Positions 1-64,000 of a stretch of 64,000 nt of DNA are shown piece after piece. The stretch comes from Arthrobacter sp. SLBN-100 (GTDB taxonomy: Bacteria; Actinomycetota; Actinomycetes; Actinomycetales; Micrococcaceae). A model generated the notes under the pieces. It had not been told where the DNA came from and ran no database searches. It saw only the letters and a list, made by a program, of their open reading frames with translations. The position numbers and the translations under genes were made by a program. How positions within the stretch are numbered: position 1 is the first letter of the stretch; every line of letters starts with the position of its first letter. Where the stretch lies: the NCBI RefSeq assembly GCF_006715305.1, contig NZ_VFMY01000001.1, forward strand, positions 3,100,001 through 3,164,000. The letters run 5' to 3'.

Positions 1-626
1 TGTCCGTGGACTACCGGCTGGCGCGCGACGGCGTGCACTTCCCCGTGCCCCACGAGGACGCTTTGGCCGCCTGGTTCTGGGTCCGCAGGAACGCCGCCGG
101 CCTGGGGCTGGATCCCGAACTGCTATGCCTGGGCGGGGCGGGCGCGGGCGGGAACCTCGCCGTGGGCGCCGCGCTGTACCTGACCGACGCCGGCAAGCCG
201 CTCCCCGCGAAGCTCCTCCTGGCCTATCCCTTCCTCCACGCTGAACTGCCGCCGCCTACGGGTGGACTGGACGAGGAGGTGATGGCAACGCTGCCCCGGC
301 ACCTGCGCTTCACGCTCGAGGACTGTGTGCGGAACGCGGAGAACTACGTGGGCGGGCCGGTGAGCATGGCGTCCTCTTATGCGATGCCGGGCTACGCCGA
401 TCCGTCAGGGCTGCCGCCGACCGCCATCGTCGCCTGCGAGTACGACGACGGCCGGGGTTCCTCGGAGCTCTTCGCCGCCAACCTGGAGCAGGCCGGAGTT
501 CCGGTCTCCTTTTTCCTGGCCCGCGGCGCCGTTCACGGGCACCTCAACCACGCGGCGGGCAGCCCGGAGGCGCAGCCCGTCCTGGATTTCCTGGCGAAGG
601 AGCTGGCAACGGCCAAGGCGGTGTGA
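1..626 (+). CDS. alpha/beta hydrolase (HSL-like), 3' part only, nucleophile serine absent
   Basis: This is the C-terminal part of an alpha/beta-hydrolase-fold protein; the start lies outside the window. It opens at the 'VDYRLA' strand typical of hormone-sensitive-lipase-like esterases and keeps the C-terminal HGH catalytic-histidine region. The nucleophile elbow, normally G-D-S-A-G-G-N, reads G-A-G-A-G-G-N-L-A at codons spanning 132-164, so both the Asp and the nucleophilic Ser are replaced. It may be a non-catalytic member or may have lost activity. The next gene is convergent, 49 bp away. The fold is clear; the function is unknown. Confidence 0.75.
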   Translation, partial: SVDYRLARDGVHFPVPHEDALAAWFWVRRNAAGLGLDPELLCLGGAGAGGNLAVGAALYLTDAGKPLPAKLLLAYPFLHAELPPPTGGLDEEVMATLPRHLRFTLEDCVRNAENYVGGPVSMASSYAMPGYADPSGLPPTAIVACEYDDGRGSSELFAANLEQAGVPVSFFLARGAVHGHLNHAAGSPEAQPVLDFLAKELATAKAV

Positions 627-675
627 GCGCCGGATCTTTCGCGGCAAACACGTTGCCCGGCAGCTCCGCCATGGC

Positions 676-1440
676 TCAACGGCTTGTCCGCCCGGTGGCT
701 GGCGGAGCGCTGCCCGAGTGGTGATGGATGGACCAAATCTGGCCCATCTCCTCCGTGGACTGTTCCACAATTCTGCTCATCGCGGCATGCGCAGCGCCGG
801 ACTCCCCGCGCTGAATAGCGCTCGCCACGTCCACATGCAACTGCAGTGCCTCGTGATGGGGCAGATTCGGCATCAGGCCATGCTCTGTACGGCCGGTGAG
901 GACCTCAGCCACGAGGTTCTGGAGCTGGGAAAACATCGCATTGCCGGAGGCTTTGAGCACAGCCGCGTGGAACTCCACATCCAGCCGAAGGAACTCGTCC
1001 TGATCGCCGCGCTGGCCAGCTGCCCATAACCGCGCTCCGAGGGAGACAAGTTCGCTGCCTGCATCCCAGGATGCGCGTTCGGCGGCAAGGCGGGCAGCTT
1101 GCGGTTCAACCGCGCCCCGCAGCTCATTGAGCGACTGCAGTTGCTCCAGCCGGCGCGAGGACGCCAGCCGCCAGCGGATCACCTCCGGGTCGTAGAGGTT
1201 CCAAAATTCTTCAGGCTGCACCACCGTGCCGAAGCGCCGGCGGGATTCGAGCATTCCTTTGGATGCGAGCACCCGCGCGGCCTCCCGGACCACCGAACGG
1301 GACACACGGTACTGCTCCTCCAGCTCATCCAGCCTCAGAATTGAGTGCGCTGCCAGCTGCCCGTCGGCGATCGCGAGCCCGAGACGCTGCACCAGTGCCG
1401 CATGCAGGTCAGTCGGAGACTCCGCCTTCGGGGTTTTCAT
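676..1440 (-). CDS. FadR-type (FCD) GntR transcriptional regulator of the galactonate operon
   Basis: A 254-residue regulator. The N-terminal winged helix (about residues 10-75) contains the GntR pattern 'L-D-E-L-E-E-Q-Y-R-V-S-R-S-V-V-R-E-A'. An all-helical FCD ligand domain (about 95-235) follows, with the 'LDVEFHAAVLKASGN' segment that supplies metal/ligand residues in this family. It is divergent from the sugar-acid ABC/dgo operon, as DgoR-type regulators commonly are, so it probably represses that operon and responds to a hexonate or keto-deoxy acid. The ATG has no good ribosome binding site, but a TATGAT box lies 6 nt upstream, suggesting a leaderless message. Confidence 0.85.
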   Translation of the reverse strand: MKTPKAESPTDLHAALVQRLGLAIADGQLAAHSILRLDELEEQYRVSRSVVREAARVLASKGMLESRRRFGTVVQPEEFWNLYDPEVIRWRLASSRRLEQLQSLNELRGAVEPQAARLAAERASWDAGSELVSLGARLWAAGQRGDQDEFLRLDVEFHAAVLKASGNAMFSQLQNLVAEVLTGRTEHGLMPNLPHHEALQLHVDVASAIQRGESGAAHAAMSRIVEQSTEEMGQIWSIHHHSGSAPPATGRTSR

Positions 1441-1446
1441 GGATAA

Positions 1447-1452
1447 ATCATA
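1447..1452 (-). promoter_or_regulatory. possible leaderless -10 box of the GntR gene
   Basis: On the minus strand TATGAT sits 6 nt before the regulator ATG (first base 1440), which would place transcription start at or next to the A of ATG. No purine-rich ribosome binding site is visible. No convincing -35 element was seen, so this rests on the -10 match and its spacing. Confidence 0.4.
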
Positions 1453-1470
1453 CGCGGCAGCGTTGGGGGC

Positions 1471-1500
1471 TTGTCTAAGTCTGCCTTATTTATCTATGCT
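1471..1500 (+). promoter_or_regulatory. candidate promoter of the galactonate ABC/dgo operon
   Basis: TTGTCT at 1471-1476 and TATGCT at 1495-1500 with an 18-bp spacer resemble a sigma-70-type promoter upstream of the solute-binding protein gene. The inverted repeat at 1512-1531 would lie just downstream of the transcription start. Inferred from sequence only. Confidence 0.4.
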
Positions 1501-1511
1501 GGCTCTCAAAG

Positions 1512-1531
1512 CAGATGTAAAGATGCATCTG
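1512..1531. promoter_or_regulatory. candidate GntR/FCD operator
   Basis: CAGATG (1512-1517) and CATCTG (1526-1531) form an inverted repeat with 8 bp between the arms. The right half contains the perfect palindrome AGATGCATCT (1521-1530). The site is in the divergent interval between the FCD regulator and the dgo operon, downstream of the predicted promoter, where a repressor would block transcription. The assignment to the neighbouring regulator is an inference. Confidence 0.4.
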
Positions 1532-1577
1532 TAGGCGGGCGGACCTGATCCAGCCCTCTCAAAGCAAGGGAGTCGTA

Positions 1578-2873
1578 ATGAAGCGACGTTCTGTAGTGAA
1601 GTACGCGGCGGTCGCCGCCGCGCTTTCGCTCGGACTGACCGCCTGCACCGGTGGCGGCGGCAGCAGCGATGCCAAGGAATCCGGCACAGTCCGGGTGACC
1701 TTGGCGAACCACGTCTGGACTGAAGGCATCAAGGCCGCCATTCCGGAGTTTGAGAAGTCCAGCGGACTCAAGGTCGAACTGACCCAGCTCGGCGAAGACC
1801 AGCTTTCCGATCAGTACAACGTCAAGCTCAACGCTGGAAGCGATGAGATCGACGTGATGATGTACCGCCCGTTGCAGGAGGGCAAGGCGTTTGCGAAGAA
1901 CGGCTACCTGGCCGACCTGACCGACAAAGTGTCTTCTGATTCCACCTGGGACTGGAAGGACTACCAGGAGGGCCCGGTCAAGGCCACCACGGCTGACGGC
2001 AAGGTTGTAGGCGTCCCGATCATCACCGAACGTGAGGTCCTCTACTACCGCAAGGACCTGCTGCAGGCAGCAGGCCTGGAGGTCCCCAAGACCATGGAGG
2101 AGCTCGAAGCGGCTGCCAAAGCCATCAAGGCCTCCAACCCCGATACCGCAGGATTCGTGGCGCGCACCGGCAAGTCCGCGGCCGTCACCCAGTTCTCCAG
2201 CTTCCTGTACAGCTTCGGCGGCGACTTCACCGACTCCAGCGGAAAGTCCTCCGTCAACTCGGACGCTGCCAAGAAGGCCTACGCCTACTACGGCGGCCTG
2301 ATCAAGAACTACGGCCCCGCCAACGTCAGCACCGACATGAGCTGGCCCGAGGCCATGGCCATCTTCACCCAAGGCAAGGCCGCCTTCTACACCGAGGCAG
2401 ACTCGCTCTACAAGAACGCCACTGATCCAGCCAAGTCCAAGGTGGCAGATACCGTTGGGTTTGCACCCCTGCCCGCAGGACCTGCCGGTTCCAAGCCCTA
2501 CAACATCCCGTCCTGGGGCCTGGCCGTGAACGAGGCCTCCAGCAACCAGGACAACGCCTGGAAGTTCATCCAGTGGGCCACGAGCAAGGACCGTACCCTG
2601 GCTGCGCAGAAGGCCGGCGTCCCCGGACCCCGCTCCTCCGTCTGGTCCAATGCGGAAGGGACCTCCACGTACCCGAAGGACCTCGCTGACGCCATCGCGG
2701 TCAGCGCCAAGAATGGTGTGGGCCACGACCGGCCCGAGGTTGTCACGGTGGGCAAGGCCCGTGAGATCGTGGGCGAACCGATCGTCGCCAGCATCACGGG
2801 TGCTGACGCTTCCGCCGCAGCTGACTCGGCCCATGACGCCTTCCAGAAGTTCCTGGACAGCGAAAAGAAGTAG
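1578..2873 (+). CDS. ABC transporter sugar/sugar-acid-binding lipoprotein
   Basis: A 431-residue extracellular solute-binding protein of the MalE-like carbohydrate family (CUT1 type). The signal peptide is basic at the N terminus and ends in the lipobox L-T-A-C with Cys23, so the mature protein is membrane-anchored. The usual SBP blocks are present, including a hinge region 'AKSKVADTVGFAPLPAGPAGS' near residues 290-310. The ATG is preceded by AAGGGAG with 5 nt spacing. It is first in the operon with two permeases and the galactonate genes, so the cargo is probably galactonate or a related hexonate or oligomer. Confidence 0.88.
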   Translation: MKRRSVVKYAAVAAALSLGLTACTGGGGSSDAKESGTVRVTLANHVWTEGIKAAIPEFEKSSGLKVELTQLGEDQLSDQYNVKLNAGSDEIDVMMYRPLQEGKAFAKNGYLADLTDKVSSDSTWDWKDYQEGPVKATTADGKVVGVPIITEREVLYYRKDLLQAAGLEVPKTMEELEAAAKAIKASNPDTAGFVARTGKSAAVTQFSSFLYSFGGDFTDSSGKSSVNSDAAKKAYAYYGGLIKNYGPANVSTDMSWPEAMAIFTQGKAAFYTEADSLYKNATDPAKSKVADTVGFAPLPAGPAGSKPYNIPSWGLAVNEASSNQDNAWKFIQWATSKDRTLAAQKAGVPGPRSSVWSNAEGTSTYPKDLADAIAVSAKNGVGHDRPEVVTVGKAREIVGEPIVASITGADASAAADSAHDAFQKFLDSEKK

Positions 2874-2906
2874 CAGTCCGCGCTTCATACCGAAAGCGCA
2901 TCAGAG

Positions 2907-2942
2907 CCCGGCGGGACGGCACCTCGTTGCCGTCCCGCCGGG
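2907..2942 (+). promoter_or_regulatory. strong intra-operon hairpin after the binding-protein gene
   Basis: A perfect 15-bp stem (2907-2921 with 2928-2942) and a 6-nt loop lie between the SBP stop codon and the first permease gene. There is no T-run, so it is unlikely to be a full intrinsic terminator. Such hairpins often protect the upstream message or attenuate read-through, giving more binding protein than permease. That role is inferred. Confidence 0.6.
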
Positions 2943-2978
2943 ACCCGCTCTTACCTCACCCCAACTTTTAGGTGAACC

Positions 2979-3932
2979 ATGTCTGTAATGAACGCCCGCA
3001 GCAGCGCTCCCGCCCGCAGCGCCGGCCGCCCTCCCAGCCTTGGGGGGAACGTCTCCGCCTGGTCCAACAGGCACCGTAAATGGCTTTTTGCCGCCCCGGC
3101 CATGATCTTTGTCGGCGTCCTGATTGTCTTCCCGCTGGTGTGGACCCTGTACCTGAGCCTTACCGATTCCCAGGGCTCCGTCCGCGCAGCCACGGATTTT
3201 ATCGGTCTGCAGAACTACCTCACGGTTCTCTCTGACACCGAGCGGTTCTGGCCGGCGGTGGGCCGCACCATGACGTTCACTGGTGTTGCGCTGGTCTGCG
3301 AAGTGGTGCTCGGCATGGGCATCGCCCTGCTGCTGTGGCGCCCCTTCCGGGGTGAAAAGTGGGTCCGCGTGGCAATCCTGCTTCCGCTCGTGGCCACCCC
3401 GGTTGCCGTCGGCATGATGTGGCGGCTCATCTTTGACCCGAACATCGGCTTTGCCAACCAGCTGCTGGGTATGATCGGCATTCCGCCGCAGCCCTGGCTC
3501 TCCGGGCAGGACACTGCACTGGGAACCACCATCTTCATGGACGTGTGGCAGTGGACCCCCATGGTGGTGCTGATCCTGCTTGCCGGCCTGACGTCCCTCT
3601 CCGACGAGCCGGACGAAGCAGCACGCGTGGATGGCGCCAACTCCTTCCAGCGCTTCTTCTACATCACTCTCCCGCTCATGATGCCCACCGTCATTGTCGC
3701 CATCCTGCTCCGCGGCATCGATGCCCTGAAGACCTTCGACATCCTGTACGCCACCAAGGGCAAAGGCGGCGGATCCTTCAACGAAGTGGAAACCCTGAAC
3801 GTCTACGCCTACGGCCTGAGCTTCGACTACAACCAGTACGGGCTGTCGTCCGCCGTGTTGATCCTGTTCTTCATGATCATCATCGGCTCCATGTGGCTGC
3901 TGACCATGCGCAAGAAAGCGGTAAGCAAATGA
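2979..3932 (+). CDS. ABC sugar transporter permease, MalF-like
   Basis: A 317-residue inner-membrane permease with about six hydrophobic segments, the first at residues 35-55 after a basic N terminus. The cytoplasmic EAA loop near residues 205-225 ('DEPDEAARVDGANSFQRFF') matches the ATPase-contact motif of carbohydrate permeases. It partners the permease that follows, with which it overlaps by 4 bp (ATGA), implying translational coupling. No ATPase gene is encoded nearby, so a shared MsmK/MsiK-type ATPase is presumably used. A second in-frame ATG at 2988 is possible. Confidence 0.88.
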   Translation: MSVMNARSSAPARSAGRPPSLGGNVSAWSNRHRKWLFAAPAMIFVGVLIVFPLVWTLYLSLTDSQGSVRAATDFIGLQNYLTVLSDTERFWPAVGRTMTFTGVALVCEVVLGMGIALLLWRPFRGEKWVRVAILLPLVATPVAVGMMWRLIFDPNIGFANQLLGMIGIPPQPWLSGQDTALGTTIFMDVWQWTPMVVLILLAGLTSLSDEPDEAARVDGANSFQRFFYITLPLMMPTVIVAILLRGIDALKTFDILYATKGKGGGSFNEVETLNVYAYGLSFDYNQYGLSSAVLILFFMIIIGSMWLLTMRKKAVSK

Positions 3933-4810
3933 CCGTCGCAACCCCCAACCAAACCTCCGCCGCGGCACCCCAGGTGATCCGCCGCCGTCGGAAGCCCCTG
4001 CCCACGCGCCTCTACAAGGTCTTCCGCGTCGTGGCCCTCATCGCCGTGGTGCTCTTCCTGATCGCCCCGCTGTTCTGGATGCTCCTGGCTTCCTTCAAAA
4101 CCAACGTGGACATCTATGACACCGGCAAAGCCCTGTTCTTCAGCCCGACCGGGGAGAACTATGCCAACGTCCTGCAGCGGAACAACTACTTCGTCTTCAT
4201 CTTCAACAGCTTCTGGGTAGCCTTCGTATCCACGGCGCTGTCGATCGTCCTCGGGGTCCCGGCCGCCTATGCCATGAGCCGGTTCACCATGCACCGCTCG
4301 GCCCTGGTGGTCCTGATGGCCCGCGTCATTCCGGGCGTTTCACTGCTGGTGCCGTGGTACTACGTGTTCTCCAACCTGCGGATGGTGGGCAAATTCGAGG
4401 TGCTGATCCTCAGCCACATGTTCGTGGCGCTGCCGCTGATCGTGTACATCATGATGAGCTACTTCGATTCCCTGCCCCTCGAACTGGAGGAATCAGCCCA
4501 GGTGGACGGGCTTACACCGATTGGAGCATTCCGCCTCATCACGCTGCCCCTTTCCGTCGCTGGAATCGCCACAGCAGGGATCCTGTCGTTCATCTTTTCC
4601 TGGAACAACTTCATGTTTGCGCTGGTGCTCTCCGGCTCAAGCACCAAAACCCTTCCGGTGGCGATCTTCGACTTTGTCTCCTACGCCAGCATCGATTGGG
4701 GCGGCCTGATGGCCGCGGCCACCGTGGTCACCATCCCGATCATGATCATTGCGCTCTTCACGCAGAAGTACATCGTGTCCGGCCTCACCGCCGGCGCCAC
4801 CAAGGGCTAG
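3929..4810 (+). CDS. ABC sugar transporter permease, MalG-like
   Basis: A 293-residue permease starting at the ATG in the ATGA overlap with the upstream permease. It has six predicted membrane segments, the first at about residues 30-50, and an EAA loop near 190-210 ('LELEESAQVDGLTPIGAFR'). It forms the second half of the membrane channel with the MalF-like partner. It is followed after 8 bp by dgoD, tying transport directly to galactonate dehydration. Confidence 0.88.
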   Translation: MTVATPNQTSAAAPQVIRRRRKPLPTRLYKVFRVVALIAVVLFLIAPLFWMLLASFKTNVDIYDTGKALFFSPTGENYANVLQRNNYFVFIFNSFWVAFVSTALSIVLGVPAAYAMSRFTMHRSALVVLMARVIPGVSLLVPWYYVFSNLRMVGKFEVLILSHMFVALPLIVYIMMSYFDSLPLELEESAQVDGLTPIGAFRLITLPLSVAGIATAGILSFIFSWNNFMFALVLSGSSTKTLPVAIFDFVSYASIDWGGLMAAATVVTIPIMIIALFTQKYIVSGLTAGATKG

Positions 4811-4818
4811 GCAACCAG

Positions 4819-5967
4819 ATGACATTCATCAGCAGAATCGAAACCTTCCTCGTCGCGCCGCGCTGGCTCTTCGTCCGTATCGAGACCGATAGCGGGATCG
4901 TCGGCTGGGGCGAGGCGACGTGCGAGGGCAGGAGTGAAACGGTGCGCACCGCCGTCGAGCAACTTTCCGAGTTGCTGATCGGCAACGACGCGCTCCGGAT
5001 CGAGGACCACTGGCAGGTCATGACCAAGGGCTCCTTCTACCGCGGCGGCCCCATCCTGGCCAGTGCAGTATCGGGCCTGGACCAGGCCCTCTGGGACATC
5101 GCCGGCAAGTACTTCAACGCGCCCGTGCACCAGCTCCTGGGCGGCCACGTCCGGGACAGGATCCGGATGTACGGCTGGGTGGGCGGGGATGAACCCAGCG
5201 AGGTGGCTGACCAGATCAGCGCTCAGCTGGAGGTTGGCCTCACCGCGGTGAAGATGAATGCCAGCGGCCGGATGAGCCCCATCGCCTCGGTGGCCGAGCT
5301 CGACGGCGTGGTCCGCCGGGTCGCTGCCGCCCGCGAAGTCCTCGGTGAACACCGTGACGTGGCGGTGGACTTCCACGGCCGCTTCAGCCTTGCCAATGCC
5401 CGCCGTGTTGCACCGCTGCTGGAACCGTACCGGCCCTTCTTCCTCGAAGAACCCGTGGTCCCGGAAAACACGCACCTCCTGCGCGAGTTCACCTCGTCGA
5501 CGACGACGCCGGTCTCCACCGGTGAGCGGCTCTACAGCCGGCAGGAATTCCTGCCCGCGCTGCAGGCCGGCATTGCCGTGGCCCAGCCGGATCTCTCCCA
5601 CGCGGGCGGCATCACGGAAGTCCGCAAGATCGCCTCGCTGGCGGAGGTTTACGAGGTGCAGCTGGCGCCGCACTGCCCGCTGGGGCCGCTGGCACTTGCC
5701 GCGTGCCTTCAGGTGGGCTTCGCGACGCCCAACTTCCTGATCCAGGAACAGAGCATCGGCATCCACTACAACCAAGGGGCCGAGGTACTGGACTATGTGG
5801 TGGACAAAACGCCCCTGAAGTTTGTGGACGGGCACATCGAACGGCTCACCGGCCCGGGCCTGGGCATCGAGATTGACGAGGCCGTGGTCCGGGCCGCAGA
5901 CAAACGCGGGCATGCGTGGCGCGGTCCCATCTGGCGCAATACTGACGGCGCCTTCGCAGAGTGGTGA
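4819..5967 (+). CDS. dgoD: D-galactonate dehydratase
   Basis: A 382-residue enolase-superfamily (mandelate racemase subgroup) enzyme that dehydrates D-galactonate to 2-keto-3-deoxy-D-galactonate. The magnesium ligands and acid/base residues expected of DgoD are visible: D184-x-H186 in 'VDFHGR', E210 in 'FLEEPV', E236 in 'STGERL', and H285 in 'APHCPLGP'. The length matches the E. coli enzyme. The ATG at 4819 is 8 bp past the permease stop. Substrate choice among close aldonates (galactonate, possibly fuconate or arabinonate) is inferred from residue pattern and context. Confidence 0.85.
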   Translation: MTFISRIETFLVAPRWLFVRIETDSGIVGWGEATCEGRSETVRTAVEQLSELLIGNDALRIEDHWQVMTKGSFYRGGPILASAVSGLDQALWDIAGKYFNAPVHQLLGGHVRDRIRMYGWVGGDEPSEVADQISAQLEVGLTAVKMNASGRMSPIASVAELDGVVRRVAAAREVLGEHRDVAVDFHGRFSLANARRVAPLLEPYRPFFLEEPVVPENTHLLREFTSSTTTPVSTGERLYSRQEFLPALQAGIAVAQPDLSHAGGITEVRKIASLAEVYEVQLAPHCPLGPLALAACLQVGFATPNFLIQEQSIGIHYNQGAEVLDYVVDKTPLKFVDGHIERLTGPGLGIEIDEAVVRAADKRGHAWRGPIWRNTDGAFAEW

Positions 5968-6020
5968 CCGCCAGGAACGCGGGCACGGAGATGGCTGCCC
6001 CTATGAAGGAGAAACCCAGT

Positions 6021-6695
6021 ATGGAGAACACCCTGACCGCCGAGGCCCTGCTGGCCGGGGTCCGCCAGGCCAGGCTGGTGGCAATCGTGCGCGGCAACAA
6101 CGGCCCGGCCGCCGGGAGGGCGGCCCTCGCCGCGATGGCGGAGGGCTTCCAATACGTTGAAATCGCCCTCACCACCCCGGGAGCGCTCGAGGCGATCAGC
6201 GAGGTCCGTGCCGCCGCGCCCGCCGGGTGCTTCGTTGGGGCCGGGACGGTGCTGACAAAGCAGGACGTGGATAACGTTGAGGGGGCCGGCGGACAGTTTC
6301 TGGTGACGCCGTCACTCGCACCCTCCATTGCGGAAGCGGCCGGCCGGGGCCTCCCTGTCCTGGCCGGGGCCCTTACCCCGAGCGAGGCCTTCGAGGCCAT
6401 GAACCGCGGCGCCGCTGCGGTCAAACTCTTTCCCGCCTCCATCGGCGGTCCCGGTTACCTTAAGGCCCTCCGGGATCCGTTCCCGGACATCCCGTTCATT
6501 GCGGTGGGCGGCGTGGGGCTCGATGAAGCGGCGGGATACTGGGGAGCCGGTGCCATCGCGGTTGGACTCGGAGGCCCGCTGTTCGGAGACGCCGGATCCG
6601 GCGGCGACCTTGCTCCGATGCGCGAGCGTGCGCGCCGCTTCGTAGCCCTTGCCGCCGAATACCACCACCAGTCCGCTGCCGGGGGCATCCGGTGA
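6021..6695 (+). CDS. dgoA: 2-dehydro-3-deoxy-6-phosphogalactonate / KDPG aldolase
   Basis: A 224-residue class I aldolase that splits 2-keto-3-deoxy-6-phospho-hexonate into pyruvate and glyceraldehyde-3-phosphate. Family landmarks are the early 'VAIVRG' strand with the conserved Arg, E47 in 'VEIALTTPGA', and the Schiff-base Lys135 in 'AVKLFPAS'. The ATG at 6021 is preceded by AAGGAG 9 nt away; in-frame upstream starts overlap dgoD and are less likely. It is coupled to the kinase gene by a GTGA overlap. Confidence 0.85.
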   Translation: MENTLTAEALLAGVRQARLVAIVRGNNGPAAGRAALAAMAEGFQYVEIALTTPGALEAISEVRAAAPAGCFVGAGTVLTKQDVDNVEGAGGQFLVTPSLAPSIAEAAGRGLPVLAGALTPSEAFEAMNRGAAAVKLFPASIGGPGYLKALRDPFPDIPFIAVGGVGLDEAAGYWGAGAIAVGLGGPLFGDAGSGGDLAPMRERARRFVALAAEYHHQSAAGGIR

Positions 6696-7681
6696 CTGCC
6701 GCCGTCGGGCGCCCTTCCGTGGACCTCCTGACCATCGGCGAGTCCATGGTCTCGCTGCGCTCCGCCGGCCCGCTGTCCGCCGGCGGCGCCCTGACGATGC
6801 ACGTTGCCGGCGCCGAGTCGAACGTGGCCGTCGGGGTTGCACGGCTCGGGCACAGCGTCAGCTGGGCCGGCGTGACGGGTGCCGATCCGCATGGCGAGTT
6901 CATCCTCCGCCAGCTCCGCGCTGAGGGAGTGGCGCTGCAGCACCGGGAGGATGCCACCCGCCGGACCGGGGTGATGTTCCTTGAACAACGCACGGCCGAT
7001 GTCACCCGCGCCTTCTATTACCGCTCCGGCTCAGCAGGGTCAACGCTGTGCACGGAGGACGTGGACCGTGCGCTCCAGGCGGGGGCGCGGATCCTGCACC
7101 TGACCGGCATCACCGCCGCCCTCAGCCCCGAGTCCCGGAAGGCCGTGGAGTACGCCGCCGAACAAGCCGCCCTTGATGGGACAGTGGTGTCACTGGACGT
7201 CAACTACCGCAGCAAGCTCTGGTCCCGCGAAGAGGCGCGGCAGGTGCTGACACCACTCGTGCGGCATGCCGGCATAGTGGTCGCTTCCGACGACGAACTC
7301 GGCCTGGTGGCCACCGCGCCGGCCGGCACACAGGACCCGGACGCGAGTGAATCAGCGATGGTTGCAGAACTCCTGGGCCTCGGAGTCCGCGAAGTTGTGG
7401 TCAAGCGCGGCGCGGCCGGTGCCAGTGTCCACACCCCTGACGGCCGCTGGGACGCTCCAGCCGTGCCCGTCACCAGTATCGATACCGTGGGTGCCGGCGA
7501 TGCCTTCACCGCCGGCTACCTGTCAGCCCTGCTCGACGGCGCCGAGGCACCCGGGCGCCTGCAGCGCGGTGCCCTGATGGGAGCTTTCGCCGTCAGCACC
7601 GCCGGGGACTGGGAGGGCCTGCCCACCCGGGCCGAACTGGCCCTGCTCGGAACCACTCCCGGCGGAACAACGCAACGCTGA
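6692..7681 (+). CDS. kdgK: PfkB-family 2-keto-3-deoxy-sugar-acid kinase
   Basis: A 329-residue ribokinase/PfkB-fold kinase expected to phosphorylate 2-keto-3-deoxy-galactonate/gluconate at C6, upstream of the aldolase in the pathway. The N-terminal '[12 protein letters not shown]' and the C-terminal signature '[13 protein letters not shown]' (D264 to the catalytic base D270) identify the family. It starts with GTG overlapping the aldolase stop codon. It replaces the unrelated DgoK found in enterobacteria. Because the operon also holds a mannonate-type dehydratase, it probably accepts both C4 epimers (inference). Confidence 0.8.
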
Positions 7682-7689
7682 TTCTTTCC

Positions 7690-7708
7690 CAGGCCGGCCC
7701 CCGGCCTG
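7690..7708 (+). promoter_or_regulatory. small hairpin between kinase and manD genes
   Basis: CAGGCCGG and CCGGCCTG form an 8-bp stem around a CCC loop, 8 bp after the kinase stop. No T-run follows. It may attenuate transcription into the last dehydratase gene or stabilise the message end. Confidence 0.35.
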
Positions 7709-7742
7709 CACCTACCCCATTACTAAGAAAGCCGGACCTGCT

Positions 7743-8972
7743 GTGAAAATTATTGCCGCCGACGTCTTTGTGACGAGTCCCTCCCGGAACTTCGTGACCC
7801 TCCGGATCACCACCGAGGATGGTGTGACCGGTATTGGTGACGCCACGCTGAACGGGCGTGAGCTTGCCGTGGCCGCGTACTTGAAGGAGCACGTGGCGCA
7901 GCTGCTGATCGGCAAGGACCCGCACCGGATCGAGGACACGTGGCAGTTCCTGTACCGGTCCTCGTACTGGCGGCGGGGCCCGGTGACGATGGCTGCGATC
8001 GCCGCGGTGGACATGGCGTTGTGGGACATCAAGGGCAAGATGGCGGGCATGCCGGTCTACCAGCTGCTGGGCGGGGCGTCCCGGAACGGGCTGCGCGCGT
8101 ATGGGCACGCCTCGGGTGCGGACCTGCCGTCCCTGTTCGATTCCGTGCGCGAGCACCTGGAACTCGGGTACAAGTCCATCCGGATCCAGACCGCCGTCCC
8201 TGGCATCAATGCCGTGTACGGGGTGGCCGCGCAGGCGCAGGCCTCCGGGGAGCGGTACGACTACGAGCCCGCCGGGCGGGGCGCGTTCCCGGTGGAGGAG
8301 GACTGGGACACCCGGGCTTACCTGCGCCACCTGCCTACCGTGTTTGAGGCGGTCCGGAACGAGTTCGGCCCGGAGATCCCGCTGCTGCACGACGGCCATC
8401 ACCGGATGACGCCCATCCAGGCCGCGAAGCTGGGCAAGGCGCTGGAACCGTATGACCTGTTCTGGCTTGAGGACTGCACCCCGGCGGAGAACCAGGAGGG
8501 CCTGCGCCTGGTCCGCCAGCACACCACCACCCCGCTGGCCATCGGGGAAATCTTCAACACCGTGTACGACTACCAGACCCTCATCAAGGAACAGCTGATC
8601 GACTACGTCCGGGCCGCATCCACGCACTTCGGCGGGATCTCCCCGTTGAAGAAGGTGATGGACTTCGCCGCGCAGTACCAGATCAAGTCCGGCTTCCACG
8701 GCCCCACGGACATTTCCCCGGTGGGCTTCGCCGCGCAGCTGCACGTAGGCCTGGCCATCCACAACTACGGCATCCAGGAATACATGCAGCACTCGGACAA
8801 GACCAACGAGGTCTTCCACCAGTCCATGACCTTCGTGGACGGCTACCTGCACCCGGGCAACGAACCCGGCATCGGCGTCGAATTCAACGAAGAAGCCGCA
8901 GCCGCCTACCCCTACCAGCAGGCCTACCTGCCCTACAACCGCCTCATCGACGGAACGGTCCACGACTGGTGA
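7743..8972 (+). CDS. manD: ManD/RspA-type D-mannonate (or epimer) dehydratase
   Basis: A 409-residue enolase-superfamily dehydratase of the ManD group, which converts D-mannonate (sometimes D-gluconate) to 2-keto-3-deoxy-D-gluconate. Metal ligands D217, E243 ('LEDCTP') and E269 ('IGEIF') and the acid/base H219 in 'HDGHHRM' are present. The Arg and Tyr of the 'IRIQ..VPG..YG' segment that mark high-activity ManD enzymes are also seen. It starts with GTG at 7743 after a weak ribosome binding site. It shares the operon's kinase and aldolase. RspA homologues can have low activity, so true substrate is uncertain. Confidence 0.78.
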
Positions 8973-9046
8973 ACACTCCCGGCCGCTTGTTACCGGCAGC
9001 AGTCACGAACTGGCACCAAGCTACCGTGTAGTGCCAGCATGATTTG

Positions 9047-10045
9047 ATGCTTGAGGCAACCAAATCACAGAACAGCCAGGGCGAAGCGCCCATTAATCCC
9101 GCACTGGCGGCGGAAAGCAGGATCGCGCGCGTCGCGGTAACGGTGTTTCCGCTCCTGGTGGTGGCCGCCGGCATCGCAGGCTACCTGGCACCGGGTGGCT
9201 TCAAGCCGATGGCGCCAAGCGTGCCGTACCTGCTGGGGATCATCATGTTCTGCATGGGCCTCACGCTGACCCCGCCCGACTTCGCTGCGGTGGCAAAGCG
9301 CCCGTGGGCGGTGGCCCTGGGAATCGTGGCGCACTACGTGATCATGCCCGGGGCGGGGTGGTTGATTGCCGCCGCCCTGCACCTGGAACCGGAGCTGGCC
9401 GTGGGCCTGATCCTGGTGGGCTGCGCGCCGTCCGGGACGGCGTCCAACGTGATGGCCTTCCTGGCCAAGGGTGACGTGGCCCTCTCCGTGGCCGTCGCGT
9501 CCGTCTCGACACTCATCGCCCCGGTGGTCACCCCCTTGCTGGTCCTGTTCCTCGCCGGATCCTATCTCCAGATCGACGCCGTGGGCATGGTTCTGGACAT
9601 CGCCAAGACCGTCCTCCTTCCGGTGGTCGCCGGACTGCTGGCGCGGCTGTTCCTCAAGAAGCTCGTGGCGAAGGTCCTGCCGGCACTTCCCTGGGCCTCC
9701 GCCGTCGTGATCTCCCTGATCGTGGCCATTGTGGTGGCCGGCAGCGCCAGCAAGATCGTGACTGCCGGCGGCATTGTGTTCCTGGCCGTGGTGCTGCACA
9801 ACGGATTCGGGCTGGGGCTGGGCTACCTCGCCGGAAAGATCGGGCGGCTGGACAGCAAGGCACGCCGCGCCCTGGCCTTCGAGGTGGGAATGCAGAACTC
9901 GGGCCTGGCAGCGACGCTGGCTACCACCCACTTCAGCCCGCTGGCCGCATTGCCGTCGGCTGTGTTCTCGCTGTGGCACAACATCTCCGGCGCCATCGTG
10001 GCCGCGTGGCTGGCACGCCGCCCGCTGGGGGACGCCAAAGGCTGA
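9047..10045 (+). CDS. bile acid:sodium symporter (BASS) family transporter
   Basis: About 332 residues with nine or ten predicted membrane helices. It has the BASS hallmarks 'GIIMFCMGLTLTPPDF' near residue 65, the 'VGCAPSGTASNVM' crossover motif near residue 125, and 'EVGMQNSGLAATLA' near residue 280. Bacterial members move pantoate, keto acids or other organic anions with sodium. A TTG at 9044 directly abuts the chosen ATG. It lies 74 bp after manD on the same strand, so it could import or export an acid of the sugar-acid island, but no substrate can be read from sequence. Confidence 0.82.
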   Translation: MLEATKSQNSQGEAPINPALAAESRIARVAVTVFPLLVVAAGIAGYLAPGGFKPMAPSVPYLLGIIMFCMGLTLTPPDFAAVAKRPWAVALGIVAHYVIMPGAGWLIAAALHLEPELAVGLILVGCAPSGTASNVMAFLAKGDVALSVAVASVSTLIAPVVTPLLVLFLAGSYLQIDAVGMVLDIAKTVLLPVVAGLLARLFLKKLVAKVLPALPWASAVVISLIVAIVVAGSASKIVTAGGIVFLAVVLHNGFGLGLGYLAGKIGRLDSKARRALAFEVGMQNSGLAATLATTHFSPLAALPSAVFSLWHNISGAIVAAWLARRPLGDAKG

Positions 10046-10112
10046 CCGCCCTGAGGGCGCTCCGAGAGCGGAATCATAGTGCCCCGATTCCCAAAGTGAA
10101 AACCGGCATGGG

Positions 10113-11366
10113 ATGATGGGAAGGATGACCTCCCCCACTTCTTCCTCCGAAACTCCCGTTCGCGCCCGTACAGAGGGCGACGGGGCCGCCGAGAGTACCC
10201 GCCCGCAGGTCCGCCCCGCTGCCGAGGGCTGGGAGCAGGCGCGCACCGTCGAGGGCCGGCCGCTGCTCCAATTCGCCTCCCCGCGGGTGAAGCAGCCGCC
10301 GACGCACCTGGCCGACCTGAACCTGGCCGAGCGCGCCGCGAAGCTGAAGGAGCTTGGCGTCCCTGCCTTCCGGGCGAAGCAGCTCTCCACCCACTACTTC
10401 CAGCACTGGACCACGGACCCGGCAGCCATGAGCGACCTGCCCAAAGCCGGCCGTGAGGAACTCGTCTCCCAGATGTTCCCGCCGCTGCTCACCGAGGTCC
10501 GCCGCCTGCGCACCGACAACGGGGACACCATCAAGTTCCTCTGGCGGCTGTTCGACGGAGCGCTGGTCGAGTCCGTGCTGATGCGCTACCCCGGCCGCAT
10601 CACCCTGTGCGTCTCCTCGCAGGCCGGCTGCGGGATGAACTGCCCCTTCTGCGCCACCGGCCAGGCCGGGCTGACCCGCAACATGTCCACGGCAGAAATC
10701 GTTGACCAGGTGGTGGCCGCTAACCGCGCGATTGCGGCCGGCGAGCTGGGCCCCAAGGAGCACGACGAAGAGCGCGTCACCAACATCGTGTTTATGGGCA
10801 TGGGCGAGCCGCTGGCCAACTACAAGCGCGTGATGGCCGCCCTTCACCGCTTCGTGGACCCCTCGCCCGAGGGCCTGGGCATGTCCGCCCGGAACATCAC
10901 CGTCTCCACGGTGGGCCTCGTCCCCGCCATCCGCAAGCTTGCGGACGAGGACCTGCCGGTCACCTTTGCGCTGTCCCTGCACGCGCCCGACGACGAGCTC
11001 CGCGACGAGCTGATCCCGGTCAACAACCGGTGGAAGGTGGACGAGGCGCTCGACGCCGCCTACGACTACTACCGCAAGACCGGCCGCCGGGTCAGCATCG
11101 AGTACGCGCTGATCAAGGACATGAACGACCACCCGTGGCGTGCAGACCTGCTGGCCAAGAAGCTCAACCAGCGCGGCCGCGGCTGGGTGCACGTGAACCC
11201 GATCCCGCTCAACCCGACCCCGGGCTCCATCTGGACCGCCTCGGACAAGCCGGTGGCGCAGGAGTTCATTGCGCGGCTGCGCGCTGCCGGGGTGCCCTGC
11301 ACCCTGCGCGACACGCGCGGCAAGGAGATCGACGGCGCCTGCGGCCAGCTCGCTGCCGCCGACTAG
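10113..11366 (+). CDS. rlmN: dual-specificity 23S rRNA A2503 / tRNA methyltransferase RlmN
   Basis: A radical-SAM enzyme that methylates C2 of A2503 in 23S rRNA and of A37 in some tRNAs. The cluster-binding motif C-x3-C-x2-C is at residues 173-180 (counted from 10113) in '[13 protein letters not shown]'. The family block '[14 protein letters not shown]' and the C-terminal catalytic Cys in '[10 protein letters not shown]' are present. Start is ambiguous: ATG at 10113, 10116 or 10125, the last giving 413 residues. This is a housekeeping gene separating two catabolic islands. It converges on the apionate operon. Confidence 0.95.
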
Positions 11367-11431
11367 AGGCTTGGCTGGAGCTGCCGCGCGGACGAGGCGA
11401 CGGCGGCTGGCGCCCCGACCTCAAACGCGCC

Positions 11432-11460
11432 AGGGGTGCCCGGCGGCGCCCGGCGCCCCT
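11432..11460. terminator. candidate bidirectional terminator between rlmN and apnO
   Basis: An interrupted GC-rich inverted repeat with outer arms AGGGG and CCCCT lies in the 103-bp interval between two convergent stop codons. It has mismatches and only a short CCTT tail, so efficiency is uncertain. Confidence 0.4.
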
Positions 11461-11469
11461 TGACCGTTG

Positions 11470-12330
11470 CTAGCGCTTGACGGTATCCAGCTTGAGCATC
11501 TTAGCGATGACGCTGTCCAGCTCGGAGTCGTCGAAGATCTTCTTCCAGTCGTCCTTGATGATGGTGTCCTTGCCGTACTGGATGGCGATTTCGCAGGCCT
11601 CCGAGAACGGGTTGGAGCCGCGCAGGGCGTTGGTGAGGGCGATCTGGACGTGGCCGAACAGCATGGCCTTGGCTGCTTCCTCGGGTACGCCGGCGGTGTG
11701 GACGGTTTCGTGCAGGGCCTCGTTGAGGAGGGTGCCGATCATGCAGGCGACGGTTTCCACGAGGGTGGGCTCGAGGATGGCGAGCTGCTTGACGGTGACC
11801 CAGTGGACGTCGATGACGGGGGCGTAGATGACGCGGATGGTCGCCTCGGCGGCGGCCTTGGTCTCCGCGGAGGCGTCGTCGTCGATGGCGGCGACGACGT
11901 TCTGCGGGGCGCCTTCGCCGCCGAAGGTGTCGGCCCATTCTTCCTTGGTGGTGCGCTCCAGGAACACGGACGGGTGGCACGGGTGGGCTACTGCCTGGAC
12001 AAGGTCATCGCGCTTGGCCAGCAGGCCGGCGTAGGCGGCGGCGGGGTCCAGGGTGAGCAGGATGGCGCCGGCCTTCATCTGGGGGACGACGCCTTCGGAG
12101 ACGACGCCGAGGACGGTGTCGGGGACGGCGAGGATGACCACGTCGGCGCCCTTCACGGCGTCAACGGTGGGGGTGATGTCCCGGCCTTCAGCCTTGACGC
12201 GGTCCTGGCCGGCGGGGGAGTTTTCGCTGTAGAAGACGGTGTGGGCGCTTTTCTGGAGGTTCCGGGAAACTCGCATTCCCATTTTGCCTCCGGCTCCGAT
12301 GACGGCGACGGTCAATTTTTCTGCTGACAT
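11470..12330 (-). CDS. apnO: D-apionate oxidoisomerase-like NAD(P)-binding enzyme
   Basis: A 286-residue Rossmann protein with nucleotide motif 'VAVIGAGGKMG' at residues 8-18 and a helical C-terminal domain of the phosphogluconate/hydroxyacid dehydrogenase type. ApnO converts D-apionate to 3-oxo-isoapionate; the assignment here rests on family plus neighbours (oiaC, eryH, eryI, lerK). It is last in the operon, 1 bp after oiaC. An AAGGAG overlapping the oiaC stop supplies its ribosome binding site. Orphan homologues are annotated only as phosphogluconate-dehydrogenase C-terminal-domain proteins. Confidence 0.7.
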   Translation of the reverse strand: MSAEKLTVAVIGAGGKMGMRVSRNLQKSAHTVFYSENSPAGQDRVKAEGRDITPTVDAVKGADVVILAVPDTVLGVVSEGVVPQMKAGAILLTLDPAAAYAGLLAKRDDLVQAVAHPCHPSVFLERTTKEEWADTFGGEGAPQNVVAAIDDDASAETKAAAEATIRVIYAPVIDVHWVTVKQLAILEPTLVETVACMIGTLLNEALHETVHTAGVPEEAAKAMLFGHVQIALTNALRGSNPFSEACEIAIQYGKDTIIKDDWKKIFDDSELDSVIAKMLKLDTVKR

Positions 12331-12331
12331 T

Positions 12332-13132
12332 TCATTTGCTCCTTAGGAATTCGATGCTGTGCTGGGTCCACTGGTTTTCGAGGCGGATGGTTTCCGCCTC
12401 GGAGTCCTGCCAGGGCAGCCAGTGTTCGACTATTTGGTTGATGTTTCTTTGGTGGGGCTGGAAGGTGTTGACCATGTAGTCGTAGTCGAGCAGGCCTTCG
12501 CCGAGGGGTGCGCCGGCGTAGGTGAAGCCGACCCACCCGTCTTTGCGGGTGAAGGCGAAGTCTTTGATGTGCATGTTCAGGACATAGGGTGCGACGGCGT
12601 CCATCACCTCGCGCGGCATCTCCAGGGCTGCGACGGTGTTGGCAGGGTCGCTGCAGATGCCGAGCCAGGGGTTGTCCACGCCGCGGATGACGTCCAGGAT
12701 CCGCTCGGTGGGCACCTGTTCGTAGGTTTCCACGGCGATTCTGACGCCGGCGGCCTCGAACTCGGGCAGGACTTCCTTGAAGATTGCCACGGCTTCTTCT
12801 GCTGTTGGAGCATGGCCGGGCGTGTTGAACATGGTCCTGAGCAGGGGTGAGCCCAGGATCCCGGCGATGTGGAGGAATTTGCGCAGGTGCTCGGGGCTGA
12901 TGCCCTTGGTGCCGAGTTCCAGCGAGATTCCCAGCCGGTCCGCGGTGGCGCGGACTGACTTCAGTTCGGCATCCGTCATGGCTTCCAGCGGTGCGTAGTC
13001 GCAGACCTGGAAGAGGTCCACGCCCAAGTCCGCGGTCCGCTGGAGCGCCTGGTGGATGCTCAGCGGCTCGGAGACCTTGTCCGAGAGCTGCCAGAAGAAC
13101 GCGTAGCTGCTCAGGCCGATCCGTGAGGTCAT
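12332..13132 (-). CDS. oiaC: 3-oxo-isoapionate decarboxylase-like TIM barrel
   Basis: A 266-residue sugar-phosphate isomerase/epimerase (AP-endonuclease-2 / xylose-isomerase-like TIM barrel). Likely metal ligands are in 'VETYEQVP', 'ICSDPAN', 'MHIKDF' and 'PLGEGLLDY'. In the described D-apionate route an enzyme of this fold decarboxylates 3-oxo-isoapionate to L-erythrulose, which fits its position between eryH and apnO. The ATG at 13132 overlaps the eryH stop by 4 bp (ATGA); longer upstream starts would run into eryH. An alternative is a hydroxypyruvate-isomerase-like epimerase. Confidence 0.65.
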   Translation of the reverse strand: MTSRIGLSSYAFFWQLSDKVSEPLSIHQALQRTADLGVDLFQVCDYAPLEAMTDAELKSVRATADRLGISLELGTKGISPEHLRKFLHIAGILGSPLLRTMFNTPGHAPTAEEAVAIFKEVLPEFEAAGVRIAVETYEQVPTERILDVIRGVDNPWLGICSDPANTVAALEMPREVMDAVAPYVLNMHIKDFAFTRKDGWVGFTYAGAPLGEGLLDYDYMVNTFQPHQRNINQIVEHWLPWQDSEAETIRLENQWTQHSIEFLRSK

Positions 13133-13950
13133 ACCGCCACCGCCGCTGCGGCAAGCCGTGCTGCCGTCTCGTCGAGGATGGTCTTCAGTGCTTGGGGATC
13201 GTGTGCGAAGCGGCCCAGGAACAGGCCGGCGACGGCGGAGTCCAGCTTGGTAATCAGGCCGGGTCCGGCGCTGCCCCCATAGATCACGCGGCTGTTTTTC
13301 TGGCCTGGCAGGCCGCGCAGGTGCGCGTCCAGCCCGGTGATGACGGCGCTGATGTACTCCGGCGTCGCGGGTTCCGGGGCGCCAATGGCCCACTGCGGCT
13401 CGTACGCCACAATCGTCCCGCGGGCCGGTCCCAGGGACTGGGCGCGGTTGATGGCCGCATCGATTTCCGCCGTGCACCGGGCGATGGCTTCCTCCACGGA
13501 TCCCTGCTGCAGTTCCCCGACGCACAGGATGGGCGTGAGGCCGTTCCGGTAGGCGGCGGCGGTTTTGAGCCCGATGATCCTGTCGTCCTCGCCGAAGATC
13601 CTGCGGCGTTCGGCGTGGCCCACCTCGGCGTAGCGTCCGCCGAGCTCGGCCACGGTCTTGCCGCCCACCTCGCCGGTAAACGCGCCTTCGTCTTCCCAGA
13701 AGATGTCCTGGGCGCCGGTGGCGGCTCCCGCGGGACCCAGGATACGGGCCGCTTCAGGCAGCACCGGGAGGGTGGGCAGGACGAACAGCTCGATGTCGCG
13801 GCTCTGGACCGCAGAATGCGCAAACGCGATGGCGGCCACGTCGCGGCAGTAATCGATTGACCGCTGGTAGCCGAAGTACATCTTCAGGCTGACGCCGATG
13901 ATGGCCTTCGGTGATGTTCCGCCGGTGGCGGGCTTAGCAGGAAGTGACAC
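13129..13950 (-). CDS. eryH: L-erythrulose-1-phosphate isomerase (TpiA paralogue)
   Basis: A 273-residue triosephosphate-isomerase-fold protein. The catalytic Lys ('VSLKMYFG', about residue 24), His ('VGHAERRR') and Glu ('[10 protein letters not shown]') are all kept, and the phosphate loop 'YGGSAGPGL' is present. It differs from glycolytic TpiA by an extended N terminus and by context beside an RpiB paralogue and a DhaK-type kinase. In the erythritol/apionate pathways EryH converts L-erythrulose-1-phosphate to D-erythrulose-4-phosphate. It overlaps eryI by 17 bp. Confidence 0.75.
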
Positions 13951-14404
13951 CCTCGTAGTCCTTAATCAGGCTGACCTTCTCAGCCGAGGCAGAGGTTTCG
14001 TCGAAGGTGTAGGTGAGCCATTCGCGGGCGAGCCTGCGGGCCAGTTCGAGGCCGACGACGCGCTGGCCGAACGTCAGGACCTGGGCATTGTTGCTCAGGA
14101 CCGAGCGCTCCACTGAGAAGCTGTCGTGTGCGGTGACGGCGCGGACGCCGGGCACCTTGTTCGCGGCGATGGCCACGCCCAGGCCGGTGCCGCAGACCAG
14201 AAGGGCGCGGTCTGCTTTGCCGGCGGCGACGAGCTCGGCGGCGGCGATGGCCACCGACGGGTACGGGGTGTGGCTGGTGGCGTCCACCCCGACGTCGGTC
14301 ACGAATTCCACCAGGTCGGAAGCTTCCAGGTCAGCCTTCAGGGCTTCCTTGTATTCGAAACCGGCGTCGTCGCAACCGACGACCAGGCGCAGTTTGGCGC
14401 TCAT
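13934..14404 (-). CDS. eryI: D-erythrulose-4-phosphate isomerase (RpiB family)
   Basis: A 156-residue RpiB/LacAB-type isomerase. The active-site Cys lies in '[15 protein letters not shown]' (about residues 68-82) and the N-terminal '[11 protein letters not shown]' replaces the usual 'GSDHAGF'. EryI converts D-erythrulose-4-phosphate to D-erythrose-4-phosphate, delivering the product to the pentose-phosphate pathway. ATGA overlap with the lerK stop indicates translational coupling. A pentose-phosphate isomerase role is possible but fits the neighbours less well. Confidence 0.75.
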
Positions 14405-16143
14405 GCTTTCTCCTTAATGGTGGTCCGCTCGATAAGCGTGTTGTGGATTGCCCGGATGATCAATGCCATGGATACTGCTCCGGCGTCGGGGGTGCCGAGG
14501 CTCTTCCCGGCGTGCGGACGGGCCCGGCCCATCAGGGGCAGCAGCCGGGCGGTGTCCTCAGCAGCCTGCTCTGCGGTCACCGCGGCGGCCGCCCAGGCCT
14601 CCGTGAGGGACTTGCCGGCTTCGACGCCGGACGCCAGGGCATCGCGGAACGGAACCAGGACGTCCACCAGGGTCTTGTCGCCCGGCTTGGCCTTGCCGAA
14701 GTCCATGATGGCCGCCGCTGCACCTGCGACTCCAGCGGCGACGGCGCCGGCGTCGGGCGCTGTGCTGTCTCCTACGGCGTCGCCGACGGCGCGCAGGGCC
14801 ATTCCCCAGAGGGCGCCGGACGTGCCGCCGGCCTTGTCGGCCCAGGCATCTGCGGCGAAGTGCAGGGTGGTGGCGGCGCCGGCACCGCGGGCGACGGCGT
14901 CTTCCGCGGCGTCGACGGCGGCGCGGACACCGCGTTCCATGCCGATGCCGTGGTCACCGTCGCCGGCGATCGCATCGATCCGGCCCAGCTCGTCCGCGTT
15001 GGCGTCCACTACTGCCTTGGCAGCGCCGAGGGCGGCCAGGACACGGACGGCGCCGGCGCGCGACTCCGGCGCGGCGTCGGGGATGGAGAGCTCGACGTCG
15101 GCTGCCTCACCGCCGGTGGCGTCCAGGGCGTCAGCGGTGACGGCGCCGCGGCGGAAGGCCGGCGCGTCGGCGGGGGCGTTCCAGAGCTTCTCCAGTTCGT
15201 CATCAAGCCAGAACAGGGTGAGGGATGTTCCTGCCATGTCGAAGCTGGTGACGAGCTCGCCCACCTGCGGGTCCACGGCTTCCAGGCCTGCTTCAGCGAG
15301 GAGCTGGGCGATGCGGCGGTACACCACGAAGAGCTCTTCGTACTTGACGCTGCCCAGGCCGTTGAGGATGGGGACCACACGGGCTCCCTCTGCGACGGTG
15401 CCCTCCGGGACCTCGGTCAGGAGCTTGGACACCAGCAGTTCGGCGAGCTCATCCGCCGTCGGAATGTCCGTTTCGCCTATGCCCGGTTCGCCGTGGATAC
15501 CCATGCCCACAGCCATGCGGCCCTCAGGGACGGAGAACAGCGGGTGGTCCGCGCCCGGGAGGGTGCAGCCGGTGAACGCGACACCGAACGAACGGGTGCG
15601 GTGGTTCGCGCGCCCGGCGATTTCCACCACCGCGTCCATGGAGTAGCCGGCTTCCGCAGCGGCCGCAGCTACCTTGAAGACGGTGAGGTCACCGGCGATG
15701 CCGCGGCGCTTGGCGCGCTCCGCCAGCGGGGCGGAGGAAACGTCGTCAGTGACGGCGATGCTGCGGCAGTCGATGCCCTCCTTGCGGAGGCGGTCCTGGG
15801 CCTGGGTGAAATGCAGGACGTCACCGGCGTAGTTGCCGTAGCCCAGCAGCACACCACCGCCATTGTCCGCGGCCTTAGCCACGTTGTAAACCTGTTGCGC
15901 CGAGGGGGAGGCGAAGAGGTTACCCATTGCCGCTCCGTGAGCCAATCCCTGGCCCACCAGTCCGGCGAAGGCCGGGTAGTGGCCGGAGCCGCCGCCGATC
16001 ACCAGCGCCACTGTGTCCGGGGTGCTCTTGGTGTTGCGGACAACGCCGCCGGACACGCGCTTGACCCAGCGTTGGTGGGAGGCGACGAAGCCCTCGATCA
16101 TTTCGTCAGCAAAAGCTGCGGGTTCGTTGAACAGGCGGGTCAT
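14401..16143 (-). CDS. lerK: fused DhaK-DhaL kinase, probable L-erythrulose 1-kinase
   Basis: A 580-residue ATP-dependent ketose kinase. The N-terminal DhaK domain (about 1-330) has '[12 protein letters not shown]' near residue 52 and the 'GIHGEPG' segment near 217 that positions the substrate. The C-terminal DhaL domain (about 375-575) has the Mg-ATP aspartates in '[12 protein letters not shown]' near 395. The length matches single-chain kinases such as LerK/DerK. With eryH and eryI downstream, L-erythrulose is the likely substrate rather than dihydroxyacetone. It follows the transporter gene after a 99-bp gap that holds a hairpin. Confidence 0.75.
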
Positions 16144-16207
16144 GGCAAAGCTCCTGGGCCTAACTAGGGGAAGGTCGTGATTCGGGCGGGCTGGCGATGC
16201 AGGCGCC

Positions 16208-16235
16208 GGGCGCCCTTCCGGGGAGAAGGGCGCCC
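16208..16235 (-). promoter_or_regulatory. hairpin between transporter and kinase genes
   Basis: A perfect 11-bp stem (16208-16218 with 25-35 of the same block, 16225-16235) and 6-nt loop lie just after the MFS stop codon on the minus strand. No T-run is evident. It probably separates message levels of transporter and enzymes, not a full stop. Confidence 0.45.
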
Positions 16236-16242
16236 CTTGGTC

Positions 16243-17607
16243 CTACGGCTCGGCGTGGTGGCCGGCGCCCGCGGGGTCGAGCGCTTCAGCCTGTACGCCT
16301 TCGCTGACCTTGCCGGAGCGGCTGAGGGTGACCATCAGGATGCAGGACAGGAGCATGAACCCGCCCACGACGAACATCGGCACGGCGTAGCTGCCGGTCC
16401 AGTCCTTGAGCCAGCCGGTGACGTAGCCTGCGCTGAAGCCGGCAAGGTTGCCCACGGTGTTGATCAGGGCGATGCCTGCGGCTGCTGCTGCGCCGGTAAG
16501 GAACTGGGTGGGTACCGTCCAGAAGTTGGGCAGGGCCGCGAAGATGGACATGGCGGTGATGGTGATGACGGCGATGGTGGCTGCCGGGGAGCCCGCGAAC
16601 AGGGCCAGCGGGATGCTGATGGCGCCGGTCAGGGCGGGAAGTGCAATGTGCCAGGTCTTGACGCCCCGCTTGGTGGCGTCCTTGGACCAGAAGTACAGGG
16701 CGAAAGCTGCCGGCAGGTACGGGATCGCGGTGATCAGGCCCTTCTGGAAGACGTCGAACTTGGTGCCGTAGATGCCTTCGAAGCCGGAGATGATGGTGGG
16801 CAGGAAGAACCCGAGGGCGTACAGGCCGTAGATGAATCCGAAGTAGATCGCGGAGAGCATCCAGACGCGGCCGTTGCCGAACACGGTGCGGACGCTGACG
16901 TGCTTGTTGCCTGCTGCGGTTTCCTTCTTTTCCTTCTCCAGGGCGCCCGTCAGCCAGGTCTTCTCGTCCTGCGTCAGCCACTTGGCTTTAGCGGGGGAGT
17001 CAGCGAGGTAGAACCAGGCGACCACGCCGATGAGAATGGCGGGGACGGCGACGCCGAAGAACATAACGCGCCAGCCCTCGAGGCCGAAGAGGCCGTGCTG
17101 CTGGATGAGGAGGCCGGCCAGCGGGGCGCCGATCACGGTGGTCAGCGGCTGGGCCAGGTAGAAGAGGGCGAGGATCTTGCTGCGGTGGCGGGACGGCACC
17201 CAGAGGCTGAGGAAGAGGATGGCGCCGGGGAAGAAGCCGGCCTCGGCCACGCCCAGGATGAAGCGCAGGATGTAGAGCTGCTCAACGTTGCCCACCCAGG
17301 TGAACAGCAGGGAGACGATACCCCAGCTGACCATGATGCGGGCGAGCCAGCGGCGGGCGCCGAACTTGTGCAGGGCCAGGTTGCTGGGGACCTCAAGCAG
17401 GATGTAGCCGATGAAAAAGACGCCGGACGCGAAGCCGAACTGTGCCGCCGAGAGCGCCAGGTCTGTGTTCATGCCGTTGGGGCCGGCGAAGGAGATGGCC
17501 GTGCGGTCCAGGTAGTTGATGAAGAACATCAGGGCGACGAACGGCACAAGCCGGATCGCCACCTTCCTGATAGCAGATTTTTCGACCACGGATTGTGTGG
17601 TGTCCAC
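16243..17607 (-). CDS. MFS anion:cation symporter (ACS family), probable apionate importer
   Basis: A 454-residue twelve-helix major facilitator protein. The ACS-family signature is in the first helices ('FFINYLDRTAISFAGP', 'SGVFFIGYILLEVPSNLAL'), like galactonate, glucarate and tartrate permeases. The start chosen is GTG at 17607, which has AGGAG 5 nt upstream; a longer reading frame to 17727 would have to cross the promoter and lacks a ribosome binding site. First gene of the operon. An acid importer here suggests that the cell takes up D-apionate or a related sugar acid directly. Confidence 0.82.
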   Translation of the reverse strand: MDTTQSVVEKSAIRKVAIRLVPFVALMFFINYLDRTAISFAGPNGMNTDLALSAAQFGFASGVFFIGYILLEVPSNLALHKFGARRWLARIMVSWGIVSLLFTWVGNVEQLYILRFILGVAEAGFFPGAILFLSLWVPSRHRSKILALFYLAQPLTTVIGAPLAGLLIQQHGLFGLEGWRVMFFGVAVPAILIGVVAWFYLADSPAKAKWLTQDEKTWLTGALEKEKKETAAGNKHVSVRTVFGNGRVWMLSAIYFGFIYGLYALGFFLPTIISGFEGIYGTKFDVFQKGLITAIPYLPAAFALYFWSKDATKRGVKTWHIALPALTGAISIPLALFAGSPAATIAVITITAMSIFAALPNFWTVPTQFLTGAAAAAGIALINTVGNLAGFSAGYVTGWLKDWTGSYAVPMFVVGGFMLLSCILMVTLSRSGKVSEGVQAEALDPAGAGHHAEP

Positions 17608-17722
17608 GTTGACTCCTAGATAGTGATGTTCCCGGCCGCTTCCTTCGCTGGAGGCTTGGGGTTCTGTCGCCTGGCCGCCAAAGTGTGAGGACGCGAGGGC
17701 GGCTACAAAGTGTGTGAGTTCC

Positions 17723-17752
17723 ACCATAAAAGATAAACCCCAAATTGGTCAA
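17723..17752 (-). promoter_or_regulatory. promoter of the apionate operon
   Basis: On the minus strand TTGACC (17747-17752) and TATGGT (17723-17728) are separated by 18 bp, a good sigma-70-type arrangement. The -35 hexamer overlaps the palindrome at 17748-17761, so a bound regulator would exclude RNA polymerase. Confidence 0.6.
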
Positions 17753-17761
17753 CCGGTTGAC
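17748..17761. promoter_or_regulatory. operator, perfect 14-bp palindrome
   Basis: GTCAACCGGTTGAC is a perfect palindrome in the divergent region between the transporter gene and the FadR-type regulator. It overlaps the operon's -35 box. Its size and position suit a FadR/GntR dimer, most simply the adjacent regulator (inference). Confidence 0.6.
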
Positions 17762-17812
17762 TTGTTCTTTTTTCGGATGTCTGAGTGGAAAGGCGGTTGC
17801 TAGGCTTGAAGC

Positions 17813-18556
17813 GTGCCCATAAACTCTGCCGCCTCGTCGGCCAAAATCAGCGAAGCGCTTGGCTCTGTGGGCCAGGGCTCCGTTGTGTCCGAGGTCGCCG
17901 AGCGCCTGCTCGCCTACTTCACCAGCGGCGATATCGCCGTCGGAACAAGGCTTCCGGCCGAGCGCCAGCTCGCCGCTTCGTTGGGCGTGGGCCGGTCTGC
18001 AGTGCGGGAGGCCCTCGCCGCACTGGAGATTCTGGGGATCGTGATCGTCCGGCCGGGTTCCGGGACATACCTGCGTGACGGCATCTCCGAACTCCTGCCC
18101 CGCACCTTGAGCTGGGGCCTGATGCTGGGCGCTCCCCGGACCCGCGAGCTCGTGGAATTGCGGAGCGGCCTTGAGGTGCAGGCGGCACAGCTCGCGGCTG
18201 AACGCATCACGGGGGAGTCGCTGGACCGGATGCGCGCCAATCTGGCCACCATGGCAGAAACCCTTGAAGACCTCGCCGCCTTTGTGGAGGCAGACGCCGC
18301 GTTCCACCGGGAGATCGCGGAAAGTTCAGGCAACCAGGTGCTGCAGGAGCTGCTGCAGAGCATTAGGTCCCTGCTGCGGATCTGGGTGGACCGCGCCCTC
18401 ACCGACGAGGGTCACGCCGCCGCCGCCCTGAAGGAGCATACGGAGATCTTCACTGCCCTCGAGGCGCATGACAGCGAGGCGGTCACCAGGACCATGCGTT
18501 CCCACATGCTTACCGCATCCAAGCGGTTGCTCGCCGGCTTCGACGCCTCACAGTAG
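17813..18556 (+). CDS. FadR-type (FCD) GntR regulator of the apionate operon
   Basis: A 247-residue regulator. The winged helix (about residues 25-90) has 'LPAERQLAASLGVGRSAVREALAALE', an almost ideal FadR-group HTH. The FCD domain (about 100-240) carries 'DAAFHREIAESSGN' and 'EHTEIFTAL' with the metal-binding Asp/His set. It starts at GTG 17813 and is divergent from the transporter/lerK/eryI/eryH/oiaC/apnO operon. It probably represses that operon and its own gene through the intervening palindrome, with an acid or C4 sugar as inducer. Confidence 0.88.
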   Translation: MPINSAASSAKISEALGSVGQGSVVSEVAERLLAYFTSGDIAVGTRLPAERQLAASLGVGRSAVREALAALEILGIVIVRPGSGTYLRDGISELLPRTLSWGLMLGAPRTRELVELRSGLEVQAAQLAAERITGESLDRMRANLATMAETLEDLAAFVEADAAFHREIAESSGNQVLQELLQSIRSLLRIWVDRALTDEGHAAAALKEHTEIFTALEAHDSEAVTRTMRSHMLTASKRLLAGFDASQ

Positions 18557-18774
18557 CCTCCGGTCGACCGCTTCCTCGAGCAATTGGTCAGCAGTGGAGT
18601 CCACTGCAGAAACTCGCACCATACCCGGGGGCCTAGGTGGCAGAGAGGGAATCCCGAACCCTTTTCCATTCAGTGAAACCCACCGCGCATGCCCCCTTCC
18701 CGATGCACCAAAGTTGAGTCAGGACGTGGCCCGGAACACAGGGCCGGGCATGACAGAAACGGTGCGGTAAACAC

Positions 18775-19668
18775 ATGGAGTCGACGACGACGGCAGGGCA
18801 GGTCCTCAAGGGGATAGAGTTCGCCCGACCTGAGGGTGCCACCCCGCTGCTGCTGGACCTTTATTTCCCTGCGGCGGCGCCCGCAGGGAGAGGCTTCCCC
18901 GCAGTAGTCCACTTCCACGGCGGCGGCTGGCGGACTGGCGAACGGTCCTCACTGGGGCCCATCGTGGACGGACTCGGCCCCAGCCCCATCGAACAGCTGG
19001 TCAACGCAGGCTTCCTCGTGGCTTCTGCTGACTACCGCCTCAGCACTGCCGCCACGTTCCCCGCCCAACTGCTGGATGCCAAGGCCGCCGTCCGCTGGCT
19101 CAGGGCGCATGCGCCCGACTACAACGTGGACCCGGAGCGGATCTACGCCTGGGGCGATTCGGCGGGCGGCCACCTCGCCAGCCTGGTGGGACTCACGGCT
19201 GGAGCGAAGGAGTTCCAGTCCGACGCCGACGCCGCGGGCAGTGGTACGGAGGACGCCGTCGCCGCGGTCGCTGCGTGGTACCCGCCCACCGACCTGAACC
19301 GGATGGGCGAACAAGCCCGGCCCGACGCCGTCGCACGCGCCGATGATCCAGGCTCGCGGGAGGCGTTGCTCATCGGAGTGCAGCCGTCTGACGCACCTGA
19401 CAAGGCAGCTGCAGCCAGCCCCATCACTTACGTGCACGCGGCCGCACCGCCCTTCTTCCTGGTGCATGGATCGGCCGATCGTTTCGTCCCCGCGGCCCAG
19501 TCCGTCACCTTCGCCGCGGCGCTGGAAGGTGCGGGCGCCGCCGTCGAACTCCTCCTGATTGAGGACGCGGATCATATGTGGGCGCTCGCAGACAAAAGCC
19601 CGGCCGCCGCTGAGCAGGCCACCGCCGCCACCATTGATTTCTTCCGCCGCCAGGCGCAAGCACACTGA
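18775..19668 (+). CDS. alpha/beta hydrolase (HSL/BD-FAE-like esterase)
   Basis: A 297-residue esterase with an intact triad. The oxyanion motif 'HFHGGGW' is near residues 46-52, the nucleophile Ser129 is in 'WGDSAGGH', an acidic residue follows 'HGSADRFV', and His is in 'EDADHMWAL'. Members hydrolyse small acyl or feruloyl-type esters. It is the first gene of a same-strand run with an FAH hydrolase, an aromatic hydroxylase and a DUF3500 protein, suggesting cleavage of an ester or C-C bond in an aromatic pathway. Substrate cannot be read from sequence. Confidence 0.82.
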   Translation: MESTTTAGQVLKGIEFARPEGATPLLLDLYFPAAAPAGRGFPAVVHFHGGGWRTGERSSLGPIVDGLGPSPIEQLVNAGFLVASADYRLSTAATFPAQLLDAKAAVRWLRAHAPDYNVDPERIYAWGDSAGGHLASLVGLTAGAKEFQSDADAAGSGTEDAVAAVAAWYPPTDLNRMGEQARPDAVARADDPGSREALLIGVQPSDAPDKAAAASPITYVHAAAPPFFLVHGSADRFVPAAQSVTFAAALEGAGAAVELLLIEDADHMWALADKSPAAAEQATAATIDFFRRQAQAH

Positions 19669-19722
19669 CCCAGAACCGTCCCGGTCCACGCACGTGCCCG
19701 GGCAGATTTGAAAGGCCTCCAC

Positions 19723-20595
19723 ATGCAGTTCATCGGCATCAACCACCACGGCGAACCCTGGGCAGCGGTCCTGCTGGAAACACGGGTGTTCCCGCTCGCC
19801 CCCGTCACCGACTTCTGGGCGGACCCGGAGGGCTGGCAAGACAAGGCTGTCCCGCTGGTCGAGGACGCATCAGCGTCCGACGCCGGTGCCTCGCTGGAGC
19901 GTGGGAGCGTCACCGAAGTGCCGCTCGTCCCCGCCTCGGCCCGGGTCATCTGCGTGGGCTTGAATTACAAAGCCCATGCAGCCGAGGGCAGCTACAAGGA
20001 CCAGGACCTCCCGCCGTACCCCACCCTCTTCGGCCGCTGGACCGCGTCCCTCTCCGTGGGCAACGTCCCGGTTCCCGTCCCTGCCGGCGAAGGAGGGCTG
20101 GACTGGGAAGGCGAAGTGGCGGCCTACATTGGCCGGCGGGTGGAATCCGCGGACGAGGCAGAAGCTGAAGGATCAGTCTTCGGCTACTCCACCTTCAACG
20201 ACATCACCTCCCGCACGGCCCAGAAGCTCACCTCGCAGTGGACGCTGGGCAAGAACGGCGACTTCAGCGGCCCGCTGGGACCGCTCGTCAGCCGCGACGA
20301 AGTGGGCGATCTCCGCGACGGCCTGCAGGTCCGCACCCGCGTGAACGGCGTCGAGGCCCAGAACGGCAACACCCGGGACATGATCTTCTCCGTTCCGGCC
20401 ATCATTTCGCTGATCAGCCAGACCTTCACCCTGCACCCGGGCGACGTGATCGCCACCGGTACCCCGGAGGGCGTCGGTTATGCCCGCACCCCGCAGTGGC
20501 TGCTCCAGCCCGGCGACACCGTCGAAGTGGAAATCGACAAGCTCGGCACCCTCACCACCCCCGTGGGCGAACTGTCCCTCCGGAGCCGTGCCTGA
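19723..20595 (+). CDS. fumarylacetoacetate hydrolase (FAH) family protein
   Basis: A 290-residue FAH-fold enzyme. The core 'VICVGLNYKAHA' is near residue 75. The metal-binding acids lie in 'DWEGEVAAYIG', and 'FNDITSR' and 'GDVIATGTPEGVG' complete the signature. Such enzymes hydrolyse or decarboxylate 2,4-diketo acids from ring cleavage. The ATG at 19723 has AAAGG 7 nt upstream. Its stop overlaps the start of the aromatic hydroxylase (TGATG), so the two are co-translated. It probably acts late in an aromatic pathway. Confidence 0.85.
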   Translation: MQFIGINHHGEPWAAVLLETRVFPLAPVTDFWADPEGWQDKAVPLVEDASASDAGASLERGSVTEVPLVPASARVICVGLNYKAHAAEGSYKDQDLPPYPTLFGRWTASLSVGNVPVPVPAGEGGLDWEGEVAAYIGRRVESADEAEAEGSVFGYSTFNDITSRTAQKLTSQWTLGKNGDFSGPLGPLVSRDEVGDLRDGLQVRTRVNGVEAQNGNTRDMIFSVPAIISLISQTFTLHPGDVIATGTPEGVGYARTPQWLLQPGDTVEVEIDKLGTLTTPVGELSLRSRA

Positions 20596-22346
20596 TGGTC
20601 ACCCTCCATCTGCCACCGGCACACGATATCCCGGGGGAGGTGCAGGTGCTGATCGCCGGCGGCGGCCCCAGCGGGTTGTTCCTGGCGCTGGACCTGGCCG
20701 CCCGCGGCATTCCCAGCACTGTCATCGAGCCCCGCGACGCCGTGGACCACACCCGCCCGCGGGCCAAGACCACCAACGCGCGCACCATGACGCACCTGCG
20801 CCGGCTGGGACTGGCCGATGCTCTGCGTGGCGCCTCCCCGCTCCCGGTGGACTACGCACAGGATGTTATTTTCTGCACCGGCCTCACCGGAACCGCCGCG
20901 CATGAGCTGCGCCGGTTCCGGAACGCCTTCCAGTTGGTCCCGGGCCGCTACGCCCTCCAGCCTGAATGCGGGCAGCAGGTCCCGCAGCCGGCACTGGAGG
21001 AAGTACTCCGCGCCGCCGCGGCAGACAGTCCGCTGGTCACCTTCATCACCGGCTGGAGTGTGCAGACGGTCCAACCGGCAGCCGAAACCCTTGGAACAGA
21101 GTCGCCGCACGCCGTCGTGGTGTCCGGCCCTGCAGCGGACCAGCGCAGCATCACCGCTGACTATGTGATCGGCGCCGACGGCGGGTCCTCCGCCGTCCGC
21201 CGCAGCCTGGATATCCGCCTGGAAGGCGGGTCCGCAGCGCTGTCCAACATCAGCATCCTCTTCCGTTCCAAGGACCTTGCCTCAGCCGTGGCCCTTGACC
21301 CTGCCGTCCAGTATTGGGTGGTGGGCTCGGACACGGCGGGCATGGTGGGGCCGATGGACCTGGAAGACACCTGGTGGGCCATCGTCCAGGGCGTGGACCC
21401 TGACATCACGGTCAGCGCTGAGGACGCGGGCGCCATGGTCCGCTCGCTGGTGGGATCGGCCGTGGACGTTGACGTGCTGGCCACAGACCCCTGGACCGCG
21501 CGCATGCTGCTCGCCCCTTCATACAGCAGCGGCAGCATCTTCCTGGTGGGCGACGCCGCTCACCTCAACCCGCCGTGGGGCGGCCACGGCTTCAACACGT
21601 GCATCGGCGATGCCGCCAATCTCGCGTGGAAGCTTGCCGCCACAATCAAGGGGTGGGCGGGCCCGGCGCTTCTGGCCAGCTATGAGGAGGAGCGCAGGCC
21701 GATAGCTGCCAGGACCATCCGCGACGCAGCAGCCAACGGCAAAGCCCTGGCTTACCACTTCGCCGCTCCTGACCTCGCCGCCGCCGGCCCCGCCGGGGAA
21801 GCAGCGCGGCAGGCGGCACACGAGGCCCTGGCCGTGAAGCGCAGCGAGTTCGATTCCGTGGGGCTGGTGCTCGGTTACGCCTATTGGGATTCGGCGGTGG
21901 TGGTGCCGGACGGCGCACCCGTCCCGGCAGAGGACCCCATCCACTATGTTCCCTCCGCCAGCCCCGGTTCCCTGTTGCCGCATGCGTGGCTGGAGGATGC
22001 CACCTCGCTGTACAGCCGGCTGGGCCAGGGCTTCACGCTGCTGGCCGACGCCGGCACCCTGGGCGGGGTGCCGGCCGCTACGGCTTTCGCGCCGGTGCTG
22101 GCAGCAGGTGCCCGGCAGGGCATCCCGGTGACCGTTTCCGCCGTCGGGCCTTCCGACGACGGGATGCCACTTTCGGAACTGGCGGGAGCGGACGCCGTGC
22201 TGGTCCGCCCGGACCAGCACGTGGCGTGGCGGGGCAGTTCCGCCGACGCTGCCGCCGCAGCATTGTCCGTCGCCGCCGGCCGGGCGCCATCATCACCTGC
22301 TGAAGCCGAACCAAGGAGCTCCCGTGTCAACGCCTTCATTCCGTGA
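20595..22346 (+). CDS. FAD-dependent aromatic monooxygenase (PheA/TfdB type)
   Basis: A 583-residue group A flavoprotein hydroxylase. The N-terminal dinucleotide motif 'LIAGGGPSGLFLALDLA' is near residues 18-35, the DG motif in 'YVIGADGGSSAVRR' near 195, and the GD motif in 'FLVGDAAHLNPPWGGHG' near 318. A thioredoxin-like C-terminal part follows, as in phenol hydroxylases. It inserts one oxygen into a phenolic ring using NAD(P)H. It is coupled to the FAH gene upstream and overlaps the DUF3500 gene by 23 bp. A trihydroxybenzoate or phloroglucinol-type substrate is my inference. Confidence 0.85.
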   Translation: MVTLHLPPAHDIPGEVQVLIAGGGPSGLFLALDLAARGIPSTVIEPRDAVDHTRPRAKTTNARTMTHLRRLGLADALRGASPLPVDYAQDVIFCTGLTGTAAHELRRFRNAFQLVPGRYALQPECGQQVPQPALEEVLRAAAADSPLVTFITGWSVQTVQPAAETLGTESPHAVVVSGPAADQRSITADYVIGADGGSSAVRRSLDIRLEGGSAALSNISILFRSKDLASAVALDPAVQYWVVGSDTAGMVGPMDLEDTWWAIVQGVDPDITVSAEDAGAMVRSLVGSAVDVDVLATDPWTARMLLAPSYSSGSIFLVGDAAHLNPPWGGHGFNTCIGDAANLAWKLAATIKGWAGPALLASYEEERRPIAARTIRDAAANGKALAYHFAAPDLAAAGPAGEAARQAAHEALAVKRSEFDSVGLVLGYAYWDSAVVVPDGAPVPAEDPIHYVPSASPGSLLPHAWLEDATSLYSRLGQGFTLLADAGTLGGVPAATAFAPVLAAGARQGIPVTVSAVGPSDDGMPLSELAGADAVLVRPDQHVAWRGSSADAAAAALSVAAGRAPSSPAEAEPRSSRVNAFIP

Positions 22347-23568
22347 TTTCCTTTTTGCCCCGGACCACCCGCGCGTGGCGGAGATCCGCGGCCTGGACGC
22401 GCGCGAGTACGCGGAGGCGGCCACCAGGGATTCCTTCGCCGGGCCCATGATCGAGGGCTGGAAGACGCTGTATCCGCAGCCGTTCAAAGGCATCACGAAC
22501 GACGGCGTCCTCCGTCCCGGGCTGTATCCCCTCGCCCCTGCGCGGGCGGGGGAGGAGGCGCCCACCGCGGAGATGGCGGCTGCGGCCCGCAAGCTTTTGG
22601 ACGCCCTGACCCTCGAGCAGGCGTCCCGGTTGAGCTATACAGTGGATGCGCCCGAGTGGCAGAGCTGGGCGAACCCGGAGTTTATGCAGCACGATACCGG
22701 GCTCCGCCTGGACGAGCTGGACGCGCCGGTGCGCGATGCCATATTCGCCGTGGTGGAAGCGTCCCTGAGCCCGGCGGGCTTTGAGCTGGTCCGCAACCTC
22801 ATGCGGATCAACGGCTTCCTCGGTGACCTGGTGGAGTTGCCCCTGCTGATGAACGAGTTCAGCTACAACTTCGCCCTGTACGGCGAGCCGTCCGAGACCG
22901 CGCCGTGGGGGTGGCAGCTTTTTGGCCACCACGCCGCGCTGAACTGCCTGGTGGCCGGAACGCAGCTGGTGATCTCGCCGGTGTTTATGGGTGCCGAGCC
23001 GGACGTCATCGACGCCGGGCCGCACCAGGGTGTGGCTGTGTTCAAGGAGCGCATCGCCCTGGCCCGTGAACTGATGGGTGCACTGCCTGCTGTGCTCCGG
23101 GCTGAAGCCACGGTGTACGAGTCCATGGTGGACCCGGCGATGCCGGAAGGCCGTCTTCATGCCGGGGATGAGCGGCATCTTGGCGGGTGCTTCCAGGACA
23201 ACCGGGTGATCCCTTACGAGGGCATTTCTGTTGCCGCTATGCCGGCGGAAGCCCGCAAGATCCTGGACGCGGTGGTGGAGGACTTTATTGCCTACCTCCC
23301 GGACGGGCCCAGGGCAGCGCGGCGCCGCGAGATCCAGGAGCACTACGACGAGACGTTCTTCAGCTGGATCGGCGGCTGGGAGGGGCAGGAGGCCTTCTAC
23401 TTCCGGCTGCAGAGTCCCATGGTGGTCCTGGAGCTGGACCACCACACCGGGGTTTTCCTCAGCAACGACGAACCCGCTCCGTTCCACATGCACACCGTGG
23501 TCCGGACGCCCAACGGCAACGACTACGGCCGCGAGCTGGTGAAGCAGCACTCATCGGTTGCTCCGTAA
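22324..23568 (+). CDS. DUF3500 family protein
   Basis: A 414-residue soluble protein of the DUF3500 family, with no signal peptide seen. It begins at GTG 22324, inside the end of the hydroxylase gene, so it is probably translated with it. Possible functional residues are the conserved-looking 'LFGHHAALN' (about residue 200), 'LELDHHTGVF' (about 375) and 'FHMHTVVRTPNGNDYG' (about 390), a histidine-rich set that could bind a metal. DUF3500 has no well-established biochemical role. The operon context suggests a step in aromatic or polyphenol breakdown. Confidence 0.75.
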   Translation: MSTPSFRDFLFAPDHPRVAEIRGLDAREYAEAATRDSFAGPMIEGWKTLYPQPFKGITNDGVLRPGLYPLAPARAGEEAPTAEMAAAARKLLDALTLEQASRLSYTVDAPEWQSWANPEFMQHDTGLRLDELDAPVRDAIFAVVEASLSPAGFELVRNLMRINGFLGDLVELPLLMNEFSYNFALYGEPSETAPWGWQLFGHHAALNCLVAGTQLVISPVFMGAEPDVIDAGPHQGVAVFKERIALARELMGALPAVLRAEATVYESMVDPAMPEGRLHAGDERHLGGCFQDNRVIPYEGISVAAMPAEARKILDAVVEDFIAYLPDGPRAARRREIQEHYDETFFSWIGGWEGQEAFYFRLQSPMVVLELDHHTGVFLSNDEPAPFHMHTVVRTPNGNDYGRELVKQHSSVAP

Positions 23569-23627
23569 CCGCCTTTTTGAACGTCGAAAAGGGCATCTAC
23601 GGAGCAGTCGATGGTCCACGGAAACCA

Positions 23628-23665
23628 AGATGGCCCGGACTTCCTGTCGGAAGTCCGGGCCATCT
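23628..23665. terminator. bidirectional terminator, 16-bp stem
   Basis: A perfect 16-bp stem (23628-23643 with 23650-23665) and 6-nt loop lie between convergent genes; its arms read ATGGCCCGG inward. A short T-containing tail follows on the plus strand. It ends both the DUF3500 operon and the quercetinase message. Confidence 0.8.
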
Positions 23666-23677
23666 GCTTTGTAGACG

Positions 23678-24748
23678 CTAGGAGATTTCCAGCGCGGTCC
23701 GGCGCTGTGGCGGCGGGCCCACCACGGTCAGGTCCAACTCGGCCTGCGCGCGGCCGAAGCCTTCCATGTCCATGTAGGGCTCGCCGCCCTCGGTGTACAT
23801 GTAGTCGTCGGTCGGCTTGTTGAAGTATTCAAAGAACCCGTTGAATACCGACGGCGTGAGGAAGCCCAGCATCTGGGTGTTGTGCGAGTCCAGGGCAAAG
23901 GAGTGGACAGTGCCGGCGGGGGCATGGACAAAGTCGCCCTTGGTCAGCAGCATTTCCCGGCCGTTGGCGTACAGCCACATGCGGCCTTCGGTGACGAGGA
24001 AGTTCTCGGTGTGCTCCGAGTGGAAGTGCAGCGGAATGTAGGGCGTCTTGGCGCCCTTGGTGTGCACCGCGAAGTAGTTCGAGCCGGTGTTGGCCGGCCG
24101 GGACAGGTAGGTGAACATGGTCTGGTAGCTGATCAGGCGCTCGCCCTCGTGCGCACTCAGGAAGTAAGGCCTCTGCGTGGGCGGCAGGCCGGCGTCGTGC
24201 TTGAAGGAAGGCTCCACGCGCTCAACGTCGGGGAAGGTGATGCCGAACTCGGCGCCAACTTCGGCCTGTTCCTGGAGGCTGGCCTTGTGGCCGGCCCGGA
24301 CGGGCGGGATGTGGGCGTCAATGGGGGTGCCGACGCGCTCGTAGTAGGCCTCGGCGCCGCCCGGCGTCATCCAGTTGAGGAAGCGGGTGTAATGGCTGGC
24401 CATGCGGTAGGCATGGGGAGTGTTCGGCGGGATGACCACGGAGTCGCCGGGGGTGAGGATGCGGCTTTCACCGGACAGCCAGACGTGCAGGATCCCGTCG
24501 AAAACGTAAAGGGTTTTGTGCTCCACCTTGTGGCTGACGAACGGCGATTCCCGGCCCATTCCGCCGGAGATGTAGGCGGCGCTGAAGATTCCGCCGGTAT
24601 CCGCCGCGCGGGCGATAACGGTGACCAGCTGGCCGTTGATCTCGTAGCGTGCGCCTTCGCCTGACGCCATGTAGTAGGGGACAGCTTCACCGGGCAGGGT
24701 GTTGGCCACCGGCAGTTGCTGGTTCATTTCCTCCACGCTGAGGGACAT
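23678..24748 (-). CDS. quercetin 2,3-dioxygenase-like bicupin
   Basis: A 356-residue two-cupin protein resembling bacterial quercetinases (YxaG/QdoI), which open the C ring of quercetin, releasing CO and a depside. The C-terminal cupin keeps all four metal ligands: H-x-H and Glu in 'LHFHSEHTENF' (about residues 238-248) plus His in 'GTVHSF'. In the N-terminal cupin the first His is Val and the Glu is Lys ('VSHKVEHKTLYV'), so only two of four ligands remain. It is divergent from a type-B carboxylesterase across a shared inverted repeat. Confidence 0.75.
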   Translation of the reverse strand: MSLSVEEMNQQLPVANTLPGEAVPYYMASGEGARYEINGQLVTVIARAADTGGIFSAAYISGGMGRESPFVSHKVEHKTLYVFDGILHVWLSGESRILTPGDSVVIPPNTPHAYRMASHYTRFLNWMTPGGAEAYYERVGTPIDAHIPPVRAGHKASLQEQAEVGAEFGITFPDVERVEPSFKHDAGLPPTQRPYFLSAHEGERLISYQTMFTYLSRPANTGSNYFAVHTKGAKTPYIPLHFHSEHTENFLVTEGRMWLYANGREMLLTKGDFVHAPAGTVHSFALDSHNTQMLGFLTPSVFNGFFEYFNKPTDDYMYTEGGEPYMDMEGFGRAQAELDLTVVGPPPQRRTALEIS

Positions 24749-24833
24749 GGTTCCTTCTTTCCAGTCGTCCGGCTGCGCCGGGATGTGACCTCCATCATCA
24801 CTCGTGCCTGCGTGTGACCACGAGCCGGAATTT

Positions 24834-24871
24834 CAATGGGTGAAAGCCCAAGTGTGCTGCTCCACCCATTG
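24834..24871. promoter_or_regulatory. inverted repeat in the divergent quercetinase/esterase promoter region
   Basis: CAATGGGTG (24834-24842) and CACCCATTG (24863-24871) are perfect 9-bp inverted arms 20 bp apart, within the 170-bp interval between the two divergent genes. The layout suits a regulator controlling both genes together. No regulator gene is adjacent, so its identity is open. Confidence 0.5.
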
Positions 24872-24918
24872 CTGGGATGCTGGCAGTCACACCTACGCCA
24901 CCAGGAGTACCAGCCGGC

Positions 24919-26472
24919 ATGACCCTCGCCACCAGCGCAGCCACCGCCACCACTGCCCAAGGAACCGTCCGCGGCGCAACCTCCTTGGTTGGTGGCCGCG
25001 GTGTCAGCTGCTTCCTGGGGATCCCTTACGCAGGTTCCCCGGCCGGGAAGCGCCGCTTCCTGCTGCCGGTCCCCGCGGAGGGCTGGACCGGAGTGCGGGA
25101 GTGCACGATGGCGGGACCCGCAGCGCCCCAGAACCCCGAGACTCCGGCTCCGCCTGGCCGCAAGCCGCGGACGTGGAGCGAAAGCGAATGCCTCAACCTG
25201 AACGTCTGGACGCCGGATTTGGCCGGTTCGGGGTTGCCCGTGATGGTGTGGGTCCATGGCGGCGCGTACGTTTCGGGCTCGGGCAGTGACGGAATGTGCG
25301 ACGGCGCCAATCTCGCAGGTGCGACCGGCGCTGTTGTGGTGACCATCAATTACCGGCTGGGTGCGCTGGGTTTCCTGCACCTGGGTGAGCTGCTGGGACC
25401 TGAGTATGCCGACTCTTCGAACGTTGCACTGCTGGATGTGCTCGAGGCACTGCAGTGGGTCAAGAGGAACATTGGGTCCTTCGGCGGGGACCCGGACAAC
25501 GTGACGGTCTTTGGTGAGTCTGCCGGGGCTGCCGCTGTGGGCACGCTGCTGGGAATGCCTGCTTCGCAAGGACTGTTCCGGCGGGCGATCATGCAGAGCG
25601 GTACGGCTGAGAGGTACCGGAGTGGGGAGGATTCTTCCCGGATCAGCCTCGAGTTCCTATCGCTGTGCGGGCTGGAGTCTGCTCGTGCCCGCGACTTGTT
25701 GACGCTCCCGGTGGAACGGCTGCTGGAGGCCCAGGAGCAGCTGGTGCAGCGGTTCGGGGCGCGCACCCACGCAGTGCCGCTGCCGTTCCAGCCCACGGTG
25801 GGAACGCCGTCACTTCCTGTGCCTCCGCTGGAGTCGGTACGAAATGGCCTTAATTCCGATGTTGACCTGCTGATCGGGACGAACCTGAATGAAGGGTCAT
25901 TTGCCGTGGAGATGCGGCCGGTGGATTCGTCGGAGCCGTCCCCTGCGGAGCGTGCTGCAGCGGTGCTGGCGGACGCCGGGGCTGCCTTTGGACGGGTAGG
26001 GCAGTACGCGCAGGCTCTCGGTGCCGCCTTGGGGGCGGAGCCCAGCGGCAAACAGTTGCTGGAAGCGGCCGTTTCCGACGCCGTGTACCGGCAGCCCAGC
26101 AACCGCCTGCTGGATGCCCGGCAGGGGTGCTCGGGGAAGACCTTTTCCTATCTCTTCACCTGGCGCAGCCCTGCCATGGGCGGGAAGCTGGGCGCGTGCC
26201 ATGCCCTGGATATCCCGTTCGTGTTCCGGCAGCTGGGCTCGCCCGAGGCGGCGTTCCTCACGCGGGGGACGGCGCCGGAGAGCCTAAGCGAGATGATGAG
26301 CACCGCCTGGGCCGCGTTCGCGCAGACGGGCAAGCCCGCCGCCGTCGGCTTGCCTGACTGGCCGCTTTATGGTCCGGGCCGCAGGACCATGATCCTCGAC
26401 GAACCGCCACGGGTGCAGGACGATCCGCGCCGGGAACTCCGCGGGTTCTGGGCGGAGACGCCGGCAGGCTAG
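24919..26472 (+). CDS. type-B carboxylesterase
   Basis: A 517-residue carboxylesterase/lipase of the PnbA type. The nucleophile is Ser201 in 'FGESAGAAAV', the acid is probably the Glu in 'TNLNEGSF', and the His is in 'GACHALDIPFVF'; the oxyanion block 'VHGGAYVSGS' is intact. The ATG at 24919 has AGGAG 11 nt upstream and is preferred over an in-frame ATG at 24877 without a ribosome binding site. No signal peptide is seen, so it is cytoplasmic. Next to a quercetinase it is a plausible depside or phenolic-ester hydrolase. Confidence 0.82.
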   Translation: MTLATSAATATTAQGTVRGATSLVGGRGVSCFLGIPYAGSPAGKRRFLLPVPAEGWTGVRECTMAGPAAPQNPETPAPPGRKPRTWSESECLNLNVWTPDLAGSGLPVMVWVHGGAYVSGSGSDGMCDGANLAGATGAVVVTINYRLGALGFLHLGELLGPEYADSSNVALLDVLEALQWVKRNIGSFGGDPDNVTVFGESAGAAAVGTLLGMPASQGLFRRAIMQSGTAERYRSGEDSSRISLEFLSLCGLESARARDLLTLPVERLLEAQEQLVQRFGARTHAVPLPFQPTVGTPSLPVPPLESVRNGLNSDVDLLIGTNLNEGSFAVEMRPVDSSEPSPAERAAAVLADAGAAFGRVGQYAQALGAALGAEPSGKQLLEAAVSDAVYRQPSNRLLDARQGCSGKTFSYLFTWRSPAMGGKLGACHALDIPFVFRQLGSPEAAFLTRGTAPESLSEMMSTAWAAFAQTGKPAAVGLPDWPLYGPGRRTMILDEPPRVQDDPRRELRGFWAETPAG

Positions 26473-26653
26473 GGATAGGAGTGGTCTGCTGGCTTCTCCG
26501 TATCGCCCACCTGATGCAGGCGCCTACGTTGGGTGGTGCCGCCAGCGGCTTAAGCTGCTTGTCGCTGAGGAGCATTTCGGCTGTTGAGAGGATCATCAAG
26601 TGCCGTTGCAGACGACAGGCGGCTTCGCAGCCGCGCGCCTCAGCTTTGTCCTG

Positions 26654-27172
26654 TCAGCTGTTCTGCAAGACCTCGTGACGGTGTCCCAGCAGGGGGAGGA
26701 TTCGGTTGACCGTCTCATCTATACCTTCTGATGTTGTCACCGTGATTCCGGCTTCATCCAATTCGAGAGGCTGGAGTGTCTCCAACTGTGAATCGAGGAG
26801 GGACGGGGGCATAAAGTGCCCGGGACGCTGGTTCAGCCGGGTTAGCAGGAGGGATAGCTCGACGTCGAGTTGAACGAAAATTGTGGCCGGAGCCTTGGCC
26901 CTGATTGCGTCTCTGTAGGCGCGTTTCAGTGCAGAGCAGGCCACGATGATCCCATCGGGATGGGTCGCAGCGAGTTCGGCACCGACAAGGCCGAGCCATG
27001 GCCACCGATCCTCGTCAGTCAGGGGGCTACCTGCAGCCATCTTGTTGACGTTGGCTTGGGGATGCAGTGAGTCGGCGTCGACGAACTTCGCTCCCAGATG
27101 GCGGGCCAACGCCTCGCCAACAGTTGACTTTCCTGCCCCGCACACGCCCATAACGACAATGACGGGCTCCAC
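26654..27172 (-). CDS. gntK: gluconokinase
   Basis: A 172-residue P-loop kinase. The Walker A motif 'GVCGAGKST' is at residues 9-17, followed by the gluconokinase blocks 'VDADSLHP', 'NVNKMAAGSPLTDEDR', 'CSALKRAYRD' and 'RPGHFMPPSLLDSQ'. It makes 6-phosphogluconate from gluconate for the pentose-phosphate pathway. It is the third gene of a LacI/ABM/gntK operon, its start overlapping the ABM stop by 1 bp. It may phosphorylate a product of the divergent TRAP/dehydrogenase island. Confidence 0.93.
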   Translation of the reverse strand: MEPVIVVMGVCGAGKSTVGEALARHLGAKFVDADSLHPQANVNKMAAGSPLTDEDRWPWLGLVGAELAATHPDGIIVACSALKRAYRDAIRAKAPATIFVQLDVELSLLLTRLNQRPGHFMPPSLLDSQLETLQPLELDEAGITVTTSEGIDETVNRILPLLGHRHEVLQNS

Positions 27173-27483
27173 TACAGCGTCCCCTGCTGCGCTGTTCCGG
27201 CGGGAATCGGGGCGAGCCTGGTAACTTCCACGGGCCCGTCCAAGAGGCCCTCAAGTGAAGCGTTCAGGCGCTGGACGGGCTCTCCTGCCCCGTGTGCGTC
27301 CAGTAGTTCCGCGCTGTCCCACTTTTCGATCATGACGATCTGGCCGTTGGGAGCCTCATGTATGGCGTAGAACTGGCATCCCGCTTCCTCGTGAACCTCG
27401 GCGATGGCTGGGGCGAGGGCGGCAGTTACCTGGTTGAACGCCCCTTCTTTGGGGGTGAAGACGGCGGTAACGATGACGGTCAT
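27172..27483 (-). CDS. antibiotic-biosynthesis-monooxygenase (ABM) domain protein
   Basis: A 103-residue protein with the ferredoxin-like dimeric alpha/beta-barrel of the ABM/YgiN group ('EVHEEAGCQFYAIHEAP', 'MIEKWDSAELLDAHG'). Relatives include quinol monooxygenases and many of unknown function. It lies 8 bp after the LacI gene and overlaps gntK, so it is expressed with both. Its role in gluconate or sugar-acid use is not known. Confidence 0.8.
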   Translation of the reverse strand: MTVIVTAVFTPKEGAFNQVTAALAPAIAEVHEEAGCQFYAIHEAPNGQIVMIEKWDSAELLDAHGAGEPVQRLNASLEGLLDGPVEVTRLAPIPAGTAQQGTL

Positions 27484-27491
27484 GGGGTTCC

Positions 27492-28526
27492 TTATCTGGT
27501 TGTGGTCAGCAGGAGCGGTGAGCAGCTGCTGCGTGGGACGAAGTCGGCTTTGACTTCGATGGTGCGGGGAGCGGGCGGGAGTTTGCCGTGCATGCGTCCG
27601 AGTACCAGCTCCAGCGAGTGGACTGCGAGCATGCCGATGGGCTGTCGGATGACGCTCAGCGGAGGGCTTATCAGCTCAGTCCAGGGATTGTCATCGAAGA
27701 CAATCACCGACAGATCCTCGGGTATCTGCACGCCGATCTGGACCAGCCGGCGCACCGAGCTCTGAACCTGTGCTGTGTTGGCCACAATGAGCCCTGTAGG
27801 ACGATCGGGAAGGGCAAGGAGCGAGCCCACCGCATCACCTCCGCCGTCTCCGCGGAAAGGGACATCGCGTATCAGCTGTGGATCGGTGCTGACCGAGAAG
27901 GCCTCGTGGGCTGCCCGGTATCCGTGGATCCTTGCCTGCCCGGTTGAGGTGCTGACAGGCCCGGTAATGAGGCCGATACGCCTGTGGCCCAGGTTGAGGA
28001 TGTGTTCGGTGGCCCGCCGGGCGGAGTCGACGTTTTCGATGCTGACGACATCGACGTCTTCCAGTTCCGCGATGGTGCGGTCGACGAAGACAACGTTGAC
28101 GCCCATGGATTGCAGGCGCGCCCATTTTTCAACGTTCGCTCCCGTGGGCGTAGCAATGACTCCGGCAACAGAACGGTCAAGCAGGGTGTCAAGGGAGTCA
28201 GCCTCGAGATGGGGGTCTTCCTGGGTGGTCATCACCACCACCTGCACGCCGTGGCTGCGGGCTTCCCAGACGATCCGGTCCGCGAGTTGCGCGAAGAATG
28301 GGTTGGCAAGATCGGCAACCACCAGGCCCACTGTCAGGGCCTGGCCCACACTCAGTTCGCGGGCTGCGGCGCGCGGCCTGTAACCAAGCTCATTAATGAC
28401 CCCCAATACGGCTTCACGTTTCGCAGGCGCAACCGGGCCCGATTCCGGGTTCAGGACGCGGGATACCACGGAGACGGAAACGCCCGCCGCCGCTGCGACA
28501 TCCCGAATAGTTGGCGCCTTCTTCAC
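27492..28526 (-). CDS. LacI-family transcriptional regulator
   Basis: A 344-residue repressor with an N-terminal LacI HTH ('TIRDVAAAAGVSVSVVSRVLN', residues about 5-25), a hinge helix, and a periplasmic-binding-protein-like effector domain. The start is taken as GTG 28526 because AAGAGGAGG lies 4 nt upstream; an in-frame ATG at 28553 has none. It is divergent from the SAF oxidoreductase/TRAP operon and probably binds the 16-bp palindrome at 28661-28676. It leads the ABM/gntK operon. The effector is unknown. Confidence 0.88.
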   Translation of the reverse strand: MKKAPTIRDVAAAAGVSVSVVSRVLNPESGPVAPAKREAVLGVINELGYRPRAAARELSVGQALTVGLVVADLANPFFAQLADRIVWEARSHGVQVVVMTTQEDPHLEADSLDTLLDRSVAGVIATPTGANVEKWARLQSMGVNVVFVDRTIAELEDVDVVSIENVDSARRATEHILNLGHRRIGLITGPVSTSTGQARIHGYRAAHEAFSVSTDPQLIRDVPFRGDGGGDAVGSLLALPDRPTGLIVANTAQVQSSVRRLVQIGVQIPEDLSVIVFDDNPWTELISPPLSVIRQPIGMLAVHSLELVLGRMHGKLPPAPRTIEVKADFVPRSSCSPLLLTTTR

Positions 28527-28629
28527 TGCTCCTCCTCTTCGAGGTCCGTACATGGCTGCCGGCAGGGGGACTCACCTGTCCGCGCTGTATCCCTTGCCAA
28601 GTAACCTTCACGGCCTTCCGTTGTGACTG

Positions 28630-28659
28630 TTGACACAGCCTAACACCGACTGGTACAAA
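28630..28659 (+). promoter_or_regulatory. promoter of the TRAP/oxidoreductase operon
   Basis: TTGACA (28630-28635) and TACAAA (28654-28659) with an 18-bp spacer form a good promoter upstream of the SAF-domain oxidoreductase gene. The LacI-type palindrome begins 1 bp past the -10 box. Confidence 0.6.
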
Positions 28660-28660
28660 A

Positions 28661-28676
28661 GTGGAACCGGTTCCAC
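28661..28676. promoter_or_regulatory. LacI-type operator, perfect 16-bp palindrome
   Basis: GTGGAACCGGTTCCAC is a perfect palindrome with the central CG pair typical of LacI-family sites. It covers the predicted transcription start of the divergent operon, so binding by the adjacent LacI protein would repress it. Confidence 0.7.
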
Positions 28677-28768
28677 TCCGGTCCCAGAATTCCAGTTAGC
28701 GACGAAGAAGTTGCTCCGCCCGCTCGGCGGAGGGTCCTTCACGCTGAACGTAATCAGAGAGATCCCCA

Positions 28769-30121
28769 ATGAACCTTCACAAGCTTCTTAGCGACCGCGA
28801 GCAAGAAGGCCGTCCCATCCGAGTCGGACTCATCGGAGCCGGACGGTACGGAACGATGTACCTGGCCCAGGCAAATAACATCCCCGGGATCCATGTAGTG
28901 GCGATCGCCGACATCAACGTCAAGCGTGCAGAAGGTGCCTTCGACCTCGTCGGCTGGCCGAAGAACCAGATCGCCCCGGACATCGCCACCGCATTGCGGA
29001 ACCGCACCACGACGATCGTTGCAAACGCCGACGAGCTCTTTGACGTTGACATCGACATCATTGTTGAGGCAACAGGTAACCCAATCGTCGGCGTGAAGCA
29101 CGCCCTGCGCGCCATCGAAACCAAAAAGCACATCATCATGGTCACCGTCGAGGCAGACGCCTTGGCCGGCCCTGCCCTGGCCCGCCGCGCCGAAGCTGCT
29201 GGCGTCGTCTACTCCATGGCCTACGGGGACCAGCCGGCCCTCATTATGGAACTTGTCGACTGGGCACGCACGAGCGGCTTCGATGTTGTCTGCGCCGGCA
29301 AGGGTGCCAAGTTCCTTGAGCACTACCACGAGATGAACCCGGACAACGTCTGGGAGAACTGGGAGTTCTCCAAGGAACTTACCGACTCCGGGCAGCTGAA
29401 CCCGAACATGCACACCTCCTTCCGTGACGGCACCAAGGCTTCCATTGAGATGGCCGCAGTTGCCAATGGGGCCGGATTGGTGCCCTCAGACACCGGGCTG
29501 ACCTTTACGCCCGGGGACGTCGAGGAAATCGCCACCATCTGCCGTCCCGCAGAGGCCGGGGGCGTCCTCGCCCACGAAGGCAGCGTCGAAGTCATGTCCA
29601 GCGTCAAGCGCGACGGCACATGGATTCCCCACAACACCCAGGAGGGCGTGTTCGTCGTTGTGAAGGCCACCAACGAATACGTCTCCGGCTGCTTTACCGA
29701 ATACCCCTGGCACCCGGACCCCACCGGCCAGTACGCAGCGCTGTACCGGCCCTACCACTACGTGGGACTGGAACTGAACATGTCCATCGCCAACGCGGTG
29801 CTCCGCGGGGTTGCCACGGGTTCCCCGATCGGGTTCTTTGGCGACGTCGTGGCCACGGCGAAGAAAGACCTCAAAGCCGGCGAGTTCCTGGACGGCGAAG
29901 GTGGGTACACGGTCTGGGGCCAGCTGGTTTCGGCCAAGCACTCCGTCGCAACCGGCGCGCTGCCGGTGGCCCTGGCCCACCACGTGGAACTGCGCAACGA
30001 CGTTCCCAAGGGCGGGATTGTGGGCTGGGATGACGTCATCATGGACGAGTCCCTGGCCCAGGCCCTCGAACTCCGGCGGGAAACCGAAGCCCTCGTCGGG
30101 GAATCCGTCCTCAGCGCCTGA
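28769..30121 (+). CDS. NAD(P)-dependent oxidoreductase with C-terminal SAF-like domain
   Basis: A 450-residue protein combining a homoserine-dehydrogenase-like Rossmann domain ('VGLIGAGRYG', residues 19-28; 'VEATGNP' near 107) with a C-terminal SAF-like region (about 355-440, 'AKKDLKAGEFLDGEGG'). Homologues are often labelled Gfo/Idh/MocA or FlgA-like, without proven activity. It begins the operon with a TRAP transporter and a beta-hydroxyacid dehydrogenase, so it probably oxidises or reduces the imported acid. Substrate is unknown to me. Confidence 0.75.
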   Translation: MNLHKLLSDREQEGRPIRVGLIGAGRYGTMYLAQANNIPGIHVVAIADINVKRAEGAFDLVGWPKNQIAPDIATALRNRTTTIVANADELFDVDIDIIVEATGNPIVGVKHALRAIETKKHIIMVTVEADALAGPALARRAEAAGVVYSMAYGDQPALIMELVDWARTSGFDVVCAGKGAKFLEHYHEMNPDNVWENWEFSKELTDSGQLNPNMHTSFRDGTKASIEMAAVANGAGLVPSDTGLTFTPGDVEEIATICRPAEAGGVLAHEGSVEVMSSVKRDGTWIPHNTQEGVFVVVKATNEYVSGCFTEYPWHPDPTGQYAALYRPYHYVGLELNMSIANAVLRGVATGSPIGFFGDVVATAKKDLKAGEFLDGEGGYTVWGQLVSAKHSVATGALPVALAHHVELRNDVPKGGIVGWDDVIMDESLAQALELRRETEALVGESVLSA

Positions 30122-30211
30122 ACTTTCCCGCACAGGCGGACGCGGCGTGAACTTCAACCGATGCGGTTCACGCCTCCGGAAAAGACACCTTCCAAAGAAG
30201 AAAGGCATCAC

Positions 30212-31243
30212 ATGAAATCCAAGACCCGCGCCCTCACGGGAGTGCTGGCATGCACCCTCGCGGCTTCAGTCCTCGCCGGATGCGCCTCTGCGGCCCCGGC
30301 GGGATCTGGAAGCCCGGCAGCCAAGATCCAGCTCTCCATCCCGGACCCGCTCACCTCCTCTGTCGGCGTCACGGCCCAGCACTTCGCTGAGCAGGTCAAA
30401 AAGTCGTCCAACGGATCCGTCACCGTCACGGTGGTTCCCAACGGGACAAGCTTCAGCGGCGACCAGAACGCGGCCGTCACACGCCTTCAGGGCGGTTCCC
30501 TCGACGCGCTGATCCTCTCGACGTCTGTTTACGCGTCCGTCGTACCGGAAATGAATGCCATCAGCATCCCGTACCTCTTCAAAGACACCGCCGAGGAGGC
30601 CGCCTTCCTCAGCGGGGAGCCGGGTGAGGCGCTGAAGGACAAGCTCGCCAAGAAGGACACTGTGGCGCTTAGTTTCCTCACCAGGACCGGCCGCGAAATC
30701 ACCAACTCCGTGCGTCCCATCCAGCAGCCTTCGGACTTGAAGGGACTGAAGATCCGCGTCCCCGGCAACACGTTGTGGACCGACTACTTCACCAAGCTCG
30801 GCGCCAGCCCGACAACCATGGCCTTCTCGGAGGTGTTCACCGGCCTTCAGACCGGCACCATCGACGGGCAGGAAAACCCCATCGAAGTACCATGGACCAA
30901 CAAGTTTTCAGAAGTCCAGAAGTACGTCTCGCTGACCAACCACATCAACGACGCCTGGGTCCTGGCGCTGTCCTCCAAGAAGTGGGACAGCCTGTCCGAG
31001 GACCAGAAGAAGGCCGTCACCGAAGCCTCCACAGAGACCGCCACCTTCAAGACCGGTTATGACGACGAGCAGTCCAAGAAGCAGCTGGACGAGCTCAAGG
31101 CCAAGGGCATGCAGGCCAACGAGGTTACCGCTTCCGGGCTGGAGGAATTCAAAGCCGCTTCCAAGAGCCTCTATCCGGAGTTCTCCAACCTGATCGGCAA
31201 AGAGTTCTTCGACCAGGCCATAGCCTTCACCGCTAAGAAGTAG
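30212..31243 (+). CDS. dctP: TRAP transporter substrate-binding lipoprotein
   Basis: A 343-residue DctP-type periplasmic-type receptor, here membrane-anchored: the signal peptide ends in the lipobox L-A-G-C with Cys24. The conserved carboxylate-binding Arg of the family is probably in 'LKGLKIRVPGN' (about residue 185). 'GTIDGQENPIEVPW' near 220 is the standard TRAP block. The ATG at 30212 has an AAGAAAGG upstream. It delivers a carboxylate (often a sugar acid or hydroxy acid) to the DctQM permease. Confidence 0.88.
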   Translation: MKSKTRALTGVLACTLAASVLAGCASAAPAGSGSPAAKIQLSIPDPLTSSVGVTAQHFAEQVKKSSNGSVTVTVVPNGTSFSGDQNAAVTRLQGGSLDALILSTSVYASVVPEMNAISIPYLFKDTAEEAAFLSGEPGEALKDKLAKKDTVALSFLTRTGREITNSVRPIQQPSDLKGLKIRVPGNTLWTDYFTKLGASPTTMAFSEVFTGLQTGTIDGQENPIEVPWTNKFSEVQKYVSLTNHINDAWVLALSSKKWDSLSEDQKKAVTEASTETATFKTGYDDEQSKKQLDELKAKGMQANEVTASGLEEFKAASKSLYPEFSNLIGKEFFDQAIAFTAKK

Positions 31244-31251
31244 CACTTACG

Positions 31252-31282
31252 GGCCCGGGGGCGGCACCACCGCTCCCGGGCC
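31252..31282 (+). promoter_or_regulatory. intra-operon hairpin after dctP
   Basis: A 13-bp stem (31252-31264 with 31270-31282, one G-U pair) with a 5-nt loop lies between dctP and dctQM. It lacks a T-run. It mirrors the hairpin after the ABC binding-protein gene at 2907-2942, and likely keeps binding-protein message above permease message. Confidence 0.6.
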
Positions 31283-31329
31283 TTCCCACCGGATCCCACT
31301 CTCAACGTCGACAGCCTGGAAGAGGACAA

Positions 31330-33249
31330 ATGAAACACATCACTACGCCCGAGGAAATAGAGGAGGTCATCCCCTCAGACGCGGAAGAAATCCTCCACCA
31401 CGGCCACGTTCCACCCCGGTGGAGCGGCGCACTTTGGTTCGATAAAGCCCTCGAAGGGGTGGTCGGCGCGGCCATCGTCGCAGAGCTCGTCGTGATCCTC
31501 CTGAACATCATGGTCAGGGTCATCACCGGCGATTCGGTGCTCTGGACCCAGGAAGTCTCCGAAATCGCGCTCCTGACCATTGCGTTCATCGGCGGCGCCA
31601 TCGCCTACCCCAAGGGCGCGCACATGTCCGTCCAGGCCCTCATCATGCGGCTCCCCGCGGCGTGGAAACCCTACCTCGCGGCCCTCGTGGACTGGCTCGT
31701 CCTGGTCATGAGCGCCGGCACCTTCGCCCTCTTTGTTCCCACCCTGCTCCAGCAACTCGAGGAGAAGACGCCGATCCTGCAACTGCCCGTCTTCTGGGTT
31801 TCGCTGCCTTTCTCCATTGGCATGGTCCTCATCGCCTGGTTCGCCCTGCTGAAACTGTGGCGCCAGGAACGCCGCCCCGTACTTACCGCCGCGGGCATGA
31901 CCGCTGTCCTGTTTGTCCTCGTCCTCGTGGCCCAGCCGATCTTCTACTACGCCTCACCGAACGCCCTCCTCGCCGTCGTGCTCGCAGTCCTGTTCATTCT
32001 GCTGTTCCTCGGCCTGCCCATCGCCTTCGTTCTCGCGCTGGCCTCCGGAATCTACCTGTACCTTGGCGGCATTTCCGACGTCAGCGCCATCCCCATCGGC
32101 ATGGCCTCCGGCGCCAAGGGTTTCGTCCTCCTGGCCATCCCGTTCTTCATCCTCGCCGGCACCGTGATGAACTCGGCCGGACTGACCCTCCCGCTGGCCA
32201 GGCTCGTCGACGCACTCATCGGACACCTCCGTGGCGGACTCCTCCAGGTGGTTGTGGTGACGATGTACATCTTCTCCGGCATCTCCGGTTCAAAGGTCGC
32301 GGACGTCGCGGCAGTTGGCACCACCATGCGGGGAATGCTCGAAGAGCGGAAGTACCCGCGGGGTGAAGTGGTGGCAGTCCTGTCCGCCTCCGCCATCATG
32401 GGCGAAACCATTCCGCCGAGCATTGTTTTGCTCATCCTCGGATCCATCACCACGATCTCCACTACCACCCTCTTCCTGGCCGGCTTCCTTCCGGCAGCCT
32501 TCCTGGCCCTGGTGGTCATGGCACTCGTCTTCCTCCGCGCCAAGAAGCAGGGCGGCATCGCCAGCCCGAAGGCCACCTGGCGGGCGCGGGGCGCAGCGAC
32601 GTTCTTTGCTATCCCGACGCTGCTGCTCCCGGTGGGCATGGTTGTCGGAATCCTCAGCGGTTTCGCCACCCCCACCGAAGTGTCCTCCGTGGCGGTCGCC
32701 TACGCCTTCATCCTCGCCGCGGCGTACCGGCGCGGCAGCAAGCGCCTGCTGGGTGACACGCTGCGGGAAACCACCACGACGGCGGGCATGGTGCTGTTCA
32801 TCATCGCCGCAGCGTCACCACTGGCCCAGACGCTCGCCGTTGCCGGGGTCTCCCAGCAGATCCATGACCTGATGTCAGGACTGGGAGACTCGCCGCTGCT
32901 GTTCATGCTCTTCACCATCCTGCTGCTGGTCATTATGGGCCAGCTGCTCGAGGGCCTCCCGGCCGTCCTGATCTTCGCACCACTGCTCCTTCCGATCGCC
33001 GTCGACTTCGGCGTCAACCCAGTGCAGTACGCCATGGTCCTGATCATCTCCATGGGCATCGGCTCCTTCGCGCCGCCTGCCGGCGTCGGTTTCTACGTAG
33101 CCTGCGCCACGGCGCACGAAACCGTGGAAAAGAGCCTCAAACACTTCTGGCCCTACCTGATCGCTGTATTCCTCGGGCTGCTGGTGCTCGCCGCCGTCCC
33201 GTGGTTCAGCACGTTCCTGCCCGCACTTGCCGGACTCATCCCCTTCTAA
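31330..33249 (+). CDS. dctM: TRAP transporter permease, fused DctQ-DctM
   Basis: A 639-residue fusion of small (DctQ, about residues 1-170, four helices with 'SVLWTQEVSEIALLTIAFIGGA') and large (DctM, about 200-639, twelve helices) TRAP subunits. DctM blocks 'IPFFILAGTVMNSAGLT', 'SGSKVADVAAVGTTM' and 'PPAGVGFYVACATA' are clear. It uses an ion gradient to take up the acid bound by DctP. Fusion removes the usual separate dctQ gene. It is followed after 6 bp by the dehydrogenase gene. Confidence 0.9.
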   Translation: MKHITTPEEIEEVIPSDAEEILHHGHVPPRWSGALWFDKALEGVVGAAIVAELVVILLNIMVRVITGDSVLWTQEVSEIALLTIAFIGGAIAYPKGAHMSVQALIMRLPAAWKPYLAALVDWLVLVMSAGTFALFVPTLLQQLEEKTPILQLPVFWVSLPFSIGMVLIAWFALLKLWRQERRPVLTAAGMTAVLFVLVLVAQPIFYYASPNALLAVVLAVLFILLFLGLPIAFVLALASGIYLYLGGISDVSAIPIGMASGAKGFVLLAIPFFILAGTVMNSAGLTLPLARLVDALIGHLRGGLLQVVVVTMYIFSGISGSKVADVAAVGTTMRGMLEERKYPRGEVVAVLSASAIMGETIPPSIVLLILGSITTISTTTLFLAGFLPAAFLALVVMALVFLRAKKQGGIASPKATWRARGAATFFAIPTLLLPVGMVVGILSGFATPTEVSSVAVAYAFILAAAYRRGSKRLLGDTLRETTTTAGMVLFIIAAASPLAQTLAVAGVSQQIHDLMSGLGDSPLLFMLFTILLLVIMGQLLEGLPAVLIFAPLLLPIAVDFGVNPVQYAMVLIISMGIGSFAPPAGVGFYVACATAHETVEKSLKHFWPYLIAVFLGLLVLAAVPWFSTFLPALAGLIPF

Positions 33250-33255
33250 AGAGCC

Positions 33256-34164
33256 ATGACGACGCCGACACTTGAGCAGCAACGCCCGCCGCGCGCCTAT
33301 CCACCCGTAGCCCTCCTGGGAACCGGACCGATGGGCGCCCCCATTGCACGGAACATCCTCAACCACGGTGTGCCCCTCACCCTGTGGAACCGCACACCGG
33401 AGAAGGCCCTGGCAATTGAGGGGGCAGTCGTCGCCGCCTCTCCCGCCGATGCCGCACGCGATATCGTGCTGACGGTGTTGCCCGACCTGCCGCAGGTCGA
33501 AGCCCTGCTTCACGGTGACGACGGCCTGCTGAAAGGCTGGCAGACCGCCGGCACCGAACACCCTATCCTCGTGATCCATGGGACCGTGTCGCCAGTGGCG
33601 GTTGCTGAGTTCGCGGACCGGTGCCAGCGTAGCTGGGGCGTAACGCTGGTTGATGCCCCCCTCAGCGGTGGAACCATTGGTGCTGAAGAAGGCCGCTTGA
33701 GCATCATGGCAGGTGGTCCCAAGGCCGCAGTGGAACGCTTGGCACCGCTGTTTGAGCTCTACGGCTCAACGGCAGTGTGGTTCGGGGACACGGGTGCGGG
33801 ATCAACCGTGAAAGCCTGCAACCAGATCGTCGTGGCGGCCACTGTAACGGCGTTGGCGGAGGCGATGGCGCTGGCGGCAGGCAGCAACCTGGACCTGGAG
33901 AAGGTCCAGGCGGTTCTCGCCGGCGGTCTGGCAAACTCCGAGGTCCTGGCACAAAAGGGACGACGATGGATCGACCAGGACTTTGAAGGCGGTGGGTCCG
34001 CAAAGAATCAGCTCAAAGACCTGCGGTTCATCGCCGAAATCGCTGGCCACAACGGGCTTGAACTACCCCTCGCGGCCTGCCTGCAGAACGCCTTCGAAGA
34101 CATGGTCGCGGCGGGTGACGGCGACCTGGACCACACTGGGATCTACCGCACCATCAGCACGTAG
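33256..34164 (+). CDS. beta-hydroxyacid dehydrogenase (3-hydroxyisobutyrate dehydrogenase family)
   Basis: A 302-residue NAD(P)-dependent enzyme. The N-terminal motif 'VALLGTGPMGAPIARNIL' (about residues 17-34), the substrate segment 'VDAPLSGGTIGAEEG' near 135 and the catalytic Lys in 'STVKACNQ' near 182 (ordinarily GxxxKxxN) match the family, which includes GarR, LtnD and GlxR. It ends the TRAP operon. It may oxidise a hydroxy acid such as a tartronate-semialdehyde or threonate-type compound brought in by TRAP. Confidence 0.85.
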   Translation: MTTPTLEQQRPPRAYPPVALLGTGPMGAPIARNILNHGVPLTLWNRTPEKALAIEGAVVAASPADAARDIVLTVLPDLPQVEALLHGDDGLLKGWQTAGTEHPILVIHGTVSPVAVAEFADRCQRSWGVTLVDAPLSGGTIGAEEGRLSIMAGGPKAAVERLAPLFELYGSTAVWFGDTGAGSTVKACNQIVVAATVTALAEAMALAAGSNLDLEKVQAVLAGGLANSEVLAQKGRRWIDQDFEGGGSAKNQLKDLRFIAEIAGHNGLELPLAACLQNAFEDMVAAGDGDLDHTGIYRTIST

Positions 34165-34214
34165 AGGGAAACGCGAATGGTGCCCGTAGCGAAAGGGCGC
34201 CCGCTCTGCGGCGT

Positions 34215-34470
34215 CTAATGGACCTGGAAGATCGTGAGGCCAACTTGGTTGGGTAGGCGTTCACCGGTGCCGAGGAAGACTTGTGGTTCATCCAGGACCA
34301 GGTGCTGGATTCCGTGGTGAGGCGGGGCGTGCAGCGGAAGTAAATTCGTGACGGTCCACGGGCTGGCCCTGGTTGAGCTTGTCGATATCTTCCGCACGGC
34401 CGTGCCGCACGGCGACGTTGTGCACGTAGATCCGTGAGCCGTCCTCGATTTCCAGTGCGTACCGGGGCGT
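34215..34470 (-). pseudogene. DUF3237 protein remnant, frameshifted and 5'-truncated
   Basis: Read on the minus strand, three frames together give the C-terminal part of a DUF3237 protein. First comes 'RYALEIEDGSRIYVHN..' with 'VRHG' (about 34470-34360), then 'IYFRCTPRL' in a second frame, then 'EPQVFLGTGERLP' to a stop at 34215 in a third. At least two frame changes are needed. The 5' end is missing where the AMP-ligase fragment begins on the other strand. Function lost. Confidence 0.6.
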
Positions 34471-34531
34471 CGAGGTCGGTGGATTCGGGGCTCCGCAGTA
34501 TCTGGAAGCCCGCCCCGCCCGACAGCACTCG

Positions 34532-34712
34532 GCCTTGGAGGGGGCGATCGTCACGCTCCGCGAGGGCGCCTCACTCACCGAGGAACAGCTGCGCGCGCAC
34601 CTCGACGGGCGGCTGGCCCGCTACAAGATCCCCAAGTCCGTCGTGTTCGTGGATGACATGCCGCGCACGGCCAGCGGGAAAATCCGCAAGGTGGAGCTGA
34701 GGAACCAGTTCG
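34532..34712 (+). pseudogene. C-terminal fragment of an AMP-dependent acyl-CoA synthetase
   Basis: About 60 codons encode only the last subdomain of an acyl-CoA/aryl-CoA ligase: 'LREGASLTEEQLRAHL', 'YKIPKSVVFVDDMPRTASGK' and 'RKVEL', including the catalytic-loop lysine. No N-terminal domain precedes it and homology stops near 34712. It is a deletion remnant next to another broken gene. Confidence 0.7.
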
Positions 34713-34727
34713 CGCACTGCATCCACG

Positions 34728-35906
34728 TTATCCATGCGCGGTCTGTGAACCCGAACCGGTGTTAATGCGCGAATAGTTGTGGTTTATAGGTGCTTCTCGG
34801 ACCGCAGGTGTTGCCCGGGCATTTTCAATGACTTTCAGGACTGCAACAGCATCCTGTGGGTCAACAGGGACGGGACCGCCCGTCTGCAGTGCTTCGGCCA
34901 GCTGCTTGTAGTACTGCGGATAGTCGCCGCGCTTTGTGGGTTCGGCCTTTAGGGAGCCTGCGACGCCGGTCCTTCCCCATGTCTCCCGCGCTTCTATGCC
35001 GTAGCGGGAGTCGGTGGGCAGCATGCCCTCGGACAAGGCTTTTTCTTGTCCGTCGCGGCTCCATTTTGTGTAGGCGGCACGGGATCCGGTGACGTGGAAT
35101 CGAGGGCCAGGCTGAGGGGCCTGGCCGTTCATCCACAAACGGGATTGTGTGCCGGATTGGTGGCGGAGGGAAAGGAAAGCTTCCTGGTCCGCGTCTGACC
35201 GGTCATGGCCGCTGTGCCGGAAGGTCTCCCCGTACACTTCGGCAACGGGACCGAACAACTGGATGGCCTGGTCAATGAGGTGGGCGCCGAGGTCATGAAG
35301 TATTCCTCCGCCTTCGGCCACGAGCGCTTCATCCCGCCAATTGCCGAAGCCCTGCGGCATCCACCACTCAAACCGGGACTCAAAGGTCCGGATGTCGCCA
35401 AGCCTTCCGTCACGGATGAGTTGCTGAACGGTGAGGTAGTCACCGTCCCAGCGGCGGTTCTGGAATACCGTCAGGCATCGGCCGGCGGCAGCTGCCGCTG
35501 CAATCAGCTCCACACCATCCGAAGAGTTTGGGACAAAGGGTTTGTCCACTACGACATGCAGGCCGCGTTCGAGGGCTGCCTTGGCCAGCTTCTTGTGGTT
35601 CACCGGCGGTGTTCCCAGCACTATCAGGTCCAGCGCGAGGTTGCCCGCATCGATGAGGGAAAACAGTTCGTCCGGAGTGGCAATGATTCGGGCATCTGGG
35701 TAGGTTTTCCGTGCCGCCGCAGCCCTTCCCGGTTGTGACGTCACGATTGCTTCCAGAAGGTACGAATTGTCGGCTTGGATCAGCGGGGCATGGAAGACCC
35801 GGCCGGATATCCCAAAACCGATAACCGCGGTCCGCAGCAATGAGGCGCTGTCCCCGCTTCGCAATTTCTGGAGTGGGCGGGGACTGGAAGGTTCGTGAGG
35901 AATCAT
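34728..35906 (-). CDS. Gfo/Idh/MocA-family oxidoreductase
   Basis: A 392-residue NAD(P)-dependent dehydrogenase. The Rossmann motif 'AVIGFGISGRVFHAPL' is at about residues 24-39, and the family's 'VDKPFVPNSSDG' block with the conserved catalytic-region Lys near 118. The C-terminal substrate domain carries 'GGGILHDLGAHLIDQA' near 195. The start at 35906 gives AAGGACC upstream and places the gene 14 bp after the FAD oxidoreductase gene, so the two form one operon. Substrate (inositol- or sugar-like) unknown. It ends against the decayed 34215-34712 segment. Confidence 0.82.
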   Translation of the reverse strand: MIPHEPSSPRPLQKLRSGDSASLLRTAVIGFGISGRVFHAPLIQADNSYLLEAIVTSQPGRAAAARKTYPDARIIATPDELFSLIDAGNLALDLIVLGTPPVNHKKLAKAALERGLHVVVDKPFVPNSSDGVELIAAAAAAGRCLTVFQNRRWDGDYLTVQQLIRDGRLGDIRTFESRFEWWMPQGFGNWRDEALVAEGGGILHDLGAHLIDQAIQLFGPVAEVYGETFRHSGHDRSDADQEAFLSLRHQSGTQSRLWMNGQAPQPGPRFHVTGSRAAYTKWSRDGQEKALSEGMLPTDSRYGIEARETWGRTGVAGSLKAEPTKRGDYPQYYKQLAEALQTGGPVPVDPQDAVAVLKVIENARATPAVREAPINHNYSRINTGSGSQTAHG

Positions 35907-35920
35907 CGGAGGTCCTTCGG

Positions 35921-37048
35921 TCAGCTTCGGCTGAAGCGCTCGGGCCGGAACGTCGCCAGCATGGGGTGCTTCTGCCCGGTAAGGATCTCGAAGGACAGCA
36001 GTTCCCCGGCAATCAGTCCAACGGTTGCACCGGAGTGGGTGAAGGCCACGAAGCATCCTGGCAGCTTTTCCAGCTCCCCGAACACAGGTTCGCCGTCTCC
36101 GGGGATCGGTTTCCGGCCCACCTTCCAGCTGGCGGGGGTTAGCTGTGGATTGCCGTCAAGAAGCCTTGACGCTTCCTCTGTCAGTTCGTTGACAGCGTCT
36201 TCCGGAATGGTGAAGGACCCGTCTTCTGACTCCACAATCTGCTCTTCGTACCAGCTGTGATCCAGGGCGAGCGATCCGCCGGGGTTGGGCCGGGCGGCAG
36301 CCCGCGGGGTATTGAGAACAGCTTTCAGCTTATGGTCGGCAGGTTCGGTGATAACCAGCGCAGAGACGGGGGATCCATCCGCGATGTACACCCCGTGCTC
36401 TTTGACCACCGAGGGGGTAGCTGCACCGCATGCCACCACCACCTTATCGGCGGCGTGGACACTGCCGCTCAGGGTGGCGATGCCCCACGCCTTTCCGTCT
36501 TCTGCCAGTACCCGTGACTTGCCGGCGTCCGTGATGAGTGTTCCGCCCAGGGCCCGGAATTCCGCCATGAGGTACTCCACCAGATGGGGCAGGCTGACCC
36601 ATCCTTCCCCGGGGTTGAAGACAGCGACGTCGGAAACGGCAGTCTCATCAATAGCTGGGGTGAGGGCGGATATCTGCTCGGGTTTTACCAGGACGGAATC
36701 ATAGCCGTGGGATTGCTCGTACTCATGGCGGGCTTCTGCCTTGGCCGCTTCCCCTGCAGGGGCCCAGTACAGGCCGCCGTTGAACTGCAGCCATTCCCGT
36801 GCGGGATCTGCTGCGAACAGCGTCCGGTACCGGTCAATCCCGGCCGTGCGGAGGTGATGGTAAGCATCGGACCGTTTCCCGGCCGAGTTCAGCCAGGACA
36901 GGGATCGTCCCGTTGCGCCGCTGGCGAGGCCGCTTTCGGTGACCAGGACCACGGAGGCGCCGGAGCGGAGGAGATGGACGGCCGTGGAAACGCCGAGAAT
37001 TCCCCCGCCCAAAACGGCGACGTGCGTTTCACTCTTTCGAGAAGTCAT
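35921..37048 (-). CDS. FAD-dependent amine/D-amino-acid oxidase (DAO family)
   Basis: A 375-residue flavoprotein. The N-terminal 'VAVLGGGILGVSTAVHLLRSG' (about residues 10-30) binds FAD and the C-terminal 'GCFVAFTHSGATVGLIAGELL' (about 335) closes the FAD site as in glycine/sarcosine oxidases. It oxidises a secondary or primary amine. It diverges from hyuA across a region with two LacI-type sites, implying joint control with the hydantoinase genes. Confidence 0.85.
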   Translation of the reverse strand: MTSRKSETHVAVLGGGILGVSTAVHLLRSGASVVLVTESGLASGATGRSLSWLNSAGKRSDAYHHLRTAGIDRYRTLFAADPAREWLQFNGGLYWAPAGEAAKAEARHEYEQSHGYDSVLVKPEQISALTPAIDETAVSDVAVFNPGEGWVSLPHLVEYLMAEFRALGGTLITDAGKSRVLAEDGKAWGIATLSGSVHAADKVVVACGAATPSVVKEHGVYIADGSPVSALVITEPADHKLKAVLNTPRAAARPNPGGSLALDHSWYEEQIVESEDGSFTIPEDAVNELTEEASRLLDGNPQLTPASWKVGRKPIPGDGEPVFGELEKLPGCFVAFTHSGATVGLIAGELLSFEILTGQKHPMLATFRPERFSRS

Positions 37049-37180
37049 TGGTTGGTTCGCTTTCTTGGACGTTGTTATGCATCGGTTCCGCGTGCAGGTT
37101 TTGATCCAGGCCGGAAGTTTTCGGTTTGGCGGTCGTCGTACTCCCAGACAGCTGGTTTCACGTCCGATGCGAGCCGGCTA

Positions 37181-37192
37181 GGGAACGTTCCC
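37181..37192. promoter_or_regulatory. LacI-type operator near the FAD oxidoreductase promoter
   Basis: GGGAACGTTCCC is a perfect 12-bp palindrome with central CG. It resembles the second site at 37301 and the site at 43933 next to the LacI gene, so the LacI protein encoded at 42782-43867 is the likely ligand. Confidence 0.6.
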
Positions 37193-37300
37193 AAGTCGCC
37201 TGTCAACGACGCTACAGGCCCCTCTTCCGGATAGTCAATAGCACCGTTTCCTCATTCATCCCATCCCCTCCGCGCTTCGGCCGCCACAGTGCAACCGCTT

Positions 37301-37316
37301 TTGAGAACGCTCCCAA
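37301..37316. promoter_or_regulatory. LacI-type operator upstream of hyuA
   Basis: TTGAGAACGCTCCCAA is an imperfect palindrome (6 of 8 positions symmetric) sharing the GxxAACG core with the site at 37181. It ends 7 bp before the predicted hyuA -35 box, a position suited to blocking the promoter. Confidence 0.55.
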
Positions 37317-37323
37317 AAAGGGG

Positions 37324-37352
37324 TTGACGTGTGATTCAGGTCATGTCACACT
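37324..37352 (+). promoter_or_regulatory. candidate hyuA promoter
   Basis: TTGACG (37324-37329) and CACACT (37347-37352) are 17 bp apart. The -10 element is weak. It lies directly after the LacI-type site at 37301-37316. Confidence 0.4.
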
Positions 37353-37447
37353 CGATTGCAGATCGCGGTGGGAACCTTCCCATTCATCCCATCCAAAGCG
37401 ACTAAAGACCTCACAGCAGCCGGAACCATAGGCAGGCAGGAAAAACC

Positions 37448-39514
37448 ATGAGTTTACGATTCGGCGTCGACACCGGAGGAACGTTCACCGATCTCTGCGC
37501 GTTTGATGAAGCCACGGGACAGGTGCATGTACGCAAGGTCTCCTCCACTCCCGACGACCCGGGCCGGGCCATCATCCAGGGCGTTCACGAACTGCTGGAA
37601 CAGATTGGTGGGCGAAACATCGAGGAGATCACGTACTTTGCGCACGGCACGACGGTGGGCACCAACGCCCTCCTGACCGGCCGGGGCGTGCGCACAGGCC
37701 TCATCACGACAAAGGGCTTCAGGGACCTGCTGGAGCTGGGCCGCGGACGGCGGCCGCACATGTACGACCTGCAGGCGGATAAGCCGGAACCGTTCATTCC
37801 ACGGGATCTGCGCATGGAGGTCGCCGAACGGGTACGGCACGACGGGCGTGTGGAGATCCCCTTGGACTCTGAGGAGGTCCGTGCAGCCGTCCAGGAGCTG
37901 AAAGCCCAGGGCGTCGAATCAATTGCCGTGTGCCTTCTTTACAGTTACGTCCGGCCTGAACACGAACGCGAAGTCGGCCGGATCATCGCCGAGGAGTTCC
38001 CGGAAGCCTATGTCTCGCTTTCCAGCGAAGTCCTCCCCGAGTTCCGTGAGTTCGAGCGGCTCTCCACGGTCGTGACGAACGCCTACGTCGGACCGGTGGT
38101 TGCCAAATACCTGGCGCGGCTCCGGCGGAACCTTGCGGACGCAGGGCTTAAGTGCCTGCCGCATGTGACGCAGTCCAACGGCGGCATCATCCCGTTCCCG
38201 ACTGCCGAAGAACTCCCCGTCCGCCTTGTACTGTCCGGTCCAAGCACCGGTGTGGTAGGAGCGGCAGCCATCACGATGGCTGCCGGAAGCCCGGACATCA
38301 TTACCTTCGATATGGGCGGAACATCCTCGGACGTTTCCTTGGTCCAGAACGGCACGCCCAAAGTCACATCAAGCATGGAGCTCGACGGCCGGCCCATCCG
38401 CTCGCCCATGCTTGACATCCACACCGTCGGGGCTGGCGGCGGTTCAATCGCCTGGATTGACAGCGGAAACCACCTGCGCGTTGGCCCTGCCAGTGCCGGC
38501 GCCTTCCCGGGCCCGGCCTGCTACGGCAACGGCCAGGAACCGACGGTCACCGACGCAAACGTCGTCCTGCAGGTGCTGAACCCTGAATATCTGCTCAACG
38601 GCCAGCTCAAAATCGACTCCCAGGCCTCACATCGGGCCATCAAGGCCATTGCCGACCCGCTGGGCCTCACCGTAGCCGAGGCAGCACAGGGCATCATCCG
38701 GGTGGTGACCGCCAACATGGCCCGCGCCATCCGTGTTATCTCTGTACAACGCGGATACGACCCCCGGGATTACGTGCTCGTCCCGTTCGGCGGCGCAGGG
38801 CCACTGCACGCTTCCCGCCTGGCTACCGAGCTGGGAATCAACCGGATTATCGTCCCGGAGACACCCGGCGCACAGTCCGCGCTTGGACTGTTGATGACGG
38901 ACATCCGCAGTGACTTTATGCGGACCAAGATCATCCAGGTTACACCGGAAGCGTCTGCCGGCTTCAGCCAGGTTCTATCTGAACTCACCGAGCAGGCATC
39001 GGCCTGGTTCGCCGAGGAGAACATCGGAGAGGAGCGGCGAAGCCTGCTGCGCCGCATCGAAATGCGCTACGCCGGGCAGAACTACGAGCTTCCGGTCGAT
39101 GTTCCTGACGGTGTCCTGGATGAGGAGGCGATCACCTCGCTGATCGAAGGCTTCCAGCGGGCGCACGACCGGATGTACGGCTACAGCGCCCGGAACGAGG
39201 TTGTCGAAGCTGTGACCTTCCGGGTTCAGGCCATCGCGACCGTTCCCCGTGCCGATCTGCGCCGTTCAACTGTCGAAGGACGGAAGCTCGAGGACGCAGT
39301 CACCGGTTACCGCGACGTCTACATGCCCGAAAAGGGCGACTACGTCCCTTGCCCGGTCTATGACCGTTCCCGCCTTGACGTTGGCCACCGCATCGCGGGA
39401 CCGGCCGTCGTCGAACAGATGGATACCACCACCCTTCTCTTGCCTTCGGACGTCTGCGTCGTGGACGACCTGCGCAACCTTGTCATCGAAATCCGAAGGA
39501 GCACCAGTGAATAA
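37448..39514 (+). CDS. hyuA: hydantoinase/oxoprolinase subunit A
   Basis: A 688-residue ATP-binding subunit of the N-methylhydantoinase/acetone-carboxylase/oxoprolinase family. The N-terminal phosphate-binding 'GVDTGGTFTDL' (residues 6-16), 'HGTTVGTNALL' near 67 and 'TFDMGGTSSDVSLV' near 288 are the ASKHA-type ATP motifs. With HyuB it hydrolyses a cyclic amide using ATP. It overlaps hyuB by 8 bp. The substrate may be a hydantoin, an N-methylhydantoin or another lactam; the nearby HyuC-type gene supports a hydantoin-like ring. Confidence 0.92.
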   Translation: MSLRFGVDTGGTFTDLCAFDEATGQVHVRKVSSTPDDPGRAIIQGVHELLEQIGGRNIEEITYFAHGTTVGTNALLTGRGVRTGLITTKGFRDLLELGRGRRPHMYDLQADKPEPFIPRDLRMEVAERVRHDGRVEIPLDSEEVRAAVQELKAQGVESIAVCLLYSYVRPEHEREVGRIIAEEFPEAYVSLSSEVLPEFREFERLSTVVTNAYVGPVVAKYLARLRRNLADAGLKCLPHVTQSNGGIIPFPTAEELPVRLVLSGPSTGVVGAAAITMAAGSPDIITFDMGGTSSDVSLVQNGTPKVTSSMELDGRPIRSPMLDIHTVGAGGGSIAWIDSGNHLRVGPASAGAFPGPACYGNGQEPTVTDANVVLQVLNPEYLLNGQLKIDSQASHRAIKAIADPLGLTVAEAAQGIIRVVTANMARAIRVISVQRGYDPRDYVLVPFGGAGPLHASRLATELGINRIIVPETPGAQSALGLLMTDIRSDFMRTKIIQVTPEASAGFSQVLSELTEQASAWFAEENIGEERRSLLRRIEMRYAGQNYELPVDVPDGVLDEEAITSLIEGFQRAHDRMYGYSARNEVVEAVTFRVQAIATVPRADLRRSTVEGRKLEDAVTGYRDVYMPEKGDYVPCPVYDRSRLDVGHRIAGPAVVEQMDTTTLLLPSDVCVVDDLRNLVIEIRRSTSE

Positions 39515-41195
39515 GCCACTCACCGCCGACCCCGCACGCCTGGACAATGTTCTGGTTGAGGTCATCGGCTCCGCATTGTCGACCATCGTTGAGGAAATGG
39601 GCGGCACCCTCGTTCGGGCCGCCTACTCGACCAACATCAAAGAACGCCGGGACTGCACCGCCGGGCTCTTCGACGCCACAGGACACGGCATCGCCCAGGA
39701 CGAAGGCGGGTCACCCCTTCACCTTGGGTCGCTCATGGGCATCGTGGATGGAATCCTTGCCCGCTACCCGCTCGAGGAAATCGCCGAAGGGGATACCTTC
39801 ATCGGCAATGACCCCTACAGCGGAGGAGGTTCACACCTGCCCGACATCGTCCTCGCCACCCCGATATTCATCGACGGTGTGCTGACCGCCTGGGCAGCCA
39901 ACCTTGCCCACCACGCAGACTTCGGTGACCGCGGGCACGCCCACATCTTCCAGGAAGGCCTGCGAATCCCGCCGGTACGCCTGATCCGCGCCGGCGTACT
40001 CCAGCAGGAAATGCTGAACCTGATCCTGCTCAACTGCCAGGTTCCCCATGAGCGGCAGGCAGACCTGCGCGCCCAGCAGGCAGCCAACCGGCTTGCGTGC
40101 CAGCGCTACAAGGACCTCTGCGACCGTTACGGCCGCGACGTTATGGTCGCCGCGGCCGCAGAGCTGCTGGACTACACCGAGCGCAGAACCCGCGCAGCGA
40201 TCAGCAACATGCCTGACGGGGTTTACACCTTCACCGACATGTTCGACTGCCCCGAGCTGGACAACGAACTCGAGCTGCGGATCCGGATCACGATCTCCGG
40301 GGACGAGATCCTGTTCGACTTCGACGGCAATCCTCCGCAGGTGAGGGCGAGCGTCAACGTTGTGTGGACAGCACTCTACGCCTCCGTCTACTACTCCCTT
40401 AAGAGCCTTGTCGACGCCGATATCGTGCCAAATGCGGGACTGTACCGCCCCGTCCGGATCCAGGCACCCGCGGGTTCGATCATCAACTGCGAGGAACCCG
40501 CGGCCGTCAACGGCCGCAGCGAGACCTGCCAGCGCATCGTCGACCTGATCCACGGCGCCCTTGCCGATGCCGTCCCCGAACGGGTCACCGCCGCCAGTAA
40601 CGGAGCCAACACCGGCGTGCACTTCTCAGGGAAAAACTCGCGCACAGGAAAGGAATTTGTCTACCTCGAAACAATCGGCGGCGGATGCGGAGCCCGGGCC
40701 ACCAAGGACGGACTCGACGGGGTCCAGGTCCACATGACCAACACCTCCAACCTTCCGGTCGAGAGCCTCGAAGCCGAATACCCGCTCGTCATTGAGGCCT
40801 ACGAACTGATCCAGGACTCGGGCGGGGCGGGCAGGAACCGGGGCGGCCTCGGAATCCGCCGCGCCGTCCGCGTCGAAGACCCGGACATCCACTTCTGGCT
40901 CGACACCAGTCGGCAGAAATCCCAGCCCTGGGGACTGGATGGAGGTATGCCCGGAGCCAGCGCGAAAGCGGTGCTCAACCCGGAAGCGCGGCCCATCAAC
41001 CACGGGTACACCGTGCTGCAGCCGGGCGACCGCGTCGCCATTGAAACGGCAGGGGCCGGCGGCTACGGCTCACCCGCGCTTCGGGAGGCGGACCAAGTCG
41101 CCCGCGACGTGGCCGAAGGGAAAATCTCCGAAGCCTACGCGCGGCAGGCGTACCCGGACCAGATGCGGGAACTCAACAAGCCTGGCGGTTCCTAA
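39507..41195 (+). CDS. hyuB: hydantoinase/oxoprolinase subunit B
   Basis: A 562-residue partner of HyuA. It starts at GTG 39507, with AAGGAG 5 nt upstream and an 8-bp overlap with hyuA. Family blocks 'STNIKERRDCTAGLFDATG', 'NDPYSGGGSHLPDI', 'HHADFGDRGH' (probable metal-binding His/Asp) and the C-terminal 'GGAGRNRGGLGIRR' are present. HyuAB act as a complex in the cytoplasm. The stop is followed by a 172-bp gap before the transporter gene. Confidence 0.92.
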   Translation: MNKPLTADPARLDNVLVEVIGSALSTIVEEMGGTLVRAAYSTNIKERRDCTAGLFDATGHGIAQDEGGSPLHLGSLMGIVDGILARYPLEEIAEGDTFIGNDPYSGGGSHLPDIVLATPIFIDGVLTAWAANLAHHADFGDRGHAHIFQEGLRIPPVRLIRAGVLQQEMLNLILLNCQVPHERQADLRAQQAANRLACQRYKDLCDRYGRDVMVAAAAELLDYTERRTRAAISNMPDGVYTFTDMFDCPELDNELELRIRITISGDEILFDFDGNPPQVRASVNVVWTALYASVYYSLKSLVDADIVPNAGLYRPVRIQAPAGSIINCEEPAAVNGRSETCQRIVDLIHGALADAVPERVTAASNGANTGVHFSGKNSRTGKEFVYLETIGGGCGARATKDGLDGVQVHMTNTSNLPVESLEAEYPLVIEAYELIQDSGGAGRNRGGLGIRRAVRVEDPDIHFWLDTSRQKSQPWGLDGGMPGASAKAVLNPEARPINHGYTVLQPGDRVAIETAGAGGYGSPALREADQVARDVAEGKISEAYARQAYPDQMRELNKPGGS

Positions 41196-41367
41196 TGACG
41201 ACGGCGGTGGGCAGGACCCGCGGGCTGCCCACCGCCGGCTGCATCACATTTCACGACGCGCCCCAATCTTCACCTCCGTTATAGCCAGATGCCGGCCCGG
41301 CAAAGACGCCGCGGCAGGTATCCCCTCGCTGACGCCCCGAGGCTCAGCCTTCATCCAAAGGAAAATC

Positions 41368-42708
41368 ATGTCTGATAACAGGACATCGGAAGCCGACCTC
41401 CTGGCGGCACCGGCAGCACGGCGGCGGATCTTCGCCTCCACCATGCTGGGAAACGTGGTCGAGTACTACGATTTCACCCTCTACGGAACCCTGGCAGCAA
41501 TCATTGCCACCCAGTTCTTCCCCTCCGGCGACCCGACGGTCGCGCTCCTGGCCGTGTACGTCGGCGTCGTCCTTTCTTACGCCATCCGTCCCATCGGAGG
41601 CATCATCCTCGGCCCCCTCGCGGACATCAAGGGACGGAAATTTGTCCTGATCCTCACCATCGCACTGATGAGCATTGGAACAGCAGGGATCGGCTTCCTG
41701 CCGACCTACGCCGCCATAGGCGTCGCCGCGCCCGTTCTGCTGCTGCTCTCCAGGCTCCTCCAGGGAATCGGCGCAAGCGTCGAATACACAACGGCAGCAA
41801 ACTTCCTCTTTGAACATGAACGCGGCCGCCGTCCCAACTTCATTGCCGGGGTACTGAATTCCACCGCCTCCGTGGGTTCGTTCCTCGCGGCAGGGCTCGC
41901 CTACGTTCTCAGCGTCGCGATGCCCGGAGATGCCTTCATCTCCTGGGGATGGCGCATCCCGTTCCTGCTGTCGATCCCCATCGCCCTCATTGGGGTCTAC
42001 ATGCGCAACCACCTCAGCGAGACTCCGGAATTCCAGGAAGTCGTCCGCACAGTCGCAGCCGAAAAGATAAAGCAGACCCCTTTGCGCACCGCAGTCCGTC
42101 TCTACTGGAAAGACATGCTCAAAGCCATCGGTCTTGGCGCCGGACAGAGGATCGGCTCCTACACCATCCAGGCCTACTTCGTCACGGCCCTGATAACTGC
42201 CGGGTTCCCGGCGTCCCAGGCACTCCTGGCCTCAATGCTGACCTACCTCGTTGGACCCATCACCAGCATCTGGGGCGGCCAGCTCTCGGACAAGTACGGC
42301 GCCAAACGCGTACTGCTGACCGGATACGGGCTTTTCGTCGCCCTGACCGTTCCGGCCTTCTACGCCATCGGCAATAAATCCATCCTGCTGGCCACTGTCG
42401 CTGTGATCGTCTTCACCCTCATCAACAACCTCGTTGCGGCACCCCTGAGCGTGGCCTACGTGCTCAGCTTCCCGCCCGAGGTCAGGGCTACGGCGGCAGC
42501 CCTGAACTTCAACATCGGCACCTCGGTGATCGGCGCCACCGCGGGACTGGTCGCCGTATGGCTCTTCGCAGTCACAGGGTCCAACGTCTCCTTCGGCTGG
42601 TACACCACCGCTGCCTGCCTGGTCTCGATCTGCGTGACGATCTTTGCCCTGCCTGCAGCACTCCGCCGGGTGGAGCCTGCCAAAAGGGCAGTAGCAGTAT
42701 CTGCCTGA
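41368..42708 (+). CDS. MFS transporter, metabolite:H+ symporter (MHS) family
   Basis: A 446-residue twelve-helix symporter. The MHS signature 'NVVEYYDFTLYG' (about residue 33) and 'IRPIGGIILGPLADIKGRK' (about 73) resemble proline/betaine, shikimate and citrate carriers. The ATG at 41368 has AAAGGA 5 nt upstream. Third gene of the hyu operon, so it probably imports the cyclic amide. A terminator follows. Confidence 0.88.
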   Translation: MSDNRTSEADLLAAPAARRRIFASTMLGNVVEYYDFTLYGTLAAIIATQFFPSGDPTVALLAVYVGVVLSYAIRPIGGIILGPLADIKGRKFVLILTIALMSIGTAGIGFLPTYAAIGVAAPVLLLLSRLLQGIGASVEYTTAANFLFEHERGRRPNFIAGVLNSTASVGSFLAAGLAYVLSVAMPGDAFISWGWRIPFLLSIPIALIGVYMRNHLSETPEFQEVVRTVAAEKIKQTPLRTAVRLYWKDMLKAIGLGAGQRIGSYTIQAYFVTALITAGFPASQALLASMLTYLVGPITSIWGGQLSDKYGAKRVLLTGYGLFVALTVPAFYAIGNKSILLATVAVIVFTLINNLVAAPLSVAYVLSFPPEVRATAAALNFNIGTSVIGATAGLVAVWLFAVTGSNVSFGWYTTAACLVSICVTIFALPAALRRVEPAKRAVAVSA

Positions 42709-42724
42709 TCAAGGCATAGGAAAC

Positions 42725-42752
42725 GGGCTGGGGCGCTCAGGCGCCCCGGCCC
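42725..42752. terminator. terminator after the hyu transporter gene
   Basis: GGGCTGGGGCGC and GCGCCCCGGCCC form a 12-bp stem (one G-U pair) around a TCAG loop, followed by TTTCCC. It lies between convergent genes and could serve both. Confidence 0.7.
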
Positions 42753-42781
42753 TTTCCCATGCCGGCCGGGACTTCGAAGCA

Positions 42782-43867
42782 TCAGCGATCCGAGGTGTTT
42801 GGGGGCCTCGCCGTGGAATCGCGCACGATCAAACGCCCACTCAGGGTCCGGTCTCCCCGGCGATCCTGGGCCGAACCTATGGTCGACAACAGCTCCTCGG
42901 TCGCCGCCATCCCCAACTGATAGCTGGGCTGATCAACAACTGTCAGCCGGGGGCGGACCAAGGTTGCCCAGTCCTGATCGTCAAACCCGATCAAAGACAT
43001 ATCTTTAGGGCAGGAGATCTTCAGATCCTGCAGGGCCGCGAACGCTCCGGCGCTCAGTTCACTGTCAGTACAGTAAACCGCGGTCAGTCCCGGGTTGTCC
43101 CGCACCAGCCGCCTGGTCGCCTCATACGCCGAGGCCTTGGCATAAGCGCTCCACGCCACATACTCATGCCGGTAACGAAGCCCTGCGCCGCGAAGTGCGT
43201 TGACATAACCGACAAGTCGGGCTGCACTGGGCCGCAGCTTCTTACTCTCCTGCCGGGCGTCGGGCTTCCATCCCGCCGGCATCAGCGCCTCGGTGACAAT
43301 CCCGATCTCCCGGTGTCCCAGATCTATCAGGTGATTGACCGCAAGAGTCGAAGCCTCCACATGGTCTACCGAGACGAAGGAAGCAGCCTTGACCTTCGGC
43401 GCCGGTCTGTCCAGCAGGGTGACGGCAATGCCCTGGCCCTCAAGCCGTTCCAGATGGTCAGTATCCTCTGTCGAAACTGGCGCAACGACAATGCCGTCCA
43501 CCCGTTTGCCTGCCAGAAGTTCAACGGCCCGGCGCTCCAACGCCAAGTCACCCTCTGTGCTGCTCAGCAGAACCTCGTAACCGGCTTCGCGTGCCGCGGT
43601 GGAAATGCCGCGCATCGCGACGGCAAAAAAGTGGTTTCCCACATCAGGTATCACCACCCCGATTGTCTTGGTGCGACCGGTGATCATGCTGCGGGCAAGA
43701 GCGTTTGGCTGGTACCCCAATTCATCGGCCGCTTTTTGCACCGCTTCCCTCGTTTTGGCACTTACGGACCCGTATCGGGCCAGCGCCCGGGCAGCCGTTG
43801 ACTTTGACACACCTGCCTTCGCGGCCACATCGATAATGGTGGCCGGAGGAAGCGGTGGACGACTCAC
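42782..43867 (-). CDS. LacI-family regulator of the hydantoinase island
   Basis: A 361-residue LacI protein. The HTH 'TIIDVAAKAGVSKSTAARALA' is at about residues 9-29; the sensor domain follows from about 65 ('TIGVVIPDVGNHFFAVAMRG'). It is convergent with the hyu transporter and divergent from hyuC, with a GGGATCGTTACC site upstream like those near hyuA. It probably represses the hyuAB/MHS, FAD/Gfo and hyuC units and responds to a hydantoin-like effector (inference). Confidence 0.88.
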   Translation of the reverse strand: MSRPPLPPATIIDVAAKAGVSKSTAARALARYGSVSAKTREAVQKAADELGYQPNALARSMITGRTKTIGVVIPDVGNHFFAVAMRGISTAAREAGYEVLLSSTEGDLALERRAVELLAGKRVDGIVVAPVSTEDTDHLERLEGQGIAVTLLDRPAPKVKAASFVSVDHVEASTLAVNHLIDLGHREIGIVTEALMPAGWKPDARQESKKLRPSAARLVGYVNALRGAGLRYRHEYVAWSAYAKASAYEATRRLVRDNPGLTAVYCTDSELSAGAFAALQDLKISCPKDMSLIGFDDQDWATLVRPRLTVVDQPSYQLGMAATEELLSTIGSAQDRRGDRTLSGRLIVRDSTARPPNTSDR

Positions 43868-43932
43868 GAGGTTGCTCTCCTAACGGATTTCATCATTGCC
43901 CCTTGGCCCCCGATACTGCGCTTCCAAGGAAT

Positions 43933-43944
43933 GGGATCGTTACC
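43933..43944. promoter_or_regulatory. LacI-type operator between lacI-type gene and hyuC
   Basis: GGGATCGTTACC matches the palindrome GGGAACGTTCCC at 37181 in 10 of 12 positions. It lies 66 bp upstream of the LacI start, in the divergent interval with hyuC, suggesting autoregulation and control of hyuC. Confidence 0.45.
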
Positions 43945-44084
43945 ATCCTCTCATGTCCATTCCTTGCTCGATGTGCAGAGTCACAATGCCGCCAACTGAA
44001 TTGGTTGTCCGGAGCCAGTGCTTCCGTCACGCTGTCCTGCAACGATTGTTAAACCATCGATCAAGCCACAAAGGACTAGCAATC

Positions 44085-45368
44085 ATGAGCAATGGTGCCG
44101 TGCCGGACCCCGATCCCACCAAGTTCACAGGAACCGATGCCGTGTTCCTGCAAGACTTCGCCACCCTCTGCACTTTCGGCGCTACCGCGGGCGGGGGAGT
44201 GGAGCGGCAGGCGGGTTCACCAGCGGACGGGGAACAGCGGGCCTGGCTGGCCGGCCTCCTTCGGGACAAGGGCTTCGACGTCTCCTTCGACCAGGTCGGC
44301 AACCAGTTCGGCCTGCTGGAACTGAATCCCGGTGCTCCGTACGTGCTGGTGGGCTCCCACCTCGATTCCCAGCCGACAGCCGGACGCTACGACGGCGCCT
44401 ACGGCGTCCTCGCGGCCGCCCACGCGGCCTTCCTCCTCGCAGCAGAATGGCAAGCGGGTGGGACAATCCCCCGCTACAACCTGGCGGTAGTGAATTGGTT
44501 CAATGAGGAAGGTTCCCGCTTCCAGCCGTCGATGATGGGCAGTTCCGTCTACAGCGGAAAGATGATGCCGGAGGATGCCCTCGCCATCACGGACGCGGCA
44601 GGCATCACCATCCGGGAGGCACTGGAAGCTACCGCCGCACTCGGCCACGGCGCCGGGCCGAAGGCCGCCTACGCCGCCGAAATCCACATTCAACAGGGCC
44701 GCAGCATGGAACGCGACGGCATCACCATCGGCGTCGTTGACTCCAACTGGGCGGCCAACAAGTACCAGTTCGAGGTCCGCGGCGAACAGTCGCACACAGG
44801 CTCCACCGTCATCGCGGACCGGCGCGACGCCCTCCTCGGCGCGTCGATGCTCGTGGTCGCCGCGAGGGAGATTGCAGATCATTTTCCCGGTGGCGCCGTG
44901 CACACCTCAGTAGGCCAGCTCGACGTCTATCCCAACTCGCCTGTGGTCGTACCCTCGCTGGTGACCCTGCTCCTTGACCTCAGGTCCGCTGACGAGGAAC
45001 TCCTCGCCGAGGCCGACCGGATCCTCCACGACCGCATCGCCCAGATCGAACAGGCAGCCCGGGTGGAGATCAGGAAGACCGGATCCCACTGCTGGCCCGT
45101 CACCCCCTACCAGCCGGAAGGCGTGGCCCTGGCGGAGAAGACCGCGGCAAACCGCGGATTCACTTATACGCGGGTCAAGACGCTGGCGGGCCACGACTCC
45201 ACCAACCTGAAGGACATGGTTCCCACCGTGATGCTGTTCGTCCCGTCAGTGGAAGGCATCTCCCACAACGAGCACGAGTACACCAGCGACCAGGACATCA
45301 TCAGTGGCCTGCACGTGCTCACCGACGTCGTCCGTAGCCTCTGTCTCGGAGAGCTTGACCCCCGGTAG
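44085..45368 (+). CDS. hyuC: N-carbamoyl-amino-acid hydrolase / allantoate amidohydrolase family (M20)
   Basis: A 427-residue dinuclear metal amidohydrolase. The ligands are visible: His in 'GSHLDSQPTAG' (about residue 89), Asp in 'YDGAYGV', Glu in 'NEEGSRF' (about 143), His in 'EIHIQQG' (about 207) and His in 'GISHNEHEY' (about 400). These enzymes cleave N-carbamoyl groups left after hydantoin opening. ATG 44085 has AAAGGA 9 nt upstream. Divergent from the LacI gene; it should complete the HyuAB reaction. Confidence 0.87.
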   Translation: MSNGAVPDPDPTKFTGTDAVFLQDFATLCTFGATAGGGVERQAGSPADGEQRAWLAGLLRDKGFDVSFDQVGNQFGLLELNPGAPYVLVGSHLDSQPTAGRYDGAYGVLAAAHAAFLLAAEWQAGGTIPRYNLAVVNWFNEEGSRFQPSMMGSSVYSGKMMPEDALAITDAAGITIREALEATAALGHGAGPKAAYAAEIHIQQGRSMERDGITIGVVDSNWAANKYQFEVRGEQSHTGSTVIADRRDALLGASMLVVAAREIADHFPGGAVHTSVGQLDVYPNSPVVVPSLVTLLLDLRSADEELLAEADRILHDRIAQIEQAARVEIRKTGSHCWPVTPYQPEGVALAEKTAANRGFTYTRVKTLAGHDSTNLKDMVPTVMLFVPSVEGISHNEHEYTSDQDIISGLHVLTDVVRSLCLGELDPR

Positions 45369-45381
45369 CAGGTACCCAATT

Positions 45382-45422
45382 ATGCAGAAGGCGCCCGGCC
45401 AACGGCCGGACGCCTTCTGCAT
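45382..45422. terminator. strong bidirectional terminator
   Basis: A 19-bp stem with one mismatch (45382-45400 with 45404-45422) and 3-nt loop, outer arms ATGCAGAAGGCG, lies between convergent hyuC and the M20 peptidase gene. Confidence 0.8.
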
Positions 45423-45433
45423 GCCGGAAGAGA

Positions 45434-46699
45434 TTACGCTGACTCGGTCACGCCGCACCAGTCGGCAATGAACAAGGCAATGGTCTTGGTCACCTGACGC
45501 ACGGACTCGATATTCACACGCTCGTCGAACCCGTGAATCGCCTCGGACACCGGCCCGTAGACCAGTGCGGGGATTCCCGCGTACAGGGTGAAGACGCGGC
45601 CATCGAGGTAGCCGGGGGTGGTGAAGCTCTGCAAGGCCGAACCGAACACATCGCGGTGCGCAGCGGCCAGCACCGCTTCAGCTTCCGATCCCTCCTCCAG
45701 GACGTAGCCCTCGGAGAAGAAGCCCGTCCGCTTGACCGAAACCGATGCCCCGTTCCGAGTGGTCCCGAGGCACTCCTGGATCTGGTCCCAGGCATGGGCG
45801 GCCGGGATCCCCGGATACAAGGCCGCGCGGACATCGAAGTCACACCAGGACGGCACGCTCGAGGGCCAGTCGCCGCCGGAAATCATGCCGATATTGATGT
45901 TGATCGGATGCTCAACGTCCTCAAAGTACGGATGGCTGCCCTTATCGGCGTTCCATTTGGCTTCCAGCTCCCGCAGTGCACCCATAACGGTATAGGCGGC
46001 GTCGATTGCGTTAAAGCCTGACGCCATTTCCCGCACATGGGTTGGTCTCCCGGAAACGCGCACCCGGAACCAGATGACGCCCACGTTCGCCCGCACCAGC
46101 ATGTTCTCTTCCGGCTCGGGGATGATCACGGCATCAGCTGTGTAGCCGCGCTGCAGTGCAGCCAGCGACCCGTTGCCCGTGCACTCCTCCTCCACAACCG
46201 ACTGGAAGTGGATGGTTGCTGCCGGTGCGAGCCCGGCAGCCCGGATGGCGTCGAAGGCGAAGAGGTTGGCAGCGAGCCCGGCCTTCATGTCACCGGCCCC
46301 GCGTCCGTACATCCAGCCGTCCTTCATCGCGGCGTCCCAGGGACTGCGTTCCCACGTCTCCTCGGGGCCGGTGGGCACGACGTCGATGTGCCCGTTGAGG
46401 ATCAGCGAACGGCCCTTTTCCTCCCGCGGAGTGTAGGTGCCTACCACGTTGGTGAGATCCTCGAAGGCCACGGTGCTGGGACCGTAGCCCACGTGCGTGG
46501 CCAGGGCTTCGCCGTCGAGCGTCCATCGGTCCATGGCAAGCCCGCGCGACTCAAGCTCCGTGAACATGAGGTCCTGCCCGCTGGCTTCGGCAGCCCTCAA
46601 TGAGGGATGCCGGATCAGTTCCGCGGTGAAGTCAAGCTGGCGGTCAAAGGCTGCATCAACGGCGTCGGTAATCCGGCGCGCGGTTTCCGGGTTCAGCAT
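45434..46699 (-). CDS. M20 (ArgE/DapE) family metallopeptidase/deacylase
   Basis: A 421-residue zinc hydrolase. The metal sites are His-Asp in 'NGHIDVVPTG' (about residue 102), Asp in 'RGAGDMKAG' (about 135), and Glu-Glu in 'VVEEECTGNG' (about 170). It removes acyl or amide groups from amino-acid-like molecules. It is last in an operon after an MHS transporter and an amidohydrolase (8-bp gap), suggesting sequential hydrolysis of an imported amide. Exact substrate unknown. Confidence 0.86.
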   Translation of the reverse strand: MLNPETARRITDAVDAAFDRQLDFTAELIRHPSLRAAEASGQDLMFTELESRGLAMDRWTLDGEALATHVGYGPSTVAFEDLTNVVGTYTPREEKGRSLILNGHIDVVPTGPEETWERSPWDAAMKDGWMYGRGAGDMKAGLAANLFAFDAIRAAGLAPAATIHFQSVVEEECTGNGSLAALQRGYTADAVIIPEPEENMLVRANVGVIWFRVRVSGRPTHVREMASGFNAIDAAYTVMGALRELEAKWNADKGSHPYFEDVEHPININIGMISGGDWPSSVPSWCDFDVRAALYPGIPAAHAWDQIQECLGTTRNGASVSVKRTGFFSEGYVLEEGSEAEAVLAAAHRDVFGSALQSFTTPGYLDGRVFTLYAGIPALVYGPVSEAIHGFDERVNIESVRQVTKTIALFIADWCGVTESA

Positions 46700-46707
46700 G
46701 GTGCCCC

Positions 46708-48033
46708 TTACCGTACGATCGCTTTGTCCCTGACACGGAGGCGCTCGCCGAAGAACCCACCGGCAGCGGTGATCAGCGACACGGCGATCAGCAGCAGGGA
46801 AGCGGTCCAGGACGCTCCACCGGAAACACCGAGCATGGCGACGGCGATCAGCGGCAGGAATCCGCTCAGGGCGCCGGCCAGGTTGTAGCCCAGGGAAACG
46901 CCGCTGTAACGAAGCTTCGGCGGGAACAACTCGGTCAACAGGGCGCCGGTGACGGAGTAGGCCACGGACAGCAACGCAATGCCGAGTGTGACGGCGAGGA
47001 TAATCGCGGCCGGGTTGCGTGTGTCGATCAACCAGAAGAGCGGGAATGCTGCGGCAGCGGTTACCAGGCCGCCGATGAAAGTCATCCGTCCCGGTCCAAC
47101 CTTCTCGCTGATACGGCCAATGACCAGGATGACTCCGATCTGCACGACGGCGGCGATCAAGGTTGCGTTGACCATGAGTCCCCGGTCCATGCCGAGGGTG
47201 GCGGTGCCGTAGCTGATGACGAAGGTGGTCATGATGTAGAACCCGCCGACGCCGAGGAAAGCGGCAGCGATAGCAACGATCAACCGTCCCCAGGCCTGAC
47301 GGAAGACATCGACCGCCGGTATCTTGGCGCGTTCCTCCAGCTTGACCAGTTCGCGGAAGATCGGTGATTCCTCAACCTTCAACCGGATATACAGCGCGAC
47401 CAGCAGCAGTGGAAATGCTGCCAGGAACGGAAGCCGCCAGCCCCAGGAATCAAATATCTCGGAGGGCATGAGCAGCACCAGTGCGAAAGCGCCGGAGGAC
47501 ATCAGCGTGCCGACCGGGGAACCAACCTGTACCAGCGCGGCATACCGCCCGCGCTTCTCGATAGGGGCGTGTTCCACTGCGATGGTCATGGCACCGCCCC
47601 ACTCACCTCCGACCGCAAGGCCCTGTACCAGGCGCAGGATGGCAAGCATGATGGGTGCTGCGAGGCCGATCGTGCCGAAATCGGGCAGGACGCCGATAAG
47701 GCCAGTGGCCGCCCCAATAGCCACGATGGTGATCAGCAGCGCTGGGCGGCGGCCCACGCGGTCGCCGATGTAACCGAAAAGGACGGCGCCAAGCGGACGG
47801 GCAGCAAAGCCGACGCCGAATGTGGCAAAGGCCGCCAGCGTTGCAGCCGTCGGGTCCAGCGACGTGAAGAACAACCGGTTGAAAACGATGGCCGCAGCGG
47901 TGCCGAAGAGGAAGTAGTCGTACCACTCGAGGGCAGTGCCGACAAAGGCCGCGCGTGCAATTTTGCCCGCTTCGGCTCCGCTGACAGCTGGTACGGCCGC
48001 TTCTTCTCCGTGTGTTGTGTCATGTGATTGCAT
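46708..48033 (-). CDS. MFS transporter, MHS family
   Basis: A 441-residue twelve-helix symporter with 'GTALEWYDYFLFGTAAA' (about residue 31) and 'ARPLGAVLFGYIGDRVGRR' (about 76), typical of MHS carriers for organic anions or zwitterions. It lies 2 bp after the amidohydrolase gene and 8 bp before the M20 gene, so it likely imports the substrate of those enzymes. Confidence 0.88.
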   Translation of the reverse strand: MQSHDTTHGEEAAVPAVSGAEAGKIARAAFVGTALEWYDYFLFGTAAAIVFNRLFFTSLDPTAATLAAFATFGVGFAARPLGAVLFGYIGDRVGRRPALLITIVAIGAATGLIGVLPDFGTIGLAAPIMLAILRLVQGLAVGGEWGGAMTIAVEHAPIEKRGRYAALVQVGSPVGTLMSSGAFALVLLMPSEIFDSWGWRLPFLAAFPLLLVALYIRLKVEESPIFRELVKLEERAKIPAVDVFRQAWGRLIVAIAAAFLGVGGFYIMTTFVISYGTATLGMDRGLMVNATLIAAVVQIGVILVIGRISEKVGPGRMTFIGGLVTAAAAFPLFWLIDTRNPAAIILAVTLGIALLSVAYSVTGALLTELFPPKLRYSGVSLGYNLAGALSGFLPLIAVAMLGVSGGASWTASLLLIAVSLITAAGGFFGERLRVRDKAIVR

Positions 48034-48035
48034 GA

Positions 48036-49727
48036 TCAGTCTGTCTGCCTCTCAAGGTGGGACGGGGGTTGGACGGTGGTGTGGTGGGGGCCCTGAAGAC
48101 CATCAAAATAGTCCTGCCCGAAGACGCAGGTGCCCTCAAGCACGGTGGCCAGCACGGCGATGTCGCCGATCTCTTGGACAGGCACCTCTGCCGGATGGGC
48201 CGAGAGAAAGACAAAGTCGGCCAGTTTTCCGGGTTCCAGCGTGCCTCGCCGGTCCTCCTCGCCTGCGGTCCAGGCGGCGTCTACGGTGTACGCACGCAGG
48301 GCCGTGCCGGCGTCGACGCACTCCCGGGGGCCGAGGGTTGTTCCGCCGGAGGTACGGCGGGTCACCATCGACTGCATGCCGAGCAGGGGGGCCCCCGACG
48401 CCACCGGGCGGTCCGAGCTGCCGGGAACCCGTACCCCGACGTCGAGGAAGGACTTGTGGCGGTAGAGCCAAGATTCCCGCTCGGCGCCGACGGCGGCCGC
48501 CATCGTATCGCCCACCTCGAACAGGAAGTGCGGCTGCGGAACCGGAGTGACTCCGAGGGATGCGAACCGGGGAAGCTGGTCGGGCCGAACCATGCCGGCG
48601 TGTTCGATGCGGTGCCGTGCTGCGGCTCGTGGCAGCTTCTGCTGTGCGGCAGCGAAGGCGTCCAGGGCGAGGTCGACGGCGGAGTCCCCGATGGCGTGCG
48701 CGGCCACGTTCCAGCCTGAACAATGGGCGTCCACGATCCGCCGTGTCAGCTCCTCAAGGGAAAGTTGGAAGCTGCCGGTGCCGTGGTCATGATCGCAAAA
48801 CGGCTCGGTCACGGCAGCAGTGCGGCCGATCAGGGAGCCGTCAATGAAGATTTTCATGGCACCGAGCCGGACGTGGTCGTCGCCGAACCCGGAGGCGATG
48901 CCGAGGTCCAGGCCGAAGGTGATACCGTCTGCGGCATGGGACTCCAGTGGGTGCAGGGCATCACTGGCGGCCATCAACTGGACCCGGGTCTTCAGGAGGC
49001 CGCGGCGCCGGGCTTCTACATATGCGGCGAGTTCCACCGGCGTGCGGCCGATCCAGCCGGAACCGATGCCGGCCTCCACAACGTGCGTCAGGCCTTCAGA
49101 CGCATACACCTCACTCGCCGCGCCGATCGCGTCCGCCAGTTCCGTCACGGGATAAGGCACCACCAGTGCTGTGACCAGCTTCTGGGCTTGTTCTTCAAGC
49201 AGTCCTGTGAGTCCCGCCGAATCCCGGGCAACCCTGCCGCCTTCGGGTACAACCGCTGACCCGTCCAGAACGCCCGAACGTGCAAGCACCTCGGTGTTGA
49301 CGGTGCACATGTGCCCGGAACGGTGCTTAAGCCAAACCGGACGGCCGGATGCAGACCGGTCGAGGCCGCTGCGGTGGGGGTGCGCACCCATCACGGTGTC
49401 GTCGTAGCCGGAGCCTACGACCCATGCGTCTTCGGGGAGGTCGAACGCAAACCGCGAAACGGCGTCGTACAAATCTTCCAAGGTCCGGCAGCCGGACAGA
49501 TCCAGCTCGGCCAGGGACTGCCCAAACCACGCCATGTGATTGTGCGAATCACCAAAGCCGGGGATAATGACAGCGCCTGCGCAGTCGAGCGTGCGCCGCG
49601 CCGGGAGGCCACGGACATCGTCGTCGAACCCGACGATCCGGCCGTGCAGCACGCCCATGGCGCGCGCCCTGGGAGCGGCATCAGCCAGAGTGAAAATGCT
49701 GGCGTTGACAAGTTTCAAATCAAGCAT
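48036..49727 (-). CDS. YtcJ-type amidohydrolase (family 3)
   Basis: A 563-residue metal-dependent amidohydrolase. The N-terminal H-x-H is in 'FGDSHNHMAW' (about residue 62), further metal ligands are in 'AAHAIGDSAVD' and 'RIEHAGM', and the terminal Asp is in 'PGSSDRPVA'. YtcJ relatives include N-substituted formamide deformylase of Arthrobacter, but specificity varies widely. ATG 49727 is chosen over an upstream start at 49781 that would overlap the operator region. First gene of an operon controlled by a divergent PucR protein. Confidence 0.82.
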   Translation of the reverse strand: MLDLKLVNASIFTLADAAPRARAMGVLHGRIVGFDDDVRGLPARRTLDCAGAVIIPGFGDSHNHMAWFGQSLAELDLSGCRTLEDLYDAVSRFAFDLPEDAWVVGSGYDDTVMGAHPHRSGLDRSASGRPVWLKHRSGHMCTVNTEVLARSGVLDGSAVVPEGGRVARDSAGLTGLLEEQAQKLVTALVVPYPVTELADAIGAASEVYASEGLTHVVEAGIGSGWIGRTPVELAAYVEARRRGLLKTRVQLMAASDALHPLESHAADGITFGLDLGIASGFGDDHVRLGAMKIFIDGSLIGRTAAVTEPFCDHDHGTGSFQLSLEELTRRIVDAHCSGWNVAAHAIGDSAVDLALDAFAAAQQKLPRAAARHRIEHAGMVRPDQLPRFASLGVTPVPQPHFLFEVGDTMAAAVGAERESWLYRHKSFLDVGVRVPGSSDRPVASGAPLLGMQSMVTRRTSGGTTLGPRECVDAGTALRAYTVDAAWTAGEEDRRGTLEPGKLADFVFLSAHPAEVPVQEIGDIAVLATVLEGTCVFGQDYFDGLQGPHHTTVQPPSHLERQTD

Positions 49728-49787
49728 GGTCTTCGACAGATGCCTTTCCAAGCAGGAGGCCAGCCGCACCAACCGGCTCACTTAATG

Positions 49788-49801
49788 GTGATCCGGATCA
49801 C
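49788..49801. promoter_or_regulatory. operator palindrome between amidohydrolase and pucR-type genes
   Basis: GTGATCCGGATCAC is a perfect 14-bp palindrome in the 124-bp divergent interval, 50 bp upstream of the regulator ATG. Probably the site of the PucR-type protein. Confidence 0.5.
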
Positions 49802-49851
49802 TTGCGGAAACAATGGATGAACACAGTGCAGTGCGGTTTTAGAATGGGCAT

Positions 49852-51048
49852 ATGCCCAGCCAAGCGTCCGAGGACGCCATGCACGCGTCCCGCGAGCCGG
49901 CTTCCAGGTCAGTGGTTTCGGATGTGGTGGCCGACTGCCTCGCCGACATCGACCGGATCGCGCGCGAGTACCTGCTTGAGGTGCAGAAGATCGACGATTA
50001 CGCAGGCTCGGCGGTGGTCGCCCAAGACCTCGAAGAGACAGCTGTCGCGTCGATGGAACTGTTGCTGCGGCTCGTTGGCAACCTTCCCATACCGGACAGG
50101 CTGGCCGGGGTGTCCGAAGCTCTCGGTCACCGCCGCGCCCAGCAGGGACTGCCCCTTGAGTCCCTCCTGCGTGCGGTACGCATGGACTTCCGGATCCTCT
50201 GGACCGCAATGCTGGAGAAAGTTCCCGCCGAGTTCCTGCCGGACTTCACCCAGGACGCAGTGCGTGTCTGGGAAGCGGTGGAGTTCCACACCATCCGGGT
50301 GCATGCGGGTTATCTCAACGAGTTGGCCACCATGGCACAGGAAAAAGAGACGCAGCGGGCGTTTCTCCTCTCGCGGCTCATCAATTCGGAGGGAAAGGAT
50401 CCACAGCTGCTGGGGCAGGCCGCCCGCGCGCTCGGTGTGAAGCCGGAGAGCAGCTTCATCGTTGCCGTTGCGGCAGGACACGCGCAGAAGGCCTTCCGGG
50501 CCGGCGTGCTCCGCGCCGGCGTCGGCCAGTTCCTGCACGAGCGCGACGGCGCGCTGATCCTGATTCTGGAGGACGTCCCCGCCCGGGCCAGACGGGAACC
50601 GGAGGGAACGCGCGCATGGCTTGCCGCGCTGGACTGCTTTGTGGCTCCTCCCGCCCGGTCATTGGCCGCTGTGCCCCCAATGCTCCGGATCGCACTGGAA
50701 TCATTACCGGTGGTAACGCCCGACCGTCCAGGCCAGCGGACAGTGCGTGACGCCTGGGGGTACGTTGCCGCCACTCGCCTCGGAGAATACGGGACCGTCT
50801 TGGCTGACACCGTGCTGGGACCGCTCGCAACGATTTCCGCGCATGAGAGGGACCGGCTCATCGACACGGTCCAGGCGTACCTTCGCTCCGGGTCGGTGTC
50901 CGAAACTGCCGCGGAGCTGTACTGCCACCGAAACACGGTACTCAACCGGCTTGCCCGATTCGAGCAGCTCACCAGCTTCGACCCCGCCAATCCCCAGGAC
51001 GCCGCTACGGTGATTGCCGCTCTCCACGTCCACTTCCTCAGGCGGTAG
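49852..51048 (+). CDS. PucR/CdaR-type transcriptional regulator
   Basis: A 398-residue regulator with a long helical N-terminal sensory part, a GGDEF-like central segment, and a C-terminal PucR HTH (about residues 340-395, 'SVSETAAELYCHRNTVLNRL'). Such proteins activate purine, amide or aromatic-acid genes. It diverges from the amidohydrolase/MHS/M20 operon and probably activates it in response to substrate. Confidence 0.85.
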   Translation: MPSQASEDAMHASREPASRSVVSDVVADCLADIDRIAREYLLEVQKIDDYAGSAVVAQDLEETAVASMELLLRLVGNLPIPDRLAGVSEALGHRRAQQGLPLESLLRAVRMDFRILWTAMLEKVPAEFLPDFTQDAVRVWEAVEFHTIRVHAGYLNELATMAQEKETQRAFLLSRLINSEGKDPQLLGQAARALGVKPESSFIVAVAAGHAQKAFRAGVLRAGVGQFLHERDGALILILEDVPARARREPEGTRAWLAALDCFVAPPARSLAAVPPMLRIALESLPVVTPDRPGQRTVRDAWGYVAATRLGEYGTVLADTVLGPLATISAHERDRLIDTVQAYLRSGSVSETAAELYCHRNTVLNRLARFEQLTSFDPANPQDAATVIAALHVHFLRR

Positions 51049-51109
51049 CATTGCGCCACCTCCGCCTGGTGCCATGTCTACCTCGACGTGCACAGACGCT
51101 TGGGCGCTC

Positions 51110-52216
51110 CTACTTCTTCGTCAGCCGGTACCGCTCAATCTCTTTGAGCCGCCGCAGGAGGCTGTCGCGCCGGGGGTGCGGGACGGCGTCGGGCGCTTCG
51201 GCAGTGAGGTCGATGTGTTTGGTGCCGTACTGCCACAGCAGAAGGTCATCGAGCAGCCGGTCCGGGCCGGGGGAGTACCGGTGGTCCAGGGCCTTGCGGA
51301 CTTCGGTAATGCGGTTGGCGCTCAACAGCCCGGCGAGTTCCATGGTCTGGTTGAGGCCGTGCGCGGCGAGGAGTTCGGCGGCCCAGCCCCAGTCGTCGTC
51401 CACCTTCCGGTCCACGTGCGGGAGCAATGTCCGCCACACGTCCCGGATGCGGTTCGGCGTCAGCGGCGCAGCGCCCTCACCCTCGGTATCCCAGAAGCTG
51501 CGGACTTCCTCGTAGCGTTCGTGCAGGTCGGCGAAAGCCGTTTCCACGGTTTCCAGCATCGCGGCCGTGGCGGTGAACTGCCTGTCGAAGTGCGGGGTCC
51601 AAGCGCGCGGGTCCTCGGCCTTGAACCGGATGTCGTGCTCGATCTCGCTCCACGCGTGCGCAAAAATCGTGCGGATCTGGCACTCGAAAAAGTAGCTGCC
51701 GTTGGGCTGGACATCCGGGTTGAAGACCTGCTGGTACTCCTTGACGGCCTCGTTCTGGATGGTCCGCAGGATCAGGTGGCGGCTGGAATAGCCGTAGGTG
51801 CCGGACTCGATGGAGCCGATGTCCTTTTCCCGGTCCCCGCGGCAGTCGAACAGCTGCCGCTGCCGCTTGATGATGTTGGCCACCGCGGCGTTCTCGGCGG
51901 GCAGCTTGGTGATGACACGGATGCCCACCATGTCATTCAACGTCCGGAACGGGTCCGGGAACTTCAGGACAGGCGGGCCGCCCGGCTCCAGCGGCTCCTC
52001 GATCCGGGAGATCTTCTCCTTGAACGACTCCACCGTCTTCGTGCGTCCCGTAATGAACAGCGGCGTGACCTCGGTGTCCTTCAGCATGTCCCGCATCACC
52101 AGCAGGACATCCCGCGTGACCAGCTTCAGGGCAGGCCGGACGCGCTCGTAGATCTCCACGTTCCGCTGCACGGACTCGCGCAGGTCCGCGTCCAGGCTCT
52201 CCCAGTTACTTGGCAT
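51110..52216 (-). CDS. RelA/SpoT-domain (p)ppGpp synthetase-like protein
   Basis: A 368-residue protein with a synthetase domain but no HD hydrolase, TGS or ACT domains. Nucleotide-binding blocks include 'FITGRTKTVESFKEKI' (about residue 55), 'LNDMVGIRVI' (about 93) and 'FECQIRTIFAHAWSEIEHD' (about 175). A C-terminal extension of about 150 residues, with repeated short helices, is longer than in ordinary small alarmone synthetases. It may make (p)ppGpp or a related nucleotide; its trigger is unknown. Convergent with the PucR gene. Confidence 0.82.
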   Translation of the reverse strand: MPSNWESLDADLRESVQRNVEIYERVRPALKLVTRDVLLVMRDMLKDTEVTPLFITGRTKTVESFKEKISRIEEPLEPGGPPVLKFPDPFRTLNDMVGIRVITKLPAENAAVANIIKRQRQLFDCRGDREKDIGSIESGTYGYSSRHLILRTIQNEAVKEYQQVFNPDVQPNGSYFFECQIRTIFAHAWSEIEHDIRFKAEDPRAWTPHFDRQFTATAAMLETVETAFADLHERYEEVRSFWDTEGEGAAPLTPNRIRDVWRTLLPHVDRKVDDDWGWAAELLAAHGLNQTMELAGLLSANRITEVRKALDHRYSPGPDRLLDDLLLWQYGTKHIDLTAEAPDAVPHPRRDSLLRRLKEIERYRLTKK

Positions 52217-52724
52217 AATCCCAGCTTACGGCCGGGCACTGACAGAACGGCGGCGGCCGGAGCCTCCAGCCTTCCGCGGCAACAGTGGATCATCGGACAA
52301 GACAGCTGAACGAGACACGCGTCCACCATCACAGCCCCCGGAACCGCATCCAGGTGCGAATGGATCACCACGCCATGTGGGCGACTCGCGCCTTTGTCGC
52401 GTGGAAGTTCATCGCGACCATAATGACCAAACCGGTGACGTCGGGCACACTCTTCCTAGACTTTGATCGTCGCTGGCTCCACGTGGAGGAACCCTTCACT
52501 GGCGCGGTTGACGTGCACGCCGGACCGGCCCGGCGGATCCGTTCCGATCGGAACTGACCGTCGATGGCAAGGCCGGCCGGTCTGATGACCTTCGTCGATG
52601 TCCTCACCCGCGCAGATCCTGCCGCCTGCAGGACGGCGCTCGACATCCCTCCACACATGGGCTTGTGCACCCACAAGTCCCAGGCGGTTCAAGGTTTCGC
52701 CAAACAATTCACTAAGGAGCCGCA
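52217..52724. other. 508-bp interval without a recognisable gene
   Basis: Reading frames of up to about 100 codons occur on both strands, including one at 52285-52557, but none has a convincing start, ribosome binding site or known motif. Only the last part (AAGGAG at 52714-52719) is clearly used, as the ribosome binding site of the esterase that follows. Confidence 0.5.
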
Positions 52725-54315
52725 TTGTCCCTCACTCATCGTGGGCGTTTTCTTACCCTGGTTACTCTTGTGAGCGTGGCCTTCGGGTTGATACCCTCGC
52801 CAGTTTCCGCGTCGCCACGTGCTTCGCCCGTCGTGGTGACGGAGACCGGTGCCGTAGGTGGGGAATCCCACCAGATTCCCGGATCGGCACTCGGAGCAGA
52901 AAAGTTCCTTGGCATCCCCTACGCGGCTCCTCCGGTGGAGCGATTGCGGTGGGCACCTCCCGCGCCCGCGTCTAGATGGGAGGGCGTGCGAGATGGCAGC
53001 GTTCCCCCACCCATCTGCCCTCAAGGCGCCGATGGCAGCGAAGACTGCCTCTACCTGAACCTGTATCGCCCCGCAGAGACCAGACGCCCTTCATCACTGC
53101 CGCTCATGGTGTACGCCTACGGTGGCGGCAACGTGAGCGGAAGCGCCAACAGGTTCGATGGCGGGCGGATCGCCGCCGTCAACGGCGTCCTGGTCGTCGT
53201 ATTCAACTACCGGCTCGGCGCCTTGGGCTTCCTGGATCACCCAGACATCGCCAAGGAATCGCCTACCGGACAGGCAGGCAACTACGGGGTCATGGACAGC
53301 AAGGCAGCGCTCGAGTGGGTCCAGCGCAACATCACCGCCTTCGGCGGCGATCCGGCCAGGGTCACATTGGCTTCCCAGTCGTCCGGGGCGACGAACACCT
53401 GCCAGTTGCTCACCGACCCTGCAACCAAGGGTCTCTACAGTGCCGCGATCTTGAGCAGCGACGACTGTCTTCACGACGTCGACACACCGCGGCAGGCCGT
53501 TGAGCGTGCGGAGGACTTGGCCCGGAAGGTTGGTTGCACCGGTTCGACCAAGGTGACCGATTGCCTGCGGTCGAGGAAGCCAGCTGAGCTCACCACGGCA
53601 GGTGGAAACTGGAACCCCGTGGCCGCAGTGCCCGCCAGTGAGAAGATCGCTACGGGTGATTGGAACCGTGTCCCGATCATGCTCGGCAGCACCCGGAACG
53701 AGGGCCGGTCCGCCGGGAACGGCGTTCACCAAGTTCACCGCTGCCGACTACAAGAGCTGGGTCGCGCGACTCGTCGGACCCGAGAATGCCGATTCAGCGC
53801 TGAAGGCATATCCAGCCGACAAGTACAGCGGGCCGTATGCGATTCCCTATGTGATTGGCGACTTCATCACTGATAGCGGGATGCGGGGCTTGGGCGGTTG
53901 CACGAACATCGCTGTGGCAACGAGTCTCGCATCGCAGACTCCGACCTTTTACTACGAGTTTGACGATCCGAACGTTCCGGCACCCAGCACTCCCGCCGGC
54001 TATGAGTATCTGGCATCGCACGGCTACGACGTGCCCTATTTGTCCCCGGACAGTCCTCGCGGCGAGGACGTCTCTTCCCGCTTCACATCGGCGCAGCGAC
54101 AACTGTCCGCCGAGATGATCAGGTACTGGGGCGAGTTCACCAAGAACCACCGTCCATCAGGTCAGGGTCAGGCGTCTTGGCCTCAGCTGAGTGACACCAT
54201 GATGATTCTGCGGCCAGGTGGCAGCTACGTCAGCCCCGTAAGCACCTTTTCCAATGATCACGCATGCTCGTTCTGGTCTATGATGCCGCCCATTCTCGAC
54301 CGCGGAGAGATCTAA
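52725..54315 (+). pseudogene. secreted type-B carboxylesterase, frameshifted
   Basis: Starts at TTG 52725 with AAGGAG 5 nt upstream and a Sec signal peptide ('FLTLVTLVSVAFG'). Homology to carboxylesterases runs to about 53710 ('GSTRNEGRS') and continues in the +1 frame from 'GTAFTKFTAADY' (about 53720) to the stop at 54315. A single extra base near the 53700-53722 GC-rich run explains it. The nucleophile motif is S-Q-S-S-G-A, not G-E-S-A-G-A; a His region 'ASHGYDVPY' is kept. It could be a pseudogene or a sequencing error. Confidence 0.75.
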
Positions 54316-54458
54316 CCCTCGCGGACCGCCGGCCGCATCAGGTGACTGTCTGATGCGCCGGCGACCCTGGCGGCTGTGTGCAGGGCAGTCAGGTGGTCCC
54401 TGTCGTCCACATGTTTGCAGGGAAAGCCGCGGAGCGGTGGAGCTTTCGCTGTGCACAT

Positions 54459-54479
54459 GATGCTCCTATAGGCGTCAAA
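54459..54479 (+). repeat. 21-bp repeat, copy 1
   Basis: GATGCTCCTATA followed by a near-identical 9 bp recurs at 56389-56409 in the same orientation (19 of 21 identical). Both copies lie in the decayed 54.3-56.9 kb segment and may mark ends of a lost mobile element. Confidence 0.5.
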
Positions 54480-54539
54480 CTGACTAATGCGGTTCCTTGG
54501 GGCCGACGGGAGGGATGCCTTGACCGAAGATCAGGGTGG

Positions 54540-54745
54540 GCATGGTGTCCCGCCAGCGTGGACCCGCGGTGTTGCCGGGTGCCGCGACGGTTCGCCTAAA
54601 GAGCCGGACCCCGAACTCCCGCTCAAGGTCATGCAACTGCTCCGAGAGTCCCCGCTGGCTCAGACATAACCGTGCGGCGGCGAAGCGGGAATTGAGCTTT
54701 CTTGGCCAAGGCCAGGAAAGCTTGGAGATGTTGAAGCCGCGTGCT
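54540..54745 (-). pseudogene. LysR-family regulator N-terminal remnant
   Basis: On the minus strand 'LQHLQAFLALAK' (about 54736-54700) continues, after a frame change, as 'FAAARLCLSQRGLSEQLHDL' and 'EREFGVRLFRRT' (about 54690-54590). This is the helix-turn-helix of a LysR protein. The effector domain is absent. Broken and non-functional. Confidence 0.65.
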
Positions 54746-54974
54746 TGCTGTCCCCCCGGTTGAGTCGGCGGGACTCGGGGCGCCATGGGGGACAGGGCAC
54801 GCCTTCGAAGCCCCGTCCAGTGGGTAAATCACTGAGGATGCGGCCTGGCATGGGTGGGCCCCGGAGCCCACAGAATGGGTTCTCCGGGGCCTTCAGTCCG
54901 CAACCGCTGGGGAGATGCTGCGGACTGTCATGTGGCTGAGCAGTGGGTCCTGCTCTACCTCATGAGAGCGTCGA

Positions 54975-55502
54975 CTAACCCGTGATCAGGATGGCCGGCC
55001 CGGGGAACCCGTCGAAGGTCAGCGTGTACACGTAGCTGATGCCGGTGTCAGTGACTTCTGGTTCCCAGTTGGGGTTGGGGCAGGAGAAGGTGTCCAGGAA
55101 CTCCTCCTCGCTCTGTACGGTCGCGGACCGCTCGTCGACGATCAGCTTGCCGTTCCTGGTGGGGGTGAGTTCCGCAGAGTCTGTCGTCGTCGCGGACTCG
55201 GTGAACGGGTCGACGACCTTGTCTTTACTGCCAGGGTTTCGGCACTCGCCCGTGAACGTTCTGGTGACAGCGAGTTCTACGAACGCGTTCGTATTCCCGA
55301 CGCCTGCAATCGCCGTATCAGTACACGTGACGGTGTTGTCGTCTTCGACGGTACAGACGGGCTCGGCTTCTCCCCTGGCGTAGTGCGCTCCCTCAGGAGC
55401 GTTATCGAAGTTCGTAACCGCCTGTGCCGCGGCCATGCCCGTTGCGAGGGCGAACAGTATTGCCGCGAACAGAGTCAGGACGCGGCGGAGTGATAGCTTC
55501 AT
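54975..55502 (-). CDS. putative secreted protein of unknown function
   Basis: A 175-residue protein with a typical signal peptide (basic 'MKLSLRR', hydrophobic core, cleavage after 'AAAQA', about residue 27). The mature part is acidic and Thr-rich, with four Cys residues in spaced positions ('EPVCTVEDDNTVTCTDTAI', 'GECRNPG', 'FSCPNP') that could form two disulfides. No domain recognised. The ATG at 55502 precedes the signal peptide directly; no strong ribosome binding site is seen. It sits alone among gene remnants. Confidence 0.6.
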   Translation of the reverse strand: MKLSLRRVLTLFAAILFALATGMAAAQAVTNFDNAPEGAHYARGEAEPVCTVEDDNTVTCTDTAIAGVGNTNAFVELAVTRTFTGECRNPGSKDKVVDPFTESATTTDSAELTPTRNGKLIVDERSATVQSEEEFLDTFSCPNPNWEPEVTDTGISYVYTLTFDGFPGPAILITG

Positions 55503-56228
55503 TTTTTTGGCTTTCTGCAGATGCCCTGGGCGTCGATGCCGAAGGCAGTAATAACAGGGATTTGCGGATCCGGCTTTCGCCGATCCATGTGTCGCTTCGG
55601 AGGCCCTCATAAGCCCCCAAAAGCCACCCGGCCGCAGCACCCAGATTGAGCTGCGGCTTTCAAATCGGGCGAGCGACCAGCAGCGCCATTGCTTGTGCTG
55701 TCCTCGCCGTTCAAAAGATTAGGGCCGTATCCGGCCAATTTTTCTTACTGATATTGGGATTATATGAATCCGCCGGCTCCCAGCTCGTGGCGGTGCGCAT
55801 GTCGTCAGTGTCAGGCGACACGGAGGTTTTTGAAACGTCACCTCCGCAGGGGAAAAGCTTACGTCTGTGCGGCGGATCGTAAAATACGGGGGTGATAAAT
55901 AGGGGAGGGGTAGAGGGGACATTAGGTAGGCGTCTTGCCTCAACTTTCCGTCTCTATTTTTTTGGAACCAACAACGTGGGCTTCGTCCAGGTGCTCGTGA
56001 CATGAGGGGCCTCAGTCGCACAGTCAGGTTGCCGCTGGAATTGTCGCTACGCAAACGCCGAACGGGCTTTAGGGCGCCCCGTCGCTGCCCTCGGTCAACC
56101 ACGAGGAATGCAGGCAACTGCCGGGCAAGAAATGAGAAGGCATGACTCTCGTAACGACGCAGCCCGTCAAGGACCCACTAGGGCCGATGTGGACACCCCT
56201 CATTCATCCATGCTTTGTCCCGCGGAAC

Positions 56229-56266
56229 ACGACGAGCCGGCCCACATCGGGACCGGCTCTTGTCGT
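56229..56266 (+). terminator. terminator-like hairpin in non-coding segment
   Basis: ACGACGAGCCGG and CCGGCTCTTGTCGT pair (2-nt bulge) around a 12-nt loop. No intact gene precedes it, so it may be the relic of a lost transcript. Confidence 0.35.
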
Positions 56267-56388
56267 CAGGGACACCGATTGCGACAGAGTGACGGTGGCC
56301 GCTAAGGCCCACCGTCACCGGCCAACTGGGGGAGCAGCCGGTGACGGGGACAATACAAGTTTACCAACGCACTTGGTCCTGGAGACTG

Positions 56389-56409
56389 GATGCTCCTATA
56401 GCCGTCGAA
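56389..56409 (+). repeat. 21-bp repeat, copy 2
   Basis: Second copy of the GATGCTCCTATA-type repeat found at 54459-54479, same orientation, two mismatches. Confidence 0.5.
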
Positions 56410-56644
56410 TCGGCGTCTGTAGCGTTGAGACAACTTAAGGTGACTTTGAGCTGTCCATGATGGGAGTCAATTGAGGTTATCCACGGCTGGATTTTTGGGA
56501 GCCGTTGGGGTAGCTCCCCTCGGCGGTGGTAGCGGTGGATAACCCATGAGAGTTGTCCCCGGTTGTGGACTGAGGTCAAGCATTCAATGAGAGCGGCGAG
56601 CACGTCATTAGTGGAGCTATTCACGTGCTTGGGGAGAGCTGCTG

Positions 56645-56880
56645 TTGGGTGAGCCATTGCCGGTACCTTTGGGCGACGTGGTCGTTTCCGGCGATCCCTC
56701 GTTCTATGCGGGAGAGGTTGAGGGCCGCTGGCTGAGCTGTTCGGCTGCTTGCTGCAATTTGACGCCGAGCTGCCGCCTGAGGGGCCGGAGGTCGGTCATG
56801 TCAGGTGCTGCGACAGGGCTGAATATCTGGCGATAGATTTCACGGGCGACGCAGCGTGGAGCCGAAACGCGGTGCACCGT
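56645..56880 (-). pseudogene. IS110-type transposase C-terminal remnant
   Basis: Minus-strand reading gives 'CVAREIYRQI', then 'LRRQLGVKLQQAAEQLSQ', then, after a stop and frame change, 'ERGIAGNDHVAQRYRQWL'. This looks like the C-terminal tail of actinobacterial IS110-family transposases, which end in an XRE-like helix-turn-helix and a 'Y-x-x-W-L' close. The catalytic domains are missing. The match is by memory of the family only, so moderate confidence. Confidence 0.4.
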
Positions 56881-56930
56881 ACCCGGGTAAGCAGCCTTAC
56901 CGGCCGGGCTTCAGCCGGGTGAACGCCGGC

Positions 56931-57821
56931 TCAGCCTACGAAGTCGAGGTCGGCAGGACTACCGCTCTGCTCTTTGGCCGGCCGCCTGCCACCGCGCTGG
57001 GCGCCGGCGCCGGCGAGGACCACCAGCAGGATCCCAACCACCTGGATGGCAGAGGGCTGCTGGTGCAGGATGAGCAGCCCGAGGAGGACGCCAACTGCGG
57101 GTTCGAGGGCCATCAGTGTGCCAAACGCGGTGGGTGTCATCCTCCGCAGGGCCAGCATTTCCAGCGCGAACGGCAGCACAGGGAGCAGGATGGCCAGCCC
57201 GGCCGCGGCGGCCAGGATGTCCAGGCTGAGGTGGCCGGCGGCCTGGGGAATTCCGACGACGGCGGCCGCCACCGCGGCGACGGGCACTGTGAGCGTGAGC
57301 GCACCGATGCCGGTGAACCTGTCCCCGATCCGTTGCGTCAGCAGAATGTAAACGCCCCAGCCGATGGCCGCCAGTGCCGCCCACGCCACGCCAGCAAAGT
57401 TGAAGTCACCTTGCCAGGGCTGGGTCAGCAGGACCACGCCACCCAGCGCCAAAGCGGGCCAGGCGAGGGCCCTGCGGTTGTGGCTGCGAAGGGCCGCGAC
57501 GGTCAACGGACCGAGGAATTCGATCGCGACGGCGGTCCCGAGATGTATGTGCTCCACCGCGGCGAGGAACCCGACGGTCATCACACCGGTGGTGACCCCA
57601 AGGCCAAGCAGCGGCAAGACATCGGCGCGGCGGATTGAGCGCAGCGGCGGCCTGCCAATGGCCAGGAGAATGACGGCGCCCATGCTCAGGCGCAGCCATG
57701 CGGTTCCGGCGGGACCCACGGTTTCGATCATGTTCACGGACAGGGCCGAGCCGAGCTGGACTGACAGGATCGCCGTGACCGCCAACCCCCACGGCGGGAC
57801 AGGGACGTTTCCCTTGAACAT
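56931..57821 (-). CDS. EamA/RhtA-type transporter
   Basis: A 296-residue drug/metabolite exporter with ten predicted helices in two EamA repeats (about residues 10-135 and 145-280). 'EFLGPLTVAAL' and 'LALEPAVGVLLGLLILHQQ' resemble RhtA-type threonine/homoserine exporters. It lies 1 bp after the XRE-cupin regulator gene and is co-expressed with it. Likely exports an amino acid or small metabolite. Confidence 0.85.
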   Translation of the reverse strand: MFKGNVPVPPWGLAVTAILSVQLGSALSVNMIETVGPAGTAWLRLSMGAVILLAIGRPPLRSIRRADVLPLLGLGVTTGVMTVGFLAAVEHIHLGTAVAIEFLGPLTVAALRSHNRRALAWPALALGGVVLLTQPWQGDFNFAGVAWAALAAIGWGVYILLTQRIGDRFTGIGALTLTVPVAAVAAAVVGIPQAAGHLSLDILAAAAGLAILLPVLPFALEMLALRRMTPTAFGTLMALEPAVGVLLGLLILHQQPSAIQVVGILLVVLAGAGAQRGGRRPAKEQSGSPADLDFVG

Positions 57822-57822
57822 C

Positions 57823-58452
57823 TCAGTTTCCTTTGCTGTCTTTGGGCGCTTCGGAGTGTGCTTCCGCGCGGTGCCCCGAGCCCACTCCCGGTTCGAAGAC
57901 CGCCAGGGAGAATCTTGCCGGGCCGCTGCCCGGATTGGCGTACGAGTGCTCGAGGTCGCCCGGGAAGGAAACGGCGTCGCCGGCCTCAAGGACAAAGGAT
58001 TCGTCGCCCACCACAACCGTGACGGACCCCTCCCGGACCTGGAGGAGCTCCTTGGTGCCGGACGCGTGGGCCTCGCTTTCGTGCTGGTCTCCGGACCCCA
58101 GCGTCCAGTCCCAGAGCTCAACTACATCCGGTGACCCGGTTCCGGCCACCAGCACTCCGCGGCCACCGGCCGCGGAGCTCCAGAGAGCCGCGCCGTCGCC
58201 ACTCCGGGTGACCGTCACGGGCCTGGGACGCGGCGCATCGACCAACGCCGGCAGGCCGATGCCCAGCGCGTCGCTGATCCTGAGCAAGGTTCCCACGCTC
58301 GGATTCGCGGCGCCCTGCTCAACGTTGACCAGCATGCGGCGGCTCACTCCCGTGGCTTCTGCCAGCTGGTCGAGGGTCCAGCCCCGCGACTGCCGTTCTT
58401 GCCGCACCCGGCCACCAATCGCTATTGCTAGTGCAGATGTACCCTTGTCCAT
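57823..58452 (-). CDS. XRE-family regulator with C-terminal cupin domain
   Basis: A 209-residue regulator. The HTH (about residues 14-68, 'WTLDQLAEATGVSRRMLVNVEQGAANPSVGTLLRI') is followed by a cupin (about 110-195, 'SGTKELLQVREGSVTVVVGD', 'GDAVSFPGDLEHSYAN'). Such PuuR-like proteins sense small metabolites. It heads the operon with the EamA exporter. The start at ATG 58452 follows a cluster of TGCA-centred repeats likely to be its operator. Confidence 0.87.
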   Translation of the reverse strand: MDKGTSALAIAIGGRVRQERQSRGWTLDQLAEATGVSRRMLVNVEQGAANPSVGTLLRISDALGIGLPALVDAPRPRPVTVTRSGDGAALWSSAAGGRGVLVAGTGSPDVVELWDWTLGSGDQHESEAHASGTKELLQVREGSVTVVVGDESFVLEAGDAVSFPGDLEHSYANPGSGPARFSLAVFEPGVGSGHRAEAHSEAPKDSKGN

Positions 58453-58454
58453 AA

Positions 58455-58486
58455 GTGCAGCATACTGCACCCAGAGTGCACTGCAG
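58455..58486. promoter_or_regulatory. repeat cluster upstream of the XRE-cupin gene
   Basis: GTGCAG (58455-58460) and CTGCAC (58465-58470) form an inverted repeat with a 4-bp gap. AGTGCACT (58475-58482) and CTGCAG (58481-58486) follow, and another GTGCAG lies just inside the gene at 58431. The regular TGCA core suggests operators for an autoregulating XRE dimer. Confidence 0.5.
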
Positions 58487-58561
58487 CAATTCGGATGCCG
58501 CTGTGCGAAAGGATGCCCTGCGGCCCTTCCTGAAGAGTGCGCCAGGTGGGACGATGCCCTT

Positions 58562-58753
58562 ATGAGCGAAACAAGCGAAGGAACGCAGCGCGACCTTGGT
58601 CCCCACCAGCACGCCCATGCTGCACCCACTACCCAGCAGATGCGAACCGTCGGCCAACGTCGGCGGGACGCGGAGGAAAAGCTGGAGCACCACCTCCAGG
58701 AAGCCCGGCATAAGAATGAACACCACAAGATTGAAGATGCGGCGGGGGCCTAG
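58562..58753 (+). CDS. small hypothetical protein, charged and helical
   Basis: A 63-codon frame beginning ATG 58562, divergent from the XRE-cupin gene. The product is hydrophilic, with a His-rich middle and a C-terminal helix rich in Arg, Glu and His ('QRRRDAEEKLEHHLQEARHK'). No signal peptide, membrane segment or known domain; no clear ribosome binding site. Could be a real small protein in this genus, but support is composition only. Confidence 0.4.
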   Translation: MSETSEGTQRDLGPHQHAHAAPTTQQMRTVGQRRRDAEEKLEHHLQEARHKNEHHKIEDAAGA

Positions 58754-58801
58754 AACCCCGGCGTCGCGAAGTCCTGGCCGCCTCACGCCAACTCACACTT
58801 C

Positions 58802-59059
58802 ATGCTCAACGGACTCGGCGTTGTCCTCTCGCCCGCCGGTAACCCCCGTTTCCTGCCCGGCATGAACGCTGGCGCCTTCAACCTCGGCGCGGGCCTCAGC
58901 TTCCTGGTGCTGCCCGCCGTCCTGGTGGCGACGTCGGCGCTCGGGGATGTAAGGGCGTCTTACCTGACCGTGGTGGTCGTTGGCCTGGCCCTCACCGTAG
59001 CCGCATTCGCCGCCTCGCTGCTGATCCCCAAGCCGGTGCAAGGCGAGGTGGCCGAATGA
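58802..59059 (+). pseudogene. C-terminal fragment of an MFS transporter
   Basis: About 85 codons encode the last two or three helices of a transporter ('FLPGMNAGAFNLGAGLSFLVL', 'YLTVVVVGLALTVAAF'). The N-terminal ten helices are absent. The stop overlaps the ribokinase start (ATGA), so the intact gene once formed an operon with rbsK. Confidence 0.65.
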
Positions 59060-60060
59060 GCGCCTCCGCCGCATCTGCGGCTGAAACTGGCGCCGGCCGG
59101 GGCGACGAGGGGCGCTCAGGCCGGATCGTCGTCGTCGGCTCCCTGAACGCCGACCTCACCATCTACTGTGACCGCCTCCCGCAGCCCGGCGAGACGGTGC
59201 ACGGCAACGGTTTCGCTGTGAATCCGGGCGGCAAGAGTGCCAACCAGGCCGTGGCCGCCAGCCTGCTCGGCGGGAACGTCAGCCTGGTGGGCGCAGTGGG
59301 GGAGGACCCCAACGGCGACATGCTGCTCTCCTCCGCGGCCCGTGCCGGAGTGGACGTGGGCCATGTCCGGGCGGCGTACGAGCCCACGGGCGTCGCCGTG
59401 ATCGCCGTGGATTCCAGCGGGGAGAACAACATCATCATCTCCGCCGGCGCCAACGGCACATTGTCCCCGGCGGATGTGGCCGGGGCTTCCGACGTCCTGG
59501 CGGAGGCCGCCGTCGTATGCCTCTGCCTGGAGGTCAGTATGCAGACGGTGCTGGCAGCCGCCCAGGCAGGGCACGACGCCGGCGCAACAGTCCTGCTGAA
59601 CCTCTCTCCCTATGCGCACATCCCGGCAGCCCTGGCCGAGTTGACGGACGTCCTGCTGGTGAACGCCCATGAAGCCGCGCTGTTCCTCGGCCCAGGGGCA
59701 TCTGTCCCGGGTGCCGATGCCCGTGCCGCGCAGTGGAATGCCGTGCGGGAAAGGTTTGCCGGGCGGGGGATCCAGCAGATCCTGGTGACGCTGGGTTCCC
59801 ACGGCTCCGTGGTGCTGGACTCGCTGGCCCCACCGGACCGCCTTGTCACTTTTGTGGAGCCCGCCAAGGTCGCCGCCGTGGACACCACCGGCGCGGGCGA
59901 CGCCTTTACCGGTGCCGTGGCAGTCCGGCTTGCGGCCGGCGATGCGCTCGCCGACGCCGCAGCCTTTGCTTCCGTGGCGGCTGCCTTGGCCACCACCCGG
60001 AAGGGGACACAGGCTGCGTACCCGGAGGCGGCAGACGTCCAGAGGTTGCTGCGCGGTTGA
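59056..60060 (+). CDS. rbsK: ribokinase (PfkB family)
   Basis: A 334-residue carbohydrate kinase. The N-terminal 'VVVGSLNADLTI' and 'GETVHGNGFAVNPGGKSANQAV' (about residues 45-65) and the C-terminal 'DTTGAGDAFTGA' (D276 to catalytic D282) are the ribokinase signatures. It phosphorylates ribose or a similar pentose/nucleoside-derived sugar. Start overlaps the MFS remnant. A 25-residue N-terminal tail before the core suggests that an in-frame later start is possible. Confidence 0.85.
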   Translation: MSASAASAAETGAGRGDEGRSGRIVVVGSLNADLTIYCDRLPQPGETVHGNGFAVNPGGKSANQAVAASLLGGNVSLVGAVGEDPNGDMLLSSAARAGVDVGHVRAAYEPTGVAVIAVDSSGENNIIISAGANGTLSPADVAGASDVLAEAAVVCLCLEVSMQTVLAAAQAGHDAGATVLLNLSPYAHIPAALAELTDVLLVNAHEAALFLGPGASVPGADARAAQWNAVRERFAGRGIQQILVTLGSHGSVVLDSLAPPDRLVTFVEPAKVAAVDTTGAGDAFTGAVAVRLAAGDALADAAAFASVAAALATTRKGTQAAYPEAADVQRLLRG

Positions 60061-60067
60061 AACAGCT

Positions 60068-60102
60068 GTCCGGGTGGGCGTCTGAAGAGGTCCCGCCCGG
60101 AC
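60068..60102. terminator. bidirectional terminator after rbsK
   Basis: GTCCGGGTGGG (60068-60078) pairs with CCCGCCCGGAC (60092-60102), 11 bp with one G-U pair, loop of 13 nt. It lies between convergent rbsK and the aromatic-acid symporter. Confidence 0.6.
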
Positions 60103-60117
60103 TACTGCCAGGGACCC

Positions 60118-61335
60118 CTAACTGACCGGGGCTTCGGCACGCTCTGTTGCAACAGCCCGGGGGACCGCCAGCAGGGCTGCCACGGCCAGGGCGCCGGCTG
60201 CCGCGAAGACGTAGAAACCCCAGGGGTAGGCGATGCCTGCGGCGATCAGCCCGCCCGTCAGGGCAGGCCCTGCAATGGCGCCGATGCGGCCCACGCCGGC
60301 AGCGAAGCCGAGTGCGGTGGCGCGCAGGCGGGCAGGGAACAGCTGGCTGACCCAGGCGTAAACGAGTACCTGGGAGCTGAAGACGAACACGCCCGTGACG
60401 AAGACGAGCACGTTCAGCAGGACCGCGTTGTCGACCTTGACGCTCAAGAGGGCGAGGCATACCGCCGAGAGCCCAAACCACAGCAACACGATGGGCTTGG
60501 TTCCGTGCTTGTCGGCCAGGATGCCCGCGATGATAAGTCCTGCAACGGCGCCGAGATTCAAGACCAGGAGCAGGGAAAGCCCGGCGCTGACAGGATATCC
60601 GGCGGAAGCCATCAGTTGCGGAAGCCAGGTATTCAGGCCATATACCAGCAGCAGCCCCATGAACGAAGCTGCACCGATGGCCGCCGCAATGAGGGGATAA
60701 GGCTTCTGCACCAGGCTCCGGAACCCGGTCTTTTCCTCTGCGCCGGCAGCCCGGGCCGCGGGCAAGGTCTCCGGCAGCTTGAACCAGAGGAACGGCGCAA
60801 GGACCAAACCGGCAAGGCCTACCACCACAAACATGATGCGCCAGTCTGGGATGACAATCATCGCCAGGAAGGCTGTGGCCACCGCGCCAACGTGGTATCC
60901 GGTCATGGTGCGGGTGGTTGACTTGCCGGCCGAGCTTGCCGGGGCATAGTCGTTCATGTAGGCAAGGGCGGCCGGCAGGCATGCCCCAAGCCCGGCGCCG
61001 GCCAACAGCCGAAGCGCGCCGAAGACGGCAACATTCGGGGCCCACACTACCGCGAGGGTGAAGAGTGAGAACCAGACCACGCATGCCACCAGCAGGTTCC
61101 GGCGCCCGAAGCGGTCCGAGAGCGGGGCAATGAAGAGCGCTCCCAGGCCCACGCCCACGAGCGAGATGGTGGCCACGAAAGTAGCGCCCACCGCATCAAA
61201 TCCGAGCTCACCGGTCTTGATCAACGTGGGAATGACGGTGCCCAGCACTACGAGGTCAAAGCCGTCCAGGACCATGGCCAGCCAGCAAAGCCACACTGGC
61301 CAACGCGTCGGGCGGGCGGAGGGAGAAGTTGTCAT
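60118..61335 (-). CDS. MFS aromatic-acid:H+ symporter (AAHS family)
   Basis: A 405-residue twelve-helix carrier. 'LDGFDLVVLGTVIPTL' (about residue 23) contains the D-G-x-D motif of AAHS proteins such as PcaK and BenK, followed by 'IAPLSDRFGRRNLL' (about 70). It likely imports benzoate, hydroxybenzoate or protocatechuate. It is transcribed away from a region with a long inverted repeat resembling IclR-type sites. No degradative enzyme is adjacent. Confidence 0.88.
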   Translation of the reverse strand: MTTSPSARPTRWPVWLCWLAMVLDGFDLVVLGTVIPTLIKTGELGFDAVGATFVATISLVGVGLGALFIAPLSDRFGRRNLLVACVVWFSLFTLAVVWAPNVAVFGALRLLAGAGLGACLPAALAYMNDYAPASSAGKSTTRTMTGYHVGAVATAFLAMIVIPDWRIMFVVVGLAGLVLAPFLWFKLPETLPAARAAGAEEKTGFRSLVQKPYPLIAAAIGAASFMGLLLVYGLNTWLPQLMASAGYPVSAGLSLLLVLNLGAVAGLIIAGILADKHGTKPIVLLWFGLSAVCLALLSVKVDNAVLLNVLVFVTGVFVFSSQVLVYAWVSQLFPARLRATALGFAAGVGRIGAIAGPALTGGLIAAGIAYPWGFYVFAAAGALAVAALLAVPRAVATERAEAPVS

Positions 61336-61438
61336 GGAATCCTCATTGATTTAGTAAAAGGAGGGAAGTGCAGCCGATCGAGAGCACCGCCACATCCACA
61401 CGTGACCCACGGCATGCTTTCTTCCATCGACAAGGGTA

Positions 61439-61489
61439 CAGGCGTTGTTCAATAAGTGCACAAAAGTTCGCTTATCGAACAAACGCCTG
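61439..61489. promoter_or_regulatory. long inverted repeat upstream of the aromatic-acid symporter
   Basis: CAGGCGTTGTTCAATAAG (61439-61456) and CTTATCGAACAAACGCCTG (61471-61489) are complementary save one bulge and one mismatch. A third half-site, GTTCG, precedes the right arm (61466-61470). Repeated GTTCxxTAAG units resemble operators of IclR-type regulators of aromatic catabolism (PcaU, PobR). It lies 104 bp from the symporter start; a regulator gene is not nearby. Confidence 0.55.
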
Positions 61490-61603
61490 CTTGCGCTCTC
61501 CCAACCGACGCCTGTGGCTGCCCTGCATCGATTGCCCCTAGGCCGCCGTTTTCAAGCGCGAAAAAGGCAATTGCCGGAGCATTCGATGCATAACCCGTGA
61601 GGG

Positions 61604-61930
61604 TCAGTTGCCCGGGGGCTGGTATTTGATCTCGGCGGCTTTCCGGAGCGCTTCGATGGTTTCTTCGACACTCATGAGCACAGTGGTGTCGAACGAGCTG
61701 AGCGCGCCGCCCCCGCTGATGGCCAGCGCGACCGCAGCCATGGAGACGTTGTCCGGAGCTTCCCAGAGGTTGTAGCCGTCGTGGCTGCCGAAGGCGTACC
61801 AGAACCCGTGAAGTTTCCCGCCCACCGATTCGATGTACGCCTGCGCGGCCTTTCGCCGGTCTTCGGGGTTGTTGGTCAGCCGGTGCCAGGTCTCCGGCGT
61901 GTAGCTGAACTTTGACAGATAGAGCGGCAT
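61604..61930 (-). CDS. GYD-domain protein
   Basis: A 108-residue ferredoxin-like-fold protein containing the GYD motif in 'FGSHDGYNLWEAP' (about residue 52). The family is widespread and of unknown function. It starts at ATG 61930. The gene is single, between the symporter and a hydrolase of opposite strand. Confidence 0.78.
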   Translation of the reverse strand: MPLYLSKFSYTPETWHRLTNNPEDRRKAAQAYIESVGGKLHGFWYAFGSHDGYNLWEAPDNVSMAAVALAISGGGALSSFDTTVLMSVEETIEALRKAAEIKYQPPGN

Positions 61931-62036
61931 CTTCTCGTCCTTACTGGAGTGCTGGAAGTGCGGGTCCACTCAGGATGGCAGTGGGCCCGCCCCCCGGCAA
62001 CGGCCGGGGATTGTCAGGGCGCGGTACGCTCGGCAC

Positions 62037-62837
62037 ATGGCGCAGCGGCACAGGTATTACTACGGCGATGACCCCAGCCAGTGGGGCGAACTGTTCCTCC
62101 CCGAACTGCCCGACGGCGGTACGCACCGCGGCGTGGTGGTGGTGATTCACGGCGGCTACTGGCGCCCGCAGTACGGTGCCGAGTTGGGGGAGCCGCTGGC
62201 CGCGGACCTTGCCGACCACGGGATGGCGGCGTGGAACCTCGAGTACCGCCGCGCGGGAAACGGCGGCGGTTGGCCCCATACCTTCCAGGACGTTCTGGCG
62301 GGCATCGACAAACTGCAGGAGCTTGCTGCTCCGCATTCCTTGGACCTGGCCAACGTGGTGGCACTTGGCCACTCGGCGGGCGGGCACCTGGCCGTGTGGG
62401 CGGCAGGCCGGGACCGGCTGGGGCAGTTGGGGCTGGAGGCAGAGCACCGCGACGTCGGGTCAAAAGACGATGGCGTCCGTCTCACCGGCGTGGTGAGCCA
62501 GTCAGGTGTCCTGAACCTCGCCGAGGCTGAAAGGCTCAACCTCAGCAACGGTGCCGTGGCCAACCTGCTGGGCGGCCCGTCGTCGGAATTTCCCGGCCGG
62601 CACCGGTACGCGGACCCGATGGCTGCGCTCCCGCTGGACGTTCCGGTTTATGCCGTGCACACAACGAAGGACGAGGACGTTCCGCTGGCGATATCAGCCA
62701 CCTATGTCGAGGCAAGCCAGGCCGGGCCGGTGCCGGCGGAACTGGTCATGGTGCCCGGCGACCACTTCGCCCTCATCGACCCGGAGGCAGAGGCATACGT
62801 GACGTCCCGGGAGCTGGTGCAGCAACTGCTCGGCTGA
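62037..62837 (+). CDS. alpha/beta hydrolase, kynurenine-formamidase-like
   Basis: A 266-residue hydrolase. The oxyanion segment 'VVVIHGGYW' (about residues 34-42) is the H-G-G-x-W signature of kynurenine formamidases; Ser113 in 'ALGHSAGGH' is the nucleophile and His in 'PGDHFALI' completes the triad, with Asp in 'TTKDEDV'. No ribosome binding site is visible, but TACGCT lies 6 nt before the ATG, suggesting a leaderless message. Tryptophan-pathway partners are not nearby, so a general esterase role remains possible. Confidence 0.75.
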   Translation: MAQRHRYYYGDDPSQWGELFLPELPDGGTHRGVVVVIHGGYWRPQYGAELGEPLAADLADHGMAAWNLEYRRAGNGGGWPHTFQDVLAGIDKLQELAAPHSLDLANVVALGHSAGGHLAVWAAGRDRLGQLGLEAEHRDVGSKDDGVRLTGVVSQSGVLNLAEAERLNLSNGAVANLLGGPSSEFPGRHRYADPMAALPLDVPVYAVHTTKDEDVPLAISATYVEASQAGPVPAELVMVPGDHFALIDPEAEAYVTSRELVQQLLG

Positions 62838-62879
62838 GCGTAAACGGGCCGCTCCGGGCGGCGACCCCGGCAACTGACG

Positions 62880-63605
62880 CTAGGTAAGGCGGGCGACGCT
62901 CCGCCTGCCGGGACGTGGCGCCGCACCGTCGGAAAAGAGCTCCGGGGTTGATTCCTGGATGCGCTGGACGTCCTCGAAGACGCCCCGCAGGTGGAGGCGA
63001 AGGCTGCTGTCGGCGTCGTTCAGGTTGTTGGCCTCCAAGGCATCCACGACGGCGGTGTGCTGTTCGATGAGGGTGGCCACTGGCCGGGTATCGAGCAGGC
63101 TGAGGCGGCGGGCACGGTCAAGGTGGGCCTTGGCGGAGTTGACGGCCGCCCAGGCGGACTCGTGGCCCGCCAGGCGCAGCAGCTCCCGGTGGAAGTCCTC
63201 ATCCAGCCGGAAGAATTCCTCCACGTCGCCCGCGGCATCGGCATCTGACTGGGCCTTCAAAATCTCCCGCAGGCCGGCGATGCCCGCGCTGTCCACGGCA
63301 AGGTCCCGCAGCGAAGCGCATTCGATCGCCTCGCGGACAAACTGGGCCTCGGAAACCCGGCCCAGGTCCACCAGGGACACAAAGGAGCCGATCTGGGGGA
63401 AGACCTGGACCAGGCCTTCCTCGCGCAGCAGGATCAGGCTCTCGCGTACCGGCGTCCTGCTGACGCCGAGCTCCTGCGCAAGTTCGTTCTCGGACAGCGG
63501 CTCGCCTGGAGGAAGCTGCAGCGAAATGATGCGCCGCCGAAGCGTCTCAAGGGTCTGGTCCCGCACGGAGAGCCGCGGCGCCGCACCTCGTTTATCCCTA
63601 ACCAT
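62880..63605 (-). CDS. GntR/FCD regulator
   Basis: A 241-residue FadR-group regulator: winged helix (about residues 12-75, 'LSENELAQELGVSRTPVRESLILL') and FCD domain (about 85-215, 'DEDFHRELLRLAGHES' with metal-binding Asp/His). It is divergent from an MHS transporter and probably controls it. Confidence 0.87.
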   Translation of the reverse strand: MVRDKRGAAPRLSVRDQTLETLRRRIISLQLPPGEPLSENELAQELGVSRTPVRESLILLREEGLVQVFPQIGSFVSLVDLGRVSEAQFVREAIECASLRDLAVDSAGIAGLREILKAQSDADAAGDVEEFFRLDEDFHRELLRLAGHESAWAAVNSAKAHLDRARRLSLLDTRPVATLIEQHTAVVDALEANNLNDADSSLRLHLRGVFEDVQRIQESTPELFSDGAAPRPGRRSVARLT

Positions 63606-63622
63606 GTGCTCATTCTATGCGG

Positions 63623-63657
63623 TTGACACACTAGAATGGTAGTGCTTGTATGGTAGT
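63623..63657 (+). promoter_or_regulatory. promoter and tandem 8-bp repeats upstream of the MHS transporter
   Basis: TTGACA (63623-63628) with TTGTAT (63646-63651) is a candidate promoter, 17-bp spacer. ATGGTAGT occurs at 63636-63643 and again at 63650-63657, flanking the -10, spaced 14 bp, and may be the GntR site. Confidence 0.45.
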
Positions 63658-63743
63658 CGAACGTGCTGTCGGTCACTGTTGCAGACCGCCAACGTCCCCC
63701 CGTTTGATCCCCTTCGTTCGCATCGCCTGCAAAGGAGCACCTG

Positions 63744-64000
63744 ATGACCGAAAGCATTGCGCCCCCCAACACCAGGAAGGAATCCCGGTCAACCCGGGAC
63801 CTTGCCAAAGTTGCCGTATCCGGCTGGCTGGGAACGGCTATGGAGTTCATGGACTTCCAGCTGTATTCGCTGGCAGCAGCCATTGTCTTCAACAAGCTCT
63901 TCTTCCCCGACGTCAGCCCGGTCATCGGCCTCATCGCCGCCATGGCAACCTACGGTGTAGGCTACGTTGCCCGTCTTGCGGGTGCCGTTTACTTCGGCCG
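63744..64000 (+). CDS. MFS transporter, MHS family (5' part)
   Basis: The first 85 codons of a metabolite:H+ symporter, cut by the window edge. The start ATG at 63744 has AAAGGAG 6 nt upstream. 'GWLGTAMEFMDFQLYSLAAA' (about residues 27-46) matches the first helix of MHS carriers ('GxxxExxDFxxY'), and 'FNKLFFPDVSP' follows. It is divergent from a GntR regulator. Confidence 0.85.
   Translation, partial: MTESIAPPNTRKESRSTRDLAKVAVSGWLGTAMEFMDFQLYSLAAAIVFNKLFFPDVSPVIGLIAAMATYGVGYVARLAGAVYFG

Follow-up and report, generated by a model that had tools for sequence, protein, structure and literature searches.

Do the genes around a DUF3500 protein in Arthrobacter sp. SLBN-100 form one catabolic pathway, and if so, which enzyme opens the ring? 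An open reading frame and profile check of the window (the whole stretch of 64,000 nucleotides that was analysed) finds all six genes described in an earlier note, each in its place and on its strand (Table 1), and none of them is broken. The cluster very likely degrades plant flavonols such as quercetin, and DUF3500 probably opens one of the flavonol rings, through a route for which the descriptions to date are fungal.

Table 1. Features of the locus, in window coordinates.
Feature	Position	Strand	Remarks
Second Abhydrolase_3 esterase, 3' part	1-626	+	Gene start C1:3099682, before the window
BD-FAE/Abhydrolase_3 esterase	18775-19668	+	PF20434, E 3e-59; candidate depside esterase
FAH-family hydrolase	19723-20595	+	PF01557, 5e-64; candidate acylpyruvase
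FAD-dependent aromatic hydroxylase, class A flavoprotein	20595-22346	+	PF01494, 2e-68; PF21274, 2e-12
DUF3500 protein	22324-23568	+	PF12006, 5e-102, profile positions 2-297 of 297; candidate ring-opening enzyme
Perfect 16-bp inverted repeat, 4-base loop	23629-23664		Between converging DUF3500 and bicupin genes
Quercetinase-like bicupin	23678-24748	-	Cupin_2, two stretches; solved relatives 2h0v/1y3t
Type-B carboxylesterase	24877-26472	+	PF00135, 4e-98; optional neighbour

The BD-FAE esterase, FAH, hydroxylase and DUF3500 genes form a tight operon that faces the convergent bicupin gene. The FAH stop overlaps the hydroxylase start (TGATG), DUF3500 starts 23 bases ahead of the hydroxylase gene end, and the inverted repeat, judged by eye, is terminator-like. 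To the left of the window, IclR, GH78 rhamnosidase and BD-FAE-like esterase genes are followed by the second Abhydrolase_3 esterase. Approximately 18 kb, occupied by sugar-acid and polyol genes, separate this rhamnosidase block from the operon, and the protocatechuate (pca) genes are found at a distance of approximately 0.28 Mb. Since the rhamnosidase gene lies just outside the left edge and the pca genes so far off, the window does not justify the word 'complete', which the earlier note used for the island; the pathway is not one block here.

The genes are linked beyond chance. Our survey comprised 80 DUF3500 loci (38 of the window's own Arthrobacter-type clade, 42 outside it), and in 78 of them the FAH gene is no more than 4 kb from DUF3500. 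The hydroxylase is present in 58 loci. Outside the clade, a quercetinase is found in 13 of the 20 loci with the hydroxylase and in none of the 22 without. Among 59 related genomes checked for bicupin and DUF3500, the bicupin occurs in 15, all within the 19 that have DUF3500 (0 of 40 others). DUF3500 is present in four of five bicupin genomes outside the genus (Fisher p 0.002, a value that is too small because phylogeny is ignored). One genome (G122) has the bicupin and lacks DUF3500, which we count against the route proposed below.

That the genes are neighbours by chance, or remnants of an island in decay that share no function, is very improbable given these results. Such a view might be argued from the distance of the rhamnosidase block, with sugar-acid and polyol genes in between, and from genome G011, where both bicupin and DUF3500 are fragmented. 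However, gene order is preserved over many loci, the window genes are intact, and the linkage counts themselves rule out chance neighbours. The MFS transporter (16243-17727, - strand) and GntR (17813-18556, + strand) genes were set aside as pathway parts. A match to the MFS protein (E <= 1e-8) was obtained in only one of the 38 clade loci (L104); there the MFS, GntR, DhaK/L and triose-phosphate-isomerase genes are grouped at the opposite flank of the bicupin gene, so that MFS and GntR look like a separate polyol block.

The bicupin has two cupin domains, and its best solved relatives are quercetin 2,3-dioxygenases of the YxaG type (2h0v/1y3t from Bacillus, 213 bits). The C-terminal cupin holds the 3His-1Glu metal set (H241, H243, E248 and H282), which is invariant in 57 aligned rows, some genomes contributing twice, except for one row clipped by a contig end. 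At the N-terminal metal positions (V71, H73, K78 and H112) two of the four ligands, the first His and the Glu, are gone; none of the 55 rows with letters has His or Glu at the V71 and K78 positions. As this set is degenerate, the protein is quercetinase-like rather than a two-site YxaG-type enzyme.

The degenerate N-terminal set and the moderate similarity to YxaG could also fit a bicupin with another substrate, in an operon degrading some other polyphenol or an acylphloroglucinol. Moreover, DUF3500 and FAH also occur alongside other hydroxylases, and a quercetinase is missing from 30 of the 80 loci at the thresholds used. We nonetheless find this reading doubtful, because two types of quercetinase occupy the same neighbourhood: some Geodermatophilaceae loci keep the same neighbours with a QueD-like monocupin in the bicupin's place. 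It is further opposed by the rhamnosidase, glucosidase and protocatechuate genes near the cluster in some relatives (GH78 in 21/80 loci, GH1 in 13/80, PcaH adjoining the cluster in L048 and L121). Together with the gene linkage, these nearby genes strongly support the flavonol pathway of linked genes that had been suggested earlier, including a trihydroxybenzoate branch to which hydroxylase, FAH and DUF3500 would belong; the type-B esterase is the exception. This enzyme is found in 4 of 80 loci and is dismissed as a core step. The BD-FAE esterase, present in 49 of the 50 loci with a quercetinase at the survey thresholds, is the better candidate for depside cleavage.

The hydroxylase exceeds the cut-off of the curated model NF004780 (652 bits against 445) and combines an FAD_binding_3 domain with the flavin motifs of class A flavoprotein aromatic hydroxylases. 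FAH has its best curated match in NF053535 (159.8 bits, cut-off 500) and stays under the cut-off of every listed NCBIfam FAH model. Its FAA_hydrolase domain contains GLNYKAHAAE (from 79), LDWEGEVAA (from 126) and FNDITSR (from 158), in which the HxxE pair, ExE and Asp are presumably the catalytic or ligand residues of FAH-superfamily acylpyruvases; by domain and motifs it is a candidate member of this group.

The earlier note had left DUF3500 without a role, and here it is overtaken by the literature: the accessible part of a review proposes the protein as ring opener of 1,2,3,5-tetrahydroxybenzene (THB) in Aspergillus nidulans (PMC12388069). Growth of Aspergillus niger on gallate persists after loss of 17 ring-cleavage candidates. 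In the available text of PMC8416521 a DUF3500 gene is among those special to one Rhodococcus strain. The window protein is tied to the fungal one by PF12006 family membership, and on the strength of the fungal proposal it is likely the ring opener, the hydroxylase preparing the ring and FAH acting after its opening. The earlier idea of hydroxylase and FAH as the ring-opening set survives in that both are linked to the branch, whereas the cleavage itself would fall to DUF3500.

Known ring openers were sought around DUF3500 as well. We scanned 116 neighbour proteins against Pfam, chosen from 178 candidates of 23 loci after leaving out the five largest protein clusters. Apart from Dioxygenase_C (2 of the 116 proteins), no other ring-opener family is among the 25 commonest of the 81 families; single-protein families mostly fall outside these 25, so lone ring openers are possible. 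When 99 loci were searched by tblastn for PcaH and PcaG, only L048 and L121 gave matches. We thus rejected a known ring-cleavage enzyme hidden in the clusters, as no other ring-opener family recurs beside DUF3500 in the scanned sample.

Only one DUF3500-like structure has been solved, 9x86, and its title calls the protein a dehydratase. Within a flavonol pathway, DUF3500 might instead serve as a dehydratase, a hydratase, a tautomerase or a lactone enzyme, at a step preceding or following ring opening, with THB or another triol opened by auto-oxidation or by an unlinked dioxygenase. We consider this possible but rather unlikely: D282, H285, H373, H374 and other residues are constant in 28 of 28 close DUF3500 members and missing in the protein of 9x86 (ApmL) and two distant members, and the neighbourhood searches argue against it too. 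Thioclava carries the DUF3500-FAH pair along with hpa-type genes and a gene annotated as an extradiol dioxygenase, so that DUF3500 need not be the ring opener there. The hydroxylase is missing from 22 of 80 loci, so DUF3500 is not flavonol-specific.

Taken together, a flavonol catabolic cluster that routes the A ring through THB is the reading we find reasonably probable. Its observed basis is gene content, packing, linkage, family membership and conserved residues, and papers supply the fungal role of DUF3500 at second hand; all substrates, as well as the sequence in which steps 2 to 5 run, are inferred. In step 1 the bicupin would open the flavonol C ring, releasing CO and a depside, which the BD-FAE esterase would split (step 2) into protocatechuate, in the case of quercetin, and 2,4,6-trihydroxybenzoate. 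The hydroxylase may then exchange the carboxyl group for a hydroxyl in one decarboxylating hydroxylation, giving THB (step 3); alternatively, decarboxylation would yield phloroglucinol, to be hydroxylated to THB by the same enzyme. DUF3500 would cleave THB between adjacent hydroxyl-bearing carbons (step 4) to 2,4-dihydroxymuconate, which is 2,4-dioxoadipate in its enol form, and FAH as an acylpyruvase would hydrolyse this to pyruvate and malonate (step 5). Protocatechuate would pass to the pca genes elsewhere in the genome. Reportedly, a 2024 abstract names 2,4,6-trihydroxybenzoate as substrate and places an FAH-like gene in the fungal THB gene cluster too; the window likewise has a flavin monooxygenase gene and an FAH-like gene linked to DUF3500.

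In 12 of 80 loci a CoA-transferase III gene is no more than 5 kb from DUF3500, and the same holds, again in 12 loci, for AccD/AccA-like carboxyltransferase genes; both are consistent with malonate as product. They are found in only 1 of the 38 own-clade loci, which counts against the THB route. In L092 a pyruvate carboxylase gene adjoins FAH. These genes support the THB route alongside the quercetinase relatives, co-occurrence, the Geodermatophilaceae monocupin, GH78 and GH1, PcaH, FAH linkage, the proposed fungal DUF3500 role, growth of A. niger on gallate and the lack of a recurrent rival ring opener in the scanned sample. It is weakened by the title of 9x86, the degenerate N-terminal cupin, the Thioclava dioxygenase and the 22 loci with DUF3500 but no such hydroxylase. 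The stronger claim, that bacterial DUF3500 is a ring-cleaving enzyme with a fold unlike the known intradiol and extradiol dioxygenases, and the cluster the first bacterial THB central pathway from flavonol A ring to pyruvate and malonate, seems to us slightly more probable than its opposite. The DUF3500-FAH pair would then act as a portable core for ring opening, supplied by differing oxygenases in Actinobacteria and some Proteobacteria.

If true, this provides a testable gene set for flavonol A-ring breakdown in aerobic bacteria, a role for a widespread domain of unknown function and malonate as a predicted end product. Roots and leaf litter commonly contain quercetin glycosides, and the cluster may thus be a marker of soil Actinobacteria associated with plants. 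Among the entries listed in searches of open-licence literature, none links genes to the degradation of the flavonol A ring (2,4,6-trihydroxybenzoate) by aerobic bacteria; the accessible text of PMC13039779 mentions THB solely as an anaerobic co-substrate. The THB route would also contradict a 2026 paper, which in its available part describes the pathway as seemingly restricted to fungi (PMC13094099).

Compared with known systems, the bicupin shares two cupin domains and the C-terminal 3His-1Glu set with Bacillus YxaG (2h0v, 1y3t), but lacks the first His and the Glu of the N-terminal set and differs also in having A-ring genes as operon neighbours. The Streptomyces QueD monocupin quercetinase (5fli), nearest relative of the Geodermatophilaceae replacement cupin, has no counterpart at the window. 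FAH shares family, HxxE, ExE and Asp with the acylpyruvases L-2,4-diketo-3-deoxyrhamnonate hydrolase (8gsr) and FAHD1 (6fog), whereas it falls below curated cut-offs and its substrate is a prediction. DUF3500 has the fold of ApmL/Amc20 from amipurimycin biosynthesis at 27% identity; ApmL keeps some other residues but is without E225, H373, H374 and the 279-292 motif. With the fungal THB central pathway (Martins et al. 2024), as far as the available parts of PMC12388069 and PMC13094099 describe it, the window has the PF12006 protein in common, and the FAD hydroxylase is likened by description to the upstream flavin monooxygenase (PhyA on gallate); in contrast to that pathway, the window cluster is bacterial and tied to genes for a quercetinase, a candidate depside esterase and glycosidases.

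The six genes singled out in the earlier note are all present as open reading frames, in a genome of 4.94 Mb on two contigs. Four of them, coding for a BD-FAE esterase, a fumarylacetoacetate-hydrolase-type (FAH) protein, a FAD hydroxylase and a DUF3500 (PF12006) protein, are closely packed on the + strand: 54 bases separate esterase and FAH, FAH and hydroxylase overlap in TGATG, and DUF3500 starts 23 bases before the hydroxylase ends. The closest relatives of this DUF3500 in our scan of genome contigs bear Arthrobacter and Pseudarthrobacter names. A block of DhaK/L-like, triose-phosphate-isomerase-like, MFS and GntR genes also lies in the window. In locus L104 the same block occupies the opposite side of the bicupin, which suggests a polyol module independent of the cluster. 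A block similar to the sugar-acid module is directly upstream of the operon in L027.

Features in and around the gene cluster (bare coordinates are positions in the window)
Feature	Coordinates	Strand	Remark
Sugar-acid module: solute-binding protein, two MR/MLE-type enzymes, KDPG-type aldolase, PfkB kinase	1578-8972	+	
DhaK/L-like to GntR block	12332-18556		
Six-gene cluster	18775-26472		
Perfect 16-bp inverted repeat	23629-23664		between DUF3500 and converging bicupin
Bicupin	23678-24748	-	
LacI regulator, DRL_cat oxidoreductase (PF21135), TRAP-type binding protein	27492-31243		last by eye
IclR, GH78, BD-FAE-like esterase, second esterase	C1:3094963-3100626		at/just left of window edge, about 18 kb from operon
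DUF3500 and bicupin fragments	G011:C1:1856501-1858246		L019, L021, L023, L042
Small protein after DUF3500	L024:10493-10924		
Small protein after DUF3500	L088:11227-11658		
Small protein after DUF3500	L105:11261-11692		
Small protein after DUF3500	L108:11254-11661		

As the earlier note required of related genomes, the genes do occur together. Among 59 genomes (the window's own and relatives) 19 have DUF3500; the bicupin is present in 15 of these 19 and in none of the 40 others (Fisher p 1e-10, phylogeny ignored); in the 14 with an unbroken bicupin both genes lie within about 4 kb. A second sample of 248 genomes from the order, a few overlapping the first set, contains the bicupin in 9, DUF3500 in 40 and both in 8 (p 2e-6), with the pair within about 6.5 kb in six of these eight. 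The two genes are at the very ends of two contigs in G059 and on different contigs in G104, and G122 has the bicupin without DUF3500. In G011 the two genes are fragmented side by side, so the cluster there seems to have decayed as one unit, DUF3500 together with the bicupin; FAH, hydroxylase and BD-FAE matches were sought in the surrounding stretch and none was found. A DUF3500 match is also present in Corynebacterium glutamicum, the control genome and a convenient species for laboratory work.

The contig scan confirmed 119 DUF3500 loci, of which we examined the best 80 and left out 39 weaker ones, with presence thresholds of our own choice. FAH (at least 45% identity over at least 60%, within 4 kb of DUF3500 mid to mid) is found in 78 of these 80; the misses are L106 and L050, the contig of the latter starting shortly before DUF3500. 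From the 16 FAH-family matches in the window's 4.94 Mb genome we estimate a chance of ~6% that a random 20-kb neighbourhood contains one. Within the Arthrobacter-type clade (DUF3500 at least 75% identical, n = 38) the hydroxylase is present in 38 loci, FAH, BD-FAE esterase and bicupin in 37 each, the second esterase in 21, GH78 rhamnosidase in 20 and the type-B esterase in 4. The type-B esterase, one of the five families named in the earlier note, is optional. The remaining 42 loci show FAH in 41, the hydroxylase in 20, BD-FAE in 18, the bicupin in 5 and a QueD-like monocupin in 8. Where the hydroxylase is present, a quercetinase of either kind accompanies it in 13 of 20 of these loci, and where it is absent in 0 of 22; the corresponding figures for BD-FAE are 13 of 18 and 0 of 24. 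Because contig ends cut several loci, part of the recorded absences is not real.

The monocupin (~198 residues) adjoins BD-FAE, FAH, DUF3500 and hydroxylase in eight Geodermatophilaceae loci (Blastococcus, Modestobacter and one further genus). For the L113 protein, the single one tested, the top-scoring solved structure is Streptomyces QueD quercetinase (154 bits; Bacillus YxaG 148). That quercetinases of two types share one gene neighbourhood argues for flavonol as the common substrate. The top solved relatives of the bicupin are Bacillus quercetin 2,3-dioxygenases (213 bits). Aligned on what we take to be the metal-ligand positions of YxaG, its C-terminal cupin retains the His-His-Glu-His set, while its N-terminal cupin has Val for the first His and Lys for Glu, losing two of four ligands. 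Over 57 rows (the window and 56 loci, some genomes represented twice) the C-terminal set is constant, barring one row truncated at a contig end. In the N-terminal cupin, none of the 55 rows with letters has His at the first ligand position or Glu at the third. This branch probably operates through the C-terminal site alone. It shares that set with YxaG-type enzymes and differs by the degenerate N-terminal one.

The natural substrate may plausibly be rutin or a glycoside like it. In L053 (similarly in L045) the operon is part of a single block with an IclR gene, a GH78 rhamnosidase and two esterases, and the IclR of the window's genome is 96% identical to that of L045. GH1 genes occur in 13 of the best 80 of 119 loci. 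Beyond the bicupin, L048 (Arthrobacter agilis) carries protocatechuate genes, with PcaH and pcaI/pcaJ-type CoA-transferase subunits above curated cut-offs and pcaD- and pcaF-like proteins below; in L121 (a Brevibacterium MAG) pcaG and pcaH are about 4.4 kb from DUF3500. The window's genome encodes PcaH and PcaG, both scoring above cut-off, at about 2.84 Mb of C1.

DUF3500 had been described as having no assigned role, but one has been proposed in fungi: according to the review PMC12388069, a DUF3500 protein of Aspergillus nidulans is proposed to convert 1,2,3,5-tetrahydroxybenzene (THB), produced upstream from gallate by PhyA, to 5-hydroxydienelactone. PMC10512348 reports that loss of 17 candidate ring-cleavage genes does not abolish growth of A. 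niger on gallate. In the window the Pfam match covers the whole profile, and a protein search scored at least 3084 relatives among 7999 candidates. The only solved DUF3500-fold structure found, PDB 9x86 (Amc20/ApmL), bears the title of a dehydratase acting in antibiotic biosynthesis, which makes it probable that the family's members catalyse different reactions. In several loci the gene after DUF3500 codes for a small protein of ~135-145 residues, and SnoaL_4 matches two of 116 neighbouring proteins scanned. This small protein might parallel a short protein of the fungal THB cluster.

Exchanging the carboxyl for OH would turn gallate and 2,4,6-trihydroxybenzoate into the same tetrahydroxybenzene, which hydroxylation of phloroglucinol would also give. 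Cleavage at C1-C2 would yield 2,4-dihydroxymuconate. Its keto form, 2,4-dioxoadipate, is an acylpyruvate, which an acylpyruvase would split into pyruvate and malonate. We give these predicted end products even chances. They were predicted before the neighbour-gene families were identified, the sequences being already listed, unnamed. Among the best 80 of 119 loci, 12 have a CoA-transferase III gene no more than 5 kb from DUF3500 (immediately after it in L080 and L083), the two tested matching curated succinate-glutarate CoA-transferase best, below cut-off. AccD/AccA-like carboxyltransferase genes, below curated cut-off, are equally near in 12 of the 80 as well, and in L092 a pyruvate carboxylase above cut-off adjoins FAH. 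These genes fit malonate and pyruvate as products without proving them. CoA-transferase III and AccD/AccA-like genes occur in only one of the 38 clade loci, so malonate use in the window's genome would need unlinked genes.

Thirteen plasmid records match DUF3500, five of which we examined. On those of the Proteobacteria Thioclava (L128) and Paraburkholderia sprentiae (L129, conjugative by PLSDB typing) DUF3500 is beside FAH, with other oxygenase genes near. On a Rhodococcus plasmid a distance of 2.7 kb that includes a cupin gene separates it from FAH; on an S. chartreusis plasmid it is beside a Rieske oxygenase, with FAH absent from the annotation; and on a Deinococcus plasmid it is in no evident aromatic context. 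The Thioclava plasmid also bears hpa-type genes including an extradiol dioxygenase, so DUF3500 may or may not be the ring opener there.

Overall, gene linkage and the quercetinase swap uphold the flavonol side of the linked pathway suggested earlier, and flavonol breakdown is very probably what the cluster serves. DUF3500 is a likely candidate for the ring opener via THB. The open-licence literature searched yielded no bacterial flavonol-fed THB pathway. The closest known system is the fungal THB pathway, which is fed from gallate via PhyA, whereas the cluster described here is bacterial and, as proposed, fed from flavonols.
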